Positions 1 to 64,000 of a stretch of DNA of 64,000 nt are shown here, piece after piece. Numbering within the stretch: the stretch's first letter is position 1; the number at the start of each line of letters is the position of its first letter. The position numbers were made by a program, and so were the translations under genes. The notes beneath the pieces were generated by a model. The model did no database searches. It saw only the letters and a program-made list of their open reading frames with translations, and was not told the origin of the DNA. This DNA is from Phycisphaeraceae bacterium (GTDB lineage: Bacteria; Planctomycetota; Phycisphaerae; Phycisphaerales; Zrk34), in assembly GCA_028282805.1 (NCBI GenBank), contig JANQHD010000033.1:62001-126000 (forward strand). Direction: 5' to 3'.

Positions 1-322
1 TCAGGATGTGCTGGTTGGACAGGTCATCGGGCAGCGCTGACTCGATGGTCACGCCCCGGTTGGACGTCGCCTTGCCGGGGTAGCTGCTGACGGTCAGCAA
101 CCGGATGCGCATCATCAACGGCAGGTGGCGGATCAGGTCGGCGAGGAAGATCACGCTGCCGGTCATCAACGGCACGAGGGTGACGTCCTTGGGGTCTTCG
201 GATTCGACGTGCGCATCGCCGACGTCGCGCGCGATGTCCTCGGCGATCTCCGCCGCGATCCCCGCCACCCGGTCGGCGATCGTGTGGCGGTCCAGCAGGA
301 CTCGGTTGATCCGCATCGGCAT
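1..322 (-). CDS. hpt: Hypoxanthine phosphoribosyltransferase, N-terminal part (runs off the left edge)
   Basis: Purine-salvage phosphoribosyltransferase that converts hypoxanthine or guanine plus PRPP to the nucleotide. Only the first 107 or so residues are in the window. Visible are the N-terminal LLDRHTIADRVAGIAAEIAE helix region and the phosphate-loop neighbourhood LVPLMTGSVIFLADLIRHL, followed by the flexible-loop region SSYPGKATSNRG. This order is typical of bacterial Hpt. The PRPP-binding acidic motif would lie beyond the edge. ATG codons occur at 322 and 316, and I chose the first. It is followed on the same strand upstream by cdsA, uppS and purA, so a purine/envelope gene run is plausible. 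Confidence 0.75.
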   Translation of the reverse strand, partial: MPMRINRVLLDRHTIADRVAGIAAEIAEDIARDVGDAHVESEDPKDVTLVPLMTGSVIFLADLIRHLPLMMRIRLLTVSSYPGKATSNRGVTIESALPDDLSNQHIL

Positions 323-343
323 TTCGGAAGGATAACAGGCAGA

Positions 344-435
344 TAGCCACCTAGCCATCGAGCCACCAAGCCACCGAGAACAAGGTGGCGCCCGCAACTT
401 CTGGATGGCTGGTTGGCTCGATGGCTAGGTGGCTA
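344..435. repeat. Inverted array of 8-bp repeats overlapping the cdsA stop
   Basis: Two perfect 22-bp arms at 344-365 and 414-435 are reverse complements of each other, separated by 48 bp. Each arm is itself built of about four degenerate 8-bp units of the form TAGCCACC/TAGCCATC/GAGCCACC. The right arm contains the cdsA stop codon. RNA from either strand could fold into a long hairpin. This looks like a short-period extragenic palindromic element rather than a simple terminator, because no T-run follows. Confidence 0.7.
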
Positions 436-1264
436 CGTGGAGCACCCAATACGCGACCGGCGCGACGAGCAGGGGGGAGTCGATGACGTCGAGGACGCCG
501 CCGAAGCCGGGGATGGTGGCGCCGGAGTCTTTGACGCCGGCGTCGCGCTTGAACAGGGACATCATCAGGTCGCCGGCGTGGCCGACGAGGGCGAAGGTCA
601 CGCCGCACAGCGCCGCGAGGCCGAGGGGGTAATCGCCGATGTCGTAGTGCCGGGCCAGCCAAGCTGCGCCGAGCGCGACGAGGATCGCGAAACCCACGGC
701 GCCGGCCAGGCCTTCCCACGTCTTCTTCGGGCTGAGGAAGGGGATGAGCTTGTGCCTGCCGAGGGCGCGGCCGGTGAAGTACGCGCCGATGTCGCCGGAC
801 TTGGTGATGAGCATGACGGCGAGCACGACGTAGGCGCTGTGGTCGTGGCGCATGGCGAGGAAGAAGCCGCCCATCACGCCGAGCGCGGTGACGATGAGCA
901 GTGTGCCGCCCGCCGCGGCCATTGCGCCGACGAGTTCGGCCTTGCGGATGTGGAACGCGAGCGCGGCGACGCACACCACCGCCATCACGATCGCCACAAC
1001 CGGTGACGGCTGCGGGCAGTACACCGCCCACGCCGCGGCGACCGTGCCGAGCGCGGCGATCGCCTTGTTGACCGCCACGCCCTTCGCCTGGATCAGCTCC
1101 GCAAACTCGATCGCCCCCAGCGGCAGCAGCACCGCCGCGGCCGCGGCCAGCGCCAGGCCGGCGGGCCAGTCGGATAACCGCGTTTCGAGCAATGCGTCGA
1201 GCCAGAACAAACCGAGCAGGCCGGCGATCATGACGGGGCCGAAGATCAGGCGGTATTTGAGCAT
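425..1264 (-). CDS. cdsA: Phosphatidate cytidylyltransferase (CDP-diglyceride synthase)
   Basis: Integral membrane enzyme that makes CDP-diacylglycerol from CTP and phosphatidic acid, the branch point of phospholipid synthesis. The 279-residue protein has about eight hydrophobic segments. Its C-terminal third carries the family landmarks SPKKTWEG, then SLFKRDAGVKDSG, then PGFGGVLDVIDS. The usual H-G-G and D-R of the family signature appear here as F-G-G and D-V, a modest variation. The ATG at 1264 follows a short gap from uppS, with which CdsA is classically paired. The stop codon lies inside the inverted 8-bp repeat array. Confidence 0.9.
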   Translation of the reverse strand: MLKYRLIFGPVMIAGLLGLFWLDALLETRLSDWPAGLALAAAAAVLLPLGAIEFAELIQAKGVAVNKAIAALGTVAAAWAVYCPQPSPVVAIVMAVVCVAALAFHIRKAELVGAMAAAGGTLLIVTALGVMGGFFLAMRHDHSAYVVLAVMLITKSGDIGAYFTGRALGRHKLIPFLSPKKTWEGLAGAVGFAILVALGAAWLARHYDIGDYPLGLAALCGVTFALVGHAGDLMMSLFKRDAGVKDSGATIPGFGGVLDVIDSPLLVAPVAYWVLHVAT

Positions 1265-1307
1265 GGTGGGTAGTTTAGCAATGAATAGGCTTGGCCGGCG
1301 TGGTCAC

Positions 1308-2072
1308 TTAAGTGACCACGCCACCCGGAGCGGTGGGCGCGGCCCCGAAATTGCGGCGACGCCGCGCGAAGTCGAGCAGCGCCCGGTGCAGCACGGCGAC
1401 GTCGAAGTCGGGCCAGAGCGTGTCGGTCACCCAGATCTCGGCGTAGCTGATCTGCCAGAGCAAAAAGTTGCTGATGCGCTGCTCGCCGGCGGTGCGGATC
1501 AGCAGGTCCGGCTCGGGCATGCCGGCGGTGTACAGATGGTTTTCGATGAGCTGCTCGTCGACGGCGTCGGGTGACAGGTTGCTGGTTTTCACCTGGTTGG
1601 CGATGTTGCGCACGGCGTCGGTGATCTCCTGGCGTGAGCCGTAGTTCAGCGCTAGCGCCAGCTGCATGCCGGTGTTGTCGCGCGTGGTCTCGGTGTTGCG
1701 GTCGAGTTCGGCGAGCACGGCCTGCGGCATCCCCTCGCGCCGGCCGATGTGGCGGAAGCGCAGGTTGTTGTCGAGCAGCTGCTGGCGTTCGCTGACAAGG
1801 TACTGCTCGTACAAGCCCATCAGCGCGCCGACCTCGTCGTCGGGCCGACGCAGCAGGTTCTCCGTGCTCAGCGCGTAGAGCGAGACGGCCTGAACACCCA
1901 GCCGCGCGCACTCGGCGACGATCGGCAGCACGGCTTCGGCGCCGCGTGCGTGGCCCACCGTGCGGCTCTTGCCCTGCGCCTGCGCCCACCGGCCGTTGCC
2001 GTCCATCACGATCGCGACGTGGCGCGGCAGGGCTTCGGGGGGCAGGCCGAGTTGTTGGAGCGAATCGTTCAT
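1308..2072 (-). CDS. uppS: Undecaprenyl diphosphate synthase (cis-prenyltransferase)
   Basis: Cytosolic cis-prenyltransferase that elongates farnesyl diphosphate with isopentenyl units to make the C55 lipid carrier used for peptidoglycan and polysaccharide. At 254 residues it has normal family length. The catalytic MDGNGRWA motif has its Asp at residue 24, and the C-terminal block RTAGEQRISNFLLWQISYAE holds the diphosphate-binding Arg/Ser residues. Its ATG overlaps the purA stop in an ATGA arrangement, which suggests translational coupling. The product would also feed the exopolysaccharide locus later in the window. Confidence 0.93.
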   Translation of the reverse strand: MNDSLQQLGLPPEALPRHVAIVMDGNGRWAQAQGKSRTVGHARGAEAVLPIVAECARLGVQAVSLYALSTENLLRRPDDEVGALMGLYEQYLVSERQQLLDNNLRFRHIGRREGMPQAVLAELDRNTETTRDNTGMQLALALNYGSRQEITDAVRNIANQVKTSNLSPDAVDEQLIENHLYTAGMPEPDLLIRTAGEQRISNFLLWQISYAEIWVTDTLWPDFDVAVLHRALLDFARRRRNFGAAPTAPGGVVT

Positions 2073-3421
2073 GCGCTAACCGGGGCGTGTGCCTCACGGA
2101 TCATGGTCTGGTTGCGCGCCGGGCCGACGCTGACGATGCTCACCGGCAGGCCGACGTGTTGTTCGATCAGTTCGACGTACTGCTTGGCCGCGCCCGGCAA
2201 GTGGTCGTAATCTTCGCAGTCGGTCACCTCGTCGGCGAAGCCGGGCACCTGCTCGTAGACCGGCGTGACCCGCTCGTACTCGACACTGCTCGAGGGGAAG
2301 CCCTCGACGGCCTTGCCGTCCAGCTCGTAACCGACGCACACCTTGAGCGTGTCGAAGCCCGCCAGCACGTCCAGCAGCATCAGCGACAGCTCGGTGACGC
2401 CGTTGACCGCGGCGGTGTACTTGACCACGGCCAAATCTAACCAGCCGCAGCGGCGCGGCCGACCGGTGGTGGTGCCGTACTCGTTGCCGCGGTCGCGGAT
2501 GCGTTGGCCGACTTCGTCGTCGAGCTCCGTGGCGAACGGCCCGGCGCCCACCCTCGTGGTATACGCCTTCATGATGCCCACGGTTCGCCCGACGGTGCCG
2601 CCCGGCACGCCCGAGCCCGCGTAGATGCCCACCGCGCCGCAGTTGCTCGAAGTCACGTACGGGTACGTGCCGTGGTCGATGTCGAGCATGCAGCCGTTGG
2701 CGCCCTCGAACAGCAGCTTCTTGCCGTCGGCCATACCGGTGTGCAGCAGGTGCTGGGTGTCGCAGATGTGCGATGCGAGCACCTCGCCGTAGCCGAGGTA
2801 CGCTTCGGTCAGCTCGTCGGCGTCGATCGGCTCGAACTCGGCGCCGGCCAAGTCGGCCGTCGCGCCGAGCATGGCGTTCTTCAGGGCCACGACGTGCTTG
2901 AGCTTGTCGGCGAAGCGCTCGGGGTCGAGCAGGTCGCCGGCACGCAGGCCCGTCGAGCGGTGCATCTTGTCGGCGTAGGCCGGGCCGATGCCGCGGCCGG
3001 TGGTGCCGATGGCCTTGTGTTCGCCGCGCGAAGCGCTGACCGCGGCCTCCATCAGCGCGTCCTGCAGCTTGTGGTAGGGCAGCACCAGGTGCGCCCGGGT
3101 CGACAGGCGGAGGTTGTCGCCGATGTCGATGCCGCGCTGGGCGAGGGTGTCCATCTCGCTGATCAGCTGAGCGGGGTCGACGACCACGCCGTTGCCGATC
3201 ACGTTGATCTTGCCCTCGTGCAGGATGCCCGAAGGGATCAGGTGCAGGGCGTAGCGCTGGTCGCCGATGACCACGGAGTGGCCCGCGTTGGCCCCGCCGT
3301 TGTAACGCACGATGTAGTCGTACCGGCGGGTGAGCAGGTCGACGACCTTGCCCTTGCCCTCGTCGCCCCATTGCAGGCCGCTGACCGCGGCGTGCGGGCC
3401 GGTGGTGGGTGCGGTTGACAT
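2069..3421 (-). CDS. purA: Adenylosuccinate synthetase
   Basis: Catalyses GTP-dependent joining of IMP and aspartate, the first committed step to AMP. The protein has 450 residues, close to the usual length of about 430. The N-terminal WGDEGKGK loop contains the catalytic Asp20, and NGGANAGHS and GTTGRGIGPAYADK follow in the expected order. I chose the ATG at 3421 because GGGAG lies upstream and the conserved region begins soon after. An in-frame ATG at 3466 directly abuts the T-run of the leader hairpin and has no ribosome site. It overlaps uppS by 4 bp. Regulation is probably by the structured leader at 3467-3593. Confidence 0.95.
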   Translation of the reverse strand: MSTAPTTGPHAAVSGLQWGDEGKGKVVDLLTRRYDYIVRYNGGANAGHSVVIGDQRYALHLIPSGILHEGKINVIGNGVVVDPAQLISEMDTLAQRGIDIGDNLRLSTRAHLVLPYHKLQDALMEAAVSASRGEHKAIGTTGRGIGPAYADKMHRSTGLRAGDLLDPERFADKLKHVVALKNAMLGATADLAGAEFEPIDADELTEAYLGYGEVLASHICDTQHLLHTGMADGKKLLFEGANGCMLDIDHGTYPYVTSSNCGAVGIYAGSGVPGGTVGRTVGIMKAYTTRVGAGPFATELDDEVGQRIRDRGNEYGTTTGRPRRCGWLDLAVVKYTAAVNGVTELSLMLLDVLAGFDTLKVCVGYELDGKAVEGFPSSSVEYERVTPVYEQVPGFADEVTDCEDYDHLPGAAKQYVELIEQHVGLPVSIVSVGPARNQTMIREAHAPVSA

Positions 3422-3466
3422 GATCTGAAGCTCCCATTGCAGCGGCACAGGGCGCGGTGAGGCCAT

Positions 3467-3501
3467 AAAAAAACCTCAGTCCCGTGGGCCGGTGCCTGAG
3501 G
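3467..3501 (-). terminator. Terminator-like hairpin at the end of the purA leader
   Basis: CCTCAG (3496-3501 on the minus strand) pairs with CTGAGG (3474-3479) and is followed by seven T residues (3467-3473). It lies just upstream of the purA start region, so it is an attenuator candidate and not an end-of-gene terminator. Confidence 0.55.
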
Positions 3502-3581
3502 GCGAGCTTCGCCTTTTACTTCGGGTGGCAACCGATGCCGGGCCCGAGTGATCCGCGTCCCGGCACGCCGGGCAGCTCGCC
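3467..3581 (-). promoter_or_regulatory. Structured purA leader, candidate attenuator or riboswitch
   Basis: On the minus strand the leader carries an 8-bp long-range stem (3574-3581 with 3501-3508, GGCGAGCT/AGCTCGCC). Between its arms is a CCCGAAG element, and directly after it comes CCTCAGGCA leading into a terminator hairpin. The order CCGAAG, paired CUC, CUCAGGCA, GGGAC-GAG loosely recalls the glycine aptamer. The P1 stem of that class is not evident, however, and purA would be an odd target. What is seen is a foldable leader with a terminator in front of the start codon; the ligand is unknown. Confidence 0.4.
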
Positions 3582-3599
3582 GCGAATCGTTACCAGAAT

Positions 3600-3628
3600 A
3601 ATTTACCAGACGTTTGCCGATGCGCAAA
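3600..3628 (-). promoter_or_regulatory. Candidate sigma-70 promoter for purA
   Basis: TTTGCG (3623-3628) and TAAATT (3600-3605), read on the minus strand, are separated by 17 bp. Initiation near 3593 would place the leader stem about 12 nt from the transcript 5' end, consistent with the folded leader. Confidence 0.4.
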
Positions 3629-3749
3629 GCCGGGGCGGGTTATGACGGCTGTGCGGCCTGGCGGGTTTGTGGCGGCCGTTGACGCCCCTTTCACGGGGGT
3701 TTTGAGCAAAACACGCATCGAACGTGCCGATACTTCCGGAGGTAATTTT

Positions 3750-4874
3750 ATGTCCTCACTCGGCCGCAAACTCACCGAGCAGCTCAGCTCGCCGCAGACC
3801 GCCGACCAGCGCCACCTCGAAACGCTGCTGCAGGTCAGCCGCGCCATCGGTTCGATCCTCGACACCGACCAGCTGATGCACGCGATCATGCAGCAGGTCA
3901 CCGCCGCCTTTCAGGCCGACCGCTCCACGCTGTTCCTCCACCACCCCGAGGCCGGCGAGCTGCGCTCCAACGTCGCGCAGGGCTTGGAAGGCTGGCCCCA
4001 CGAGCTGCGCATCGCCGACGACCGCGGCATCTGCGGCCAAGTCTTCCAGTCGCACACCTCGCTGTGCATCACCGACACCTTCGAAGACGAACACTTCGAC
4101 AAGGCCGTCGCATCGACCACCGGTTACGTGCCGCGCTCGATGCTCGTCGTGCCCGTGCTCCATCGCAGCGGCGACTGCGTCGGTGTGTTGCAGGTGATGG
4201 ACCAGCGCGTCGGCCGGTTCAACACCGAGCTGCTCGAGCTGCTCGAGGCCGTCGCCGTGCAGGTGGCGATCGCGCTGGAGAACGCCAACCTTTACGAGGC
4301 GCAACAGCGGCAGTTCGATTCGTTCGTGCGCGCCTTCTCCGCCGCGCTCGACGCCCGCGACCCGCTGACCGCGCTGCACTCGATCAACGTCGCCAACTAC
4401 GCCATGGGCATCGCCCACGAACTCGGCTGCAACGCCGACGACATCGAGTGGTTGCAGATCGCCGGCCTGCTCCACGACGTGGGCAAGATCGGCACGCCCG
4501 AGATGATCCTCTCGAAGCCCGGCAGGCTCACCGACGGCGAGTACTCGCTCATGAAAGAGCACGCCACGCACTCGGCGCGCATCCTTGGCAAGATCGAGTT
4601 CACCGAGCGCTTCACCGGCATGGCCGAGATCGCTTCGGCCCACCACGAACGGCTCGACGGCTCGGGCTACCCCCACGGCCTGACCGCCGAGCAGCTCGGC
4701 CGCCGCGCCCGCGTGCTCGCCGTGGCCGACGTGTTCGACGCGCTGACGCAAGACCGCCACTACCGCTCGGGCATGAGCCTAAACCAGGCGTTCGGCATCA
4801 TCGACCAGCAGGTCCCCCACGCCCTCGACGCCGATTGCGTCGCCGCCCTCAAACGCTTCATGAACTACCGCTGA
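3750..4874 (+). CDS. GAF and HD-GYP domain protein, probable cyclic-di-GMP phosphodiesterase
   Basis: A 374-residue cytosolic signalling protein. An N-terminal GAF sensor (about residues 25-180, with the GICGQVFQSHTSLCITDT strand-turn pattern) is followed by an HD-GYP domain. The metal-binding HDVGKIG has its His at residue 242, and HHERLDGSGYP starts at His298; the GYP triad is intact. HD-GYP enzymes hydrolyse cyclic di-GMP to pGpG or GMP, so a role in lifestyle switching is inferred. I chose the ATG at 3750 because GGAGG sits 8 nt upstream, although the frame is open to 3642. The gene is divergent from purA. Confidence 0.85.
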   Translation: MSSLGRKLTEQLSSPQTADQRHLETLLQVSRAIGSILDTDQLMHAIMQQVTAAFQADRSTLFLHHPEAGELRSNVAQGLEGWPHELRIADDRGICGQVFQSHTSLCITDTFEDEHFDKAVASTTGYVPRSMLVVPVLHRSGDCVGVLQVMDQRVGRFNTELLELLEAVAVQVAIALENANLYEAQQRQFDSFVRAFSAALDARDPLTALHSINVANYAMGIAHELGCNADDIEWLQIAGLLHDVGKIGTPEMILSKPGRLTDGEYSLMKEHATHSARILGKIEFTERFTGMAEIASAHHERLDGSGYPHGLTAEQLGRRARVLAVADVFDALTQDRHYRSGMSLNQAFGIIDQQVPHALDADCVAALKRFMNYR

Positions 4875-4907
4875 CCCCGTTCAGCGACCGCCCACCTACG
4901 TTTAGCG

Positions 4908-4924
4908 ACCGCCCGCAGGGCGGT
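4908..4924 (+). terminator. Short GC hairpin after the HD-GYP gene
   Basis: ACCGCCC-GCA-GGGCGGT forms a perfect 7-bp stem with a 3-nt loop, 34 bp after the stop codon. There is no strong T-run, so termination is only suggested. Its left arm lies in a direct repeat of TTAGCGACCGCCC-like sequence (4880-4893, 4901-4914). Confidence 0.4.
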
Positions 4925-4939
4925 GCTTGATTCATACAT

Positions 4940-4969
4940 AAAAAAGCCCGCGTTCGAAAACACGGGCTT
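4940..4969 (-). terminator. Intrinsic terminator of rpsD
   Basis: On the minus strand AAGCCCGTGT pairs with ACGCGGGCTT across a short loop, followed by a run of Ts (4940-4945 as A on the plus strand). It lies 25 bp after the rpsD stop, which is textbook geometry. Confidence 0.75.
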
Positions 4970-4994
4970 GCGTGTTCTATTGTATCACGGACCG

Positions 4995-5594
4995 TTAACG
5001 ATAGAACTCGATGATGAGGTTCATGTTCACGTCGAACGGGATCTGGTCGGGTGTTGGCTCGGTGACGACCTTGGCCGTCAGGTTCGAGGGGTTGAAGCTC
5101 AACCACGCCGGCACGTCGTGGCCGGGCAGCGACTCCATGTTGTCGCGCACGTACTGCATCTTCTTATCTTTGATGCTGATCTCGTCGCCGACCTTGACCG
5201 CGAAGCTCGGCCGGTCGCACTTGCGGCCGTTGACCTTCACCAACCCGTGCGCCACGATCTGCCGCGCCTGCCAGATGGTGCGGGCCCAACCCAGCCGGCG
5301 GATGACGTTGTCGAGGCGCTTCTCGAGCATGGTCAACAGCACCTCGCCGGTGTTGCCCTTGGCCCGGCCGGCCTTGTCCATGTACAGGCGGAACTGCTTT
5401 TCCATCACGTTGTAGTGGTAGCGCAGCTTCTGTTTCTCGTTGAGGCGCACGCCGTAGTCGCGCAGCCGTCGGCCGCGGTAACCGTGCATGCCCGGGGGCG
5501 TGAGGGCGCGCTTGGATGTGTGCTTGGGGGTGTCGCAGATCGGCACGCCGACGCGACGCGAGAGCTTGACCTTCGGGCCCGTGTAGTTGGCCAT
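4995..5594 (-). CDS. rpsD: 30S ribosomal protein uS4
   Basis: Primary 16S rRNA-binding protein that nucleates assembly of the 30S body. At 199 residues it has normal length. The N-terminal block YTGPKVKLSRRVGVPICDT has lost the zinc-binding cysteine cluster and is therefore the C-minus form. The central S4 RNA-binding domain is clear (LEKRLDNVIRRLGWARTI, then QARQIVAHGLVKVNG). The ATG at 5594 follows a CGGAGG ribosome site. It stands alone rather than in the alpha operon, as in several phyla. It has a promoter about 200 nt upstream, giving a long leader compatible with the autoregulation known for S4, although I see no defined pseudoknot. Confidence 0.95.
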   Translation of the reverse strand: MANYTGPKVKLSRRVGVPICDTPKHTSKRALTPPGMHGYRGRRLRDYGVRLNEKQKLRYHYNVMEKQFRLYMDKAGRAKGNTGEVLLTMLEKRLDNVIRRLGWARTIWQARQIVAHGLVKVNGRKCDRPSFAVKVGDEISIKDKKMQYVRDNMESLPGHDVPAWLSFNPSNLTAKVVTEPTPDQIPFDVNMNLIIEFYR

Positions 5595-5800
5595 GACCAC
5601 AAACCTCCGTTGCCGCTTACCTGCGTCTCGTTCAAACGGGTGACGGGCGCCTGCCCGGCCCAAAGCTCGCGTCGCGAGCCTCCCTCGCGTACGGCGAGGG
5701 GTAACCACGCGATGCCGCCGGGCGGGCAAGTTTCGGCCCGGCCGAGTGCTCGGCCCCACGGGCGGTCAGCTCCGTCGGGTAGCATCGGGCGAAACGACGT

Positions 5801-5828
5801 ATTGTATTGCCACCACAAGATTTGGCAA
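5801..5828 (-). promoter_or_regulatory. Candidate promoter for rpsD
   Basis: Read on the minus strand, TTGCCA (5823-5828) and TACAAT (5801-5806) are 16 bp apart. Transcripts would have a leader of about 200 nt before the rpsD ATG. Confidence 0.45.
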
Positions 5829-6325
5829 GCCACCCGCCCCGCAGTCGCCAGCCCCCCCCGTCGTCGCCCACCACAGCCCCCATCCGCCCGCCCCGCGTCA
5901 CACCCGATCGCCTCATATAGCCCGTGCTAGGCGAAAACACCGCTGACGTCCGGCCCACACCGGGCTCGCGCACCCCATGTCGACCTTACCTTTGCCAGCC
6001 ACTTACCGCCGCCACCCGTCACCGCTTGCCGTCCGCCACAAACGCACACCTCCCATTTGCAGCCCAGAATCACATTCCTTACAATTGTAAGGAATGGGAC
6101 CAATCGCCATTAGCCAAAAGGCTTGGTGCATCGGTACAAGGGGCGGCCACGCCGGGCGCCATGGCTCGCATCGTTGGGGGCGTACGAGATCGCACACCAC
6201 ACACCACCACACCACCACGCACCACGCGATGCACTAAACACAGCATGCAGCACGCACCGCAGCCTTGGCGGCCCGGTCAAGCACCGCGAACGGGTTTGCA
6301 ACGAGCCGCTTGCTGGAGAGAACAC
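5829..6325. other. Gene-free stretch between rpsD and the padR-like gene
   Basis: About 500 bp without a convincing gene. The open frame that extends the PadR gene to the left encodes low-complexity Thr/Pro/His-rich sequence from CACCAC runs near 6190-6230 and is unlikely to be protein. The stretch holds the 24-bp palindrome at 6073-6096. I see no RNA gene. Confidence 0.5.
6073..6096. promoter_or_regulatory. Perfect 24-bp palindrome, candidate operator
   Basis: CATTCCTTACAA is followed immediately by its exact reverse complement with no spacer. It is AT-rich in a GC-rich setting and lies about 230 bp upstream of the PadR-family gene. Such symmetry suits a dimeric winged-helix repressor. No second copy was noticed nearby. 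Confidence 0.5.
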
Positions 6326-6688
6326 ATGAGCCCGAACACCCGTACCACGCCCTGGTTTACCCCACGCAAACGGGGGCGCGGCAGCGCCGACATCCCCCGG
6401 CCCAACGCGCGCGAAATGGTGCTGCTGGCCTTGCTCAAAAACGGCGAGAAGTTCAGCGGCGAACTGCGCACCAAGTACGAAAAGCTCGCCCGCGAACGGA
6501 TGCCGGCCGGCTCGATCTACACCACGCTCGAACGCATGGTGCAGAAAGGCTTCATCGAATCACGGGCCGGCGACCCGAGCCCGACGCGCGGCGGCAACCG
6601 CCGGCGGTACTTCCGCCTGACCCGGCAGGGGCGCACGGCGCTGCGGCGGCTCGAAGCGGCGCTGGTCACGCGCAGCGACAAGGCGTGA
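6326..6688 (+). CDS. PadR-family transcriptional regulator
   Basis: A 120-residue winged-helix protein. The PadR core is visible: REMVLLALLKNGEKFSGELR, then SIYTTLERMVQKGFIESR for the recognition helix and start of the wing, then RRRYFRLTRQGRTALRRLE. These regulators are usually repressors of detoxification or export genes and often bind palindromes near their own promoter. The ATG at 6326 has GGAGAG upstream. The next gene encodes a membrane protein and could be a target or simply a neighbour. The 24-bp palindrome upstream is a possible operator (inference). Confidence 0.8.
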   Translation: MSPNTRTTPWFTPRKRGRGSADIPRPNAREMVLLALLKNGEKFSGELRTKYEKLARERMPAGSIYTTLERMVQKGFIESRAGDPSPTRGGNRRRYFRLTRQGRTALRRLEAALVTRSDKA

Positions 6689-6747
6689 TCGGCCGCACGC
6701 CGCCGGGCGGTTCGGGCATCCGGTATGATGGCCGGTAGCAGGAAGGG

Positions 6748-7728
6748 GTGCGTGACTTGGGCGGCACAGGGCCGAACAGCATCACGGGGTTACGCCGCAG
6801 CATCGACCGCGCGTTGGCGCAGCCGATGGCGGTGTTTGCGTTGTTTCAACTGCTCTTGTTAGCCGGGGCGCTGCCGCAGCTCGATCAGCACATCATCCCC
6901 AAGTCGTTCGTGTACCACTGTGAGCAGCTGCTGTTGGCGAGCCTGCCGATCTTCTGGGCGGAGATCGCGTTGCGGCAGTTGTGGATCGAGAAGGGCGTGA
7001 CCTGGCGGACGCGGCGGGTCTACAGCATCGTGATCTGCATGGTTCCCCCGTTGCGTTTGGGTCTGACGCCGATCACGGCGCCCGACTGCGTGTGGGCGCC
7101 GGGGCTGGGGTGGTTGCGCGTCGGCCGCAAGTCGGCGCGCCGCATGGCCAAGGCGATGAGCGTGCCGATGATCGTTATCGCGCTGATGATCTTGCCGGCG
7201 CTGATGCTGGAGTTCGTGTTCCGCAACTACGTCAAGGACCACCCCGGCGCGGCGGTCGTGCTCGACCTGACCCTGCGCCTGATCTGGCTGGCGTTCGCGG
7301 TCGAGCTGGTGGCGATGGTGGCGGTCTCTCGGCGCAAGGTCGAGTACTGCACCCGGCACTGGGTGGACGTGCTGATCGTGCTGTTTCCTTTCGTGGCGTT
7401 CCTGCGGGTGTTCCGCATCGGCGCGGTGGTCCGCACGTCGAAGCTCGCGGCCCTGGCGCGGACGTACCGGTTGCGGGCCGTGTCTTTCCGCCTGTTGCGC
7501 GCGATCCTGCTGTTGCGTTTGCTGGATCGGGTGAGCCTGGGTTTTGCGGAGAAGCGCGTGGCGTCGTTGCGCAGGCGGATCGACAAGCACGAGCGCCACA
7601 TCGACGAGCTGCGCGAAGAGATCGGCGAGCTCGAGCAGGTGATCGCCGCGTGCAAGCACCAGCGGCGTGAAAAGCGCCGGGCCAAAGCCCTGGCCAAGGC
7701 GGCCGCCTCCACGGCGAGCGACGAATAA
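6748..7728 (+). CDS. Voltage-sensor-like membrane protein with C-terminal coiled coil
   Basis: A 326-residue protein starting at GTG 6748 behind AGGAAG. There are about six hydrophobic segments. The later ones resemble S2-S4 of a voltage-sensing domain: an acidic FAVELVAMVAVS helix, a WVDVLIVLFPFVAF helix, then RVFRIGAVVRTSKLAALART with regularly spaced Arg/Lys. No selectivity-filter sequence is visible. The last 80 residues are a highly charged heptad region (RRIDKHERHIDELREEIGEL) ending in Lys/Arg/Ala repeats, predicted as a coiled coil. The overall plan recalls pore-less proton channels, but this is inference. It could equally be a degenerate potassium-channel relative. Confidence 0.5.
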   Translation: MRDLGGTGPNSITGLRRSIDRALAQPMAVFALFQLLLLAGALPQLDQHIIPKSFVYHCEQLLLASLPIFWAEIALRQLWIEKGVTWRTRRVYSIVICMVPPLRLGLTPITAPDCVWAPGLGWLRVGRKSARRMAKAMSVPMIVIALMILPALMLEFVFRNYVKDHPGAAVVLDLTLRLIWLAFAVELVAMVAVSRRKVEYCTRHWVDVLIVLFPFVAFLRVFRIGAVVRTSKLAALARTYRLRAVSFRLLRAILLLRLLDRVSLGFAEKRVASLRRRIDKHERHIDELREEIGELEQVIAACKHQRREKRRAKALAKAAASTASDE

Positions 7729-7970
7729 CCCCGGGCCGGTTGAATTGCAAGTCGTTTTATTGCAATGCTTTGCGAGTAGGTGGTAGTTTTTTGCTGTTGC
7801 CGGTGTGCCCGTGCGGCCGATAACGGGGTTAAGGGTCGATTAAGTCTTTGCCGTTCGTGCCGTGCGGCCCGGTTGTTTTCAAAGCAGCGATGGAACCTTG
7901 GACCGCGGTGAGGTCGGTTGTCGTGTGGGCGATCGCCGCACCGCCAGCAGGGAAAGGCAAGGAGCGCCAG

Positions 7971-8210
7971 ATGAAGGAAATCTTTGCCAACGTGCGTGGT
8001 GTGCTCGGCATGGCGATCGAGTTGGGCATCAGCCTGATCGCGATCGCGGTGCTCGTGCAGATCCTCTTCGGCACCCAGGCGTTCTTCGGGCAGAACGTCG
8101 TGGCCAACATCACCGGTCTGATCGGCCAGCTCGGGTCGGAAGGGCTGGTGGGCCTGTTCGCCTTCGGGGTGTTGATCTACGTGTTTAACAAGCGGGGTCA
8201 GCCCACGTGA
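7971..8210 (+). CDS. Small two-helix membrane protein, function unknown
   Basis: Encodes 79 residues beginning MKEIFANVRG, with AAGGAG 8 nt before the ATG. Two hydrophobic segments (about residues 13-32 and 57-73) flank a polar linker (FGTQAFFGQNVVANITGL), and the tail is short and basic (NKRGQPT). I do not recognise the family. The clean ribosome site, its own strong terminator just downstream and the gene-free 240 bp in front suggest an independently expressed small gene. The linker and helix sizes resemble small pilin-like or holin-like proteins, but nothing decides between these. Confidence 0.6.
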   Translation: MKEIFANVRGVLGMAIELGISLIAIAVLVQILFGTQAFFGQNVVANITGLIGQLGSEGLVGLFAFGVLIYVFNKRGQPT

Positions 8211-8236
8211 TCGAGAAGCTGTTGTAAGTGAGAGAG

Positions 8237-8270
8237 CCCCCGCGTGGCGAAGGCCGCGTGGGGGTTTTTT
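8237..8270 (+). terminator. Intrinsic terminator after the small membrane protein gene
   Basis: CCCCCGCGTGGC pairs with GCCGCGTGGGGG around a GAAG tetraloop-like turn and is followed by six Ts. It is 27 bp after the stop codon. Confidence 0.8.
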
Positions 8271-8278
8271 GTGTCAAT

Positions 8279-8320
8279 AACGAATGACGAATCACGAATG
8301 ACGAACGGGTCGTTCGTTCA
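8279..8320. repeat. Heptamer repeat array with inverted copy at a stop codon
   Basis: Four 7-bp units (AACGAAT, GACGAAT, CACGAAT, GACGAAC) run from 8279 to 8306. They are followed by GGG and an inverted partial copy (TCGTTCGTTC) that overlaps the stop codon of the minus-strand methyltransferase at 8318-8320. The inverted part can form a small hairpin. It is similar in design to the 8-bp array at 344-435 but different in sequence. Confidence 0.7.
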
Positions 8321-9124
8321 ACCTTCCATGAAGTGGTAGAGGAAGATGGCCGAGCAGATGGCGACATTGAGGGAGTCGGCGCCGCGTTGCATGGGGATCA
8401 TGGCTTTGCGGTCGCAGTGGGCGAGCAGGTGTTCGCTCACGCCGTGCACCTCGTGGCCGAGCACGATGGCCAGCGGTTGGTCGGGCGCCGCGCGGTGGGT
8501 GTGGCGCAGCGTGGTGGCGTCGTCGGTGACCTCGGCGGCGATGACCTCGCAGCCGTGTTGCTGGCGTAGCGCATCGCAGTCGGCGGCCAGGTCGTCGCTG
8601 CGCCGGACGGGCAGCTTGAAGCCCGTGCCCGTGCTGGCGCGCAGGGCCCGGCGGTAATACGGGTCGACGCACTCGAGGCCGATGACCATGCCGCTGGCGC
8701 CCAGGGCCACGGCCACCCGCACGATCACGCCCATGTTCACCGGCTCCTTGATCTTCTCGCAGATCACCAGCGTGGTCGGCCGATCGCCCACGGGCCGGAG
8801 CAGCCGTGCGAGCGTGGGCTTGGGCGGGCGGATGCCGATCGACAGCACGCCGGTGTGGATGTGGAAGCCGGCGACGCGTTCCATGTCGCGCTCGGTGACG
8901 GTGTAAACCGGCAGGTCGCGGTCGAGGAGGGATTCGACCTCGTCGAGCCGGCGGTCGGCCACGAGGATCGACTCGACGCCGAGCCCGCTGGCCAGCAGCC
9001 GCTCGGTCACGCGGTAGCCCTCGGCGATGAACCGGCCGCCTTCTCGCTTGAGCACGCGGTCGCGCAGGGCGCGGTAGGGTTCGAGGCGCGGGTCGGCGAG
9101 GTTGTCGATGTGGATCACCGTCAT
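8318..9124 (-). CDS. TrmH/SpoU-family RNA 2'-O-methyltransferase
   Basis: A 268-residue SPOUT methyltransferase that transfers a methyl group from S-adenosylmethionine to a ribose 2'-OH in rRNA or tRNA. The N-terminal substrate-recognition part contains LKREGGRFIAEGYRVTERLL. The three knot motifs follow: EPVNMGVIVRVAVALGASG, AIVLGHEVHGVSEHLL and MIPMQRGADSLNVAICSAIF. In motif 1 the usual Asn and Arg are retained. I chose the ATG at 9124 because upstream codons lack family similarity. The exact RNA site cannot be told from sequence. The stop lies in the heptamer array. Confidence 0.85.
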   Translation of the reverse strand: MTVIHIDNLADPRLEPYRALRDRVLKREGGRFIAEGYRVTERLLASGLGVESILVADRRLDEVESLLDRDLPVYTVTERDMERVAGFHIHTGVLSIGIRPPKPTLARLLRPVGDRPTTLVICEKIKEPVNMGVIVRVAVALGASGMVIGLECVDPYYRRALRASTGTGFKLPVRRSDDLAADCDALRQQHGCEVIAAEVTDDATTLRHTHRAAPDQPLAIVLGHEVHGVSEHLLAHCDRKAMIPMQRGADSLNVAICSAIFLYHFMEG

Positions 9125-9194
9125 GGGCACCAGTTTATGCCGGGCCGGCCCGGGGCGGTACAATCAGGTCGGACTTACGCCGAAGGAGCGCACG

Positions 9195-9893
9195 ATGGCA
9201 CGCGTCTGCTTGAGTTTGTTGGTGTTGTTCGGTTGCATCACGATCGCCTGCGCCGACGGGGGCGAGAAGGAAGGCGAGAAGCCGAAGCCGAAGCTGCCGG
9301 GCATCACGATCGACCGCGACGCGGGGGTGGTGGACGTCGAGGCCACCTTTGCGGCGCGGGACGCGTACCTGGAGTTGATCGCCTGCACCGCGGGCAGCAA
9401 GGAGCACGAGTCGCTGGTGGCGATCAAGGCCAAGGCCCAGCACGTGCACTTCGCGCTGATGTTGCTCGGCGCCAAACCCGGCAAGCCCAGCCAGTGGGTG
9501 AAGGACGAGAAGACCGGCGAGTGGCGCGGCATCAACGCCACGGGCACGAGGGTCAAGGTCAGCCTGCTGGTCGAGGAAAAGGGCAAGTGGGTGGAGCGGT
9601 CGATCACCGATTACGTGATCGACCGCGATGACAAGCCGTTGCCGGGCAGCGTGTTTGTGTTCGGCGGGTCGGTGTTGTCGGAGAAGGAAGACGGCAGCAC
9701 CGTGTACGAGGCCGACGTCGAGGGCAACGCGGTGTCGCTGGTGAGCTTTGGCGACGAGACGCTCAGCTGGCCGACCGCGGCGAGCACCTCGAACGAGACG
9801 CTCGACTATTACGTGAAGACCAAGGCGTTGCCGCCGGCGGAGACGAAGGTCAAGCTCCGCCTGAGGCCGGTGGCGCCGAAGAAGAAGGCGTGA
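9195..9893 (+). CDS. YdjY-domain exported protein
   Basis: A 232-residue protein with an N-terminal hydrophobic signal (VCLSLLVLFGCITIACA) that could be cleaved by signal peptidase I or lipid-modified at Cys. The mature part begins with a Lys/Glu/Pro-rich linker. It then holds the YdjY-like core PGITIDRDAGVVDVEATFA, CTAGSKEHESLVAIKAKAQH and LMLLGAKPGKPSQW. YdjY-domain proteins are frequent in planctomycetes and their role is unknown. AAGGAG precedes the ATG. It diverges from the methyltransferase and is followed by a CPBP protease gene, without evidence of a functional link. Confidence 0.7.
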   Translation: MARVCLSLLVLFGCITIACADGGEKEGEKPKPKLPGITIDRDAGVVDVEATFAARDAYLELIACTAGSKEHESLVAIKAKAQHVHFALMLLGAKPGKPSQWVKDEKTGEWRGINATGTRVKVSLLVEEKGKWVERSITDYVIDRDDKPLPGSVFVFGGSVLSEKEDGSTVYEADVEGNAVSLVSFGDETLSWPTAASTSNETLDYYVKTKALPPAETKVKLRLRPVAPKKKA

Positions 9894-9984
9894 GCCGAGC
9901 GGTGGCGCTCGCCGTGTGCGTTGTGATTGCGTACCATGCGGTGCGCAGCTGACCCGACCCTCTTGCGAACGACACATCGGACCC

Positions 9985-10716
9985 ATGTACAAACGCGGCG
10001 ACGCCGGCGTGGTGCCCGGCCGAAACGAACACTACTTCTCACGCTCACTTCGGCCGCTGCCGTCGCTGATGTTTCTGTTGCCGCTGGTCGTGCTGTACGA
10101 GATCGGCGTGGTGGTGTTCCAGCCGACGCACGTGCTGGCGCGGTCGTACATGGAGAAGCTGGGTTCGTTCAGCGGGGCGGGGGCGTACCTGCCGGGCTTG
10201 GCGGTGGTGGTGGTGTTGCTGTCGTGGCACTTTGCGCGGCGCGACCGCTTCGAGTTCGACTGGCGGCTGTACCTGGCGATGGGCGCCGAGTCGGTGGCGT
10301 TGGCGATCCCGCTGCTGATGCTGGGGTTGGTGTGGTCGGGCGAGCCGGCCGTGGCGACCCACGGCGGCGGCAACGGCCTGTACGCCAAGCTGGTGCTGTC
10401 GTTGGGCGCGGGGGTGTACGAAGAGCTGCTGTTCCGTTTGACGGCGATCACGTTGCTGCACATCGTGTTTGTCAACGTGATCGGTTTGAAGGAGCTAACC
10501 GGTGGGCTGCTCGCGGTGCTGTGCGCGGCGGTGTTGTTTGCGAGCTACCACTTCGGGCCGGGCAGCCCGTTCGCGTGGTCGCGGTTCCTGTTTTTTGTCG
10601 CGGCGGGCGCGTACCTCGGGGCGGTGTTTGCGCTGCGTGGGTTCGGCATCGTCGCCGCGACGCACGCGATCTACGACGTGTTCACTTTCGCGATCCAACA
10701 CAGCATGCACGATTAA
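9985..10716 (+). CDS. CPBP-family intramembrane metalloprotease
   Basis: A 243-residue polytopic membrane protein with about seven hydrophobic segments. The CPBP (Abi, CaaX-protease-like) motifs are present: EELLFR with Glu146-Glu147, FASYHFGPG, and the C-terminal THAIYD. The family includes prenyl-protein proteases and bacteriocin self-immunity proteins; the substrate here cannot be assigned. I chose the ATG at 9985, since an in-frame ATG at 9916 would add a Cys-rich polar leader unlike the family. Its stop overlaps the end of convergent glcF by 4 bp. Confidence 0.8.
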   Translation: MYKRGDAGVVPGRNEHYFSRSLRPLPSLMFLLPLVVLYEIGVVVFQPTHVLARSYMEKLGSFSGAGAYLPGLAVVVVLLSWHFARRDRFEFDWRLYLAMGAESVALAIPLLMLGLVWSGEPAVATHGGGNGLYAKLVLSLGAGVYEELLFRLTAITLLHIVFVNVIGLKELTGGLLAVLCAAVLFASYHFGPGSPFAWSRFLFFVAAGAYLGAVFALRGFGIVAATHAIYDVFTFAIQHSMHD

Positions 10717-11972
10717 CCTGGCGACCGGCCGAGGTACGCCTCGTGCAACACGTCGACCGTGTGCACGACGTCGAGCGCGAGGCCGCGCTCGTGGGCCTCG
10801 GCGGCGATTTGCAACGCGCAGCCGATGTTGCCGGTCACGCAAACGCTCGCGCCGCTGTTTTGAAGGTGTTTGAGCTTGCGGTCGGCGAGCCGGTCGGCCA
10901 TGTCGGGTTGGCTCAGGTTGTACGTGCCGGCTGCGCCGCAGCACAGGTCGGCCTCGGTCAGTGGCACGACGGTCAAGCCCTCGACCGTGGCCAGCAGCCT
11001 CATCGGCGGGTCGGCCACGCCCTGCGCGTGGGCGAGGTGGCAGGCGTGATGGTACGCCACGGTCTGTTCGACACGGTGCGTGGGCGCGGGCGGGTCGAGT
11101 TCGGTGAGTAGTTCGCTGATGTCGCGCACCTGCCGGCCGAACGCGCCGCTAATCAGTTCGTCGTATTGCTTGAGCATCGCCCCGCAGCCCGCGGCCACGG
11201 TGACGATGCGGTCGCAGTCGGCGAACGCGTCGATGTTGTGTTGTGCTAAGCCGCAAGCGGTTTCAGTGTCGCCGTCGTGATGATGAATCGCGCCGCAACA
11301 GCGCTGGGCGCGCGGCACGACGACCTCGCAACCGAACCGCCGCAGCAGCGCGACCGCCTTGCGGTTGACCGATTGGCCGAGCACCGATTGCACGCAGCCG
11401 GCGTGCAGGCCGACGGTCATGCGGCGTTCGCCCTCCGCCGGGTATCGCGCCGCCAGCGACCGCTCCCACACCGCGCCCGACGCCGGCAGCAGCCGCGTCA
11501 ATCGCCCCAGCGGCTTGCCGCTTAGCGCCTTGGTCAAGCCCCACAAGCCGAGTTTCTGTGCAAATCGCGCTGGCAGCAGCGCCACCTTCAACAAGCTCGG
11601 CCGGGTGAACACGCGCCGCGTCAGCGCCCGCACGATCGGCGAGCCGTGCTTCGGCTGGCGTTCGGCCTGAATCGTGCGCGCCTGCTCGATCAGCCGGTGG
11701 TACACCACGCCCGACGGGCACGCCGGCTCGCACGCCCGGCAGTCGAGGCACTGGTCGAGGTGTTGGCGCACGTTGTCGCTCGGCGTCATGCGCCCGTCCG
11801 CCATCGCCTTCATCAAATAGATGCGACCCCGCGGCGAGTCGGCCTCGAGCCCCGTTTCGTTGTACGTCGGGCACGCCGGCAAACACAACCCGCAGTGCAC
11901 GCACGCCGACGCCTGCCGATACACGTCATCGGTCAGCGGCAACACGGCGTCGCTCGGATCTCGCTCAGTCAT
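10713..11972 (-). CDS. glcF: Glycolate dehydrogenase iron-sulfur subunit
   Basis: A 419-residue subunit of the membrane-associated complex that oxidises glycolate or a related 2-hydroxy acid to the 2-oxo acid. Two 4Fe-4S ferredoxin motifs are near the N-terminus (CVHCGLCLPACP and CLDCRACEPACP). Two CCG domains follow, recognised by RCCGAIHHHDGD and LCCGAAGTYNLS. The ATG at 11972 overlaps the end of glcE by 8 bp, so the two are co-translated. The FAD subunit glcD is not in the window. This arrangement is typical of photorespiratory-type glycolate salvage. Confidence 0.88.
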   Translation of the reverse strand: MTERDPSDAVLPLTDDVYRQASACVHCGLCLPACPTYNETGLEADSPRGRIYLMKAMADGRMTPSDNVRQHLDQCLDCRACEPACPSGVVYHRLIEQARTIQAERQPKHGSPIVRALTRRVFTRPSLLKVALLPARFAQKLGLWGLTKALSGKPLGRLTRLLPASGAVWERSLAARYPAEGERRMTVGLHAGCVQSVLGQSVNRKAVALLRRFGCEVVVPRAQRCCGAIHHHDGDTETACGLAQHNIDAFADCDRIVTVAAGCGAMLKQYDELISGAFGRQVRDISELLTELDPPAPTHRVEQTVAYHHACHLAHAQGVADPPMRLLATVEGLTVVPLTEADLCCGAAGTYNLSQPDMADRLADRKLKHLQNSGASVCVTGNIGCALQIAAEAHERGLALDVVHTVDVLHEAYLGRSPG

Positions 11973-13110
11973 CGCACTTGAACAGCCTGCCGGGGTTAAA
12001 CACGTTATGCGGATCGAAGGCACGCTTCACTTTACGCTGCACCGCCACGTCGCGCGGCCGCGGCGCAAACGGCGGCAACGCCTCGCTGTCGCCCGGCCGT
12101 TTGAGCCAAACCACTTGGCCGCCCCACGGCTCGACCACCGCCAGCGCCTTGTTGTGCAACGCCTGCGCCGACTCGGCCGACCAACCGCCGCTCAACCAGG
12201 TTACGCCGTGCGTGATGAATGATTCGCGATGCCCGTCAAACCGGTCGATCACCTGCGCTACGTTGCCCGGGGGCACGATCAGCTTCATCAAACCTTCGGC
12301 CGCGTAACGCCGGGTGGCGCGGTCGTGTTGCGCCGCAAGGTAACCGGCCGCGTCGGTGTCGTGCCGCTCGACTTGTGCGCCGAGCGGCAACGCGTCGACC
12401 TGCGCATCACACGTCTTCGCGGTTCCGCAGTACGTCAGTTCGAGTTCATCGTCGGTGTATACGAGCCCGCTCGGCGCCGCGTCGCTGCACAGCACGGCGG
12501 TGAGTTTCGGCTCGACTTCGGCGAGCGACAGGCCGGTGACCGTCACCCGCGTCACCCGCGACGGCAAGGCGAATGTGCGTAACGTCAACTCGGTCAACAA
12601 GCCCAGCGTGTTCGCCGAGCCGACCATGCAGCGCGTCGCGTCGTAGCCCGCCACGTTTTTGACCGTGCGCCCGCCGACGGCCAGCTCGTCGCCCGCCGCG
12701 TCGACGAACCGCAACCCGAGCAACCAGTCGCGCACCGAACCGAACCCGCAGCGCAGCGGGCCGAACACGTGGTGCGCCACCGCCTCGCCGATCGTCATGT
12801 CGCCGGGCGTTTCGAGCGGCAGCCACTGGCCGCGCTCATACAGGTCGCGCTGCAATTCGTCGATCGGCGTTGCCGCCCGCACCCGCACCGTCATGTCCGC
12901 CGCCTCGTGCGCGACGACGCCCCACGCGGTGACGATCCGCACGTGCTTATCGGTCGGTCGGTGCCCGTAACCCCGGTGATATCGACCGTAATCGACGATG
13001 GGTCTGCCCCGTTTCACACAATCCCGCACCGCCGCGGATAACTCTGTGAGGTTCCAGGCCTCCACGACGTCTAACGCCTCGACACCCTGAATGTCTCGGT
13101 TCGCGGTCAT
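11965..13110 (-). CDS. glcE: Glycolate dehydrogenase FAD-binding subunit GlcE
   Basis: A 381-residue PCMH-type FAD protein. The flavin-binding core is seen in IVDYGRYHRGYGHRP, LPLETPGDMTIGEAVAHH and GGRTVKNVAGYDATR. The C-terminus has the NVFNPGRLF segment typical of this oxidase superfamily. The ATG at 13110 was chosen: the frame remains open leftward across tatA, but that part is antisense to a real gene and has no flavoprotein features. Forms the oxidase with GlcF and a GlcD that must be encoded elsewhere. It diverges from tatA. Confidence 0.85.
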   Translation of the reverse strand: MTANRDIQGVEALDVVEAWNLTELSAAVRDCVKRGRPIVDYGRYHRGYGHRPTDKHVRIVTAWGVVAHEAADMTVRVRAATPIDELQRDLYERGQWLPLETPGDMTIGEAVAHHVFGPLRCGFGSVRDWLLGLRFVDAAGDELAVGGRTVKNVAGYDATRCMVGSANTLGLLTELTLRTFALPSRVTRVTVTGLSLAEVEPKLTAVLCSDAAPSGLVYTDDELELTYCGTAKTCDAQVDALPLGAQVERHDTDAAGYLAAQHDRATRRYAAEGLMKLIVPPGNVAQVIDRFDGHRESFITHGVTWLSGGWSAESAQALHNKALAVVEPWGGQVVWLKRPGDSEALPPFAPRPRDVAVQRKVKRAFDPHNVFNPGRLFKCDD

Positions 13111-13270
13111 ATCGGCGATTGTGGCCCACCGAGGCCCGCCCGTAAAGCGGGTGAAAACATGGTTGACCGCCGCCGGATCGGCCGATTGAATGCTAGAAGG
13201 GTGACAAGGCGTTATACTGATTTGTTTCAGTTGCTCCCCGCGGTGTCTGAGTGAAAGCGAAGGTGCTTCG

Positions 13271-13564
13271 ATGGTAACAATCCTCGCGTGGTCCCCCGGC
13301 TGGCCCGAAATGATCATCATCCTTGTGATTGCGCTGTTGATCTTCGGCCGCCGCCTGCCCGAGGTCGGCAAGTCGCTCGGCAAGGGCCTGGTCGAGTTCA
13401 AGAAGGGCCTCAAGGGTGTCAAGGAAGAGATGGACCAGGTCGACGAAGAGGTCCGCCAAGCCGTCGACGACATCGACGAACCGGCCCAACTCGAAGACCA
13501 ATCCACCGCCAACGACTCGGTGTCCAGCGGATCGTCGACGACGCGCGCCAAGACCGAGGCTTGA
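13271..13564 (+). CDS. tatA: Sec-independent translocase protein TatA
   Basis: A 97-residue protein of the twin-arginine translocation pore. A short N-terminal membrane helix ([15 protein letters not shown]) is followed by the hinge [14 protein letters not shown] and an amphipathic Lys-rich helix, then an acidic flexible tail. The pattern [13 protein letters not shown] is diagnostic of TatA/E. No tatB or tatC lies next to it. A TATACT -10-like hexamer at 13213-13218 may drive it, but its -35 is poor. Its stop is about 40 bp before the tRNA gene. Confidence 0.92.
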
Positions 13565-13604
13565 CCCCGGCCGCGTTCCGCGTATCCTTTCTACCTGTCC
13601 CTGC

Positions 13605-13678
13605 GGGCGATTAGCTCAGTTGGCTAGAGCGCACCCCTCACACGGGTGAGGTCACTGGTTCGAGTCCAGTATCGCCCA
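13605..13678 (+). tRNA. tRNA-Val (anticodon CAC)
   Basis: Cloverleaf with acceptor GGGCGAT/ATCGCCC (13605-13611 with 13671-13677), discriminator A, a D-loop containing AGCTCAGTTGG, and anticodon stem CACCC/GGGTG. The loop CTCACAC places the anticodon CAC at 13639-13641. The T-arm contains GGTTCGAGTCC. CCA is not encoded. It reads GUG, an abundant valine codon in this GC-rich genome. Confidence 0.95.
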
Positions 13679-13682
13679 TTGA

Positions 13683-13713
13683 AAAACGCCGCCTCCTTGT
13701 GAGACGGCGTTTT
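13683..13713. terminator. Bidirectional terminator between tRNA-Val and the VPLPA-CTERM gene
   Basis: AAAACGCCG (13683-13691) pairs with CGGCGTTTT (13705-13713), so both strands get a stem with a T-rich tail. It serves the tRNA on the plus strand and the convergent gene on the minus strand. Confidence 0.7.
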
Positions 13714-13736
13714 AGGTTGGTTCATATCCCGGGGTT

Positions 13737-14465
13737 TTACTTGTTGCGTGCCCGGCGGACGGTGCGGGCGCCGCCCATCACGCCGAGGAGGGCGAAGCCG
13801 GCCCACGCCGCGGCGGGCAGCGGTACGGTCAGCACGCGGTCGACCAGCAGCGCCGAATCGACGTCGGTCGTCGTCACGTCGACGACGCCGAAGCCGAGGG
13901 TGTAGGTGCCGCTGACGGGCACGACGAAGCTGGTGGTCGTGAAGCCGGTTTCCTCCGCGGCGGGCGTCGGCGAGGGCACCATGAACGAGAAGGTGTCGGC
14001 CAACGGGAAGCCGGGGCTGATGTTGAACAGGGTCACGAACGCGAAGTCGTTCTGGATGCTCGGCGTCGGTTCGTTGGTGAGGAAGTTCCAATCGAACGTC
14101 AGCGTGTCGCCGCCGGTGATGGAGAAGGTCTGTCGGATGGCCGAGCCGTGCGTCGCGTCGGGCGCGCCGGGGAAGTTCGCCGCGGCGATCGCATCGAGCC
14201 GACCGGCGGGCAGGCCGAGGAAGGCCTCGAGGAAGCCGTCGGAGGGCAGCGGGCCCTGCGACGAGTTGTTGCTGATGATGGCCTGGAACGTGCCGTCGGT
14301 CGGGCCCGAGCCGAACGCGGCGGTGGTCAGCGCGACGGTGCCGGCGCTGGTCCAGCCGGTCAGGCCGTTTTCGAAGCTGCCGTTGATGGTGTTCGCCGAG
14401 GCGTTGAGCCCCAGCGCCGCAAACAGCACGACGGTGGTCAAACCGACGAGTTGATACCTAGACAT
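13737..14465 (-). CDS. Secreted protein with VPLPA-type C-terminal sorting signal
   Basis: A 242-residue protein with an N-terminal signal peptide (LVGLTTVVLFAALGLNASA). The mature region is a beta-rich, Ser/Thr/Gly-rich domain (NGSFENGLTGWTSAGTVALT) typical of PEP-CTERM cargo. The tail has VPLPAAAWAG, a hydrophobic helix and the basic end RTVRRARNK. VPLPA tails are a variant of the exosortase recognition signal: the protein is threaded into the membrane, cut and probably attached to or released with exopolysaccharide. I chose the ATG at 14465. No exosortase is in the window. Confidence 0.82.
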   Translation of the reverse strand: MSRYQLVGLTTVVLFAALGLNASANTINGSFENGLTGWTSAGTVALTTAAFGSGPTDGTFQAIISNNSSQGPLPSDGFLEAFLGLPAGRLDAIAAANFPGAPDATHGSAIRQTFSITGGDTLTFDWNFLTNEPTPSIQNDFAFVTLFNISPGFPLADTFSFMVPSPTPAAEETGFTTTSFVVPVSGTYTLGFGVVDVTTTDVDSALLVDRVLTVPLPAAAWAGFALLGVMGGARTVRRARNK

Positions 14466-14762
14466 CACACATCCCCTTACAACACAACGCATCGAACCTT
14501 CATTTTCTTACGTTACCCAACACACCAGAGATGGTTTCCCACTCACCCCACTAATATACCCCGCGACGGCGGGCAACGAGAAGTAAATTGCAGATGAAAT
14601 CGAATAATCATCTTGTGTGCATTGGCTTATGGCTGTGTGAAGATGGGTAAGAGTAGCCACGCAACTTGTTTTTATAGCGGGGCTTTAAGGTGTGATCCAC
14701 GCCCCGCGGCGGTATGATCCGGCTTCTAAGGGTGCGTCTGATTCATGTTTCAGGAGCGGGGC

Positions 14763-15725
14763 GTGGGTAGCAACGTGATCGTGACGGGTGCGGCGGGGTT
14801 CATCGGCTCTCACGTCTGCGAGCGGCTCGTCCGCGACGGGCAGCGGGTGTGGGGCGTCGACAACTTCTGCGACCTGTACGACCCGGCACTCAAGCACATG
14901 AACCTCCAGCGACTGTCGGGCGACGACGCCTTCCGTTTAGCGACGCTGGACATCCGCGACGGCGGCGCGGTCCGGGCGCTGTTCGACGAAGCCCGCCCCG
15001 CGGCGGTGCTGCACCTGGCGGCGATGGCGGGTGTGCGACAGAGCATCGAACAGGCTGCGCTCTACACCGAGGTCAACGTCGGTGGCACGGTCAACGTCCT
15101 CGAAGCCGCGGCGGCGGTGGGCGTCGAACGGTTTGTCTTCGCCTCCAGCAGCAGCGTCTACGGCAACCAGGCCGAGCGACCCTTTGCCGAGACCAACCCG
15201 ATCGGCGAGCCGATCAGCCCGTACGCCGCGACGAAACGCGCAGGGGAACTGCTCTGTTACACGTGGTGGCACCTGCACAAGATGCCGATGACTTGCCTGC
15301 GTTTCTTCACCGTCTACGGCCCGCGGCAGCGGCCCGACCTGGCGATCCGGCGCTTCCTCTCACGCATCTGGCTGGGGGAACAGATCCAGGTTTACGGCGA
15401 CGGCGCCACCAGCCGCGACTACACCTACATCGACGACGTGGTCGAAGCGGTCGCCACCGCGCTGGCCCGGTGCGAACGGTACCGGGTCTACAACATCGGC
15501 AGCTGCACGCCGATCCCGCTCAAGCAATTGATCGAGACCGCCGAGCAGGTCGTGGGCAAGCCCGCGCTGCTTGAGCACCGCCCGATGATGCCCGGCGATG
15601 TGGATCACACGTGGGCCGACCTGACGCGCAGCGGCGCGGAACTGGGTTACGCGCCGAGCACCCGCTTGCAAGACGGCATCGCCTCACAATGGCGGTGGAT
15701 GCGGGAAAACGGCTTGGAACAGTAG
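14763..15725 (+). CDS. NAD-dependent sugar-nucleotide epimerase, UDP-glucuronate 4-epimerase-like
   Basis: A 320-residue extended SDR enzyme. The Rossmann dinucleotide loop GAAGFIGS is at the N-terminus. FASSSSVYG supplies the catalytic Ser/Thr, and SPYAATKRAGE supplies the catalytic Tyr and Lys. FTVYGPRQRPDLAI and the C-terminal substrate cap match UDP-glucuronate or UDP-glucose epimerases. I prefer the GTG at 14763, which has AGGAG 6 nt upstream, over the ATG at 14745 without a ribosome site. It probably supplies nucleotide sugars for surface polysaccharide. Confidence 0.85.
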   Translation: MGSNVIVTGAAGFIGSHVCERLVRDGQRVWGVDNFCDLYDPALKHMNLQRLSGDDAFRLATLDIRDGGAVRALFDEARPAAVLHLAAMAGVRQSIEQAALYTEVNVGGTVNVLEAAAAVGVERFVFASSSSVYGNQAERPFAETNPIGEPISPYAATKRAGELLCYTWWHLHKMPMTCLRFFTVYGPRQRPDLAIRRFLSRIWLGEQIQVYGDGATSRDYTYIDDVVEAVATALARCERYRVYNIGSCTPIPLKQLIETAEQVVGKPALLEHRPMMPGDVDHTWADLTRSGAELGYAPSTRLQDGIASQWRWMRENGLEQ

Positions 15726-16020
15726 CGTCTGCGGTTTCGATTGAACCGCTTTGAACCGCCCGTTGGCGCCGCGGCGCGAGCAATTATCGGTATTTGCGAT
15801 GTTTTTACTGGCTTCTGCGATGGGGTGAGGTAACTTAGTTGCAGTGCAGCTACTTTGCAGGGTGGCTGTGGGAAGTTGGGAACAGTTCTCGAGAGTATTT
15901 CAAGGCCCAACTTGGTGAGTTGACATGCCGTGCGGCGGTGCGTGGTGTTCCGTTTGGGCGTGTCGGCCGAGCGTTGCAGGACTCGAAACTCGATTAAGTG
16001 GGATCGATGGGAGGGAAATC

Positions 16021-16710
16021 ATGAAACGTTTGTTGCTCGTGTTCGGGTTGGTTGTCGCCTTGTCACCGCTGAGCGTGCGCGCCGACATGATCGCGGTCGA
16101 AGCGGATTCGATCGCTCCGCCGCCGCCCACGGGCTTGTTCACCTTCATCCATGCGCTGGTCGATTCGAGCACGTCGACGTTCTACCCGCAGGGGCCCGGG
16201 CCGTTCGATTACGTGTTCGACGGCGTCGCCGAGACCGCTGGCGCACACACCTTGACCAACGGCGTGATCCCCGTGGTGACCGAGTCGATTACCGACCTGG
16301 GCAACGGGAAGATCAAGGTGTCGATCTGGAGCGCCTCGCCGACGGGCACGGACCTGTTCCCCGGCGGCTACTTCGGCGGCGGCAACCCGCTCGACAGCGG
16401 CGGCGTCGTGCTCGGCGGCGGCGGGGGGCACGCGCTCGACTTCGGCGGGCCCGTACAGGTTGTGCAGGCCACGCTCTCGCTCACCCGCGACGGCGTGATC
16501 ATACTCGGCCCGTTCGACGTCACCGGCTTCTTCGCCAACCCGTGGGACGGCTCGGCGAAGATCATCCTGCTCGGCAAGACCGACCGCGGGATCAACGATG
16601 TGCACCTGGACATCGTGGTGATGCCCGAGCCCGCTTCGGTGGTGCTGCTCGGCGGAGCGTGCTTGTTGACGCTGGCAACCCGCCCGCAACGCGGGCCGGC
16701 CCGTGGCTAA
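16021..16710 (+). CDS. PEP-CTERM sorting domain protein
   Basis: A 229-residue exported protein. The signal peptide is RLLLVFGLVVALSPLSVRA. The mature part is Gly/Pro-rich beta structure with no recognised catalytic site. The C-terminal MPEPASVVLLGGACLLTLA followed by TRPQRGPARG is a canonical PEP-CTERM anchor: a PEP motif, a hydrophobic helix and a basic tail. GGGAGGG precedes the ATG at 16021; the frame extends upstream but lacks a signal there. It is probably processed by an exosortase encoded elsewhere. About 300 bp of gene-free sequence on each side holds nothing else I can name apart from the NRPS promoter. Confidence 0.85.
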   Translation: MKRLLLVFGLVVALSPLSVRADMIAVEADSIAPPPPTGLFTFIHALVDSSTSTFYPQGPGPFDYVFDGVAETAGAHTLTNGVIPVVTESITDLGNGKIKVSIWSASPTGTDLFPGGYFGGGNPLDSGGVVLGGGGGHALDFGGPVQVVQATLSLTRDGVIILGPFDVTGFFANPWDGSAKIILLGKTDRGINDVHLDIVVMPEPASVVLLGGACLLTLATRPQRGPARG

Positions 16711-16835
16711 CCGATCGGTGGTAACACACGCCCCCGCCGCGACCGATTGTGGGGCGTACGACCGGGGCCGTGCCGGGCGTGATAAGTTGGGGATATGGGT
16801 CGCGGAAGACAAAGTGACGGCGTCGTTCATTTCGT

Positions 16836-16865
16836 TTGGCACATCGGCGTGTTTCAACGCATAAT
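16836..16865 (+). promoter_or_regulatory. Candidate promoter of the NRPS operon
   Basis: TTGGCA and CATAAT are separated by 18 bp. It lies in the gene-free stretch 16711-17048, upstream of the first NRPS start, and would give a leader of about 175 nt. Confidence 0.45.
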
Positions 16866-17048
16866 GTGATCGATACGAACTTGGGATGTCGTGCTGGATC
16901 GTGATCATCCGAGGCAAACGGTGCTGCCGGTCGGCCGTGGCCTAGCGTGCTGCGCGCTGTGGCAGGAGCGGGGGCGGGATGGTTTGGCATTTCGTAGGGC
17001 TCGTCACGGTCGGCGTTCGTGTCGCGGGCGTGGCGAGGGGGACAGGAT

Positions 17049-20000
17049 ATGGCCAAGACATCGAGATCGCAGTTCACACCCTCGCCGCAAGGGCCGGGCC
17101 CGCACGCGGGGGGTTGCGCGGTGGATCGGTGGGTGCGGACCGAGCACCCGTACCCCCGGCACACGACGGTGGACGCCGTGTTCGCCGAGGCCGTGCGCCG
17201 CGCGCCCGATGCCGTTGCGCTCGAATACGGCGACCGGCAACCGACCTACCAACAACTCGACGAACACGCCGGCCTTGTGGCGCAACACCTTCGCCAACTC
17301 GGCGTGCGGCGCGGCAGCGTGGTGGGCGTGCTGCAGGCGCGATCGGCGGACCTGATCGTGTCGATGCTCGGCGTGCTCAAGGCGGGTGCCGCTTACGTGC
17401 CGCTCGACCCGTCGTACCCCGAGTCGCGCCTGCGCTGGATGCTCGAAGACAGCGGCGCCGAGTGGCTGTTGGTCGACGCCGAACACCACGCGCAACTCGA
17501 CGGCTACCCGGGGCGCGTGATCCGCGTAGACCGGATCGACGATGCGCCCACGCAACCGCCGGCCGACGAGCCCGACGCCGACCGCGGCGGCGACGACCTC
17601 GCTTACGTGATGTACACATCCGGCTCGACCGGCCGGCCGAAGGGTGTGTGCGTCACGCACCGCGCGATCCTGCGCCTGGTCTGCAACACCGACTACGTGC
17701 AATGGTCATCCGCCGACCGCGTGGCGCAGGTGGCCAACGCCTCTTTCGACGCGTCGACCTTCGAGATATGGGGGCCGCTGCTCAACGGCGCACGCCTCGT
17801 GGGCATCGGCCGCGACGAATCGCTCAACCCCGCCACGTTCTCCGCGTGCCTCAAGCAGCGCCGCGTCACGACGCTGTTCCTCACCACCGCGCTGTTCAAC
17901 CTCGTCGCCAAGGAAGCGCCCGACACGTTCGCGCAGATGCGCTACGTGCTGTTCGGCGGCGAAGCGGTCACGCCCAAGTGGGTCAGACGCATACTCGAAC
18001 AGGGCCCGCCCGAGCACCTGCTGCACGTCTACGGGCCCACCGAGAACACCACGTTCTCCACGTGGCACGAGGTCGCCGCCGTGCCCGCCGACGCGACCGC
18101 TGTGCCCATCGGCCTGCCCATCGCCAACAGCACCGCTTACGCGCTGGACGACCGCATGCAACCCGTGGCGCCCGGCGCGGTTGGCGAACTGTACGTCGGC
18201 GGCGACGGCATCGCGCGCGGTTACTTGGGGCGCGACGACCTGACCGCCGAGCGTTTCGTCGATGACCCGTTTGTCGATCGCGGCAAGATGTACCGCACGG
18301 GCGACCTGGTCCGACGCCTGGGCGACGACAGCTTCGAGTTCATCGGCCGCACCGACGACCAAGTGAAGGTCCGCGGCTTCCGCATCGAGCCCGGCGAGAT
18401 CGAGGCCGTGCTGACCGAACACCCACGGGTCGGCCAGGCGTGTGTCGTCGTCCAAGCGCGTGAGGCGGCCGACGCGTACCTCGCGACGTACATCGTGGGG
18501 CACGATGGGGCGTGCGATCGGGCCGAACTTCACGACTACCTCGCGCAACGGCTGCCCGACTACATGGTGCCCTCGGCGATCGTGCGCATGGCGGCGCTGC
18601 CCTTGACGCCCAACGGCAAGGTCGACCGCGCCGCGCTGCCCACACCGGAGCGGCGCGATTTCGCGGTCGCCGACGATTTCACCCCGCCTCAAACCCCCAC
18701 GCAGCAAAAGCTCGCGGCGCTCTGGCAAGCCGTGCTCGGCGTCGATCGCGTGAGCGTTCACGACAACTTCTTCGCGCTCGGCGGCGACTCGCTCGCCGCC
18801 GCGCGGCTGATCTCCCGGCTCCACAAAGACGGCGCTGCGCTGTCGGTTGCCGATCTGTTCGGCGCCGCCGACCTCGCGGAGCTGGCCGCCGCGCTGGACC
18901 AGCGCGGGCCTGCCGCCGAAACCGGGCCCGACGACGGGGTCGTACGCTTGCCACGCGGCGGCCCGCTGCCGTTGTCGTTCTCGCAGGAGCGTGTGTGGTT
19001 CGTCCAGCAACTGCAACCCAATAGCTCGGCGTACAACTTCCAGGCGACCCTGCGCTTCGATGGGGCGCTGCGCGAAGACATATTGCAACGCAGCCTCAGC
19101 GAAATCATCCGCCGCCACGAGGTGTTTCGCACGACGTTCCCCTGCGAAGACGGCCGGCCCGCGCAACACATCCACGAACCTTTCGAGGTGCCGCTGCCGG
19201 TCGACGACCTGCGTGCGCTCGGCCCGGTCGATCGCGACGCCGAAGCGCAAGCGATCCTCGACCGCGAGGTCCGCCGGCCGTTCGACCTGGCGCAGCTGCC
19301 GCTGGTGCGCTGGCGGCTGCTGCGGTTGAGCGATCGCGAGTCGCTTTTGATTCATTGTGAGCACCACCTTGTGCACGACGGCTGGTCGTTCAACGTGTTC
19401 CTCAACGAGTTGTTCGAGTTGTACCGCGCGTATGGCGACGGCCGGCCCTCGCCCCTCGACGAGCTGCCGATCCAGTACGCCGACTACGCCGGCTGGCAGC
19501 GGCGGTGGTTGGAATCGCCCGAGGCCGATCAGCAGTTGGCCTACTGGCGCAAACAGCTCGACGGCTTGCCCGAGGTGTTGGATCTGTTTGTGGCCAAGCC
19601 CCGGCCGGACGCGAATCCGTATCGCGGCAAAGCCTGCCGGCACGACCTGTCGGCCGAACTGTGCACCAACCTGCGTGACCTGAGCGAGCGCGAAGGGGTG
19701 ACGCTGTTCGCCACGCTGGCGGCGGGGCTGATGAGCTTGCTGCACCTGTACTCCGATCAGCGCGACTTGGGCATCGGCACGGGCATCGCCGGCCGCACGC
19801 ACCCGGAACTCGAAGACCTGCTCGGCATGTTCATCAACAACGCCGTGCTGCGTTGTGACTTCGGTGCAAACCCCAGCGTGAGTGGTGTGTTGCACCAAGT
19901 GCAGACCGCCACCATGGAAGCTTGCGCCAATCAGGAGCTGCCGTTCGACCACGTGGTCGAGGCGATCCGCCCCCAGCGCAGCCTCAGCCACAACCCGCTG

Positions 20001-20690
20001 TTCCAGGTGATGTTCGGCCTGCACGACGCGCCGATGCCGCGCTTCGACCTGCCCGACCTGCCGGCGACGATCACCCCCGGCATCAACAACGGCTCGGCCA
20101 AGTTCGACCTGACCATCATCATCGTGCCGAAGGCCTCGCAGCACATCGGTTCGCACACGACCGGCGACGACCCGGCGCTGACGGTGCTGTGGGAATACAA
20201 CACGTCGCTATTCGACGATCACACGGCGAGGCGATTGCTGTCGCAGTACGAACGGCTGCTCGGCTTGTTCGTCGAGCGGCCCGGTACGCCGATCGGCGAG
20301 CTGCCCTTGTTAGATGCGGCCGAGCGCGAGCGGCGTGCCGAACACGCGGCGCGTGTGAGCCCGGCCGTGTCGCACGCCCCACCGTCGACCGCGCGCCAAG
20401 CGGCCGACGAATCACCGATCGCCCAACGCCTGTGCGAGCTCTGGGCGCAGGTGCTGGGCGTCGAGTCTGTCGAAACCGACGATAACTTTTTTGAGGTTGG
20501 CGGTCACAGCTTGATGGCCATGCGATTGATCAGCCGGGTGCGCGACGAGTTCGGTGTCGAACTGCCCATGAGCGAACTGTTCGATGCGCCCACGGTGGCG
20601 GGGATGGCCCGGCGCCTTGCGGCGCACGCGCCGGGCGACGGCGGAGCCGATCGATCGCAACGCGACGCGCGTGAGGAAGGCGCGATATGA
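17049..20690 (+). CDS. NRPS loading subunit, A-T-C-T
   Basis: 1213 residues. Domain order: an adenylation domain (about 40-520, with YTSGSTGRPKG and HVYGPTENTTFS), carrier T1 with phosphopantetheine Ser581 in LGGDSL, a condensation domain (about 635-1070, active HH at 772-773 in HHLVHDGWS), and carrier T2 with Ser1154 in VGGHSL. There is no upstream C domain, so this A-T starts the chain. My reading of the ten-residue specificity code is DAFFLGVTFK, of the Val/Ile type. The second module lacks an A domain: ELPLLDAAERERRA, the usual C-A linker, runs through a Pro/Ala spacer straight into T2. It overlaps the next NRPS gene by 4 bp (ATGA). Confidence 0.92.
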   Translation: MAKTSRSQFTPSPQGPGPHAGGCAVDRWVRTEHPYPRHTTVDAVFAEAVRRAPDAVALEYGDRQPTYQQLDEHAGLVAQHLRQLGVRRGSVVGVLQARSADLIVSMLGVLKAGAAYVPLDPSYPESRLRWMLEDSGAEWLLVDAEHHAQLDGYPGRVIRVDRIDDAPTQPPADEPDADRGGDDLAYVMYTSGSTGRPKGVCVTHRAILRLVCNTDYVQWSSADRVAQVANASFDASTFEIWGPLLNGARLVGIGRDESLNPATFSACLKQRRVTTLFLTTALFNLVAKEAPDTFAQMRYVLFGGEAVTPKWVRRILEQGPPEHLLHVYGPTENTTFSTWHEVAAVPADATAVPIGLPIANSTAYALDDRMQPVAPGAVGELYVGGDGIARGYLGRDDLTAERFVDDPFVDRGKMYRTGDLVRRLGDDSFEFIGRTDDQVKVRGFRIEPGEIEAVLTEHPRVGQACVVVQAREAADAYLATYIVGHDGACDRAELHDYLAQRLPDYMVPSAIVRMAALPLTPNGKVDRAALPTPERRDFAVADDFTPPQTPTQQKLAALWQAVLGVDRVSVHDNFFALGGDSLAAARLISRLHKDGAALSVADLFGAADLAELAAALDQRGPAAETGPDDGVVRLPRGGPLPLSFSQERVWFVQQLQPNSSAYNFQATLRFDGALREDILQRSLSEIIRRHEVFRTTFPCEDGRPAQHIHEPFEVPLPVDDLRALGPVDRDAEAQAILDREVRRPFDLAQLPLVRWRLLRLSDRESLLIHCEHHLVHDGWSFNVFLNELFELYRAYGDGRPSPLDELPIQYADYAGWQRRWLESPEADQQLAYWRKQLDGLPEVLDLFVAKPRPDANPYRGKACRHDLSAELCTNLRDLSEREGVTLFATLAAGLMSLLHLYSDQRDLGIGTGIAGRTHPELEDLLGMFINNAVLRCDFGANPSVSGVLHQVQTATMEACANQELPFDHVVEAIRPQRSLSHNPLFQVMFGLHDAPMPRFDLPDLPATITPGINNGSAKFDLTIIIVPKASQHIGSHTTGDDPALTVLWEYNTSLFDDHTARRLLSQYERLLGLFVERPGTPIGELPLLDAAERERRAEHAARVSPAVSHAPPSTARQAADESPIAQRLCELWAQVLGVESVETDDNFFEVGGHSLMAMRLISRVRDEFGVELPMSELFDAPTVAGMARRLAAHAPGDGGADRSQRDAREEGAI

Positions 20691-23600
20691 ACGTCGCACA
20701 ACTGATTGACGACCTGCGGCAGCGGGACATCCGCGTCTGGGCCGACGGTGCGCAGCTCCGTTACGATGCGCCCGCGGGCGCGATGACCGACGAGCTGCGC
20801 GACCAGTTGCGATCGAGCAAGGAACAGATCATCGCGCACCTGCAACAGCCGCAAGACCTGCCGCCGCCGATCGAGCGCTGTGAACACGACGGCGCGATCC
20901 CCCTGAGTTACGCGCAGCAACGGCTGTGGTTCATCGACCAGCTCGAGTCGGGCAGCGTGCAGTACAACCTGTTGCGGGCGCTGAAGCTCGGTGGCGCGCT
21001 GGATGTCGCGGCGTTACGCGAAGCGTTGGCCGAGATCATCCGCCGCCACGACGCGTTGCGCACCACGTACACATCGGCCAACGGCCGGCCGCACCAGCAC
21101 GTCGCCGCGAGCCTCGAAACCCCGTTCGAGGTGGTCGACCTGTCGCACCTGTCGCCCGAAGCGCAACAGAAGCGATCGCAAGAGATGGCGGTCGAGGGTT
21201 ACCGCCGGCCGTTCGACCTGGCCGCCGGGCCGCTCATCTGTGCAACGCTGATCAAGTTATCCGATCGCGAACACGTGTTCTTGCTGGCGATGCACCACAT
21301 CGTCTCGGACGGCTGGTCGATGGGCGTGCTGGTGCGCGAGCTGACGGCGTTGTACGAGGCGTTTGCGCAGGGCAAGCCCTCGCCCTTGCCGCAGTTGCCG
21401 ATCCAGTACGCCGACTACACCCGGTGGCAGCAGCAATGGCTCGACGGCGCGGTGCTCGACAAGCAACTCGGGTACTGGCAGCGCGTGCTGCGTGATGTCC
21501 AGCCGCTCGAATTACCGACCGACCGGCCGCGGACCGACGAGCTGACCTACGCCGGCGGACACCGCCGTATCGCGTTGCCGGACGATCTGTGCCGATCGCT
21601 GCGCCGCCTGGCGCGCGACCAGAACGCCACGCTGTTCATGGTCGCGCTCGCGGCGTTCCAAGTGCTGTTGCAGCGCTACACCGGCCAGTCGGACATCACG
21701 GTCGGCACGCCATACGCCAACCGCCGCAAGACCGAGCTCGAGCAACTCATCGGTTTCTTCGTCAACACGCTGGTGTACCGATGCGACGTGGCGGACAACC
21801 CGACGTTCCGGCAGCTGCTCGGGCGGGTGCGCGAATCGGTGCTCGAAGCCGACGCGCACCAGGACCTGCCGTTCGACCTGTTGGTCGAACGGCTTTCACC
21901 TGAGCGGGATCTGGGCCGAAACCCCTTGTTCCAAGTGATGTTCGCGGTGCAGAACGTGCCTGACGAAACGTTTGAGCTACAAGGCGTGCGCATCGACCCG
22001 ATCGAGGTGGAGAATACCACAGCCAAGTTCGACCTGACGCTGTGGATCGAGGAGCGCGACGGGCACATCGTGTGCACCGCGGAATACGCCGCTCAGCTGT
22101 TCGACGCGGGAACCATCGATCGCCTGCTCCAGCATTACCAGCAACTGCTGCGTTCGATCACCGCCGAGCCCGACCGGCAGATCAGCCGGCTGAGGGTGCT
22201 GCCCGAGTCGGAGCGGCGCCAGGTGCTCGAGGGGTGGAACGAAACACGCACCGATTACGAGCGCGGCCGGCGCATCGACGAGATGTTTGAACAACAGGTC
22301 AAGGCAACGCCGGACGCGATCGCGGTGGCGGCCGAGGAAGGCCAGCAGAGCTACGCCGAGTTGAACGCGCGTGCCAACCAGGTCGCGCACCACCTGCGCA
22401 CGTTGGGGGTGAGCGACGGCGACCGCGTGGGGCTGTTCCTCGAGCGCGGGCTGGGCATGGTGGCGGCGACGCTGGGCATCCTCAAGGCCGGCGGCGTGTA
22501 CGTGCCGTTCGACCCGGGCTACCCCACCGAGCGCCTGGTTTGGATGCGGCGTGACGCGGGCGTGTCGGTCGTGCTGGCCGATGCGACGGCGGGCGACGCG
22601 GAGTGGCTGGCCGGCGACGACGTGACGCGCGTGGGCGTGAGCGATGAAGCGATCGGCCGAATGCCGACGGATGACCCGCCGCGCGCCGGCGGGCCCGACC
22701 CGCTCGCCTACGTGATGTACACCTCCGGCTCCACCGGCCGGCCGAAGGGCGTGTGCGTGCGGCACCGGGGCGTGGTGCGCCTGGTGCGGCAGACGGACTA
22801 TGTGCAGCTCACCGAGCGCGACGTGGTGTTGCAGTTTGCGCCGATCTCGTTCGACGCCGCGACGTTCGAGATCTGGGCGGCGCTGCTCAACGGCGGCAAG
22901 CTCGTCGTCTTCCCGCCGGGCCTGCCGTCGTTGAGCCAGCTCGGTGGGGCGATCAAAGATCACGGCGTGACGGCGCTGTGGTTGACGGCGCCCCTTTTCC
23001 ACCAGATGGTCGAAGAGGAGCGCGAGGCGCTGGCGGGTGTGCGTTACCTGTTGGCGGGGGGTGACGTGCTGTCGGTCGATCACGTGCGGCGGATGCTCGA
23101 AGCGATGCGCCCAGGGTGCAAGCTCATCAACGGGTACGGCCCGACGGAGAACACCACCTTCACGTGCTGTCACGTCATGGACCACGCGAGCGTGATCGGC
23201 AACACCGTGCCCATCGGTCGGCCGATCAGCAACACGCGGGTTTACATCCTCGATCGCGAGCTCGAACCGACGCCGATCGGCGTGGTGGGCGAGTTGTACG
23301 CCGGGGGCGACGGCGTGGCGGCGGGTTACTTGAACCGCCCCGAGCTCACCGCCGAGCGCTTCGTGCCCGACCCGTTCGGCGGTGGCGGCGCGACGCTGTA
23401 CCGCACGAGCGACCTGGCGCGCTACCGCGCCGACGGCACGATCGAGTTCTTCGGCCGGCGCGACAACCAGGTGAAGGTGCGCGGCTACCGGATCGAACTG
23501 GGCGAGATCGAGTCGGTGTTACGCGGCCACGAAGCGCTGGGCGATGTCTGCGTGGTGGTCGAGGAGCACGGCGAAGACGACAAACGCATCGTCGCGTACG

Positions 23601-26600
23601 CCCAGGCACAGCCCGGCCAACACCCGAAGCCGAGCGAGCTGCGGTCGTACATGGCCCAGCGGACGCCGTCGTACATGATCCCCGCGTCGTTCGTGTTCGT
23701 GGACAACCTGGCGAAAACCCCGTCGGGCAAGATCGACCGGCGCGCGTTGCTTGGTGCTTCGAGCGGGGCGGCGGCCGAGGACGCCGGGGCGACGCGAGGG
23801 CCGACCGAAACGGAAGCCCGCTTGCGCGCGATCTGGGTGCAGGTGCTCGGCGTTGAAGCGGTGGCGCTCGACGACAACTTCTTCGACCTCGGCGGCCACA
23901 GCCTGCTGGCCACGCGCGTGATCGCGCGCATCCACGACGAGTTCGGCGTCGAGTTGCCGTTGCGCGTGATCTTCCAGCAGCCGACCGTGCGTGGGCTCGC
24001 GGCGGAGGTCGACGCGCTGCTCGCCGAGGGCGGGCAAGGTTCGGCGTTGCCCAGCGTGACGCACGACCCGCAGCGCCGGCACGACCCGTTCCCGCTGACC
24101 GACGTGCAGCAGGCGTACTGGATCGGCCGGATGGGCGCCTTCGATCTGGGCAACATCGCCACGCACGCCTACCTCGAACTCGAATCGGACGGCCTGGACA
24201 TCGACCGGCTGACCCAGGCCTGGCAGAAGGTGATCGACCGTCACGACATGTTGCGCGCGGTCGTGCTGGCCGACGGCCGGCAGCAGGTGTTGCGCGACCT
24301 GCCGGCGTACGTCATCGAGGTCGACGACCTGTGTGGCCTGGGCCCCGACGAGCGCGAGCAACGCCTGATGACCACGCGCCAGCGCCTCTCGCACCAGGTG
24401 TTGCCGCACGACCGGTGGCCGTTGTTCGAGATTTGCGCATCGCGCTTGAGCGACCGCACGCACCGCCTGCATTTGAGTTTCGATGCGCTGATCCTCGACG
24501 GTTGGAGCCACGAGGTCATGTTCCGCGAGTGGCAGCAGTTTTACACCGACCCGTCGCTGGTGTTGCCGCCGCTCGAGTTGACGTTCCGCGATTACGTGGT
24601 TGGCGTCGATCAGATGAAGGAGGGCGAGACGTACCGGCGTGCGGAGCAGTATTGGCGCGAGCGGCTGGTCACGCTGCCCGCGGCGCCGCAGCTGCCGCTG
24701 GTCAAAGACCCCGGCCAGATCGCCCGGCCGCGCTTCGGGCGACGCCGGGGCGTGCTGGACGCCGAGCGTTGGGGCCGGTTGAAGGAGTGGGCGAACGAGA
24801 AAGACATCTCGCCGTCGGCGCTGATGCTGGCGATCTTTTCCGACGTGCTGCGCCTGTGGAGCAAGGAGCCGGCTTTCACGCTGAACCTGACGCTGTTCAA
24901 CCGCCTGCCGGTGCACCCGCAGGTCGACGACGTGCTCGGCGACTTCACCTCGTTGACGCTGTTCGAGTCGTCGGGTGCGGCGGACGAGACGTTCGCGCAG
25001 CGTGCCTACCGCGTGCAGGCACGGCTTTGGGACGATCTGGATCACCGCGCGTTCACGGGCGTACAGGTGATCCGTGAGCTGGCGGTGATGCGCGACAACA
25101 CGCGCGCGGCGCTGATGCCCGTGGTGTACACCAGCACGCTGACGTTGAACCGTTCGGTGCAGGGCACCTCGCGGAAGTGGCTGGGCGAGAACGTTTTTGC
25201 CATCACACAGACCCCGCAGGTCTGGCTCGACCACGGCGTGTTGGAGCGCGACGGCTGCCTGGTGTTCGGGTGGGACGCGATCGAAGAGCTGTTCCCCGAG
25301 GGCTTGCTCGACGATATGTTCGCCGCCTACCGGCGCGTGGTGGACCGATTGGTCGACGAGCCCGGGTACTGGGACGCGGATTGGCCGACGATGATGCGCG
25401 ACCTGCTGCCGCCCGAGCAGGCGGCGCAACGCGCGGAGGTCAACCGCACCGCGCACCCGCTGCCGGACGGCCTGTTGCACACGGCGTTCGCGGAACAGGC
25501 GGCTCGGCGCGCCGACCAGCCGGCGGTGGTCGCCCCGGGCGCCACGGTCACCTACGCGCAGCTGGCTAACGCGGCAAACCACCTCGGCCAGAAGCTGCGT
25601 GACGCCGGCGCGCGGCCGAACCAACTCGTGGGCGTGGTGATGGACAAGGGCTGGGAGCAGGTCGCCGGCGCGATGGCGGTGCTCGCGTCGGGTGCGGCTT
25701 ACCTGCCGATCGACGCCGACGAACCCGAAGCGCGACTGCACATGCTGCTGGAAGACGGCCAGGTCGAACTGATCGTCACCCAGCCCGACGCCGACCGACG
25801 CATCGATTGGCCGCAGCATGTGCAGCGCTTTGTGGTCGACGCAACGGTGTTGAACGAGCCGGCGGCCGCGCTCGAACCGGTGCAGACCGGGGGTGACTTG
25901 GCTTACGTGATTTACACCTCGGGCTCGACCGGTCGGCCGAAGGGCGTGATGATCGACCACCGCGGCGCGCTGAACACGATCCGTGACGTCAACGAACGGT
26001 TCGGTGTGGAAGCGACCGACCGTGTGCTGGCGGTGTCGTCGATGACGTTCGACCTGTCGGTGTACGACGTGTTCGGCACGCTGGCGGCGGGCGGCACGAT
26101 CGTGATGCCCGCGGCTTCGGGCGCGAAAGACCCGGCGCACTGGGCGGAGCTGATCAACCAGCATGGCGTGACCGTGTGGAACTCGGCGCCGCCGTTGATG
26201 ACGCTGTTGGTGGAATACACCGAGGGCAAGGCGGGCCTGCGGCTGGAACCGCTGCGCCTGGTCATGCTCAGCGGCGACTGGATCCCCGTCGACATCCCCG
26301 ATCGCGTCCGCCGGCTCGCCGAAGGGGCGCGCGTGATCAGCTTGGGCGGCGCGACCGAGGCGTCGATCTGGTCGATCTTCTACCCGATCGAAGCGGTCGA
26401 CCCCGATTGGCCTAGCATCCCCTACGGCAAGCCGATGGCGAACCAGGCGTTCCACGTGCTCAACAGCGCGATGGCGCCCTGCCCGACGTGGGTGCCGGGG
26501 CAGCTGTACATCGGCGGCGTCGGTTTGGCGCAAGGCTACTGGCGCGACGAGCACAAGACGCGCACCCACTTCGTCACGCACCCGCGCACGGGCGAGCGGT

Positions 26601-28078
26601 TGTACCGCACCGGCGACCTCGGGCGGTACTTGCCCGATGGCAACATCGAGTTCCTCGGCCGCGAAGACAACCAGGTCAAGGTGCAGGGCCACCGCGTGGA
26701 GCTGGGCGAGGTCGAGTCGGTGCTCAAGCAACACCCGGCGGTGCGCTCGGTGGCCGTGGTGGCGACGGGCGATAAGCGCGCCGACCGCAAGCTGCGTGCG
26801 TGTTACGTCGCGTCGGCGGAGGGGCGCTTGGGCGGGGCGGAGTTCCGCGCGTGGGCGCAGGAGCGGTTGCCCGCGTACATGGTGCCGACCGCGTTCGTCA
26901 CGCTCGAGCGGATGCCGCTGACCGACAACGGAAAACTCGACCGCAAGGCGCTGCAAGCCATCGAGGCGGCCGACGATGCGCTCGCCGCGCCCGCCGCGGG
27001 CGCCGACTTGGGGCGGGCCGGCTTCGCGGGGCGCGTGGCGGCGATCGTCGGATCGGTCATCGGCCACGGCGCGATCGACGCGACGACCAACCTGCTGACG
27101 CTGGGCGCGACGTCGGTGGACATCATCCGCATCGCCAACGCGCTGGACCGGGAGATCGGGCAGCGGCCCGCCATCGATGAGTTCTACCGCGAGCCGACCA
27201 TCGACGCGCTCGTCCGTTTCTACCAGGCGCAGGGGCTCGGCGCGGGCGAGCCTGCGGCCGCCGATGCGGGCGTTGTCACCGACGACACCGCCGCGGCGAT
27301 CATCGACCGCTACGAGTTGATCTACGACCCGCAGCAGCGAAGGCAATTCAAGGAACAGCTGCCGGGTGTCCGTCACGACCTTGCCGGGCGCGAGAGCGTG
27401 CGCTTAACGGATGTATCCCTCGAAGGCGATGCGCTCGCGATGCTCACGGCACGGCGCAGCTATCGCGAGTTCACCCCGCAACCGATCGGTTTCGATGCGT
27501 TCAGCCGGTTGGTCGGTTGCCTGTGCGCCACGCCCACCGATCGCACGCCGAAGTATGCGTACGGTTCGGCCGGCGGTTTGTACCCCGTGCAGTCGTATTG
27601 GTGCGTGAAGCCGCGGCGCATCGCTTCGCTGCCGGGCGGCATCTATTACTGCCACCCCATCGACCGGGCGCTGATCCGCATCGCCAGCGACGGCGTGATG
27701 GACGAAGACATCTACGACCCGTTCATCAACGGCCCGATCTACCAATCGTCGGCGTTCACCGTGTTCTTCGTCGCGCAGCTGAGCGCGATCGCGCCGCTGT
27801 ACGGGGCCAAGAGCACGCACTTCAGCACGATCGAAGCGGGGCTGATGAGTCAGCTGCTCGAGATGTGCGCCCCCCTGTGCGACATCGGGTTGTGCCAGAT
27901 CGGGCAGGTCGATTTCGATCGCGTACGCGAGCGGTTTGAACTGGACGACACCCACGTGATGATTCACTCGTTGGTGGGCGGGGCGGTCGGGCCGGGCGGC
28001 GAGGCGTGGTCGCCCTACGTTGAAGACTACGCGATGCCGCACGCGGACGACGGGGATCACGAGGTCGATGAGATATGA
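20687..28078 (+). CDS. NRPS subunit, docking-C-A-T-Cy-A-T-Ox (Val then thiazole)
   Basis: 2463 residues. A TubC-like docking domain occupies about 1-60. Then come C (HHIVSDGWS, His203), A1 with code DAFWLGGTFK (valine-type), and T with Ser1072. A heterocyclisation domain follows, with the DALILDGWS form of the DxxxxDxxS motif starting at Asp1266 and a GDFTSL block. A2 has code DLYNMSLIWK, one change from the standard cysteine code, and T2 has Ser2143 in LGATS. The last 230 residues or so are an FMN nitroreductase-like oxidase (RRSYREFTPQPI, YAYGSAGGLYPVQ). Established Cy-A-T-Ox logic gives a Cys-derived thiazoline oxidised to a thiazole. The C-terminal position of Ox recalls bleomycin-type modules. 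Both ends overlap neighbours by 4 bp. Confidence 0.93.
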   Translation: MNVAQLIDDLRQRDIRVWADGAQLRYDAPAGAMTDELRDQLRSSKEQIIAHLQQPQDLPPPIERCEHDGAIPLSYAQQRLWFIDQLESGSVQYNLLRALKLGGALDVAALREALAEIIRRHDALRTTYTSANGRPHQHVAASLETPFEVVDLSHLSPEAQQKRSQEMAVEGYRRPFDLAAGPLICATLIKLSDREHVFLLAMHHIVSDGWSMGVLVRELTALYEAFAQGKPSPLPQLPIQYADYTRWQQQWLDGAVLDKQLGYWQRVLRDVQPLELPTDRPRTDELTYAGGHRRIALPDDLCRSLRRLARDQNATLFMVALAAFQVLLQRYTGQSDITVGTPYANRRKTELEQLIGFFVNTLVYRCDVADNPTFRQLLGRVRESVLEADAHQDLPFDLLVERLSPERDLGRNPLFQVMFAVQNVPDETFELQGVRIDPIEVENTTAKFDLTLWIEERDGHIVCTAEYAAQLFDAGTIDRLLQHYQQLLRSITAEPDRQISRLRVLPESERRQVLEGWNETRTDYERGRRIDEMFEQQVKATPDAIAVAAEEGQQSYAELNARANQVAHHLRTLGVSDGDRVGLFLERGLGMVAATLGILKAGGVYVPFDPGYPTERLVWMRRDAGVSVVLADATAGDAEWLAGDDVTRVGVSDEAIGRMPTDDPPRAGGPDPLAYVMYTSGSTGRPKGVCVRHRGVVRLVRQTDYVQLTERDVVLQFAPISFDAATFEIWAALLNGGKLVVFPPGLPSLSQLGGAIKDHGVTALWLTAPLFHQMVEEEREALAGVRYLLAGGDVLSVDHVRRMLEAMRPGCKLINGYGPTENTTFTCCHVMDHASVIGNTVPIGRPISNTRVYILDRELEPTPIGVVGELYAGGDGVAAGYLNRPELTAERFVPDPFGGGGATLYRTSDLARYRADGTIEFFGRRDNQVKVRGYRIELGEIESVLRGHEALGDVCVVVEEHGEDDKRIVAYAQAQPGQHPKPSELRSYMAQRTPSYMIPASFVFVDNLAKTPSGKIDRRALLGASSGAAAEDAGATRGPTETEARLRAIWVQVLGVEAVALDDNFFDLGGHSLLATRVIARIHDEFGVELPLRVIFQQPTVRGLAAEVDALLAEGGQGSALPSVTHDPQRRHDPFPLTDVQQAYWIGRMGAFDLGNIATHAYLELESDGLDIDRLTQAWQKVIDRHDMLRAVVLADGRQQVLRDLPAYVIEVDDLCGLGPDEREQRLMTTRQRLSHQVLPHDRWPLFEICASRLSDRTHRLHLSFDALILDGWSHEVMFREWQQFYTDPSLVLPPLELTFRDYVVGVDQMKEGETYRRAEQYWRERLVTLPAAPQLPLVKDPGQIARPRFGRRRGVLDAERWGRLKEWANEKDISPSALMLAIFSDVLRLWSKEPAFTLNLTLFNRLPVHPQVDDVLGDFTSLTLFESSGAADETFAQRAYRVQARLWDDLDHRAFTGVQVIRELAVMRDNTRAALMPVVYTSTLTLNRSVQGTSRKWLGENVFAITQTPQVWLDHGVLERDGCLVFGWDAIEELFPEGLLDDMFAAYRRVVDRLVDEPGYWDADWPTMMRDLLPPEQAAQRAEVNRTAHPLPDGLLHTAFAEQAARRADQPAVVAPGATVTYAQLANAANHLGQKLRDAGARPNQLVGVVMDKGWEQVAGAMAVLASGAAYLPIDADEPEARLHMLLEDGQVELIVTQPDADRRIDWPQHVQRFVVDATVLNEPAAALEPVQTGGDLAYVIYTSGSTGRPKGVMIDHRGALNTIRDVNERFGVEATDRVLAVSSMTFDLSVYDVFGTLAAGGTIVMPAASGAKDPAHWAELINQHGVTVWNSAPPLMTLLVEYTEGKAGLRLEPLRLVMLSGDWIPVDIPDRVRRLAEGARVISLGGATEASIWSIFYPIEAVDPDWPSIPYGKPMANQAFHVLNSAMAPCPTWVPGQLYIGGVGLAQGYWRDEHKTRTHFVTHPRTGERLYRTGDLGRYLPDGNIEFLGREDNQVKVQGHRVELGEVESVLKQHPAVRSVAVVATGDKRADRKLRACYVASAEGRLGGAEFRAWAQERLPAYMVPTAFVTLERMPLTDNGKLDRKALQAIEAADDALAAPAAGADLGRAGFAGRVAAIVGSVIGHGAIDATTNLLTLGATSVDIIRIANALDREIGQRPAIDEFYREPTIDALVRFYQAQGLGAGEPAAADAGVVTDDTAAAIIDRYELIYDPQQRRQFKEQLPGVRHDLAGRESVRLTDVSLEGDALAMLTARRSYREFTPQPIGFDAFSRLVGCLCATPTDRTPKYAYGSAGGLYPVQSYWCVKPRRIASLPGGIYYCHPIDRALIRIASDGVMDEDIYDPFINGPIYQSSAFTVFFVAQLSAIAPLYGAKSTHFSTIEAGLMSQLLEMCAPLCDIGLCQIGQVDFDRVRERFELDDTHVMIHSLVGGAVGPGGEAWSPYVEDYAMPHADDGDHEVDEI

Positions 28079-31000
28079 CGCCCGAGCAACTGCTGACGTA
28101 CCTGCAACGCCGCGGCGCTCGGTTGTGGGCCGAAGGGGACCGCTTGCGCATCAGCGCCCCGAAGGGTTTGATCAAGCCCGCCGTGCGGGAGCAGCTCGCC
28201 GAGCACAAACAGGCGTTGCTCGAACTCGTCGTCGGCGCGGAACCCGCAACGCAACCCACCCCGCGCGAGCCCGACGTCGGGCACGTGCCGCTGTCTTTCA
28301 CGCAGGGGTGGTTCTGGGGTTTGCAGCAGTGGAACCCCGCCAGCGCCGCGTACAACGTCCACATGGCGTTGCGTCTGGTCGGGCCGCTCGACCCGGCGGC
28401 GCTGCGGCGCAGCTTGGACGAGATCGTCCGCCGGCACCGGGTGTTGCGCACGCGCGTGGTCGCGGTCGGCGGTGAACCGCGGGGCGTGGTGGAGCACGAG
28501 GCGGCCGTCGAACTGCCGCTGGAGGACCTCGGCGATGTTGCAGATGACCGGCGCGACGGCGAAGCGCTGCGCGCGGCCGAGTCGCTGGCGCGCGAGCCGA
28601 TGGACCTGTCGCGCGCCCCGATACTCCGCGCTAAGCTCATCCGACTCGATACGCAAACGCACTTGTTCGTGCTCGTGACGCACCACATCGCGGCCGACGC
28701 GTGGTCGATGCGCATCTTCTGGCACGAATTGGCCACGCTTTATGAAGCTTATCGCAACGGTCGACCGTCGCCGCTCGGCGAACTCGAGACGCAATACACC
28801 GATTACGCCGCGGAGCAGAACGAGTTTCTCGAATCGGCGGCGTGCCGCGAGCAGCTGGACGACTGGGTGGATCAACTCGAGGGAGTCAAGATGATCGGCC
28901 GGGCCAACGGCGGCGGCCCGCAAGCCTCGCCGGAACATACATCTTGCGCCACCCGGGCATTCAAGCTGTCACGCGAGCTGTCGGACGGCATCCGGCAGCT
29001 GTGCCGGCGGCAGGGCGCCACGCTCTTCACGGGCACGCTGGCGGCGCTCAAGGCCTTGCTGCACGCTTATACACAGCAAACCGACCTCGCGATCGGCACG
29101 GCGGTCTCCAACCGCGCCCGCGGAGAGTACGAGCAACTGATCGGCACGTTCGCGAACACGCTCGTGCTGCGCACGCGGCTCGAGCGTGACACGACGTTCG
29201 AGCAGCTGCTCGGCCGGACGCGCGACGTGGTCGTGCAGGCGATGGCGCAGCAGGACCTGCCCTTCGCCAAGCTCGTCGAACATCTGCAGCCCAGCTCGCT
29301 GAGCCAGAGCAACCCGTTCTTCAACGTGATGTTCGTGGTCTTCGAGGGCGCTGCGGGCGAGGCGTTGGCGCTGCCCGGCCTTGCGACGAGCGCCGTTAAC
29401 CTGGTTTCGGGGGCGGCCATGTTCGACCTGAACATGGCGATCACCACCGATCGAGACGGGCGCATCGGCGGCTCGCTGGAATACGATGCACGCTTGTTCG
29501 ATGCGGATACCGTCGCGCAAATGCTCGCCGATTACGAGCTTTTGTTGGCGGCGATCGTCGCGGCCCCGGACCGGCCGATCAGCGGGGCGTTCGACCCGCC
29601 GGAATCGCAACGCCAGCGCCTACTGAAGCAATGGGATCGCGCCGGCGAGCCAGGCGCGACACAGGTCAAGCCACCGCGCCGGCGCGAGCCCGCCGCCACG
29701 CCCGAAACGGTGGGGCGGTGGACTAAAACCGAGCTCGCCTTGAAGCCGATCTGGCAGGAGCTGTTGGGCGTGGAACGGGTTGAACGCGACGACAACTTCT
29801 TCGACCTCGGCGGCCACAGCCTGGTTGCGATGCGCATCGTCGCCCGCGTACGCGAGGAACTGGGCGTCGAGCTGCCGCCGGCGATTCTCTTCGAGCGCCC
29901 CACGCTGCAGGCGATGGCGCAGGCGTTGGACCGCAAGTCGCCGGCGCAACCCCAGGCCGCGCAAACCGCGCCGCACGGCGATGGCGAGAGGCTTCCGCTG
30001 TCGTGTGCGCAGGAGCGCCTGTGGTACATCCACCAGATGGACCCGGAGGACAGCGCCTACAACATCCCCGGCGCGATCAGCCTGTCGGGCGATCTCGACG
30101 TCTCGGCGTTGCAGCAGAGCCTCACCGAGATCGTACGCCGCCACGAGGCGCTGCGCACGAGGTTCGCGATGACCGACGGCGTGCCGCACCAGGTGGTGGC
30201 GCCGCCGTACGAGTACGACCTGGCCACGGTCGACCTGCGCAACAAGGTGAGTGGATTGGATGACCCCGAGCTGCACGAGCGGCTGCACCACGAGGTGGCC
30301 AAGCCGTTCGACCTGGCCGAGGGGAACATGCTGCGCGCCGTGCTGTTCCGGCTGGACGAAGACCTGCACGTGCTGCTGCTGTCGATCCACCACATCGCGT
30401 TCGACGGCTGGTCGCTGGGTGTGTTTGTGCACGAGCTGAGCGCGTTGTACGAGTCGTGCCTGACGCAGACGCCCGCCGGGCTGCCGGAACTTGCGCAGCA
30501 GTACTCGGATTACGCGCGTTGGCAGAAGGAGCAGCTGGCGAGCAACGCGTGGGATCAACAACTGGTGTACTGGAAGCGCACGCTGGGCGGGGCCCCCGCG
30601 GTGCTGGAGTTTCCGACCGACCACCAGCGCCCCGAACTTCAAGCGCACCGGGGCGGGATGCTGGCGGCGTTTATACAGGAGCGGGTCACGCGAGACGTCG
30701 AGCGCGTGGCGCGTGAACTGGGCGTGACGCCGTACATGGTGTTGCTCTCGGCGTACGTGCTTTTGATGCAGAGCTGCACGGGGCAGACGGACATCACGGT
30801 CGGTACGCCCGTGGCCGGTCGGGGGCGACCGGTGTTTGAGCCGATCATCGGCTTCTTCGTGAACATGCTCGTGCTTCGCTTGGACCTTTCCGGCGACGTG
30901 CGTGTCCGGCAGGTCGTCGAACAGGTTCGCAAGGTGGCGTTGGACGCGTTCGACCACCAGGACTTGCCGTTCGACAAGCTGGTTGATGAGATCCAGCCGA

Positions 31001-33186
31001 CGCGGGACCTGAGCCGAAGCCCTTTGTTTCAAGTGGTATTTGCGCTTCAGAACAACCCTTCACCGCCGCTGCGGCTGGGCGACCTCGAGATCGAGGTGAT
31101 GCCTTTCGAGGTCACGACCACGCGGTTCGACCTCGAGATGCACATCCAGAAGAAGGGCGACGGTCTGGGCATCCGCTTCATCTACGACGCGGACCTGTTC
31201 CTGCGCGAGACCGCCGAGCGTTTCCTTGATCGGTACACCCGCGTGGTCGAGCTGCTGGTCGCCGACGTGGATCGCGCGGTGTGTGAGCTGCCCTTGTTGG
31301 ACGAGCGTGAGCGGGAGCAGGTGTTGTACGAATGGAACGACACCGCGCGTGACTACCCGCGCGACGCGGCCGTGCACGAGTTGTTTGAAAGGCAGGCCGC
31401 GACTCGGCCGGACGCCTGCGCGGTGCGTTACGGCCACGAGCGCATGAGCTACGGCGAGCTGAACGCCGAGGCCAACCGTTTGGCGCGTCACCTGCAATCG
31501 CTCGGTGTGCGGCCGGGCGACCTGGTGGGGGTGCTGTTGGACCGGTCGGTATCGCTCGTCGTGAGCCTGTTGGGTGTGCTCAAGGCGGGCGGGGCTTACG
31601 TGCCGCTCGACCCGGAATACCCGGCGGAGCGGTTGCGATTAATGCTCGAAGACACGGGCGCGGCGACGGTGTTGACCAAGGCCACGCACGCGACGGGCTT
31701 GTCGGGTTACTCGGGCCGGGTGTGTTGTCTGGACGAGTTGGACCTGTCGGGTGTCGACGAATGCAACCTTGCAGCGCCTTCGGGCGGCGACCAGCTGGCG
31801 TACGTGATGTTCACGTCGGGCTCGACCGGTCGGCCGAAGGGGGTGTGCGTCGAGCACCGTGCGATCAATCGGCTGGTGATCAACGTGGATTACGTCGAGC
31901 TCGGTCCGGCCGACCGCGTCGCGCAGGTGTCGAACAGCTCGTTCGACGCGGCGACGTTCGAGGTGTGGGGGGCGCTGCTGAACGGCGCGTGCCTGGAGGG
32001 TGTGCCGCGCGACGTGTCGTTGAGCCCGGCGGGCCTGGCGGAGTTTGTCCGCGAGCGCGGTTTGAGCGTCATGTTTCTGACCACGGCGTTGTTCAACCAG
32101 ATCGCGCGGAACCGACCCGACGCGTTTGCGCCCATGCGTTGCGTGCTGTTTGGCGGGGAAGCGGTGGACCCGGTCTGCGTGCGCGCGGTGCTTGAGTCGG
32201 ATGCGCCGGCGCACCTGTTGCACGTGTACGGGCCGACGGAAAACACCACTTTCTCCACTTGGCACGAGGTCACCGAGGTGCCGGCCGATGCGCTGACGAT
32301 CCCCGTCGGCAAGCCCATCAGCAACAGCAAGGCCTACATCCTCGACCGCATGCGCCGCCCTGCGCCGCTCGGGGCGGTGGGCGAGTTGTACGTCGGCGGC
32401 GACGGGCTGGCGCGGGGCTACTGGGACAACGACGCGCTGACGCGTGAGCTGTTCGTGGACAACCCGTACAACGGCAACGCCGGCGCGCGCCTGTACCGCA
32501 CGGGCGACCTGGCCCGTTACCGCAGCGGGGGCGCGATCGAGTTCGTGGGCCGGGCGGACAACCAGGTCAAGGTCCGCGGCTACCGCGTCGAGCCGGACGA
32601 GATCGAATCCACCTTGCGCGGCTGCCCCGGCGTGGAAGAGGTGTGCGTGCTGGCTATGCCCGACGGCAACGGCGCCAACCGCCTGGTTGCGTACGGCCTG
32701 AAAGATGCCGGCGGCGGCGGGCCGACGTACCACGAGGTGGTCGCGTACCTGAAAACACGTCTGCCGGAATACATGCTGCCCTCGGCTTGGGTGCTGGTGG
32801 ATCGATGGCCGTTGAACGCAAACGGAAAGATCGATCGCGCCGCCCTGCCCAAGCCCCAGCGCAACGGTGCCGATATGGAACGGGCCGGTCAGCCGCCCGC
32901 GAGCGACACCGAGCGCTTGCTGGCGTCGATCTGGCAACGCGTGTTGGAGGTGGACGGGGTCGATGTGCACGACAACTTCTTCGACCTCGGCGGGCACAGC
33001 CTGCTGGCGATGGAAACCATCGCGTCGCTCGAAAAGCAGACGGGCGTGCGGCTGAACCCGAAGGAGATGGTCCTGCAAACGCTCGGTCAGATCGCCGCAA
33101 CCGTCGACGCGCAGCTCGCGTCGCAAGCCAAACGGGGCGGCTTCTTCGCCAGGCTCAGGGGCGTGTTTTTGAAGAAGCGGGCGTGA
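28075..33186 (+). CDS. NRPS terminal subunit, docking-C-T-C-A-T, no release domain
   Basis: 1703 residues. A TubC-like docking domain (about 1-60) matches that of the preceding protein. C1 has HHIAADAWS at His203, where the motif Gly is Ala. Carrier T1 has Ser582, C2 has HHIAFDGWS at His772, the A domain (about 1090-1590) reads DAFFLGVTFK, and T2 has Ser1642. The first module has no A domain: a C-A linker remnant (ESQRQRLLKQWDRAGE) passes directly to T1. The protein ends 60 residues after T2 in a basic tail (GGFFARLRGVFLKKRA) with no thioesterase, reductase or terminal C domain. Release therefore needs a separate enzyme. Confidence 0.92.
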   Translation: MTPEQLLTYLQRRGARLWAEGDRLRISAPKGLIKPAVREQLAEHKQALLELVVGAEPATQPTPREPDVGHVPLSFTQGWFWGLQQWNPASAAYNVHMALRLVGPLDPAALRRSLDEIVRRHRVLRTRVVAVGGEPRGVVEHEAAVELPLEDLGDVADDRRDGEALRAAESLAREPMDLSRAPILRAKLIRLDTQTHLFVLVTHHIAADAWSMRIFWHELATLYEAYRNGRPSPLGELETQYTDYAAEQNEFLESAACREQLDDWVDQLEGVKMIGRANGGGPQASPEHTSCATRAFKLSRELSDGIRQLCRRQGATLFTGTLAALKALLHAYTQQTDLAIGTAVSNRARGEYEQLIGTFANTLVLRTRLERDTTFEQLLGRTRDVVVQAMAQQDLPFAKLVEHLQPSSLSQSNPFFNVMFVVFEGAAGEALALPGLATSAVNLVSGAAMFDLNMAITTDRDGRIGGSLEYDARLFDADTVAQMLADYELLLAAIVAAPDRPISGAFDPPESQRQRLLKQWDRAGEPGATQVKPPRRREPAATPETVGRWTKTELALKPIWQELLGVERVERDDNFFDLGGHSLVAMRIVARVREELGVELPPAILFERPTLQAMAQALDRKSPAQPQAAQTAPHGDGERLPLSCAQERLWYIHQMDPEDSAYNIPGAISLSGDLDVSALQQSLTEIVRRHEALRTRFAMTDGVPHQVVAPPYEYDLATVDLRNKVSGLDDPELHERLHHEVAKPFDLAEGNMLRAVLFRLDEDLHVLLLSIHHIAFDGWSLGVFVHELSALYESCLTQTPAGLPELAQQYSDYARWQKEQLASNAWDQQLVYWKRTLGGAPAVLEFPTDHQRPELQAHRGGMLAAFIQERVTRDVERVARELGVTPYMVLLSAYVLLMQSCTGQTDITVGTPVAGRGRPVFEPIIGFFVNMLVLRLDLSGDVRVRQVVEQVRKVALDAFDHQDLPFDKLVDEIQPTRDLSRSPLFQVVFALQNNPSPPLRLGDLEIEVMPFEVTTTRFDLEMHIQKKGDGLGIRFIYDADLFLRETAERFLDRYTRVVELLVADVDRAVCELPLLDEREREQVLYEWNDTARDYPRDAAVHELFERQAATRPDACAVRYGHERMSYGELNAEANRLARHLQSLGVRPGDLVGVLLDRSVSLVVSLLGVLKAGGAYVPLDPEYPAERLRLMLEDTGAATVLTKATHATGLSGYSGRVCCLDELDLSGVDECNLAAPSGGDQLAYVMFTSGSTGRPKGVCVEHRAINRLVINVDYVELGPADRVAQVSNSSFDAATFEVWGALLNGACLEGVPRDVSLSPAGLAEFVRERGLSVMFLTTALFNQIARNRPDAFAPMRCVLFGGEAVDPVCVRAVLESDAPAHLLHVYGPTENTTFSTWHEVTEVPADALTIPVGKPISNSKAYILDRMRRPAPLGAVGELYVGGDGLARGYWDNDALTRELFVDNPYNGNAGARLYRTGDLARYRSGGAIEFVGRADNQVKVRGYRVEPDEIESTLRGCPGVEEVCVLAMPDGNGANRLVAYGLKDAGGGGPTYHEVVAYLKTRLPEYMLPSAWVLVDRWPLNANGKIDRAALPKPQRNGADMERAGQPPASDTERLLASIWQRVLEVDGVDVHDNFFDLGGHSLLAMETIASLEKQTGVRLNPKEMVLQTLGQIAATVDAQLASQAKRGGFFARLRGVFLKKRA

Positions 33187-33204
33187 CCGATCGGCCGAGC
33201 GTGC

Positions 33205-35130
33205 TCACAGGCTGCCGCGCTCGCGATCGGTTGACATCACGAGGCTCATGCACGTCTCGCCCTCACAGAACAGCAGGTTCGACGCGTGCATGCGGTCGAG
33301 CGCGGCGTTGACATCTGTTTCGGTGACGCCGTCGAACCGGCCCTTGAGCTGCGTGCGCTTGGTGGGCTTGTTGATCGCTTCGAGCAGTTCGCAACCCAGT
33401 TCGTCAACCTCGTGTTCGATGGCCACGTCGCTACGCGAATCGTAAACAGCGCCGCCCGACCCCCGCCGGGTCATGACGAGCTCCGGCCGATCCCCCGCGC
33501 CCGTGAGCCACCGATCCCGCCAACGGTTGATCTCACGTTGGATCCGATCGATCCATTTCGCCACGAGTTCCACGTGCGAGGCCTTGACGTTCGCGTCGGT
33601 GAAGAAGTACGCCATGCGCTCGAGGTCGGCGTCGCTGAACGGGTACACCATCGCGTAGAAATCGTAGGGTTGCAGCTTGAGGTTGTGTTCCTCGGCCAGC
33701 ACGAAGTACGGGCTGAACCGGTCGAACCGGATCGGGTACACCCCGGTCGGCGGCGGCAGGTGCAACAGCTTGGGGATGTCGTCGACGTACTTGCGGTAGA
33801 CCGCTTCCTCTTCGCCGGGGAAGCCGATCAGCAGGTTCCACCCGGGTTTCACGCCGTGCCTCAGGCACCGTTGGAGCAGTTGGACGTTCTGGAACGACGT
33901 GATGCCCTTCTTCATCAGCTTCAACGACGAGGTCGCCAACGATTCGATGCCCGGCTGGATCTCCCGCACGCCCGCCGCGGCGAGCACCTTCAGGTCCTTG
34001 TCCTTCAGGTTCGCCTTGGTCTCATAAAACAGGCACGCGCCCTCGGGCGGCGTGATGTGCGGGAACACCTCGCTGAGGTATTCCATGGGCATGATGTTGT
34101 CGACCGACTCGAACTCGGTCACCGCCGGCGCATACCCGAACAGCCGGTTGATCAGCCCGATCGCCTTGCCCGGTTGCATGGCGCGGTAGTTCATGGTCGT
34201 GCCGTTGAGCCCGCAGAACGTGCAGTGCGACCGCTCGCCCCACCAGCAGCCGCGCGAGGTCTCGAACAGCAGCTTGGGCGCGATGCGCTGACCGTGGTTG
34301 AACCGCCCGACCGATGCCATGAAATCGTCGTAGTCGAGCGGCAGGTCGGCGTCGATGTCGAGTTCGTCGCCGATCTCGCCCGAGTTGCCGTCGACTTGCA
34401 GGGCGAGGCGTCGGCGCGAGTACACGCCCGTGATCCGGTGGCATTCGTCACGCTGGCCCGCGAGCAGGCGCTCGACAAAAAGCGGGAATGTGCGCAGCGA
34501 GGGCCCCGAAAACACGTGGTCGATCGCGTCCACGTTCCGTGCGATCACCTGCCCCATGGTCGCCTCGCAGTTTGCGCCGCCGGCGATGACAACCAGGTCT
34601 GGGTTGCGCCGCTTCAACAGCCGCGCCAGCGCGAACGTCGCCACGTTCTGGGCAAACACCGACGTGAACCCGACCACGTCATAGCGGTCGAGCGCGTGCG
34701 CATCGATCAAGCCGTTGAGCACTTGTTCGAGTTGCTCGCGTTTATCCAGCAGCGCCTCGACATCTCCCGTCGACAGCCCGAGCTGCCGGGCGTGGCGCTG
34801 GAAATACTCGTCGCGGTTGTCCGGCCGGTCGGGGAATGCGACCCGTCGGAACAGCCAATCGCCCAAGCCCGCCATCATCGCGCTGACCGAGTCGGCGATC
34901 CGCGTGTACATCGCCACGCCGAAGTGCTCGGCGAGGTCGTGGTTAAAGTAGAAGATGTCCGCCCGCACGCGCTCGCCGAGCTGGGCGCGCAGCGCCGACC
35001 GAAGCTGGGTCAGCGCGATCGATGGCCGGTTGGCCGCGGCGAACGGCATGTTCACCAACGCGACCGCGCACACCCCGTCAGGTTCATGACGCGATGGAGC
35101 AAGGCTGTTCATAGTGTGAGAGGTGATCAT
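33205..35130 (-). CDS. B12-type radical SAM enzyme, RiPP-maturation (bottromycin-like) class
   Basis: 641 residues, convergent with the NRPS genes. The N-terminal half resembles a cobalamin-binding domain (VALVNMPFAAANRPSIALTQ). The cluster motif SRGCWWGERSHCTFCGLNG has spacing C-x7-C-x2-C at Cys295, 303 and 306. That spacing replaces the standard CX3CX2C and is known from RiPP maturases related to the bottromycin C-methyltransferases. The C-terminal 80 residues or so form a separate winged-helix-like domain. I predict C-methylation of an unreactive carbon in the peptide; no RiPP precursor was found beside it. I chose the ATG at 35130 behind a G-rich ribosome site; ATGs at 35154 and 35112 are possible. 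Confidence 0.8.
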   Translation of the reverse strand: MITSHTMNSLAPSRHEPDGVCAVALVNMPFAAANRPSIALTQLRSALRAQLGERVRADIFYFNHDLAEHFGVAMYTRIADSVSAMMAGLGDWLFRRVAFPDRPDNRDEYFQRHARQLGLSTGDVEALLDKREQLEQVLNGLIDAHALDRYDVVGFTSVFAQNVATFALARLLKRRNPDLVVIAGGANCEATMGQVIARNVDAIDHVFSGPSLRTFPLFVERLLAGQRDECHRITGVYSRRRLALQVDGNSGEIGDELDIDADLPLDYDDFMASVGRFNHGQRIAPKLLFETSRGCWWGERSHCTFCGLNGTTMNYRAMQPGKAIGLINRLFGYAPAVTEFESVDNIMPMEYLSEVFPHITPPEGACLFYETKANLKDKDLKVLAAAGVREIQPGIESLATSSLKLMKKGITSFQNVQLLQRCLRHGVKPGWNLLIGFPGEEEAVYRKYVDDIPKLLHLPPPTGVYPIRFDRFSPYFVLAEEHNLKLQPYDFYAMVYPFSDADLERMAYFFTDANVKASHVELVAKWIDRIQREINRWRDRWLTGAGDRPELVMTRRGSGGAVYDSRSDVAIEHEVDELGCELLEAINKPTKRTQLKGRFDGVTETDVNAALDRMHASNLLFCEGETCMSLVMSTDRERGSL

Positions 35131-35204
35131 CCGTACCCACCCCCAACCGTGCATGGTTCACCAAGCATCAGGTATACGAGCAGCGAGCACGGTCGACCCC
35201 ACCT

Positions 35205-35233
35205 ATTGTAAGCGGGCCCCAACCCACCACCAA
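35205..35233 (-). promoter_or_regulatory. Candidate promoter of the radical SAM gene
   Basis: On the minus strand TTGGTG (35228-35233) and TACAAT (35205-35210) are 17 bp apart, about 75 bp upstream of the start codon. It lies back to back with the plus-strand promoter. Confidence 0.5.
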
Positions 35234-35240
35234 GAAAATG

Positions 35241-35270
35241 TTGGCTCGACTCACCCGCCCGCCGTAAACT
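35241..35270 (+). promoter_or_regulatory. Candidate promoter of the hydrolase/TE/Sfp operon
   Basis: TTGGCT (35241-35246) and TAAACT (35265-35270) have an 18-bp spacer. Only 7 bp separate its -35 from that of the divergent promoter, so one regulator could control both directions. Confidence 0.5.
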
Positions 35271-35316
35271 GTTCACGCCGTTGACCGATCGCACGCGTGG
35301 AGGGGCGCCGCAGCAC

Positions 35317-36153
35317 ATGGACCCGGGTAACACGACAACCCACGCTTCCCCCACGCCGGGCGAGACCGGCGGGGCGGTGGAGCCGACGCTCTTTCAGGCC
35401 GAGGGGCGCTCGCTGTTCGGCTGCCTGTACAAGCCTGCCACGGCCAACCCCATCGCGGGCGTCGTGTTGTGCAACCCGATCGGCCACGAGTACATCCGCT
35501 GCCACCGCACGTGCCGGCAGCTCGCGATCGCGCTGAACAAGGCCGGCGTCGCCGTGTTACGCTTTGATTACTACGGCACGGGCGACTCGGCGGGCGAGAG
35601 CCACGAGGCGGAATTGGCGCACTGGGAATCGGACACGGCGCACGCGGTCGAACACCTGCGTCGCACGCACGGCGTGCCCGTTTGTGTAGTAGGGCTGCGG
35701 TTCGGTGCGACTGTGGCGTGGTGCGCCGGCGTCGCGGCGTCGCTCGCGGATCAGCTGGTGCTCTGCGACCCGGTCGTCAATGGCAGCCAATACCTCGAAG
35801 AACAGCAACGCCAGCACCACGAACTGGCGGTCAAGCACGGGCACCCCGACGCCGAAGTGAGCGACCGCGTCGAACTGATGGGCCACGACTACGCGCAGCA
35901 ACTGATCGAACAGATGCGCCGGTTGGACCTTGCGCATGTTGTGCCGCCTGCCGCCACGAAAGCGCTGTTGTTACACAACGCGTCGGACACGGTGGGCGAT
36001 CTCGAAGCGGTGTTGCGATCGCCTGCGCGGTCGTTGTCGGTGCGTTCGTACGAAGGGCCGCGCGTGTGGTTGGCCGAGCCCTTCGAAGGGGTGGTGCCGA
36101 TCGGCGCGATCCGTACCATCGTGGAATGGATCAAGCGGAACAACGATGCATGA
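35317..36153 (+). CDS. Alpha/beta hydrolase, exosortase-A-system hydrolase 2-like
   Basis: A 278-residue alpha/beta-hydrolase fold protein (LFGCLYKP, GVVLCNPIGHEYIRCHR, VLRFDYYGTGDSAGES). The nucleophile elbow reads GLRFGA, with Arg where serine hydrolases have Ser. The same GLRxGA elbow is characteristic, from memory, of the exosortase-A-associated hydrolase 2 family. It may therefore bind rather than hydrolyse, or use another residue. It is first in a five-gene operon with the TE and Sfp genes and overlaps the next gene by 8 bp. GGAGG is 13 nt before the ATG; a TTG at 35281 is an alternative start. Confidence 0.72.
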   Translation: MDPGNTTTHASPTPGETGGAVEPTLFQAEGRSLFGCLYKPATANPIAGVVLCNPIGHEYIRCHRTCRQLAIALNKAGVAVLRFDYYGTGDSAGESHEAELAHWESDTAHAVEHLRRTHGVPVCVVGLRFGATVAWCAGVAASLADQLVLCDPVVNGSQYLEEQQRQHHELAVKHGHPDAEVSDRVELMGHDYAQQLIEQMRRLDLAHVVPPAATKALLLHNASDTVGDLEAVLRSPARSLSVRSYEGPRVWLAEPFEGVVPIGAIRTIVEWIKRNNDA

Positions 36154-37027
36154 GCAAGCGGTCATCGTGGGTCAGACGCGCCGGATGGTCGGTGTCATCA
36201 CCGAACCGCGACCGGCGGGCGGCGGCGCGGGCGAGCCGGCCTACATCCTTTTGAACGCCGGCCTCGTGCACCGTGTCGGCCCGAGCCGCTTGTACGTGAA
36301 GCTCGCACGCCGCCTCGCGGCGCAAGGCGTCACCGTGTTGCGCTTCGACCACAGCGGGATCGGTGACAGCGAGGTCGCCCACGACAACCGGTCGTACATC
36401 GAGCGCACGATCATCGAGGCCGGCGAAGCGATGGACACGCTCGATCGTTTACGCGGCATCCGCCGTTTCGTCCTGCTGGGCGTCTGCAGCGGCGCGGCCA
36501 CCGCGTTCCGCGCCGCCACAGAAGACCCGCGCGTGGTCGGGGCCGTGCTGATCAATGCCCAGGCGTTCTACGACGAGCAGGAGTGGAACCGGCACGTGTT
36601 CAACCAGCGGTGGGCGAACGAGTACTGGACGCAATCGCTGTTCCGTTGGGACAGCTGGCGGCGCGCGTTGACCGGCCGCATCCAGTACAAGCGGCTGCTC
36701 GGCGTGCTTGGCCGGCGCGCGAAAAACCTGGTGTGGAAGGACAAGACCGTTCGCACAACTTCCGATCGCCTGCGGCGGGACATCCGGGCCTTGCTCGATC
36801 GCGAGGTGCGGTTGAGCATGATTTACTCTGAGGGCGACCGGGGGCTGGAGTATTTGAACCTTGCGTACAAGAAGGATGCGGCAGCGCGTCTGGTAGAATC
36901 GGGCGTCGCGGTGACGCTCATCCCGAACGCGGACCACACGTTTACGCTGCTGCGCGACCAGCGGCGGCTGATCGAGGCGATCGAACGATGGCGGCAGACA
37001 CCGCTTAACCCCGCCGAGGAGGCGTGA
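36146..37027 (+). CDS. Alpha/beta hydrolase, exosortase-A-system hydrolase 1-like
   Basis: 293 residues, partner of the preceding gene. The fold landmarks are ILLNAGLVHRVGPSRLYVKL, VLRFDHSGIGDSE and the elbow GVCSGAAT. In this elbow the central residue can be read as Cys-Ser, in place of GxSxG. The acid/base end is NADHTF. In exosortase gene sets the two hydrolases occur together with an acyl carrier and AMP ligase, so a thioester- or carrier-linked substrate is plausible. Here the carrier partner could be the NRPS. The start ATG at 36146 lies inside the previous gene. Confidence 0.72.
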   Translation: MHEQAVIVGQTRRMVGVITEPRPAGGGAGEPAYILLNAGLVHRVGPSRLYVKLARRLAAQGVTVLRFDHSGIGDSEVAHDNRSYIERTIIEAGEAMDTLDRLRGIRRFVLLGVCSGAATAFRAATEDPRVVGAVLINAQAFYDEQEWNRHVFNQRWANEYWTQSLFRWDSWRRALTGRIQYKRLLGVLGRRAKNLVWKDKTVRTTSDRLRRDIRALLDREVRLSMIYSEGDRGLEYLNLAYKKDAAARLVESGVAVTLIPNADHTFTLLRDQRRLIEAIERWRQTPLNPAEEA

Positions 37028-37029
37028 CG

Positions 37030-38637
37030 ATGAACCGCAACGCCGCGTGCTGCGCCCTGCTCGTGTCGCTGATGCTCGGCGCGACCAGCTGCGCCAGGGC
37101 CGAGGAACGGGCCAAGCCCGCCGCGGCGCCGGCGGCGCAGGTTCAAACGGACACCCAACCCGCGGTCGCGATCGAACTCGACCGACTCGAGTTCACCGCC
37201 GAGCGCGCGCACGTGCTGCGGTCTTCCGTGTTCTTTAACCCTCGCACGCAAGGCGGGGCGGAGCTTTATTTCAAGGAATACGAAGACCACCACGCGGCGC
37301 GGCTGTTCAACGTGTTCGAGTGGGAGGCGCTGAACTCGACCGATCACGCGTCATTCGCCACGGCCCTGGAGAAACGCCGCCCGTACCTGGAGAAGATGGC
37401 CGACAGCCACGACAAGCTCATCTACGTGATCGCGCTGACGCCCGAGTGGTTGAGCCGGTCGAAAGACAAGCGGGTGGTCGAGGGGCCATGGCGCAGGCTC
37501 CACGCGCACCGCCCGAAGGACTACCGGCAATGGCGCCGGCTCGTGACCACCGCGGCCGGGTTCTTCAAGCAGTTCGACGGCGCCGAGCGCTACTACGAGG
37601 TGTGGAGCGAGCCGGACCTCGGGTACTGGCAGGAGGGCATGGACGAGTACCTGGAGTTGTACGCGCAGACCGCCGCCGCGATCAAGGCGGCCGACCCGCA
37701 GGCCAAGGTGGGCGGCGCCACCGTGAACGGATGGGACGGCAGGCTGCGCGCGTCGCCCGGCCGCGACCCGGTCAACATCGAGCTCATCCGCTACGCGGGC
37801 CGGCGAAACGCCCCGCTCGATTTCGTCTCGTGGCATCACTACGCGAGCCTGCGCGGCGATCTGATCGGCAAGGCGACCGCGGCATACGACCGGGCGGTAC
37901 AGCAGTCCGGCCTAGCCAAGAAGCCCGAGTACGTGATCTCGGAATGGAACAACGTCTCGCTCTTCCGCGACACCGCCTACGCGCCGGCGATGCTGACGGA
38001 GACTTTTCTCGACATCTACAAGTCGAAGGTCGACGTCCACACGCTCGCCGCGTGGGAGGACTTCCACGCCAAGCGGGACAACTCGGGCTACGGGCTCGTC
38101 CGGCAGGGCGGACACAAGAAGCCCGTGTACCACGCGTACCGCTTTCTCGACTCGTTGAGCCGCGACACCGCGGGCGTTGCGCTGATCGAGATGAAAGACG
38201 AGCAGGCCCAGGTTGGCACGCAACGGGTCCTGATTTCGAAGAAGAACGCGCACACGTACGAGTTGGTGTGTTGGCAGATCGGCCACGAGCCGCCCATCGC
38301 CGCCGCGGTCGATTACCTGTTGTCGCGGGGCATGACCCGGCGCGACCTGATGGCGTACGGCGGGTTCGACGAGCTGGCCCAGGCGATTCGCGGGGCGAAG
38401 GCGCGGGACCCGGCGCACGCGGGCTTGTTCAAGACCGCCGCACGCGTGGCGCGCGACCACCGGCGGCAGTCGCGGCCGCTGCGCCTCGTGTTCACCGGGC
38501 GCGAGGCGGTGACCGTGTTGAAGGCGGAAGCCGTTCGGTCAGACTTGGCCGAGAAAACCGTAAAAGTTGCGGGCAACCGATTGGAGTGCGACATGCGCAT
38601 GTTCGAGGTGGTCCGCTTGGAGTTGGAGGTGCGATGA
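37030..38637 (+). CDS. GH39-like glycoside hydrolase lipoprotein
   Basis: 535 residues. The N-terminus is a probable lipoprotein signal with GATSC at Cys21. A TIM-barrel hydrolase core follows: RYYEVWSEPDLGYWQ gives the acid/base Glu (SEP replacing NEP), FVSWHHYAS follows, and VISEWNN gives the candidate nucleophile Glu. The C-terminal part is beta-sandwich-like. Family 39 includes beta-xylosidases and alpha-iduronidases. Its place in the NRPS tailoring operon is unexpected: AGGAGG serves its ATG and the stop overlaps the TE start (ATGA). It may trim a sugar or act on polysaccharide; the substrate is unknown. Confidence 0.72.
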   Translation: MNRNAACCALLVSLMLGATSCARAEERAKPAAAPAAQVQTDTQPAVAIELDRLEFTAERAHVLRSSVFFNPRTQGGAELYFKEYEDHHAARLFNVFEWEALNSTDHASFATALEKRRPYLEKMADSHDKLIYVIALTPEWLSRSKDKRVVEGPWRRLHAHRPKDYRQWRRLVTTAAGFFKQFDGAERYYEVWSEPDLGYWQEGMDEYLELYAQTAAAIKAADPQAKVGGATVNGWDGRLRASPGRDPVNIELIRYAGRRNAPLDFVSWHHYASLRGDLIGKATAAYDRAVQQSGLAKKPEYVISEWNNVSLFRDTAYAPAMLTETFLDIYKSKVDVHTLAAWEDFHAKRDNSGYGLVRQGGHKKPVYHAYRFLDSLSRDTAGVALIEMKDEQAQVGTQRVLISKKNAHTYELVCWQIGHEPPIAAAVDYLLSRGMTRRDLMAYGGFDELAQAIRGAKARDPAHAGLFKTAARVARDHRRQSRPLRLVFTGREAVTVLKAEAVRSDLAEKTVKVAGNRLECDMRMFEVVRLELEVR

Positions 38638-39404
38638 ACCGTGCGGATGCCGAGCTGTGGTTGACGTGTTTGCGCCGCGAGGCCGGGGCGCAACTGCGGT
38701 TGCTCTGCCTGCCTTACGCCGGTGGGGGCACGCTGGCGTACCGGCCGTGGGCCGAGCGTTTGCCGCACGGGGTCGAGTTGTGGGCGGCGCAACTGCCGGG
38801 GCGTGAGAAGCGGTTGGCCGAGCCGCCGCCCGACGCGATGTCGCCGATGGTCGCAGCGATCGCCGATGCCGTCGAGCCGTGGGACGCGACGTCGTTTGCG
38901 GTGTACGGCCACAGCATGGGCGCGCAGTTGGGTTTTGAACTGGCACGCGAGTTGCGGCGCCGCGGCGCAAGCGGGCCGACCCGCCTGCTGGTCAGCGGTT
39001 GCGTCGCGCCGCAGGTGCCGTGCCCTTACCCGCCGATCCACGCGCTGTCCGACGGGCCGTTCATCGAAGAGCTGAAAAAACTCGGCGGGACGCCGGACGA
39101 GGTGTTGCGGTCGGCGGAGTTGATGGCGTTCGTGCTGCCGGTGATCCGGGCGGATATCACACTCTCCGAGAACTACGCCTGCCGCGATGAGCCGCCGCTC
39201 GGTTGCCCGATCAACGTGTACGGCGGCCTGGCCGACCCGGTCACGGATCGCGAGGGTTTGGATGCGTGGCAGCGGCAGACAACCGGGCCGTTCAAGTTGC
39301 GGATGTTCCCCGGCGACCACTTCTTCATCGACGCGTGCGGGGCGGTATTCTTCGACGCGTTGGCGGCCGACCTGCAACCGAGCCCGACGGATTCGCTTAA
39401 ATGA
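38634..39404 (+). CDS. Type II thioesterase for NRPS editing or release
   Basis: A 256-residue alpha/beta hydrolase of the type II TE family (RLLCLPYAGGGTLAYRPWAE at the start). The nucleophile Ser94 is in YGHSMGAQ. An Asp in GGLADPVT and a His in PGDHFF complete the triad. Such enzymes remove misprimed acyl groups from carrier proteins. Because the NRPS chain has no cis thioesterase, it may also release the peptide (inference). It is translationally coupled to the gene before it, and the PPTase gene follows after 16 bp. Confidence 0.9.
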   Translation: MNRADAELWLTCLRREAGAQLRLLCLPYAGGGTLAYRPWAERLPHGVELWAAQLPGREKRLAEPPPDAMSPMVAAIADAVEPWDATSFAVYGHSMGAQLGFELARELRRRGASGPTRLLVSGCVAPQVPCPYPPIHALSDGPFIEELKKLGGTPDEVLRSAELMAFVLPVIRADITLSENYACRDEPPLGCPINVYGGLADPVTDREGLDAWQRQTTGPFKLRMFPGDHFFIDACGAVFFDALAADLQPSPTDSLK

Positions 39405-39420
39405 TGAGCGTCTTTTCACG

Positions 39421-40170
39421 ATGAGTGCGCTACCCGAGTGGCCAGCACCGACCGAGACGCCGACGCTCGCCGGCGACCGTGTTCACGTCTGGCAGGTGGC
39501 GTTGGGGTGTTCGGATCGCGTGGCCGCAGGCCTGTCGCGGGCGCTGGGGCCCGCGGAGTTGGCGCGGGCCGAGGCGTTTCGGTTCGATACGGATCGGCAC
39601 GACTTTGTGGTCAGGCGCGGCGTGTTGCGCCGCGTCCTCGCGGGCTACCACGGGTGCGCCCCGGGTGAGTTGACGTACACGCACACGCCGTTCGGCCAAC
39701 CGGTGTTGTGCGGGCCGGGGAACGCGGCGGGCTTGCGGTTCAGCGTGTCGAGTTCGGCGGGGTGGGCGCTGATCGCGGTGGCGCGCGATCGGGCGGTCGG
39801 TGTGGACCTTGAGCGTGTCGAGCCGAGGCGGGCCGATGACGATCTGGCCACCCGCTTCTTTGCCCCGGGTGAGGTCGAACAGTTAGCCAAGTTAAAAGGC
39901 CAAGTTAGGGTGCGTGCGTTTTTCGATTGTTGGACGCGCAAGGAGGCGTACATCAAGGCTCGCGGTGAGGGCTTGTCGCTTGCGCTGGACTCCTTCGGTG
40001 TGCCGGTCCAGGCGGATCGGGCCGACGGTTTGCTCTGGAGCAGCGAGGGGCTTGGCGAGGTGGACCGCTGGGCGATGGAGGCGTTGCCCTGCGGGTCGGA
40101 TTACGCCGGCTGCGTGGTGGGCGAGGGGCGCGGATGGACGCTGGACCTGTGGCGATGGTCGCTGGGGTAG
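39421..40170 (+). CDS. Sfp-type 4'-phosphopantetheinyl transferase
   Basis: 249 residues. It transfers phosphopantetheine from CoA to the carrier-domain serines of the NRPSs. Two signature blocks are present: VGVDLERVEP with the Mg-binding acidic residues, and FFDCWTRKEAYIKARGEGL (the WxxKEAxxK motif). The length matches the broad-specificity Sfp group rather than AcpS. It is last in the operon that begins at 35317, and supplies activation for all six carrier domains of the cluster. Confidence 0.93.
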   Translation: MSALPEWPAPTETPTLAGDRVHVWQVALGCSDRVAAGLSRALGPAELARAEAFRFDTDRHDFVVRRGVLRRVLAGYHGCAPGELTYTHTPFGQPVLCGPGNAAGLRFSVSSSAGWALIAVARDRAVGVDLERVEPRRADDDLATRFFAPGEVEQLAKLKGQVRVRAFFDCWTRKEAYIKARGEGLSLALDSFGVPVQADRADGLLWSSEGLGEVDRWAMEALPCGSDYAGCVVGEGRGWTLDLWRWSLG

Positions 40171-40293
40171 TTTGCGCCGGGTCGCGGTCCCCCGAGTGTG
40201 CTATGCGGTTTGGGCGCTTGGGGTTGGGTGAGCTTAAACAGCTTGAATGAAAGAGTATAAGTATTTGTCATATTTTGCTTTGTGCAAATTTTC

Positions 40294-40322
40294 TTGACTG
40301 TCGCCGGGCGCGCAGCTATTTA
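40294..40322 (+). promoter_or_regulatory. Sigma-70-like promoter of the exopolysaccharide locus
   Basis: TTGACT and TATTTA are separated by 17 bp and preceded by a strikingly AT-rich UP-like stretch (40240-40293). The first start codon I support is at 40771, so the leader would be about 440 nt. The stretch 40323-40770 holds no gene or structure that I can name. Confidence 0.6.
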
Positions 40323-40770
40323 TAGACATAACCGGGGGGGATTGTTCGGCTTCACGAAGCGACAAGCCTTTTGTGTCGGGTCAGGTTGTCTCAGATCGTG
40401 ACAAGAGTTCCGATGTGTTGCCGACCTCGTCGGTTGGCGAACGGTCGCGCATCGGGTGGTTGGGAGCATTAGAAATTAAGGGAGGATGCGGTAGCGTGTA
40501 GCAAGCCCGTGGGGGGGCGATCCTATCACTTCGTGGCGGCACGGCCGCCGGTTTACGCAACGCTGATTTCGTTCGGGTGGGTTGACGCGCCGCCGTCGGG
40601 CGGTCGGTGTCTGCGGCGTTAGGCAAGAACGGGCGGCCGGACGCGAAGGGGATTGGGAGGATGGTGTGGACCACAGGTCGCCATCACGTGGCTCTTGCGG
40701 GAGTTCGGTGAACGCTGCACGGTGCGACGAGGGCGTGGATTTGTGTCCTCGTTCGGCCGCGGTTCAGGCA

Positions 40771-42678
40771 ATGGGGGTGGAAAAAGCCAGGCATCTGCAT
40801 TTACCGGAACCGGTCGTGGTCGAATGCCCCACACCGGACGCTTCGCCTGCGCCCGAAACGTTGTGCGACACACAGACGTGCAAGGCCGTGGTGCTGGCGG
40901 GCGGGCCGGGTTCGGTGCGCATGCCGTTTTCTAACGGCCGCCACAAGCTGGGGCTGCCGTACATCGACGGCGAGCCCCTGCTCGCGCAGCTGCTCGAGTC
41001 GTTGCACGCCAACGGCATCCGCGAGGTCGCGGTGGTCATGTCCGAGCGGCAGGACCACCGCCGGCTGGTCGAGGAAGTCGTTGCCAGCGCGTCGACGGCG
41101 CTGCCGCGTGTGACGTGCTTCATGGACAACGGCCTGGTCGGCACGGGCGGCGCGCTGGCGCCGCTGGCGGCATGGGTCGACCAATCGGAGATGCTCGTGC
41201 TCGGGGCGCACGTGGTGCTCAACGGCAACGACCTGCGCCGGGTGATCGCCGAGCACCGCGACCGCGAGCACTCGGTGACCGTGCTCATCGATCGTCAGGC
41301 GAGCCGTTCGAACGGCGAGCCGGAGGCGGGGGGCGAAACGTTCAGCGGCGTCTACGTGATTGCGCCCGAGGTATTCCAATACCTGCCCGCCGACCACTAC
41401 CTCGACATCAAAGAGCAGCTTTTGCCGGAGCTCGAGCGCAACGGGGTTGAGGTTCATTACATGGAGGCCTCGGAGCCCGTCGTGCGGATCAACAGCGCCG
41501 ACGACTACATGGCCTGGACGCGCGATTGCATGACCAAGCACGCGCCGCGCCCGGGCGGCAACGGCAACGGAAATGGCAACGGCAAATCGATGCGTGAGGT
41601 CCGCGAGCGCGTCTGGGCTGGGCGCGGGGTCGAGATCGCACCCGACGCGGCGATCACCGGGCCCGTCACGATCGGCGCCGGCACCAAGATCGCCAGCGGG
41701 GCGACGATCGTCGGGCCGACCACGATCGGCTGCGACGTCGTGGTCGGCCGCGGCGCGACGGTTCGTGCGAGCCGGGTTTGGGTCGGCTGCCGGATCGGCG
41801 AGGGCGCGACCGTGGGGGACAGCCTGCTGACCGAGCATTGCGACGTGCCGCGCGGCGGTGCGATCGACAGCGCGGTCGTCGTGCAGGCTTCGCACCTCGG
41901 CCGGCACGACCTACGGGCGTTGTGCGCCGGCCACTCGGACCGGATCGTGCTCATTTCGGGCCACGCGGGCCTGCGCGGGGCGGCGGAGGTCCGGCTGCGC
42001 GACCGGGTCGCCGCGATGGTGATGCGGGCGATCGACCTGGTCGTCGCGGGTGGGTTGCTGCTCGTGCTCTCGCCGTTGTTCGTCGTGATCGCGATCGCGA
42101 TCCGGTTGGATTCGAAGGGGCCGATCTTCTTCCGCCAGCAGCGCTGCGGCCTGTCGGGCAAGCCGTTCATGATGCTCAAGTTCAGGTCCATGGTCGACAA
42201 GGCCGATCGCGGTCAGCAGCAGTTGGCCGACGCCAACGAGATCGACGGGCCGATGTTCAAGATCGCTTTCGACCCCCGCGCGACCCGGGTGGGGCAATTG
42301 CTGCGCGCGATGAGCCTCGACGAGCTGCCGCAGCTGCTGAACGTGTTGCGCGGCGAGATGAGCATGGTCGGCCCGCGCCCGCTCGCCCGCGAAGAGATGC
42401 AGTTCTGCCCGCAGTGGCGCGACGCGCGACTGACCGTCAAGCCCGGCATCACCGGCTTGTGGCAGGTGCACGGTCGGTGGTCCGGTGTCTTCCACGACTG
42501 GATCAAGTACGACCTGCAATACGTGCGGCGGCAATCTGTCGCCTTGAACTTGAAAACGATCCTGCAAACGGCGATAATTATCCCCGTTCAGATCGTTGAT
42601 CAACTGGTCGGCCTTCTACGAAAGTCCGTGAAGCGTGCCGACCCGGCAGGTGCCAGCCATTCGCAGGGGTCTGACTAA
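40771..42678 (+). CDS. Fused nucleotidyltransferase, beta-helix and initiating sugar transferase
   Basis: 635 residues in three parts. First is an NDP-sugar pyrophosphorylase-like domain ([14 protein letters not shown], then [12 protein letters not shown]). [11 protein letters not shown] linker follows. Then comes a left-handed beta-helix of hexapeptide repeats ([20 protein letters not shown]). Last is a WcaJ/PglC-type sugar transferase with one membrane helix ([20 protein letters not shown]), [18 protein letters not shown] and [20 protein letters not shown]. The last domain should load the first sugar phosphate onto undecaprenyl phosphate. I chose the ATG at 40771 since the open frame before it lacks family similarity; the ribosome site is weak. 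Its TAA overlaps the next ATG. Confidence 0.82.
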
Positions 42679-43457
42679 TGTGGATTCGACCGTATCTGCG
42701 TCGGGCATCGACAACCTTCCTTGTTCTGGTTTGCTTGACCCTGACCGCGTGCGCGACGGCGCCCAAATCGCCGGAGAACACCAAGGGCTTGAGCTACGCG
42801 CCCGGCGACGACACGCTGAGCCTCGGGCCCGGCGATGAGATCGAGATCCGGGTCTACCGCCACGACGACCTGAACCAGCGCGTGACCGTGCCGGGTTCGG
42901 GGGTGATCTACGTGCCGTTGGCCGGCGAGATCGACGTGCGCGGCATGGACGCCTCGGAACTGCGTCGCACCCTCGTCGCCAAGCTGGACGCGTACGTCGT
43001 CGACCCCCGGGTCAACGTGACCGTGCCCGTGCGCCGCAGTCAACGCCTGGTCGTGCTCGGCGAGGTCAACCAGCCCGGCACGCTCGTCATGGACGGCCCG
43101 ACCAACATGGCCGAGGCGATCGGCCTGGCCGGCGGCTTCACGCTGGACGCCGACAAGCAGCGCGTGGTCCTCGTGCGGCGCGACGGTGAGGGCAAGCCCG
43201 TGCCGTATGTGCTGAACATCGAACAGGCGCTGAGGGCGGCGCGGCTCGAGAACAACCCGCAGATCAAGCCCGGCGACGTGGTCTACGTGCCGCCCAGCCA
43301 GTGGGCCGAGGCCGACCGGATCGCGTTGCACATCGCCCGGTGGATGACGCCGATCTTATCGGTGGAGCAGGCCATCCTGCTCGGCTACGACCTGGACTCG
43401 GCGTTCGCGGGCAACCGGACCGGCGCGCGTGACACCAACGTGATCGTCGCGCCCTGA
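42678..43457 (+). CDS. Wza-like polysaccharide export lipoprotein
   Basis: 259 residues with lipobox LTAC (Cys25). A polysaccharide-export domain (LGPGDEIEIRVYRHDDLNQR, VPLAGEIDVRG) is followed by an SLBB segment (VVLGEVNQPGTLVMDG, IGLAGGF). These proteins form the outer-membrane channel for capsular or exopolysaccharide. The C-terminus has a short amphipathic end and not the long helix of E. coli Wza. It is one base overlapped with the sugar transferase gene. Confidence 0.88.
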   Translation: MWIRPYLRRASTTFLVLVCLTLTACATAPKSPENTKGLSYAPGDDTLSLGPGDEIEIRVYRHDDLNQRVTVPGSGVIYVPLAGEIDVRGMDASELRRTLVAKLDAYVVDPRVNVTVPVRRSQRLVVLGEVNQPGTLVMDGPTNMAEAIGLAGGFTLDADKQRVVLVRRDGEGKPVPYVLNIEQALRAARLENNPQIKPGDVVYVPPSQWAEADRIALHIARWMTPILSVEQAILLGYDLDSAFAGNRTGARDTNVIVAP

Positions 43458-43603
43458 CGTGGGCCACGCCGGAACGCCAAAGGATCGGGCGAGCGGCGCT
43501 GTGCAGTGTGAACGTGGTGGGTCGCGGATCGCCACGGAGTTGAGTGTTGTGGATGTAGCGCCGGTGATTGCCCCGCACGTGCGCCGAACCGACGAGACGC
43601 AAG

Positions 43604-44650
<1,047 letters not shown>

Positions 44651-44653
44651 GCC

Positions 44654-45454
44654 ATGCGATTGCCGTACGCGTTCTTCAAGAGAGACTACCTCGTCGCGGT
44701 CAGCTACCGCACCGCGTTCACGATGCAGATCCTCAGCATCCTCGCGTTCGTGCCGGTCTACTTCTTCCTCGGCAAGCTCTTCGGCGACACCGCCTCGGGC
44801 ATGCTCGACAACTACGGCGGCAGCTACTTCGCGTTCCTGCTGATCGGCATGGCCTTCCTGGCCTACATGAACACCTCCCTGCGCACGTTCAACATGAGCC
44901 TGCGCGAGAGCCAGCTCATGGGCACGCTGGAGATCGTGCTCTCTTCGCCCACGCCGCTGTGGAAGGTGCTGGTCTACTCCTCGCTCTGGTTCTACATGCT
45001 GACCACGGTCCAGTTCGGCCTCTACCTGCTCGTGGGCCTGCTGTTCGGGCTCGAGCTCGGTGACGCCAACCTGCTCGGCAGCATCGTGGTCCTGTTCCTG
45101 GGCGTGATCAGCTTCGCCTCCTTCGGCATCCTCACCGCGAGCGTCGTTATCATCATCAAGCAGGGCAACGCGCTGAACGCGATGGTGTCGTACGTCTCGC
45201 TGATCCTCGGCGGCGTGCTCTACCCCGTCGAGGTCCTGCCCGGTTGGTTGCAGATGATCGCCAAGGTGTTGCCCATCACCCACGCGCTGGCGGGCATGCG
45301 CATGGCCCTGCTCAACGGCGCGTCGTGGTCGCAGCTCCTGCCGTACATCGGCATCCTCTGTTTGTTCGGTTTGGTCCTGTTGCCGACGGCGATCCTCAGC
45401 TTCGCCTACGCCGTGCGGTTGAGCAAGATCAGCGGCACGCTCGCGCAGTACTGA
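44654..45454 (+). CDS. ABC-2 type transporter permease
   Basis: 266 residues with six hydrophobic helices in ABC-2 arrangement. The Arg-rich amphipathic start (PYAFFKRDYLVAVSYR) and the conserved loop SLRESQLMGTLEIVLSSP match antibiotic and polysaccharide exporters. SYVSLILGGVLYPVEVLPGW is the typical fifth-helix region. It forms the channel with the preceding ATPase. Confidence 0.88.
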   Translation: MRLPYAFFKRDYLVAVSYRTAFTMQILSILAFVPVYFFLGKLFGDTASGMLDNYGGSYFAFLLIGMAFLAYMNTSLRTFNMSLRESQLMGTLEIVLSSPTPLWKVLVYSSLWFYMLTTVQFGLYLLVGLLFGLELGDANLLGSIVVLFLGVISFASFGILTASVVIIIKQGNALNAMVSYVSLILGGVLYPVEVLPGWLQMIAKVLPITHALAGMRMALLNGASWSQLLPYIGILCLFGLVLLPTAILSFAYAVRLSKISGTLAQY

Positions 45455-45486
45455 TCGGCCGGCCCGCGTCCCGTTGCCCCAGGTGT

Positions 45487-46332
45487 ATGACGATGAAGAG
45501 CCTGTTCCGAGCCGCCATCCGAGCCATCTACCGAGCCTTGCTGCCGAAGCAGGCGAAGAACACGCTGGCGCTGTGGTTGATGCTCGACCGGCAGGACCAC
45601 GCCCCCGAGCCGATCACGGCGTTCGATGATCGGCCGGTCGTCGTGCTCGCGCCGCACATGGACGACGAGGTCATCGGCTGCGGGGGCACGCTGCTGCGCC
45701 ACATCGCCGCGGGGGCGCGCGTCTGCGTCGTCTACCTGACCGACGGCCGCCGGGGCAACCCCGACCTCTACGAATCCCGCGCATCGCCCGATGAGGTCCG
45801 CGCCGCCGAGCTGGCGCTCGTCGAACAACGCAAGGCCGAGTCACGCGAAGCGGCGCAGGTGCTCGGCATCCATGAGCTCGTCTTCCTCGACGCGCCCGAC
45901 ACCCAGTTGCAAGCGACCGACCAGATCGCAGCGCGCGTGCGCGAGGTCATCGACCAGCACCGGGCGGCCTACGTCTACCTGCCCTCGCCGCTGGACACAC
46001 ACGACGACCATTGGGCCACGAACCTCGTGCTCGACCGCGCCTTGCGCAACTCAACCGAGCGCTGCCAAGCCATTTTCCGGGGGTACGAAGTCTGGTCGCC
46101 GCTGTGGGCCAACCGTGTCGTCGATATCACCGAACAGATCGATGCCAAGTCACGCGCCCTCGCTTGCTTCGTGTCACAGACCCGGCGTGTCGATTACGCC
46201 CGCGCGACCGAAGGCCTCAACGCCTACCGGTCGATCCACGTCGACAAGGGCCAAGGCCACGCGGAGGCTTTCCTCGAAATGACCCCCAGCCAGTTCACGG
46301 AACTGATCGAACGCCAGAGGCACAAAGCGTGA
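45487..46332 (+). CDS. PIG-L family deacetylase
   Basis: 281 residues with the LmbE/PIG-L zinc site: APHMDDEVIGCGGTL supplies His, Asp and Asp, and SPLDTHDDHWATN supplies the later His. The family removes N-acetyl groups from sugars such as GlcNAc-type residues. Located between the exporter and the glycosyltransferases, so it probably modifies a sugar of the repeat unit. ATGs at 45487 and 45493 are both possible. Its TGA overlaps the next gene's GTG. Confidence 0.85.
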   Translation: MTMKSLFRAAIRAIYRALLPKQAKNTLALWLMLDRQDHAPEPITAFDDRPVVVLAPHMDDEVIGCGGTLLRHIAAGARVCVVYLTDGRRGNPDLYESRASPDEVRAAELALVEQRKAESREAAQVLGIHELVFLDAPDTQLQATDQIAARVREVIDQHRAAYVYLPSPLDTHDDHWATNLVLDRALRNSTERCQAIFRGYEVWSPLWANRVVDITEQIDAKSRALACFVSQTRRVDYARATEGLNAYRSIHVDKGQGHAEAFLEMTPSQFTELIERQRHKA

Positions 46333-47579
46333 AGGTGTTGCTGATCCATTCGAAGCCGATCTCGTTGGCGGCGGCCGGATCGGATTCCGATCGCAACAAC
46401 CTCTCGGCGGGTGGTGTGGGGGCGTACCTCACCACGCTCGCCCAGCGCCTGCGCGAGCAAGGGCACGGCGTGGCGTCGGTGCGCTTCGCCCCACCCGATC
46501 ATCAATACGACACGCCGTGCGGCGAGTCGGAGCACGCCTTCCCCGGCGCCTCGCGCTACCTCGGCCGATCGCAGGCGCGCCGCCTCATGGCGGTCGTGCA
46601 AAGCGAAAACCCCGACGTGATCCACTCGCACTCGCTGCGTTACATGATGCCCGCGCGATTTTTACCCATGCTCTGCCGTGCCCGGCCGGTGGTCTACTCG
46701 CTGCACGATGTGACCCCGCTGTGCTTCTGGCACACGCGGCTGCGCTCGGACGGCACGCTGTGCGACCAGGCGGTCGGCTTGAAATGCCTGCGCAGCGGTT
46801 GCTACCGGTTGGGCGGCAACGTCCGGCTGACCGGCGACCTGCTGCGCGTGCTCACAACGCGCAGGGCGTTGGCGCACTACCGCGGCCTGCCGCTGATCGT
46901 CGTGCCCAGCGCGTTCATCCGTGACCAGTTGGTCATCAACGGTTTCGATCGATCACGGATCGAGGTCGTGCCGCTGTTCTCGCGGTTCGCGGGCGCTTCA
47001 CAAGCCGTTGATGCGAGCAACAGCTCCCGCATTCTCTGCGTCAGCCGACTGACGCGTTCGAAAGGCGTCATGAGCCTGCTCGAAGCGATGACGCACATCG
47101 AAAACGAAACGTGGCAACTTGAGGTGGTCGGCGATGGACCGCTCCGTGGCGAGGCCGCCGAGTTCACGGAGCGACACGGGTTGGCCGATCGTGTTCGTTT
47201 CACCGGCGCGTTGGGTCGCAATGCGCTCGCCGAGCGGTACCGTGAGGCGGGCATGCTTGTGATGCCTTCGCTGGCGCCCGAATCGTTCGGCCTCGCCGGC
47301 GTCGAAGCGATGGGGTTCGGCTTGCCCGTGGTGGCTTACGACGCCGGCGGCGTGCGCCAATGGCTGCAAAACGGTGTGAACGGCGTGTTGGTCGAACGCG
47401 GCCACACGCGGCGGTTGGCCGAGCAGATCAAACGGCTTTTGCACGACGATGCGCTCCGCCGGCGCATGGGCGCAGAGGCGCATCGGGTCGTGCACAGCGA
47501 GTTTACCGTCGAGCACCACGTCGAGCGGGTCGTGCGCTATTACGAACGCTGCGTCGAGGGTTGGGGTGTGCGGTCATGA
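46329..47579 (+). CDS. Glycosyltransferase family 4 protein
   Basis: 416 residues, starting at a GTG overlapping the PIG-L stop (GTGA). GT-B fold: a Gly-rich N-domain loop (NNLSAGGVGAYLTTLAQRL), a Cys-containing middle (LRSDGTLCDQAVGLKCLRSGC), and the C-domain nucleotide-sugar site PESFGLAGVEAMGFGLPVVA with the E-x7-E spacing of GT4. Expected to add one sugar to a lipid-linked chain; donor and acceptor are unknown. Confidence 0.88.
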   Translation: MKVLLIHSKPISLAAAGSDSDRNNLSAGGVGAYLTTLAQRLREQGHGVASVRFAPPDHQYDTPCGESEHAFPGASRYLGRSQARRLMAVVQSENPDVIHSHSLRYMMPARFLPMLCRARPVVYSLHDVTPLCFWHTRLRSDGTLCDQAVGLKCLRSGCYRLGGNVRLTGDLLRVLTTRRALAHYRGLPLIVVPSAFIRDQLVINGFDRSRIEVVPLFSRFAGASQAVDASNSSRILCVSRLTRSKGVMSLLEAMTHIENETWQLEVVGDGPLRGEAAEFTERHGLADRVRFTGALGRNALAERYREAGMLVMPSLAPESFGLAGVEAMGFGLPVVAYDAGGVRQWLQNGVNGVLVERGHTRRLAEQIKRLLHDDALRRRMGAEAHRVVHSEFTVEHHVERVVRYYERCVEGWGVRS

Positions 47580-48862
47580 GCGATCACGAACGGTTGCGTG
47601 TGGTCATGATCACGCCGCTCGACTTCGACCGGGCGTGGAACAACCGTGAGCACAACATGGCCCGGCGGTTCGCGGCCGAGGGTTGCGAGGTCGCCGTATT
47701 GTTCCGCCACATGAACCGTAGAGGGGGGCTGGGGCGGATGCTGCTCGACTGTGTAACGGTCAAGGTTCACAGCCGAACCGAAGCGGGCACGCAAGTGGTG
47801 CGCGTCGACCCGTTGTTCAACTATTACGGGGGTGTGAAGGGCAGCGCAGACGCCGAGCAGGCGACCGAACGCGCGGGCTTAAGCTTGCGCGCATGGCTGG
47901 TCAGCATGTTATCGCCGTTGTCGTGTCTGCGTGACCTGGGTTATTGGCCGATCATGGTGATCGTGGCGTTGTGGAAGTTGCGCGGCCGGTGGGACGTGGC
48001 TATTGGTTTCGGGCCGTGGGGGGCGCTGATCGCGTGGACGCTGCAACGGGTCGGCAAGGTCAGGCGCTGGACTTACGAGGACCGCGACTACGAGCCGGGC
48101 ATGCTGCCGCACGGTTTGCGTCGGCGTTACACGGCGTGGCTCGAACGCGCCATGATGCGGCGCAGCGATTTGATCGTGACCATCGGGCGTCGGCTCGAGC
48201 GCCTGCGCCGCGTCCAAGCGCGTCGGCACGTGCATTACATCCCCACGGGCGTGGATTGGGAGAAGTTTGCGCCCGCGCGGCAGGCGGCACACGACGGGTA
48301 CACGCTGGTGTACACCGGCAACCTCGTCAGTTGGTCGGGTGTCGAGCTGGCGATCCGCGCCATGCCGGGCGTGCTTCGTGCGCACCCGTCTGCACAGTTA
48401 TTGCTCATTGGTTCGGGCTTGCCCGCGTACGAACACCGGCTCAAGTCGCTGGTGAGCGAGCTGACGTTGGACGACGCCGTCGAGTTCGCGGGCTCGCAAC
48501 CTTACGCGCGATTGCCGGAGTGGTTGGCGCGTGCCGACGTCGGCCTGGCCACGTCACTGCCAAACGCGTACCGCCGATACGCCTGCCCGCTCAAGGTCAT
48601 CGAGTACATGGCCAGCGGCCTGCCGGTCATCGCCACGCGCCGCACCGAAGCCGAGACGCTCGTGCGTGCTTGCAACAGCGGCGTCGCCACGGCATACGAC
48701 GTCGGCCCGTTGCAGCGGGCCATCGTAAGCCTGCTGAGCGACAGAACAGGGCGGCAACGCATGGGCGAATGCGGTGTCGCGCACAGCCAGAATATGGATT
48801 GGTCGACATTGATGCGTAGGGACTTGAGCTTGATCCGATCGTTGGCCGATGCGAGTGTATGA
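47576..48862 (+). CDS. Glycosyltransferase, GT4-like
   Basis: 428 residues. The N-domain contains NNREHNMARRFAAEGCEVAVL and a hydrophobic region (WPIMVIVALWKL) that may associate with the membrane. The C-domain has YTGNLVSWSGVELAIRAMP and PLKVIEYMASGLPVIATR, a GT4-type sugar-nucleotide site. The ATGA-type overlap with both neighbours shows tight operon organisation. The sugar is unassigned. Confidence 0.85.
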   Translation: MSDHERLRVVMITPLDFDRAWNNREHNMARRFAAEGCEVAVLFRHMNRRGGLGRMLLDCVTVKVHSRTEAGTQVVRVDPLFNYYGGVKGSADAEQATERAGLSLRAWLVSMLSPLSCLRDLGYWPIMVIVALWKLRGRWDVAIGFGPWGALIAWTLQRVGKVRRWTYEDRDYEPGMLPHGLRRRYTAWLERAMMRRSDLIVTIGRRLERLRRVQARRHVHYIPTGVDWEKFAPARQAAHDGYTLVYTGNLVSWSGVELAIRAMPGVLRAHPSAQLLLIGSGLPAYEHRLKSLVSELTLDDAVEFAGSQPYARLPEWLARADVGLATSLPNAYRRYACPLKVIEYMASGLPVIATRRTEAETLVRACNSGVATAYDVGPLQRAIVSLLSDRTGRQRMGECGVAHSQNMDWSTLMRRDLSLIRSLADASV

Positions 48863-50072
48863 CGACTTGAACCACAGCAGCCGCGACAACCTCCAAGACA
48901 CGTCCAAGCCGCTGCGCATCGGCATCGATGTTCGGCCGTTGCTTCAGCTGCGCACGGGTGTCGAGCGTGTCGCGATCAACTTTATGCGTAACCTTGTGCA
49001 GGAGGGCGGCGAGCACCGTTACACGCTGTTTGCCGACCAACCCAGCGATGTGCTCGACGAGTTTGGCCCACCGTTCGAGCAGGTGATCGTGCCCGTGCGC
49101 TGGCCCAAACTGCAACGCATCTGTGACTACTGGCTCATCAGGCAGGTGCGCCCGGCGATCAAGCAGCAACAACTCGATGCGTTTCTGACCTTCAACACGA
49201 AGTTCCCGTTTGCGCCCGTCAGGCGATTCACGGTCGTGCACGGTCTCGAATGGCGGTATTGCCCATCGGGCTACCGCCGATCCGAATGGGTCAAGCAATG
49301 GTTTTGGTTTCAGGCCTGCACGCGCTACAGCCACGGCTTGGTGACGTTCTCGAACACCACGCGGGACGACATTCAAACGTTAGGCCCCAAGTGTCGCGTC
49401 CCCGCGTGCACGGTGGGTGAGGGCGTCGACCCGATCTTCCGTGCGTTGACGGATCATGAGCGCGAACCGGGCGTGTTGAAGGAACATGGCATCGATTCAC
49501 CTTACGTGCTGTCGGTGTGCAGCCTAGAGCCGCGCAAAAACATCGACGGCTTGTTGCGCGCGTTCGCGGACGTGGTTCGGCAACGAAACGAACCGTTGCA
49601 ACTGGTGCTGGTCGGCCGCCCCGGGTGGCGATCGGACAACCTGCAGCGGCTCGCGCATGAACTGCAACTGGCTGGGCGCGTCGTGTTCACCGGATACGTC
49701 GCCGACGAACACGTCGTGCAGTTGATGAACCAGGCGGAGTTGTTCGTATACCCCTCGAAATACGAGGGCTTCGGCCTGCCGGTTTTGGAAGCGATGACCT
49801 GCGGCGTGCCCGTGGTCACGTCCAGCATCTCCGCGACCGCCGACGTGGCCGGCGACGCGGCCGAGTTGGTCGACCCCTATTCGTCCGGTGATATCGCGCT
49901 TGGCATCACACGGTTGATCGACGACAAAGCGCGGCGCGCGCAACTGATTTCACGCGGGCGCCAACGCGCGGCGCAGTTCTCGTGGTCGCAGATGACGCGC
50001 ACGATGGTTCGATTCATCGCCGAGCAGTGCGGTGTTCACGAACGCGGGCAAGGGGTGGGCCATGAGCGGTAG
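48849..50072 (+). CDS. Glycosyltransferase family 4 protein
   Basis: 407 residues. RIGIDVRPLLQLRTGVERVA is the donor-side loop typical of mannosyltransferase-like GT4 enzymes. SVCSLEPRKNIDGLLRAF and SKYEGFGLPVLEAMTCGVPVV form the C-terminal catalytic half. It overlaps the upstream gene by 14 bp, and the next gene starts inside its last codons. Probably acts in assembling the same repeat unit. Confidence 0.9.
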   Translation: MRVYDDLNHSSRDNLQDTSKPLRIGIDVRPLLQLRTGVERVAINFMRNLVQEGGEHRYTLFADQPSDVLDEFGPPFEQVIVPVRWPKLQRICDYWLIRQVRPAIKQQQLDAFLTFNTKFPFAPVRRFTVVHGLEWRYCPSGYRRSEWVKQWFWFQACTRYSHGLVTFSNTTRDDIQTLGPKCRVPACTVGEGVDPIFRALTDHEREPGVLKEHGIDSPYVLSVCSLEPRKNIDGLLRAFADVVRQRNEPLQLVLVGRPGWRSDNLQRLAHELQLAGRVVFTGYVADEHVVQLMNQAELFVYPSKYEGFGLPVLEAMTCGVPVVTSSISATADVAGDAAELVDPYSSGDIALGITRLIDDKARRAQLISRGRQRAAQFSWSQMTRTMVRFIAEQCGVHERGQGVGHER

Positions 50073-51261
50073 CCTGAACATCTGCATCGTGGCCAGCGAG
50101 TTCCAGCCCGTGCCCGTGGCGACGTGGGGGGCGATCGAAGCCGTGGTGTGTGAGCACGCCAGAGCGCTGGCAGAACGCGGTCAACAGGTGCACGTGTTGA
50201 CCGTGGGCGCCGAACGGCGGGTGTTGAGTGAGACGATCGACCAAGTGACGTACCACCGGCTGGGCAGGGCGGCGGTGTACGGCGGGGGCGCCGCGGGCAC
50301 GCTGACCGGTTCGATCAGGTTCGGCCGCGCCATCAATGAGCGTTGCCGCGCGATCGAGCCGGACATCGTTCACTACCACTCGCGGTTTCCGTGTTACGTC
50401 AGTTTGAAACGTGCGCGGCGCGAACGGTCGGCGTGCCCTATGGTCTACCACGCGCACAACTGGAAACACGCGGAGCGGATGCGGTACCGCCGGCTGAGCC
50501 TGCGCCACGCGGCGGTGCAACTCGGCAGACACGTCGACAAGCAGATCGCCCGGCGTTGCGACCACGTGATCACGACGAGTCGGTTCATGAGGGACAGCAT
50601 CGCCGCGACGATCGGTGGCGGGCGTGACAAGATCAGCGTGTTGCCGAACGTGGTGGACACGGGTTTGTTCAAACCGGGTCACGCGACCGAGCCGAGCGAT
50701 GAAGTCGTGTTCGTCGGGCGCGTGGCGGAGGAGAAGGGTTTGCTTACGCTCATCGAGGCCATGCCGCGCGTGCTGCGCGAAGCGCCGGGCTTGAAATTGA
50801 GTGTGATCGGCCCTGAACAGGGTCGGACCGAGCGCGGCGGGTACGGCCGGCGGTGTCAGCAATTGGTGGCGAGTTTGAACCTCGAGGCTCACGTGTCGTT
50901 CGAGGGCGAGGTCGACAACGACCGCCTGCCGGAGCGCATCACGGCGGCGAAGGCGGTGGTGGTTCCCTCGGTGTGGGGCGAGCCGTTCGGGCTTGTGGCT
51001 CTCGAGGCCATCGCGTGCGGCGTGCCGGTTGTCGCCAGCCGTGTGGGTGGCCTGCCCGAGATCATCGATCAAGGCGAGACCGGTATGCTTGTGCCGCCCG
51101 GCGACCCCGAAGCCTTGGCCGAAGCGCTCGCGCGCGTGATCAACGACGGTGCGCTGCGCCGCAACGTACATCAGCTCGGCCCGCGCATCGTCGCTGAACG
51201 CTACACACGCGACGTGATCGGCGATCAACTGCTGGCGGTTTACGAAAGGCTTTTGGGCTAG
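50062..51261 (+). CDS. Glycosyltransferase family 4 protein
   Basis: 399 residues. ATWGAIEAVVCEHARALAERG is the N-terminal loop, FVGRVAEEKGLLTLIEAMP begins the C-domain, and GEPFGLVALEAIACGVPVVA is the nucleotide-sugar site. AAGGGG precedes the ATG at 50062, inside the end of the preceding gene. Followed by 170 bp of AT-rich sequence without a gene, which may hold a promoter for the next block. Confidence 0.9.
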   Translation: MSGSLNICIVASEFQPVPVATWGAIEAVVCEHARALAERGQQVHVLTVGAERRVLSETIDQVTYHRLGRAAVYGGGAAGTLTGSIRFGRAINERCRAIEPDIVHYHSRFPCYVSLKRARRERSACPMVYHAHNWKHAERMRYRRLSLRHAAVQLGRHVDKQIARRCDHVITTSRFMRDSIAATIGGGRDKISVLPNVVDTGLFKPGHATEPSDEVVFVGRVAEEKGLLTLIEAMPRVLREAPGLKLSVIGPEQGRTERGGYGRRCQQLVASLNLEAHVSFEGEVDNDRLPERITAAKAVVVPSVWGEPFGLVALEAIACGVPVVASRVGGLPEIIDQGETGMLVPPGDPEALAEALARVINDGALRRNVHQLGPRIVAERYTRDVIGDQLLAVYERLLG

Positions 51262-51431
51262 AAGTCTAATAATGCTAAGTAATTACAAAAACTTGTGTGG
51301 CAAAGTATGTGTGTGTGTTTTAAAATATGCCAGGGGAATGGTTGTTGCTGCAACATATCTCATCATCGCGGCGGTTTTGACTTTGATATGGACCGTGGAC
51401 GGGGACGGGACCAACTGCAACCCATACGGGA

Positions 51432-52658
51432 ATGTCGTGGTTTAACGTGACGCAGTCTGTTTTGGAACAATCGAATACGGCATCGTCGCAACCCGCGGAC
51501 GATCGCATCAAGGTGCTGCTGCTGATCACGAGCACGGCGGGCGGCGTGGGCCTGCTCACCGCGCACCTGGCGCGCGACATGTCGCGCACGGAGTTCGACG
51601 TCACCGTCGCCTTTGGACCGGGATACCCAGCCGACAAGCTGTTCGACGGGTTGGGCGTGCCGGTGGTGCACCTGAGCCTGTCGCGCCGGCTGTCGCCGCT
51701 GACCAACCTGCGCGGCATGATCCAACTGCACCGTTACCTGAAGCACAACCGGTTCGACGTCGTCTGCACGGCGTGCTCGATCGCCGGGTGCATCGGTCGG
51801 CTGGCGGCGTGGGCCAGGGGGGTGCCGCACCGGGTGTTCGCCATCCACCTGTTCGCTTCGCAACGCGACCAGGCCGCGGTGGTCCGCTCGGCTTACCGCT
51901 GGCTCGAGCGCGGCCTGGACCGGGTGACCACGCGGTACATCGCCGTGTCCGAGGCGATGAAACAGTTCGGGGCCGCCCATCGGATATTCGATCCCGACAA
52001 GGTCGAGGTGATCTACAACGGCATCGACATCCCCGAGCCCGTCACCGAAGACCCGCGTGCGATCCGCGAGGCGTTCGGCCTGCAACCCGATGCGCCCGTG
52101 ATCGGCACGCTCGCGCGTTTCGAGCCGCAGAAAGGTGTGGCTTACCTGTTGCGCGCCGCCGCGATCGCGCGCGAGCAAGTGCCCGACTTGCAGGTGCTGA
52201 TCGCCGGCGACGGCCCGCTCAAGAACGAGCTCGAAAACCTGGCGCAAGAACTTGGCGTCCGCGATCGCGTGCGCTTCGTCGGTTGGCGCGACGACATCTA
52301 CCGCGTGCTGGCCGCGATGGACGTGTTCTGCCTGCCGTCGTTGTGGGAAAGCTTCGGCCTGGTGCTGACCGAAGCGATGGCGATGGAGCGGCCGATCGTC
52401 GCCACCGACATCGACGGCGTGCGCGAAGTGGTGGTGAACGATCAAACGGGTGTCCTCGTGCCACCGCGTGACCCGCAGCGGTTCGCGCAAGCGGCCGTGT
52501 CGTTGCTGCAAGACAGGGCGCAGGCGCAGCGGATGGGCAGCGCCGGCCGGCGGCGCGTGGTGGAGCATTTTTCTTCCGCACGGATGGTTGAGCAGTACGA
52601 GGCGTTCTTCCGCCGGCTGGTTGGCCGGGAACACACCAGCGAAGTGACCGCGGCATGA
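51432..52658 (+). CDS. Glycosyltransferase family 4 protein
   Basis: 408 residues. TSTAGGVGLLTAHLARDMS is the N-terminal loop, GTLARFEPQKGVAYLLRAA starts the C-domain, and LWESFGLVLTEAMAMERPIVA is the donor site. This is the fifth glycosyltransferase and opens a second transcription block after an AT-rich gap (51262-51431). It overlaps the following methyltransferase by 4 bp. Confidence 0.9.
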   Translation: MSWFNVTQSVLEQSNTASSQPADDRIKVLLLITSTAGGVGLLTAHLARDMSRTEFDVTVAFGPGYPADKLFDGLGVPVVHLSLSRRLSPLTNLRGMIQLHRYLKHNRFDVVCTACSIAGCIGRLAAWARGVPHRVFAIHLFASQRDQAAVVRSAYRWLERGLDRVTTRYIAVSEAMKQFGAAHRIFDPDKVEVIYNGIDIPEPVTEDPRAIREAFGLQPDAPVIGTLARFEPQKGVAYLLRAAAIAREQVPDLQVLIAGDGPLKNELENLAQELGVRDRVRFVGWRDDIYRVLAAMDVFCLPSLWESFGLVLTEAMAMERPIVATDIDGVREVVVNDQTGVLVPPRDPQRFAQAAVSLLQDRAQAQRMGSAGRRRVVEHFSSARMVEQYEAFFRRLVGREHTSEVTAA

Positions 52659-53548
52659 GCATGCAAACGCAAGCGCCATCACGGTGTTCTTTGTGCCACG
52701 CCGATGGCCGGGCGAAGAAGCTGTACCGCGTCGAGGGTTTTGAGATCATGCGCTGCCCTCGGTGCGGGTTGGTCTTCATCGTCGACGACCAAGCCCCCGA
52801 CCAACTGGCGGACCTTTACTCGGGCGACTACTACGAGACCCGTCACACTTATTATTTTGAAAACGCCGTGGCGAACCCCGGGGCGGGCGTCGACAACGCC
52901 AACCTCGACGAGTTCCGCGACGCCCTGCGCATGCTGGGCGAGCTCAACGGCGGGCGTGGCCGGCTGCTCGACGTGGGCTGCGCGATCGGCATCTTCCTCG
53001 CGATCGCGCAAAACGCGGGCTGGCAGGTGGCCGGCGTCGACGTGTCGGAGTACGCCGTGCGGCGTGCGCGAGAGATGTTCAGCGTCGATGCGCGGCACGG
53101 CGCCCTCGACCAAGCCGGTTTCCCCGACGGGCACTTCGACGTGGTGACCATGTGGGACGTGATCGAACACGTGGAAGACCCCGTGGCCCTGCTCCGCGAC
53201 GCGGCGCGCGTGCTCAAGCCTGGCGGCTTGTTGCTGGTCAACACGCCCAACGAAGCGGCGCTGCTGAAGGTGTTGGCCCGCTGCTGTTACGCCGGCAGCT
53301 TCGGCTCCGTGCGTTACCCCGTGCGCAAGCTCTACCACCGCTACCACCGGGTTTACCTCACGGCCAGAACGCTCAACATGGCGCTCGAGCGAGCGGGTTT
53401 CGAGCCGGCCCGAACCATCCGGACCACCATACCGGTCGTCAAGGCGCGCGGTTCGCGCATAGAAAAAGCCGTTGTGCACCTGTTGTCGTATCTGGAACGA
53501 ATCCTCAAACGCGAATACCAGCTCACGGTGATCGCGCGTAAGGCATGA
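52655..53548 (+). CDS. Class I SAM-dependent methyltransferase with zinc-ribbon start
   Basis: 297 residues. Two CxxC pairs (CSLC and CPRC) near the N-terminus form a likely zinc ribbon. The SAM site is LLDVGCAIGIFLAIA followed by VAGVDVSEYAV. WDVIEHVEDPVALLRDAARV and LKPGGLLLVNTPN complete the Methyltransf_11/23 pattern. Such proteins in polysaccharide loci methylate sugars. Overlap with the preceding gene supports co-expression. Confidence 0.85.
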   Translation: MSMQTQAPSRCSLCHADGRAKKLYRVEGFEIMRCPRCGLVFIVDDQAPDQLADLYSGDYYETRHTYYFENAVANPGAGVDNANLDEFRDALRMLGELNGGRGRLLDVGCAIGIFLAIAQNAGWQVAGVDVSEYAVRRAREMFSVDARHGALDQAGFPDGHFDVVTMWDVIEHVEDPVALLRDAARVLKPGGLLLVNTPNEAALLKVLARCCYAGSFGSVRYPVRKLYHRYHRVYLTARTLNMALERAGFEPARTIRTTIPVVKARGSRIEKAVVHLLSYLERILKREYQLTVIARKA

Positions 53549-53567
53549 GCGAGGCTGTGCTGTCGAA

Positions 53568-54995
53568 GTGAATCAAGCCGTTGCCCAACCCGATAGCCGC
53601 GCATGGTTCAACACGCTGATCGGCGTGCTCGGGGGCGGCGCGACCGCGTTGGTCGTGTGTTTCGATTGGGTGTTCACCCGCTACCACCCGCTCAACGAGA
53701 TCGACGGCTTCGACGCGGGCACCCTCGTGTACCCGTGGACGCTAACGGCCGTCGCGCTCGTGGCGCTCGGCTTCGCGGCCTCGCGTGCGCACCGTGTGGT
53801 GTTCGCCCACCGTTACGCGGTCGCGGTGGTCGCGATCATCGCCGCGTGCGCGCTGACGGGGTTGAACATCGGCCCGATCGACCCGGTCGACCTCGTGTTG
53901 GTGCTGGCGTTCGGCTTCTGGGCAATCTCGTCGATGGTGGAGATGCGCCCGGTGCAAACGCCGCGCGTCGTGTTGCTGCTGCTGAGCGTGATCGCGCTCG
54001 CCTCGGTGGCTTCGATGATCAACGGCCGGTTCTCGACCATCCTTTCGCTGCACACGGTGTTCGGCAAATTGGTGATGCTGTTCGTGTTGACCAACTTCAT
54101 CGCATCGCACTGGCAGCAGCGGTTGGCCGTGCGGGCGTTCATCGCCGTCAGCGCGGCGACCGCGGTGCTGGCGATCGCGAGCGAGGTGGTCTACCTGTCG
54201 ACGGGCTACCCCATCACGTTCGACGACAACCCCGGCGGGCGGTTCAAGGACACGCCGCTCGGCGAGATGCTGCGTGCGTCGGTGTTCATGACGTCCAGCC
54301 AGACCATGGCGCACATGCTGATCCTCGCGATGTGCCTGGCGCTGTTCGAGCCGATGCGTCGGCGTACGCGCCTGGCCCTGCTGGCGGTGATGACGGCGGG
54401 CGTGCTGTGCACGTTCAGCTTCGGGGCGTACCTGGCCATGTTCATGATGTACGTGCTGTCGCTGTTCGTGCGCCGGCCTCAGAAGACGCCCAGTTACCTG
54501 GTGTTCGGCCTGCTGATCTTTGGCGCGCTGTACGTCAGCGGGCTGGGCGAGAAGCTGAAGACCGAGGTGTTCGAGCCGATCGGGCTGCGCAACGCGATGG
54601 AGCGGGTGGAGTACATGCGGATCGGCATGCACGCCGTGGAGCACCACCCGTACCTGGGTGTCGGGCTCGGCAACGGCAGCCGCGTCTTGCACACCCCGGT
54701 GCATAACGCGTACATTCAATCGGCCGTGGATATCGGGATCCCCGCCGCCGCCGCGCTGGTGCTGCTCATGGGCTACTTGGCGGTGCGGTGTGCGACGGCG
54801 ATGGGGCGGACGACCGACCCGGAGCGGCGGGCGCGTTGCAAGGGGCCGCTGTTGGGGATGATCGTGATGGGGATTCACTTCATGTCCGAGCCGTTCTACA
54901 ACAACATCGTCTCGTGGGTGTTCATGGGGGTGGTGGCCGCTTCCATCTGTGTCCTGGACCCACACAACAAGTGGATAGAAGCGAACGATGGGTAA
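53568..54995 (+). CDS. O-antigen ligase/polymerase-like membrane protein
   Basis: 475 residues with about twelve hydrophobic helices, starting at GTG 53568. A large periplasmic loop sits before the last helices and carries HHPYLGVGLGNG and HNAYIQSAVDIGIPAA, matching the Wzy_C/WaaL pattern (a conserved His-Asn before the final membrane helices). It would join or polymerise repeat units at the outer leaflet. The stop overlaps the Wzz-like start by 8 bp. Confidence 0.85.
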   Translation: MNQAVAQPDSRAWFNTLIGVLGGGATALVVCFDWVFTRYHPLNEIDGFDAGTLVYPWTLTAVALVALGFAASRAHRVVFAHRYAVAVVAIIAACALTGLNIGPIDPVDLVLVLAFGFWAISSMVEMRPVQTPRVVLLLLSVIALASVASMINGRFSTILSLHTVFGKLVMLFVLTNFIASHWQQRLAVRAFIAVSAATAVLAIASEVVYLSTGYPITFDDNPGGRFKDTPLGEMLRASVFMTSSQTMAHMLILAMCLALFEPMRRRTRLALLAVMTAGVLCTFSFGAYLAMFMMYVLSLFVRRPQKTPSYLVFGLLIFGALYVSGLGEKLKTEVFEPIGLRNAMERVEYMRIGMHAVEHHPYLGVGLGNGSRVLHTPVHNAYIQSAVDIGIPAAAALVLLMGYLAVRCATAMGRTTDPERRARCKGPLLGMIVMGIHFMSEPFYNNIVSWVFMGVVAASICVLDPHNKWIEANDG

Positions 54996-56421
54996 GCAAG
55001 ACGACCAGAGCAGGGCGTACGACCGCTACACGATCGCCGACTATTGGTTGGTGATCTACCGCAAGCGTTGGGTGATCTTGTTGATCGTCGTGGTGGCCGC
55101 GGTGGTCAGTGGGGTGGTCAGCAAGCGGCTCGACCCGCTGTACGAGGCGCGGATGGTGTTCTTCGTGCCGCAGGACGTGGCCGACCCGCGCGGCGAAGCG
55201 GTGGGCGGGCGCGTCAGGCCCCGCGTGCCGTCCGGCGTGCGGGAGCACGGCCAGGCGTACGCGGCGATCCTCGAGGGCGAGCTGTTCATGGACGCCATCC
55301 ACGAACGCCACCCCGACAAGCCGCGCGGCCGGTTCCCCGTCGATGTCGACATCGTCGTCAGCCGGCAGGGCCTGATCCAGGTCTACGTCCGCGACAAGAA
55401 CCCCCAACTCGCGGCCGACATCGCCAACGAATACCTCGACTACTACAACGAGTATTACGCGGTGTTGACCCAGGTCGACCTGGAGAGCTCGCTGCAGCGG
55501 CTCATGGAACGCCGCGAGAAGTACACCGCCGAGATCCGAACGCAATTCGCGCAGCAGGCGCGCCTGCGCGAAGAGAACCGTATCGCTTCGCTGGACAACA
55601 AGACGCAGGAAATGGAACGCGCCTACGCCCGGCTCCAGGATTCGTTGGAGCAGGCGTCGATCGGTCACTCGGAGACCGGCAAGCGCATCGCAGAGCTTGA
55701 GGACCGGCTAGCGCTGGAACAGCAGGCGTACGTCGCGGGCAAGGTCGTGCTCTCCGACCCGCTGATCGCGTCGCTGCGCACCACGCTCGCCGAGATCGAG
55801 GTCGACATCGCCGGCAGCAAGGCGGAGCTCAAGGAAAACCACCCCGCACTGGTTGCGCTCGAGAAACGCCGCGCCAGCGCCAAGGAGAACCTCGAGAAGG
55901 AGATCCACCGCATCGTCTACGGCCAGGCCAAGCTCGAGGATTCGCTCTACGAGCAGCTCCGCATCGAGCTGGTGCGGCTCTACGTCGATCAGCAGGCGCT
56001 CGACGCGCGCATGACCGGTCTGCAGGAAACGCTCAAGGCCCACGACAAGAAGATGCGGTCCATCCCGAGCGTCGAGGTCGAGCTCCAGGCGATCCAGGAG
56101 AACATCCGCCAGTTCCGTTCGCTGATCGACAGCATCGAGAACGCCCGCGACCAGCTGATCACGCAGTGGTTGCAGATGAAGCACACGGGCATCCCCGTGA
56201 CGCGCGCCTCGGCGCCGAACCGGCCGGTGTTCCCGATCCTGACCTTGAACGTGCTGGTCGCGGCGTTGGCGGGCCTGGTCGTCGGCATCCTCTACGCGTT
56301 CTTCCTGGACTACCTCGTCGCGTCCAGGCGGATGCGGCGTTTGCGGGGGCTGGAGCGGCAGGAGTGGGCAAAAGCACTGATGGAGAGGTCCGATGTCGCC
56401 GATGAAAACGGGGAAGGATGA
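54988..56421 (+). CDS. Wzz-like chain-length/co-polymerase protein
   Basis: 477 residues. It has an N-terminal membrane helix (WVILLIVVVAAVVSGVV), a long periplasmic coiled-coil region (about residues 150-390, Glu/Leu/Lys-rich) and a C-terminal helix (LNVLVAALAGLVVGILYAF) preceded by the Pro-rich NRPVFPILT element. The cytoplasmic tail is short and has no tyrosine kinase. It determines polymer length with the polymerase before it. Confidence 0.88.
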   Translation: MGKQDDQSRAYDRYTIADYWLVIYRKRWVILLIVVVAAVVSGVVSKRLDPLYEARMVFFVPQDVADPRGEAVGGRVRPRVPSGVREHGQAYAAILEGELFMDAIHERHPDKPRGRFPVDVDIVVSRQGLIQVYVRDKNPQLAADIANEYLDYYNEYYAVLTQVDLESSLQRLMERREKYTAEIRTQFAQQARLREENRIASLDNKTQEMERAYARLQDSLEQASIGHSETGKRIAELEDRLALEQQAYVAGKVVLSDPLIASLRTTLAEIEVDIAGSKAELKENHPALVALEKRRASAKENLEKEIHRIVYGQAKLEDSLYEQLRIELVRLYVDQQALDARMTGLQETLKAHDKKMRSIPSVEVELQAIQENIRQFRSLIDSIENARDQLITQWLQMKHTGIPVTRASAPNRPVFPILTLNVLVAALAGLVVGILYAFFLDYLVASRRMRRLRGLERQEWAKALMERSDVADENGEG

Positions 56422-56425
56422 CCAG

Positions 56426-56665
56426 ATGGAACAAAACCCCGACACGCCGCGTTACCGCCTTCAGGCCGAGATCACGCTCCGCGCGATCGACCAGTACGAA
56501 CGCCGGTTGGTCGATAGCGGCGCGATGCCCGATCCTTATCGGATGCTGCCGCGTCGGCTTCAGGCCGTCGCCGAGTACCTCGGTGGCGCCGTGATGGCGG
56601 TGTTCATCGGTGTCGCGGTGGTGCTGGCGAACTTCGTCGTCCTGAACATGATCATCCATATATAA
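56426..56665 (+). CDS. Small membrane protein, function unknown
   Basis: 79 residues from the ATG at 56426 behind GGGGAAGG. The N-terminal half is polar (RLQAEITLRAIDQYERRL). One hydrophobic helix (YLGGAVMAVFIGVAVVLANFVVLNMI) ends the protein. No family is recognised. It follows the Wzz gene at once and is probably part of the polysaccharide machinery. An upstream ATG at 56393 would overlap the Wzz gene. Confidence 0.6.
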   Translation: MEQNPDTPRYRLQAEITLRAIDQYERRLVDSGAMPDPYRMLPRRLQAVAEYLGGAVMAVFIGVAVVLANFVVLNMIIHI

Positions 56666-56721
56666 GCACACGATCGCCGGCGTGGTGTGACAGGCCGGCT
56701 TGCAAGCAACGGATCAACTTC

Positions 56722-57003
56722 ATGCCACAGACCGCCGAGCAACACGAAGTCTCCCCCGAGGTCAGCGACTGGTTGCGTTCGTGCCAGGACCGCGTCGTGC
56801 AACGCCTCGAAGCGCACGGGCAACGCGAGGGCAAGTTGTATTACGTCGACCGCTGGCTCACGCCAAACGAGGTGCGCAGCGCGCACCGCCGGTTGGGGCT
56901 CAAACGCTGGCTGATCCTCGTGGAGCTGTGTTTCGTGTTCGCTTTGATCCTCGGCAGCGCGTGGCTGCTCAACCAGATCCTCATCGCCCTCGCCGGCGCG
57001 TAA
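56722..57003 (+). CDS. Small single-helix membrane protein, function unknown
   Basis: 93 residues. A soluble charged N-terminus (SDWLRSCQDRVVQRLEAHGQ) is followed by one C-terminal helix (WLILVELCFVFALILGSAWLL). Similar in plan, though not obviously in sequence, to the preceding small protein. Ends 14 bp from the convergent PP-loop gene. No ribosome site stands out. Confidence 0.55.
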   Translation: MPQTAEQHEVSPEVSDWLRSCQDRVVQRLEAHGQREGKLYYVDRWLTPNEVRSAHRRLGLKRWLILVELCFVFALILGSAWLLNQILIALAGA

Positions 57004-57017
57004 ACCGGCGCCCGGGC

Positions 57018-58301
57018 TTACTTGGTGGGCATGCCGACCAGGCGTTTGAGCCGGCGTTTGACGCGGCCGCGGAAGTGGCGGCCGTGGATCCGGTTCAGGT
57101 ACGCGTGGTGCTCTTTAAGCTTGCGGTCCACCACGTCCGCGAGGTCGGCCCGGCCCATCTGCCGCAGCGGTCCGGCCATCTCATGCCAGTAGTACACGTT
57201 CGCCCAGCCGATCCGGTGGGTGTAGATGTTGATCAGCTCCTCGCGGTTGTCGGGCTTGACCGGCGGCGGCACGGAGATGATCGCCTCGAGCATCTCGGGC
57301 GTGACGTCGTCGTGGGGGTAGGTCGGGCTGTCCTGGAGCTTGCCGTGCATGACCAGCGCCGTCATCGTCCGCAGGCACTTCTCGCAAGAGCCGCAGTTCA
57401 ACCGCTCGGCCGAGCGGAACGGGTCGTAGCACGAACGCAGGCCCGCCAACGCCTCTTCCCATTGCGCGACGATGCCGACCTTCTCGAACCGGCTGAAGCG
57501 GACGCCCTCGTGGCGGACCTCCAACGAGCAGCTGCTGTAGTTCGGGTCCAGCAGCGGGTGCGAGCCGAGCGGCTCGAGGTCGTTGGCGCACGAACCGGTC
57601 GCGATGAAGATGGTCGACAGGCGGCGTGTGAACAGGTGGGCGATCGACGCCAACGCCGCGCCGTAGAACATGCGGTAGAACAGGTCGTCCCGGTCGTCGA
57701 CGTGGCGCAGGTTCGTCCACACCGGTAGCAGCGTCACGCCCTGGTCTCCCGCGAGCTTCGTCAGGTAGTCGATCGCGGTCCGGCTGTTGTCGCGGTTGTG
57801 GTTTTCATCCTTGTAACCGCCGACGTCGAAGCCGTGGATGAACAGCCCCGTCTTGATGCGCTGCGGGTGGTCGGGCGGGTAGTCCAGGTGGTTCGTTCGC
57901 AGCATCGACAGCGCATCGATGCCGCCGGACAGCAGCGAACCGGTGTGTGTGTCGGGGCGAGGGGTGCCCGCTTCGAAGCCCTCGGTCGCCTCGATCTCGA
58001 CCGGCTTGTAGCCGTCGTTCCGGTACCAGTCGCACATGATCTGCTGTGCCAACTGCAAGCCGTTACGCAGCCGTGGGCAGACCTTGCCCTCGACGAGCAC
58101 ACGCCGCTCGCGGTTGTACATCGCCGGTGCGAACGTCGCGAGCATGAAAGCGTTTGCGCTGGGCTCAAAGTCTTGTTCGAACTGCGCGGGCGTGTCGAAG
58201 TGGGCCTCGCACGCCTCGCGGCCACAGTCTTCCCACGCCACGCGCATCGACACCCGCGCCGTGTCGCCGTCGATGCGCTTACCAAGGTTTTCGATCCGCA
58301 T
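57018..58301 (-). CDS. PP-loop ATP-pyrophosphatase-like protein with CxxCxxC-type cysteines
   Basis: 427 residues. LLSGGIDALSML (Ser125 region) is the SGGxD phosphate-binding loop of the PP-loop superfamily, which adenylates a substrate carbonyl. A late NCGSCEKCLRTM cluster resembles the zinc-binding cysteines of QueC-type enzymes. The rest is unlike QueC and longer. GAGGAG precedes the ATG at 58301. It lies between polysaccharide genes and an FkbM methyltransferase; I infer amidation or another activation reaction on a sugar or small ligand, without proof. Confidence 0.55.
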   Translation of the reverse strand: MRIENLGKRIDGDTARVSMRVAWEDCGREACEAHFDTPAQFEQDFEPSANAFMLATFAPAMYNRERRVLVEGKVCPRLRNGLQLAQQIMCDWYRNDGYKPVEIEATEGFEAGTPRPDTHTGSLLSGGIDALSMLRTNHLDYPPDHPQRIKTGLFIHGFDVGGYKDENHNRDNSRTAIDYLTKLAGDQGVTLLPVWTNLRHVDDRDDLFYRMFYGAALASIAHLFTRRLSTIFIATGSCANDLEPLGSHPLLDPNYSSCSLEVRHEGVRFSRFEKVGIVAQWEEALAGLRSCYDPFRSAERLNCGSCEKCLRTMTALVMHGKLQDSPTYPHDDVTPEMLEAIISVPPPVKPDNREELINIYTHRIGWANVYYWHEMAGPLRQMGRADLADVVDRKLKEHHAYLNRIHGRHFRGRVKRRLKRLVGMPTK

Positions 58302-58473
58302 GATTCCCAGCTCCTCGCAGGGGCCGCACCGCGATCGAACCGAATGGATGATCGCCCCCACCGGGCCTCGCCGTCGATCAACAGCCGTCAGATATGCACC
58401 ACATCCACCCAACCCGACTTACAGACATTATAACACCGCGGCGCGTACACCGGGCGCTTAAACCGTGCCGAAA

Positions 58474-59403
58474 TCAGCCGCGCCGGGCGTACAGGTAACC
58501 CGACTGCGCGTGCTCGACCACGGTGTCGATCGTGGTAAAGCCCAGCGACTCGACCACGCGACGCACCCCGTCGACGTCACGCACCGGCGCGTGCCGCGGG
58601 TGCACGTGGTACTCCATGACCAGGTGGTTGACGTTATGCCAGGCTTCGGCGTCTTCAAACAGAGGCCATTCCGCGAACTCGCAGTCCAGCTTGACCAGGT
58701 CGGCCTTGCCGCCGAGGCGTTCGAGCGCTTGGCGAAAGGTGACTTGGTTCACGTCGCCGTGCTCGTCGCGCTGGGTGAGGGTCTGCCCGCTGGAGGGGCC
58801 GAAATGCCTTAGCGACACCCTGCCCTCCACCGCGCCCAGCGCTTCGATGTGGTGCGTGGCGCCCACCTGCGCCGCGTGGTGCTTCAACGGGGCTTCGAGC
58901 TGCCGGTTCGGCTCGTACGCGTGGATCACCGCATCGGGGAACGCGTCGCGCGCCGCCAGCGTGAACAGGCCGATGTGCGCCCCCACGTCGAGCACGCTTC
59001 GGATCGGCCGGCCCCGCAGCCGATCGAGCCGGTAGCGGTCGTCGAGCAGGATTTCGTAGAAGATCCATTGGATGTCGTCGTCGCCGGCCGGCCATCGCAG
59101 GTTCACGCTTCGGCCTGCAATATCGATCGCATCGGGCAGCGTAAACGATGCGGCCCGACGGAAGTCAAAACCGTACCGCCGCGCGCGTACGCGTCGCCTC
59201 ATCAGTTGAAGCCATCGTTGCAAGGGCATGACTCGGCCAATGTAGCCATCCCGGTTAGGGCGGACAATGAAATCCTGCTGGACCTTTCCGGCAACCGGGG
59301 GGAGTTCGCACGCCCATCGGTCGGGTTGGCGCTGCAGGCCTTGGTATTCCATCAAGGCCCACCAGCCGTATTTTTTGGCAAACGCCATGGGGGCTAAGGT
59401 CAT
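58474..59403 (-). CDS. FkbM-family methyltransferase
   Basis: 309 residues. The SAM fold appears as IRSVLDVGAHIGLFTLAARD, then VIHAYEPNRQLEAPLKHH, then DLVKLDCEFAEWPLF, the FkbM pattern with LKxDxExxE-like spacing. The N-terminal 100 residues are Arg-rich and unique. The family O-methylates sugars and natural products, and it may serve either the polysaccharide or the peptide. Starts at 59403 or 59388 are both possible. It is divergent from the desaturase gene. Confidence 0.82.
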   Translation of the reverse strand: MTLAPMAFAKKYGWWALMEYQGLQRQPDRWACELPPVAGKVQQDFIVRPNRDGYIGRVMPLQRWLQLMRRRVRARRYGFDFRRAASFTLPDAIDIAGRSVNLRWPAGDDDIQWIFYEILLDDRYRLDRLRGRPIRSVLDVGAHIGLFTLAARDAFPDAVIHAYEPNRQLEAPLKHHAAQVGATHHIEALGAVEGRVSLRHFGPSSGQTLTQRDEHGDVNQVTFRQALERLGGKADLVKLDCEFAEWPLFEDAEAWHNVNHLVMEYHVHPRHAPVRDVDGVRRVVESLGFTTIDTVVEHAQSGYLYARRG

Positions 59404-59456
59404 AAGCAATTTAAAAACGGTACTTTATGTGCCGAGACAGAAATAGCCCCATTAAT

Positions 59457-59474
59457 AACGTTCAAAACGTTCAA
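59457..59474. repeat. Tandem 9-bp repeat in the divergent promoter region
   Basis: AACGTTCAA occurs twice in a row (59457-59465 and 59466-59474), each copy containing the palindrome AACGTT. It lies between the FkbM gene and the lipid operon in an AT-rich stretch, so it may be a regulator site. Confidence 0.4.
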
Positions 59475-59580
59475 TTCTCTGGACTTCCCGCAAACCCGTC
59501 CCTATGAATGGCCATCGCGTCGTCAGCGGTGTGCTTCGGGCTTCCGCTCACCTGCTTGTGACTTAACCGTGAGGTCGAAT

Positions 59581-60576
59581 ATGAAACGCATCAGGGAATC
59601 GGTCGTTCAGGCGTTGCGTCGTTCGGCGGACAGCGCCTACGAGGCCGAGCGGATCGACCTGCGTGGGCCACGCCGACCGGATTGGTTGCGGGTGATGCCT
59701 TTCGGTGTCATGCACTTGGGTTGCCTGGGGGTGATCTGGGTGGGGTGGAGCCCGGTGGCGTTGGCTGTGGCGCTGGGGTTGTACGTGGCGCGCATGTTCT
59801 TCGTGACCGCGTTCTACCACCGTTACTTCTCGCACCGCGCGTTCAAGACCACGCGGTTGTTTCAGGCCGTCATGGCGCTGCTCGGTTTGACGGCGTTGCA
59901 GCGCGGCCCGCTGTGGTGGGCGGCCCACCACCGCCACCATCACCAGCACAGCGACACCGAGGAAGACGAGCACTCGCCGGCCCACCTCGGTTTCTGGTGG
60001 TCGCATATGGGCTGGTTCACCGCAGAACGCAACTTCCCCACGCGGTACCAGCGCGTGCGCGACTTTGCACGGTACCCCGAGCTGCGCTTCATGGATCGGT
60101 TCGACACGCTGTTTTATCTCGTGTTTGCGCTGGGTGTTTTCGGCCTGGGCGTCGCGTTGGCGCGGGTCGTGCCGTCGTGGCAGACCAACGGGGCGCAGCT
60201 GCTCGTGTGGGGCTTCTTTGTTTCAACCGTGGCGGTGTACCACGCGACCTACACCATCAACTCGTTGGCGCACCGGTTCGGCAAGCAACGCTTCGACACC
60301 GGCGACCACAGCCGAAACAACGCCTGGCTGTCGCTGCTCACGCTCGGCGAAGGCTGGCACAACAACCACCACCACTACCCCGTCAGTGCGCGGCAGGGCT
60401 TTTACTGGTGGGAAGTCGACATCAGCTACTACGGGCTGCTCCTGCTCAAGCGGTTGGGCTTGATCTGGGCGCTGAACCCGGTGCCCGAGAAGCAGCTCAC
60501 CCGCAAACGCCTGGCCCCAGTGCGCACCGAAGCCGGCGTTAGCCCGCCACCACGCCCCACCGAGCTCAACCCATGA
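59581..60576 (+). CDS. Membrane acyl-CoA/acyl-lipid desaturase
   Basis: 331 residues. Three His boxes bind the di-iron centre: HRYFSH, HHRHHHQH and HNNHHH. Four hydrophobic segments flank them as in delta-9 desaturases. It introduces a double bond in a fatty acyl chain, the substrate the cyclopropane synthase further down the operon needs. An in-frame GTG at 59569 is an alternative start. Overlaps the next ATG by 4 bp. Confidence 0.9.
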   Translation: MKRIRESVVQALRRSADSAYEAERIDLRGPRRPDWLRVMPFGVMHLGCLGVIWVGWSPVALAVALGLYVARMFFVTAFYHRYFSHRAFKTTRLFQAVMALLGLTALQRGPLWWAAHHRHHHQHSDTEEDEHSPAHLGFWWSHMGWFTAERNFPTRYQRVRDFARYPELRFMDRFDTLFYLVFALGVFGLGVALARVVPSWQTNGAQLLVWGFFVSTVAVYHATYTINSLAHRFGKQRFDTGDHSRNNAWLSLLTLGEGWHNNHHHYPVSARQGFYWWEVDISYYGLLLLKRLGLIWALNPVPEKQLTRKRLAPVRTEAGVSPPPRPTELNP

Positions 60577-61817
60577 GGATCGCTGTCATCGGCGCTGGCA
60601 TTTCGGGCCTGGTCACCGCTTACCTGCTGGGCGACGACCACGAGGTGTTTGTCTACGAGGCCAACGCACGGCTCGGGGGCCACACCCACACCGTGCAGGT
60701 CGAGCACGGCAAACGAACCTACGCGATCGATACCGGGTTCATCGTGTACAACGAACGGACCTACCCGAACTTCTGCAAGCTGTTGGACCGGTTAGACGTC
60801 GCCACGCAAACCAGCGCGATGAGCTTTTCGGTCTCGTGCGACCAAACCGGGCTCGAATACAACGGCACGAACCTCAACGGGCTGTTCGCGCAGCGGCGGA
60901 ACCTGCTGAGCCTGCGCTTCTACGCCATGCTGCGCGACATCGTGCGGTTCAACCGCGACGCCAAGCGGATGCTGGGCCGCGATGAAGGCGAGCTGACGCT
61001 CGATCGGTTCCTCGAGCGCGGCCGGTACGGGCGCACAATGATCGAGCGTTACCTGTTGCCGATGGGCGCGGCGATCTGGTCGACCGATGTCGAGCGCTTC
61101 CGGCGGTTCCCCGCACGCTTTCTCGCCGAGTTCATGAACAACCACGGCATGCTCAACGTGAGCGGCCGGCCCGTGTGGTGCGTGATCACCGGCGGTTCGC
61201 ACCGGTACGTCGAGGCGCTGACCGCCCGCACACGCGCGACCTGGTTCACGCAAACCCCTGTCCGCGCGGTGGCCCGCCAACCCACGGGCGTGACCGTTGT
61301 CACCGACCGTGGCCCGGTGGGGTACGACCACGTGGTGTTCGCCTGCCACAGCGACCAGGCGCTCGGGCTGCTCGAAGCGCCCACCGCGGACGAGGCCCGC
61401 GCGTTGCGTGCGATACCGTATCAGCCGAACGAGGTGGTGCTGCACACCGATGCGTCGCTGCTGCCGCGCAGCCGCAGGGCTTGGGCGGCTTGGAACTACC
61501 GCATTGGCGCCGAGCCGACCGACCGCGTGACCGTCACCTACAACATGAACGTGTTGCAATCGCTCGATGCCGAGCCGGCGTTCTGTGTCACGCTCAACGA
61601 AACAGGCCGCATCGACCCGGCCGCGATCCTTCGCCGGTTCACCTACCACCACCCGCTGTACACCGCCGAGCGCAGCGTGGCGCACGGGGCGTACGAGCGG
61701 ATCAACCACCGCAACCGCACGTCGTTCTGCGGGGCGTATTGGGGTTACGGTTTCCATGAAGACGGCGTGAACAGCGCGCTGGCCGTGTGCCGCCCGTTCG
61801 GCAAGGGGTTGGCATGA
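60573..61817 (+). CDS. FAD-dependent amine-oxidase-like oxidoreductase of the cfa operon
   Basis: 414 residues. The N-terminal Rossmann loop is VIGAGISGLVTAYLL, followed by YEANARLGGHTHTV, the flavin-binding amine-oxidase pattern. NHRNRTSFCGAYWGYGFHEDG closes the FAD domain. This family is repeatedly found next to DUF1365 and Cfa genes. Its reaction on fatty acyl chains is not settled. It overlaps the following gene by 4 bp. Confidence 0.85.
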   Translation: MRIAVIGAGISGLVTAYLLGDDHEVFVYEANARLGGHTHTVQVEHGKRTYAIDTGFIVYNERTYPNFCKLLDRLDVATQTSAMSFSVSCDQTGLEYNGTNLNGLFAQRRNLLSLRFYAMLRDIVRFNRDAKRMLGRDEGELTLDRFLERGRYGRTMIERYLLPMGAAIWSTDVERFRRFPARFLAEFMNNHGMLNVSGRPVWCVITGGSHRYVEALTARTRATWFTQTPVRAVARQPTGVTVVTDRGPVGYDHVVFACHSDQALGLLEAPTADEARALRAIPYQPNEVVLHTDASLLPRSRRAWAAWNYRIGAEPTDRVTVTYNMNVLQSLDAEPAFCVTLNETGRIDPAAILRRFTYHHPLYTAERSVAHGAYERINHRNRTSFCGAYWGYGFHEDGVNSALAVCRPFGKGLA

Positions 61818-62605
61818 GCGACAAACTCAACAGCGCGATCTATGTGGGCACGGTGCGGCACCGGCGCAGCAAGCCGACCGTCAACCACTTCCGTTACCGC
61901 GTGTTCATGGTGTACCTGGACCTCGGCGAGCTCGACCGCGTGTTCGCGGGGCGCTGGTTCTGGTCGATCGGCCGGCGGAACCTGGCTTGGCTGAAGCGCG
62001 AAGACCACCTCGGCGACCCCTCGCTGCCGCTTGAGGTGTGCGTGCGAGACCTTGTCGAGAAAGCGACGGGCCGACGCCCGGACGGGCCGATCCGATTGCT
62101 CACGCACCTGCGCTATTTCGGTTACTGCATGAACCCGGTCAGTTTTTATTACTGCTTCGACACCGGCGGCCGGGTTGTCGAGACCATCGTGGCCGAGGTG
62201 CACAACACGCCGTGGGGCGAGCGGCACTGCTACGTGCTGGACCAGGCCGCGAACCTGCGGTCGGGGCGGCGCAAGCGGTTCAAGTTCGGCAAGGCGTTCC
62301 ACGTGTCGCCGTTCATGCCGATGGACCAGCGGTACGACTGGTCGTTCGTCGACCCGTCCGAGCGGCTGACCGTGCACATGTCGAACCACGAACCCGAGCG
62401 CGGCAAGGTGTTCGACGCGACGCTGCTGATGCGGCGCCGGCCGATGACCGGGCGTGTGCTCGCGTCGGTGCTGACCCGTTACCCGTTGATGACGGTGCGG
62501 GTGATCGCCGGGATCTACTTCCAGGCGTTGCGCCTGCGGCTCAAGCGGACACCGTTCTACCCACACCCGAAACACACTGCCACAAGTGAGGCGAACCATG
62601 CCTGA
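61814..62605 (+). CDS. DUF1365 protein
   Basis: 263 residues. Family landmarks: IYVGTVRHRRSKPTVNHFRY, LTHLRYFGYCMNPVSFYYCF and FHVSPFMPMDQRYDW. Function unknown; it travels with FAD oxidoreductase and Cfa genes. The ATG at 61814 lies in the preceding gene's stop, and the downstream start codon is inside its end. Confidence 0.85.
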   Translation: MSDKLNSAIYVGTVRHRRSKPTVNHFRYRVFMVYLDLGELDRVFAGRWFWSIGRRNLAWLKREDHLGDPSLPLEVCVRDLVEKATGRRPDGPIRLLTHLRYFGYCMNPVSFYYCFDTGGRVVETIVAEVHNTPWGERHCYVLDQAANLRSGRRKRFKFGKAFHVSPFMPMDQRYDWSFVDPSERLTVHMSNHEPERGKVFDATLLMRRRPMTGRVLASVLTRYPLMTVRVIAGIYFQALRLRLKRTPFYPHPKHTATSEANHA

Positions 62606-63884
62606 AACGATCGCGCCAGCGTTCCGTTCCGAGCCCCAGGCCACCGGGAGCGGGTGGCTGACCAACGCCGCGCGCCGCGCGGTTTGCGATCGTTTGAACC
62701 GCTTGCGCGGCGTGCGTTTGAACCTTAACGAAAACGGCACAACCGTTGCGTTCGGCCAACACGAACCGAGCGACGCCGAACTCACGATCGACGTGCACGA
62801 CGCGGCGTTCTACCGCGACGTGCTGTTCGGGGGGCACCTCGGGGCGGCCGAGTCGTACGTGCGCGGCGCGTGGGATTGCAATGACCTGGTCGGGTTGATC
62901 CGCGGCTTTGCGCGCCACCTCGACCAAGCCGACGGATTGGAAAACGGCGTCGCCCGCGCCGCGGGGTGGGTCGCCCGCATGGCGCACTTGTTGCGGCGCA
63001 ACACGCTCAACGGAAGCCGGCGCAACATCCACGCACATTACGACTTGGGCAACGACTTTTTCGAGTTGTTTCTCGACCCGTCGCTGACTTATTCGTGCGC
63101 GTGGTTCGGGCAACCGGGCCTGTCGTTGCAGCAGGCGCAGGCGGCGAAGTACGACCGCATCTGCCGAGCCATCGCGTTGAACGCCGACGACCACGTGATC
63201 GAGATCGGCACCGGGTGGGGCGGTTTTGCGATATACGCCGCGTCGCGCTGCGGTGCGCGGGTTACGACGACGACCATCAGTGAGGCCCAGCACCGACTTG
63301 CGCGCGAGCGTATCGAGCGGGCCGGGCTGGCGGATCGTATCACGCTCTTGCAACAAGATTACCGGCAACTCGGTGGCCGGTACGACAAGCTCGTGTCGGT
63401 CGAAATGATCGAAGCGGTCGGGGCCGAGTATTACCCAGCATACTTTCGCAAGTGCGCTGAGTTGCTCAAGGGCGACGGCCGGGCGCTGATCCAGGCGATC
63501 ACGATCGCCGACCAGCGCTACGATACGGCGCGGCGCCACACAGACTTCATCAAACGGTACGTGTTCCCCGGCAGTTGCATCCCGTCGGTCACGGCGATGT
63601 GTGACGCGATGACCCGGGTGAGCGACTTGCGGCTCGAGGCGCTCGACGACCTGACGCCGCACTACGCAACGACACTACGCTTGTGGCGGCAAAACCTCAA
63701 CGCGCGGCGCGACGAGGCGATCGGGCTCGGCTACGACCGGCAGCTCTTGCGGTTGTGGAACTTCTACCTCAGCTACTGCGAAGCCGGCTTCAGCGAACGC
63801 ACGACGGGCCTGGTGCACATGCACTTGGTCAAGCCCGGTTGGCGCAGCGAACCGGCGGGCGAGGGCGTCGGAACGACGGCATGA
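62598..63884 (+). CDS. cfa: Cyclopropane-fatty-acyl-phospholipid synthase family methyltransferase
   Basis: 428 residues. HAHYDLGNDFFELFLDPSLTYS marks the lipid and bicarbonate site, VIEIGTGWGGFAIYAA is the SAM loop, and EMIEAVGAEYYPAYF and YVFPGSCIPS follow. It adds a SAM-derived carbon to a double bond of a membrane acyl chain. Methylated branched or furan-type products are also made by relatives with a linked oxidoreductase, so the exact lipid is open. A GTG at 62586 is an alternative start. ATGA overlap with the next gene. Confidence 0.88.
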   Translation: MPETIAPAFRSEPQATGSGWLTNAARRAVCDRLNRLRGVRLNLNENGTTVAFGQHEPSDAELTIDVHDAAFYRDVLFGGHLGAAESYVRGAWDCNDLVGLIRGFARHLDQADGLENGVARAAGWVARMAHLLRRNTLNGSRRNIHAHYDLGNDFFELFLDPSLTYSCAWFGQPGLSLQQAQAAKYDRICRAIALNADDHVIEIGTGWGGFAIYAASRCGARVTTTTISEAQHRLARERIERAGLADRITLLQQDYRQLGGRYDKLVSVEMIEAVGAEYYPAYFRKCAELLKGDGRALIQAITIADQRYDTARRHTDFIKRYVFPGSCIPSVTAMCDAMTRVSDLRLEALDDLTPHYATTLRLWRQNLNARRDEAIGLGYDRQLLRLWNFYLSYCEAGFSERTTGLVHMHLVKPGWRSEPAGEGVGTTA

Positions 63885-64000
63885 AACGGAAGCTCTTCAC
63901 ATTCATCGGCTTCAATGCGTGCTGGTTGGTGTGCGTGATCGGCGCTGCGCAAGGCGTGCCATGGGCGGGCCCGATCGTGGTGTTGGTGTTTTGTGCGTGT
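63881..64000 (+). CDS. DUF2878-like membrane protein, N-terminal part (runs off the right edge)
   Basis: Only the first 40 residues are present: MKRKLFTFIGFNACWLVCVI and a second hydrophobic stretch GPIVVLVFCAC. The position directly after cfa, with ATGA overlap, and the FNACWLVCV start match the small DUF2878 proteins that close such operons. Assigned mostly from context. Confidence 0.5.
   Translation, partial: MKRKLFTFIGFNACWLVCVIGAAQGVPWAGPIVVLVFCAC

Follow-up and report, generated by a model that had tools for sequence, protein, structure and literature searches.

The question raised by a stretch of 64,000 nucleotides from a Phycisphaeraceae genome, here called the window, is what substrate would be served by a radical SAM methyltransferase of a RiPP-type family whose gene lies in an NRPS cluster. 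An initial annotation, made from the letters alone, had proposed that the enzyme C-methylates the beta-carbons of Val or Ile on a non-ribosomal, thiazole-containing peptide. The analysis supports this proposal, with the substrate and the site still to be read as predictions, and the enzyme would accordingly modify the non-ribosomal peptide of the adjoining NRPS, a reading to which a probability of roughly 0.6 is given. It is probable because the gene is located in an NRPS cluster and because the closest relatives of the enzyme, spread over six phyla, are mostly linked to NRPS genes.

The minus-strand ORF opens with an ATG at 35154 and ends with a stop at 33205 in the translation. The initial annotation had given 33205-35130 and no strand; its stop stands, whereas 35130 is an internal, in-frame ATG at residue 9 of the longest ORF. 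Relatives begin near residues 27-31, hence the starts at 35130, at 35112 and at GTG 35076 are also possible. An ORF on the plus strand over the same gene (33286-35211) was rejected as an antisense shadow. The protein matches the TIGR03975 model over nearly its full length at 540 bits (cut-off 281.85), which as a sequence match is far beyond chance. The cluster-binding motif with its WWGERSH spacer, already pointed out in the initial annotation, is present (GCWWGERSHCTFCGLNG / RGCWWGERSHCTFCGLNG), and an alignment of 47 relatives shows no variation at its cysteines C303, C311 and C314. The Cx7Cx2C spacing is unusual and is reported to be common to PoyB/PoyC and the bottromycin methyltransferases (PMC5682303, PMC11285071).

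A structure model built from 47 aligned sequences reached a mean pLDDT of 90.9 and a pTM of 0.90 for the whole protein. Its top matches among solved structures (residues 23-557, with a Foldseek search in addition) are the cobalamin radical SAM enzymes OxsB (Z 20.0), TokK (18.9), CysS (18.1), TsrM (17.9) and MgmA (17.6), and the structures of TokK and CysS were, by their titles, solved with pantetheine-bound substrates. This fold match supports a predicted N-terminal B12-binding domain even though the Pfam B12-binding model scores 22.9 bits, under its cut-off of 32.1. Judged by family, motif and predicted fold, its product is a class B (cobalamin-dependent) radical SAM C-methyltransferase. The predicted C-terminal winged helix, when modelled alone, has the sactipeptide maturase 5why as its first Foldseek row (E 0.04); 5why and the RRE protein TbiB1 score Z 7.2, which is level with the Z 7-8 of MecI/MarR-type winged helices. 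As winged-helix regulators score about equally, the domain is a possible RRE (RiPP recognition element), and its assignment as a proven RRE was rejected on account of these ties.

The surroundings of the gene are those of an NRPS pathway (Table 1). Three NRPS genes (17019-33186, plus strand) end tail to tail with the methyltransferase gene, and a plus-strand operon with tailoring functions (35281-40170) lies on its other side, which is the placement first described for it. Its opposite strand sets the methyltransferase gene outside the NRPS operon. TubC-type docking domains are found in the second and third synthetases. The specificity codes of the A domains are, in order, DAFFLGVTFK, DAFWLGGTFK, DLYNMSLIWK and DAFFLGVTFK, and agree with what are taken to be the literature codes for Ile-like (9/10), Val (10/10), Cys (9/10) and Ile-like (9/10) residues. 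The Cy domain of the Cys module holds the heterocyclisation motif DxxxxDxxS, its A code is Cys-like with one letter off, and a nitroreductase-type Ox domain is present; hence the product likely carries a thiazole, as had been supposed. The predicted chain would read Ile-like - X - Val - thiazole (from Cys) - X - Ile-like, with X for a residue without assignment. Two C-PCP modules, one each in the first and the last synthetase, are without an A domain; a thioesterase is missing from the last synthetase. In the tailoring operon, both alpha/beta hydrolases fall short of the exosortase-associated model's cut-off and were rejected as exosortase-associated proteins, and the GH39-like protein has a lipoprotein-like start.

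Table 1. Features of the NRPS cluster and of the methyltransferase gene, in positions of the window
Feature	Position	Strand	Basis or remark
NRPS 1: A(Ile-like)-PCP-C-PCP	17019..20690	+	
NRPS 2: TubC-C-A(Val)-PCP-Cy-A(Cys)-PCP-Ox	20687..28078	+	
A domain with Val code DAFWLGGTFK	22286..23332	+	
Ox domain (nitroreductase family) of the thiazole-forming module	27446..27967	+	Pfam Nitroreductase 40.4 bits
NRPS 3: TubC-C-PCP-C-A(Ile-like)-PCP, no thioesterase in cis	28075..33186	+	
Cobalamin-dependent radical SAM C-methyltransferase gene (TIGR03975)	33205..35154	-	649 aa, longest ORF
Predicted C-terminal winged-helix domain, residues 557-638	33241..33486	-	whole-protein model; domain modelled alone
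Cluster-binding motif C303-x7-C311-x2-C314 (CWWGERSHCTFC)	34213..34248	-	translation
Predicted N-terminal B12-binding region, about residues 27-260, boundary approximate	34375..35076	-	fold match to OxsB, TokK, CysS, TsrM
Alpha/beta hydrolase	35281..36153	+	below cut-off of exosortase-associated model
Alpha/beta hydrolase	36149..37027	+	below cut-off of exosortase-associated model
GH39-like protein	37024..38637	+	Pfam Glyco_hydro_39 64.1 bits
Type II thioesterase	38634..39404	+	Pfam Thioesterase 144.6 bits
Phosphopantetheinyl transferase, start inferred	39421..40170	+	Pfam ACPS 63.5 bits; HetI-like

The family is named for RiPP maturation and the gene stands on the strand opposite to the NRPS genes, both of which would fit a RiPP maturase that acts on a precursor encoded elsewhere in the genome, next to an NRPS that is unrelated or adjacent by accident. 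The search for a precursor argues against this. No precursor peptide was found among the small ORFs of the 33-36 kb region and the larger gaps of the cluster, in keeping with the earlier remark that none was in view; the gaps flanking the methyltransferase gene measure 18 bp (on the side of the NRPS) and 126 bp, and the small ORFs in the flanking and larger cluster gaps have a third-position GC of about 0.4-0.7, as against about 0.8-0.9 in most real genes. Likewise, no NHLP leader was found in the window's genome by a search that does detect such leaders in other genomes, and no relative of the precursors of genome G075 (described below) by a search run without a positive control. The bottromycin core motif was not found in those loci in which it was sought.

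The neighbourhoods of related enzymes point to the NRPS. A scan of genome contigs with an alignment returned 552 relatives, of which the best 80 were kept; a scan with the single protein gave none. Among these best 80 of 552, NRPS condensation and adenylation domains occur in the fetched flanks of 14 of the 22 loci at 39-49% identity (L056-L077), while condensation domains occur in none of the 58 more distant loci, L091 having adenylation-like domains only (14/22 versus 0/58, Fisher p 2e-10). Because the split between L077 and L078 was picked after the data were seen, a fresh sample was taken from 393 genomes of the Streptomyces genus of L065 and 396 genomes of Acidobacteriota, the phylum of L076. 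Here six of nine new loci (43-50% identity) were NRPS-adjacent against none of 11 controls at 32-40% (p 0.002), rows that are not fully independent since some of the new loci are closely related to earlier ones. One of the three misses is a contig of 3.5 kb and another (L210) has a PPTase, together with MbtH-like and diaminopropionate-type genes read by eye. In 397 further genomes of the class no more members were found outside the window's own genome, and the plasmid records listed held only members at 30-36% identity. The nearest NRPS domain lies within 3.1 kb in 20 NRPS-adjacent relatives and on the same strand in 17 of them; the window is an opposite-strand case among the NRPS-adjacent loci. 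Val codes are not universal in the relatives' NRPSs. In one relative (genome G1562, L213:66-8804), the TIGR03975 gene is flanked by two NRPS genes that have the Cys code DLYNMSLIWK and Ox-type domains in common with the window, and by these features it is likely a second thiazole-forming cluster of the same kind.

In a maximum-likelihood tree of 67 rows, with which an earlier tree of 64 rows agrees, the window enzyme falls into a branch of 33 rows (support 100/100). NRPS domains stand within 10 kb in 21 of these 33 loci and in none of the other 34 rows, and the 21 belong to Planctomycetota, Acidobacteriota, Actinomycetota, Bacteroidota, Gemmatimonadota and Pseudomonadota. The NRPS label requires seven changes on the tree as compared with 18.1 in shuffles, none of 500 being as low. 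Hence the homologues of this branch mostly adjoin NRPS genes, rather than being always paired with a RiPP precursor.

The branch is NRPS-rich but not NRPS-only. The nearest relative of the window enzyme in the tree, L004 from genome G075 of the same order, is placed beside it with a weak support of 95/57, and the two join L076 and L212 at 96/91. Both enzymes belong to TIGR03975, share 41-42% identity and have the same motif spacing; however, L004 has no NRPS and sits in a same-strand RiPP operon, and the branch is for this reason not strictly an NRPS one. This operon (L028:3304-3851, L028:1721-5566 and L027:17868-19790, all on the minus strand) encodes two tandem Cys-rich peptides of 64 residues, identical at 55 of 64 positions, with a leader MTTKTFKLVN... 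and a tail with eight or more Cys, besides two PapB-like radical SAM/SPASM maturases, transport genes, an FKBP-type isomerase (recognised by eye), the TIGR03975 enzyme and an APH-type kinase. From its gene content it looks like the operon of an undescribed Cys-rich peptide with C-methylation. That the closest enzyme in the tree is encoded with two such precursors favours a RiPP maturase in the window as well, yet the NRPS linkage of the branch and the searches at the locus and in the genome speak against it, and this explanation is rather unlikely. Within the branch, at least one change of substrate class has probably taken place.

About a third of the branch has no NRPS in the fetched flanks. 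Most of these rows are short contigs, several of which have a thioesterase, a PPTase or a dioxygenase beside the gene (all but the thioesterase read by eye); the true exceptions are L072, L073, L074 and L211, which have no clear context. In two of these, from Acidobacteriota (L074:7976-14372 and L211:3010-11904), a shared non-NRPS setting with MacB-like ABC transporter genes and a receptor-like gene was seen by eye, possibly a third context of the branch. Such rows, together with the opposite strand, would suit a bystander gene with an unrelated role, e.g. a conserved non-biosynthetic function, as would a second TIGR03975 gene of the window's genome (L003:8443-10500, minus strand, contig C45), which lies beside gyrB without biosynthetic context, its neighbours including neither an NRPS nor a visible precursor. 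However, this paralogue is only 34% identical to the window enzyme and is placed in the non-NRPS part of the tree, and the NRPS linkage holds across the branch in six phyla, so that a bystander is very improbable. The opposite strand, the RiPP operon of L004, the third of the branch in which no NRPS was seen and the lack of a Val code in some of the relatives' NRPSs do count against modification of the NRPS product as well.

If the enzyme modifies the product of its NRPS, the chemistry may be expected to follow that of PoyC and DscE. The beta-hydrogen of a Val or Ile-type residue would be abstracted by a 5'-deoxyadenosyl radical, with the methyl group coming from methylcobalamin; this would yield tert-leucine or beta-methyl-isoleucine (+14 Da each), and the enzyme may act either on the carrier-bound or on the released peptide. 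The Val and Ile-like A codes suit such sites. A gene linked to an NRPS would look the same if its product methylated a building block before the NRPS incorporates it, be it a free amino acid or another small molecule; TsrM, a member of this superfamily, puts a methyl group on free tryptophan, and NRPS pathways commonly use premethylated building blocks. This is nonetheless quite unlikely, as the A codes fit Val and Ile-like substrates of the ordinary kind, characterised enzymes with the motif (PoyC and the bottromycin methyltransferases) have peptides as their substrates, and that of DscE is a finished peptide.

A broader view, which is advanced tentatively and at somewhat less than even odds, is that TIGR03975 holds a dedicated NRPS-tailoring branch in at least six phyla, whose members would act without a leader on carrier-bound or released peptides and which would have passed through at least one switch between NRPS and RiPP substrates (the window versus G075). 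If so, a whole branch would be misnamed as 'RiPP maturation' enzymes, and the product of the window's cluster would be a thiazole peptide that contains tert-leucine or beta-methyl-isoleucine. Annotation pipelines label all such enzymes 'RiPP maturation', which may mislead in NRPS clusters. Tert-leucine and related bulky residues are prized in drugs and difficult to install; a defined branch that installs them on non-ribosomal peptides would offer a genome marker for these products and C-methylation catalysts with no requirement for a leader peptide. The pair of the window and G075 offers a natural experiment on the passage of a single enzyme type between ribosomal and non-ribosomal substrates. 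The new part is the multi-phylum NRPS-linked branch, of which a literature search with few subscription papers in its scope found no account, whereas the NRPS crossover itself is already known.

Among the closest known systems is DscE, described in 2025 from the discodermin NRPS cluster of 'Candidatus Entotheonella monilis', which converts Val5 of the non-ribosomal discodermin to tert-leucine; in vitro, this methylation was seen at Val5 of discodermin D (PMC12858407). As a cobalamin radical SAM enzyme that methylates valine on a non-ribosomal peptide, it means that the crossover is no longer unprecedented. Both are cobalamin radical SAM C-methyltransferases in NRPS clusters with a Val module; the action of DscE on its peptide was shown in vitro, whereas the window enzyme is known from sequence and model, and the NRPS chain of the window is shorter and of thiazole type, with the methyltransferase gene on the opposite strand. 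PoyC and PoyB of polytheonamide and BotRMT1-3 share the Cx7Cx2C motif and the family with the window enzyme, and PoyC performs C-beta methylation of Val and Ile residues, but these enzymes act on ribosomal precursors in RiPP clusters, whereas the window has an NRPS and no precursor. CysS of the cystobactamid NRPS cluster and TokK of the carbapenem pathway share the cobalamin radical SAM fold (Z 18-19), and CysS belongs to an NRPS pathway; however, they are of other sequence families (on the KedN5 model, with its cut-off of 700, the protein of the window reaches 26.9 bits), and neither of them acts on Val or Ile residues.

Follow-up and report, generated by a model that had tools for sequence, protein, structure and literature searches.

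A tandem alpha/beta hydrolase pair as a candidate trans-acting unloading station for thioesterase-less nonribosomal peptide assembly lines

Introduction

Thioesterases (TEs) of nonribosomal peptide synthetases (NRPS), whether of type I or type II (RifR and others), have the alpha/beta hydrolase fold and act on carrier-bound thioesters; the RifR-like type II family clears stalled carriers, and the Sfp family primes carriers. Product release can also take place in trans, which is already known as a kind of step. In the surugamide system, a TE-less NRPS is offloaded by the standalone enzyme SurE, a single protein of the beta-lactamase superfamily, while the alpha/beta hydrolase SurF was not the offloader (PMC7459860).

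Two further alpha/beta hydrolase families are already known by name, namely TIGR03101 (hydrolase 2, exosortase A system-associated) and TIGR03100 (hydrolase 1, exosortase A system-associated). They are encoded in tandem with hydrolase 2 first, have Arg and Cys-His, respectively, as characteristic residues and stand directly behind a carrier protein. At amino acid–[acyl-carrier-protein] ligase loci of Azospirillum and Mycetohabitans, a fused form of the pair is accompanied by a glycoside hydrolase and a free-standing carrier protein, and the place of an NRPS is taken by an aminoacyl-tRNA synthetase (aaRS)-like ligase, an enzyme that loads a single amino acid. The TIGR03100-like protein Bcam1334, from the Burkholderia Bcam1330-1341 exopolysaccharide (EPS) cluster, was earlier compared with AlgL, PelA and PslG (PMC3584217). 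In the open-access literature, we found no account of the hydrolase pair as an NRPS release enzyme or as a general carrier-unloading module.

Here we describe a hydrolase pair that shares the gene order, the Cys-His and Arg residues and the upstream carrier of TIGR03100/TIGR03101, but for which a multimodular NRPS supplies the carrier as its last domain, in place of a free acyl carrier protein (ACP), and which scores under both family cut-offs and belongs to a separate lineage. It resembles SurE-type offloading cyclases as a putative standalone release system for a TE-less NRPS, but would consist of two alpha/beta hydrolases and use Cys as its nucleophile. The case of SurF calls for caution in proposing such a role for hydrolases. 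Unlike NRPS thioesterases, the pair lies outside PF00975, one partner lacks a nucleophile and the other has Cys in place of Ser.

Results

The window (the whole stretch of DNA analysed, 64,000 nucleotides) contains two adjacent hydrolase genes:

35317..36153, + strand: hydrolase-2-like alpha/beta hydrolase (gene 1; 277 aa plus start)
36146..37027, + strand: hydrolase-1-like alpha/beta hydrolase (gene 2; 293 aa)

Their reading frames overlap by 8 nt. An initial annotation, made from the DNA letters, had likened them to the exosortase-A hydrolases and would have dropped the idea had neither family matched; both did. Using NCBIfam profiles, gene 1 matched TIGR03101 with 87.9 bits (E = 7.5e-25; under the cut-off of 202.75) and gene 2 matched TIGR03100 with 115.6 bits (E = 2.5e-33; under the cut-off of 168.45). 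The two proteins are relatives of exosortase-A hydrolases 2 and 1 that fall outside both curated equivalog cut-offs. Neither matched the NRPS thioesterase family PF00975 in Pfam; a separate gene at 38634-39404 does. The nucleophile elbow of gene 1 reads GLRFG, with Arg and without the catalytic Ser, as had been noticed at the outset, and that of gene 2 reads GVCSG (Cys114), with a downstream His264.

These residues are conserved among relatives. Of 74 aligned hydrolase-2 rows, 72 have Arg at the nucleophile position and the other 2 have Gly; Arg also stands there in 30 of 31 rows of a phylum set (window row left out) and in 29/29 rows from a scan of Burkholderiales. Hydrolase 1 had Cys in 75 of 78 rows (Ser in 3) and His in all 78, with Cys and His together in 27/27 rows from Burkholderiales. 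Judged by these alignments, the loss of Ser in gene 1 is common to hydrolase 2 as a family and is not local decay; one subunit keeps Cys-His and the other is a conserved pseudo-enzyme. Since only 30 of the 78 hydrolase-1 rows have Asp where the acid residue normally stands, a full catalytic triad is not established for that subunit. Gene 1 probably encodes a non-catalytic partner or carrier-docking subunit, and we propose gene 2 as the putative catalytic subunit for release or transfer.

Structure models placed both proteins among ordinary alpha/beta hydrolases (AlphaFold pLDDT 92.4 for gene 1 and 91.6 for gene 2). A fold search with the models gave generic esterases and lipases only as the nearest solved structures, and sequence and fold searches of the PDB returned generic alpha/beta hydrolases only, with no informative relative. 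Such fold neighbors, hydrolases and esterases, are what one would expect if the pair acted on the carrier-bound chain by hydrolysis or cyclization to give a free peptide, the polysaccharide genes described below being a separate locus. SurE provides a precedent for a standalone offloader (PMC7459860), but the replacement of Ser by Cys in 75 of 78 hydrolase-1 rows speaks against release of a free peptide, which we regard as rather unlikely.

Upstream of the pair lie three NRPS genes and a gene on the opposite strand:

17019..20690, + strand: NRPS 1, A-T-C-T (Pfam domains, sequence)
20687..28078, + strand: NRPS 2, TubC_N-C-A-T-C-A-T-nitroreductase-type oxidase (Pfam; the second C apparently of the heterocyclization type)
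28075..33186, + strand: NRPS 3, TubC_N-C-T-C-A-T with a short basic C-terminal tail (Pfam, sequence)
33205..35154, - strand: B12/radical-SAM C-methyltransferase-like protein (TIGR03975, 540 bits; over the cut-off of 281.85)

NRPS 3 terminates in a bare carrier domain: in neither its Pfam domains nor its sequence is the final T domain followed by a TE, a reductase or a terminal C domain. This is in line with the earlier remark that the last module has no release domain. Two C-T stretches of the NRPS (17019-33186, + strand), at the end of NRPS 1 and the start of NRPS 3, are without an adenylation domain, which suggests trans loading or skipped modules. The placement of the pair within the NRPS operon had to be given up: because the opposite-strand radical-SAM gene at 33205-35154 intervenes, the pair lies outside the NRPS transcript, and the distance from the last carrier domain to hydrolase 2 is 2278 nt. 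The family of the intervening protein, TIGR03975, is one of RiPP C-methyltransferases, here sited within an NRPS cluster.

Behind the pair, three genes follow closely:

37030..38637, + strand: GH39-family glycoside hydrolase (PF01229, 64.1 bits; N-terminal signal-like stretch)
38634..39404, + strand: type II (editing-type) thioesterase with GHSMG (PF00975, 144.6 bits; RifR, 1.4e-45)
39421..40170, + strand: Sfp-type 4'-phosphopantetheinyl transferase (PPTase; PF01648, 64.2 bits; HetI-type profile 154.4 bits, under the cut-off of 370)

The pair thus heads an operon with a type II TE and an Sfp-type enzyme, as first annotated, though the GH39 gene between the pair and the TE had gone unmentioned. 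Compared with the PDB, the GH39 protein matched GH39 beta-xylosidases (best E = 6.6e-15). A promoter and terminator scan of 35100-40650 gave 0 promoter-like and 6 terminator-like signals (4.5 expected for the latter), none clearly above chance. Among 60 relatives searched, gene 2 was matched at E <= 0.001 in only 7 and strongly (1.4e-15) only in one (G032), so the island is patchy within its own order; the viral contigs searched held no relatives of gene 2.

We then surveyed one genome per species, across 84,980 species, for relatives of hydrolase 1, with an alignment of four NRPS-linked pairs (A3) as the query in place of a first alignment (A1) that was too diverse for a scan of the collection. 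The survey confirmed 125 relatives, and the best 80 were analyzed as loci, with neighborhood profiles built from Pfam-confirmed domains. According to record titles, these best 80 of 125 come from Planctomycetota, Chloroflexi, Gemmatimonadota, Acidobacteria, Proteobacteria, Myxococcota and other groups. They include the named strains Hydrogenophaga intermedia S1, Hydrogenophaga borbori LA-38 and Bradyrhizobium centrolobii BR 10245, which makes the proposal testable.

The usual order in the best 80 of 125 loci was a terminal T domain, hydrolase 2 and hydrolase 1. The initial annotation had suggested co-occurrence with NRPS as a check on its proposal, and a T or ACP domain was found within 1500 nt upstream on the same strand at 70 of 77 hydrolase-2 anchors (those with at least 600 nt of usable upstream sequence, among 85 anchors in the 80 loci), compared to 0 of 30 control alpha/beta hydrolases, which were the best-scoring PF12146 loci from 30 of 34 phylum genomes. 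The window itself falls outside this 1500-nt limit, at 2278 nt, because of the intervening radical-SAM gene. At 82 of the 85 anchors, a tandem hydrolase 1 came after hydrolase 2. The last module was C-A-T at 46 of the 80 loci, KS-AT-KR with an adenylation-like domain and T at 12, and PKS-T at 5, while 11 of 80 had no T domain upstream within the sequence covered. In these best 80 of 125 loci, the carrier reading frame continued for a median of only 36 residues past the T domain, leaving no TE after the last carrier. At three Hydrogenophaga loci (L148, L153 and L155), two convergent NRPS-hydrolase 2-hydrolase 1 sets lie a few kb apart.

Because the 80 loci came from a query of four NRPS-linked pairs and are biased towards NRPS-linked matches, an unselected scan of the phylum matters. 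There, 34 of 392 genomes matched TIGR03101 at 1e-15, none of them over the cut-off, with a carrier domain upstream at 19 of 34 anchors and a tandem hydrolase 1 at 17 of 35; four of the 80 loci (L093, L115, L120 and L131) share contigs with members of this phylum set. Ten loci of the phylum scan have a free ACP and hydrolase 2 but no tandem hydrolase 1 (L054, L057, L058, L063, L066, L073, L075, L077, L078 and L081), so the two hydrolases do not always occur together.

Gene fusions point the same way as adjacency. At nine loci (L101, L111, L117, L119, L138, L159, L060, L208 and L209), a carrier domain and hydrolase 2 are joined in a single frame; the L060 protein reads C-T-hydrolase 2 in Pfam and NCBIfam. 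Hydrolase 2 thus occupies the place of a thioesterase. Fusion of hydrolase 2 to hydrolase 1, seen at L056, L068, L169 and plasmid loci, supports a complex of both.

The nine fusions, the carriers upstream and the missing TE behind them strongly support the original suggestion of the pair as a candidate for releasing or transferring the chain. A terminal thioesterase found elsewhere and acting on the line had been named as what would refute it, and the RifR-like enzyme at 38634-39404, encoded in the operon of the pair, could release the chain, with the hydrolase pair editing or serving another step. The alpha/beta hydrolase SurF of the surugamide system, which was not the offloader there (PMC7459860), is in keeping with this. 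A type II TE was present, however, at only 10 of the 80 loci (flanks covered), compared to hydrolase 2 at 77 of 80 and hydrolase 1 at 80 of 80 (the last by construction, hydrolase 1 being the query), and what is fused behind the last carrier is hydrolase 2 rather than a TE. Release by the type II TE is improbable on these counts.

Next, the exosortase-A setting was examined in 200 genomes from the order of Hydrogenophaga intermedia. TIGR03101 was matched in 37, of which 29 exceeded the cut-off (206-363 bits) and the rest scored 70-114 bits, with one at 155. In the 30 exosortase-A type loci, defined as the 29 over the cut-off and the one at 155 bits, the order was carrier protein-hydrolase 2-hydrolase 1, with the carrier upstream in 28 of 30 and hydrolase 1 downstream in 28 of 30. 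At L204, TIGR03101, TIGR03100, the TIGR03098 ligase and the TIGR03099 decarboxylase are all over their NCBIfam cut-offs, and a carrier protein lies immediately 5' of hydrolase 2.

Further settings include plasmids of Azospirillum, Mycetohabitans and Cupriavidus (free carrier protein, acyl-CoA dehydrogenase, amino acid-[ACP] ligase, DUF1839, GH2 and a fused pair) and a polysaccharide locus of Shinella (fused pair with ACP, AMP-ligase and PLP enzyme); a fused pair in Caballeronia departs from the pattern, with no carrier protein annotated nearby. What most settings share is the carrier protein, rather than an exosortase or an NRPS. Another possibility is that the pair modifies exopolysaccharide directly, as a deacylase or esterase in quality control, and sits behind the NRPS by coincidence. 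The GH39 gene after the pair and the TIGR03100-like Bcam1334 of a Burkholderia EPS cluster (PMC3584217) agree with it, but carrier adjacency in both kinds of locus (70/77 and 28/30, compared to 0/30 in controls) and the carrier fusions make direct action on the polysaccharide quite improbable, slightly more so than release by the type II TE.

On a hydrolase-1 tree of 137 rows (FastTree, with local support values only and several long branches), a single change separates exosortase-A rows from NRPS/PKS rows. As read from this tree, the NRPS-linked pairs are a lineage separate from the exosortase-A pairs. In three genomes (G422, G437 and G438), a hydrolase 2 that scores over the cut-off coexists with one that falls under it. 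With scores far under the cut-offs as well, the terms 'recruited' and 'exosortase-associated' in the initial annotation are unsupported as worded, and given the one-change split we rejected the idea that the pair had been acquired locally and recently from an exosortase locus.

The genome has two exosortases, both on a different contig from the window, and no exosortase, TIGR03098 ligase or TIGR03099 decarboxylase was found among the window reading frames scanned around the pair. Just 5' of the NRPS, the protein encoded at 15919-16707 (+ strand) has a terminus, PEPASVVLLGGACLLTLATRPQR..., that resembles a PEP-CTERM sorting signal by eye and by pattern; NCBIfam gave no match for this protein. 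Together with the two exosortases and the family name, it is what one could cite for a role of the pair in exosortase/PEP-CTERM protein sorting. We rejected sorting as the main role, with no exosortase near the pair and both hydrolases under cut-off, and since relatives follow NRPS/PKS in many phyla, we consider any part in it highly improbable.

Finally, we examined what lies downstream. Beyond the PPTase, after a gap of about 0.4 kb, the window continues with sugar genes:

40582..42678, + strand: composite nucleotidyltransferase/hexapeptide/bacterial (initiating) sugar transferase (PF00483, PF25084, PF02397)
42678..43457, + strand: polysaccharide export (Wza-like) protein (PF02563, 72.7 bits)
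43568..45454, + strand: DrrA/DrrB-like ABC exporter, two genes (TIGR01188, PF01061)
45244..56421, + strand: PIG-L deacetylase, five GT4-type glycosyltransferases, methyltransferase, Wzy_C polymerase/ligase and Wzz-like chain-length protein

The region from 40582 on is a Wzy-type polysaccharide locus. Similar genes follow the pair elsewhere. The locus most like the window, L104, has an NRPS, a radical-SAM protein 49% identical to that at 33205-35154, hydrolase 2, hydrolase 1 and then flippase-, sugar nucleotidyltransferase- and sedoheptulose-7-phosphate isomerase-like genes, all under curated cut-offs; two nitrogenase/NifE-like proteins come after these sugar genes (L104:14586-17489). At L138, a T-hydrolase 2 fusion is accompanied by PPTase, TE, Wza-like, GT4 and PIG-L genes.

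Among 89 downstream reading frames (heuristically picked, plus strand only, 89 of 181 picks scanned), Pfam matches included Glyco_transf_4 (6), PPTase (6), Polysacc_synt flippase (4), sugar nucleotidyltransferase (3), GT2 (3), polysaccharide deacetylase (3) and polysaccharide lyase (2). In 89 control frames (of 94) from arbitrary regions of the carrier genomes, no family occurred more than 3 times, and no glycosyltransferase or flippase was among the 25 families listed. With a GT4 profile, we found 22 reading frames in 525,966 nt downstream, at 17 of 62 loci, compared to 1 in 20 control regions of 12,001 nt, a contrast that may be understated because the control regions, which share contigs with some loci, include polysaccharide-export genes (L271 and L287). 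These genes, and the exosortase-A-type and aaRS-like-ligase loci that have no NRPS in the stretch covered, argue further against release of a free peptide, while the 0.4-kb gap between the PPTase and the first sugar gene would suit it. Downstream glycosyltransferases and flippases make a glycan acceptor plausible, as a matter of co-location and not of chemistry.

Discussion

The same pair follows TE-less lines or single carriers in many phyla, and it is therefore probably the missing unloading step of this one, a two-subunit station that would act in trans on a TE-less NRPS. Behind this proposal stand the observations that the line lacks a release domain, that Cys-His and Arg are conserved, that the hydrolases lie next to carriers or are fused to them, and that the NRPS-linked pairs form a distinct lineage. 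Once complete, the peptide would remain thioester-linked to the carrier domain that closes NRPS 3. The Arg-type pseudo-hydrolase of gene 1 may hold the carrier domain or the complex, as the carrier-hydrolase 2 fusions and recurrent adjacency suggest, and the Cys-His hydrolase of gene 2, to go by its conserved residues, could accept the chain as an acyl-cysteine and pass it on to an acceptor or to water. The RifR-like TE would free stalled carriers and the Sfp-type enzyme would prime them. As for the acceptor, co-location makes a sugar of the exopolysaccharide encoded downstream the foremost candidate, if still a tentative one that falls somewhat short of even chances.

A broader and more speculative extension, which we hold to be possible but doubtful, is that the NRPS-linked pairs and the exosortase-A hydrolases to which they are related belong to a single, widespread family of transferases with two subunits, which serve to carry chains from a carrier protein to a glycan. 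A Cys enzyme and its pseudo-enzyme partner would move aminoacyl, acyl or whole nonribosomal peptide chains onto exopolysaccharide precursors, and the products of many unassigned TE-less NRPS/PKS clusters would thus be peptidyl- or polyketidyl-polysaccharides instead of free small molecules.

The proposal gives a function to two hydrolase families so far named by neighborhood only, and could explain product release from many TE-less NRPS/PKS lines in several phyla. If the acceptor is a glycan, clusters now mined for small molecules would make modified surface polymers.
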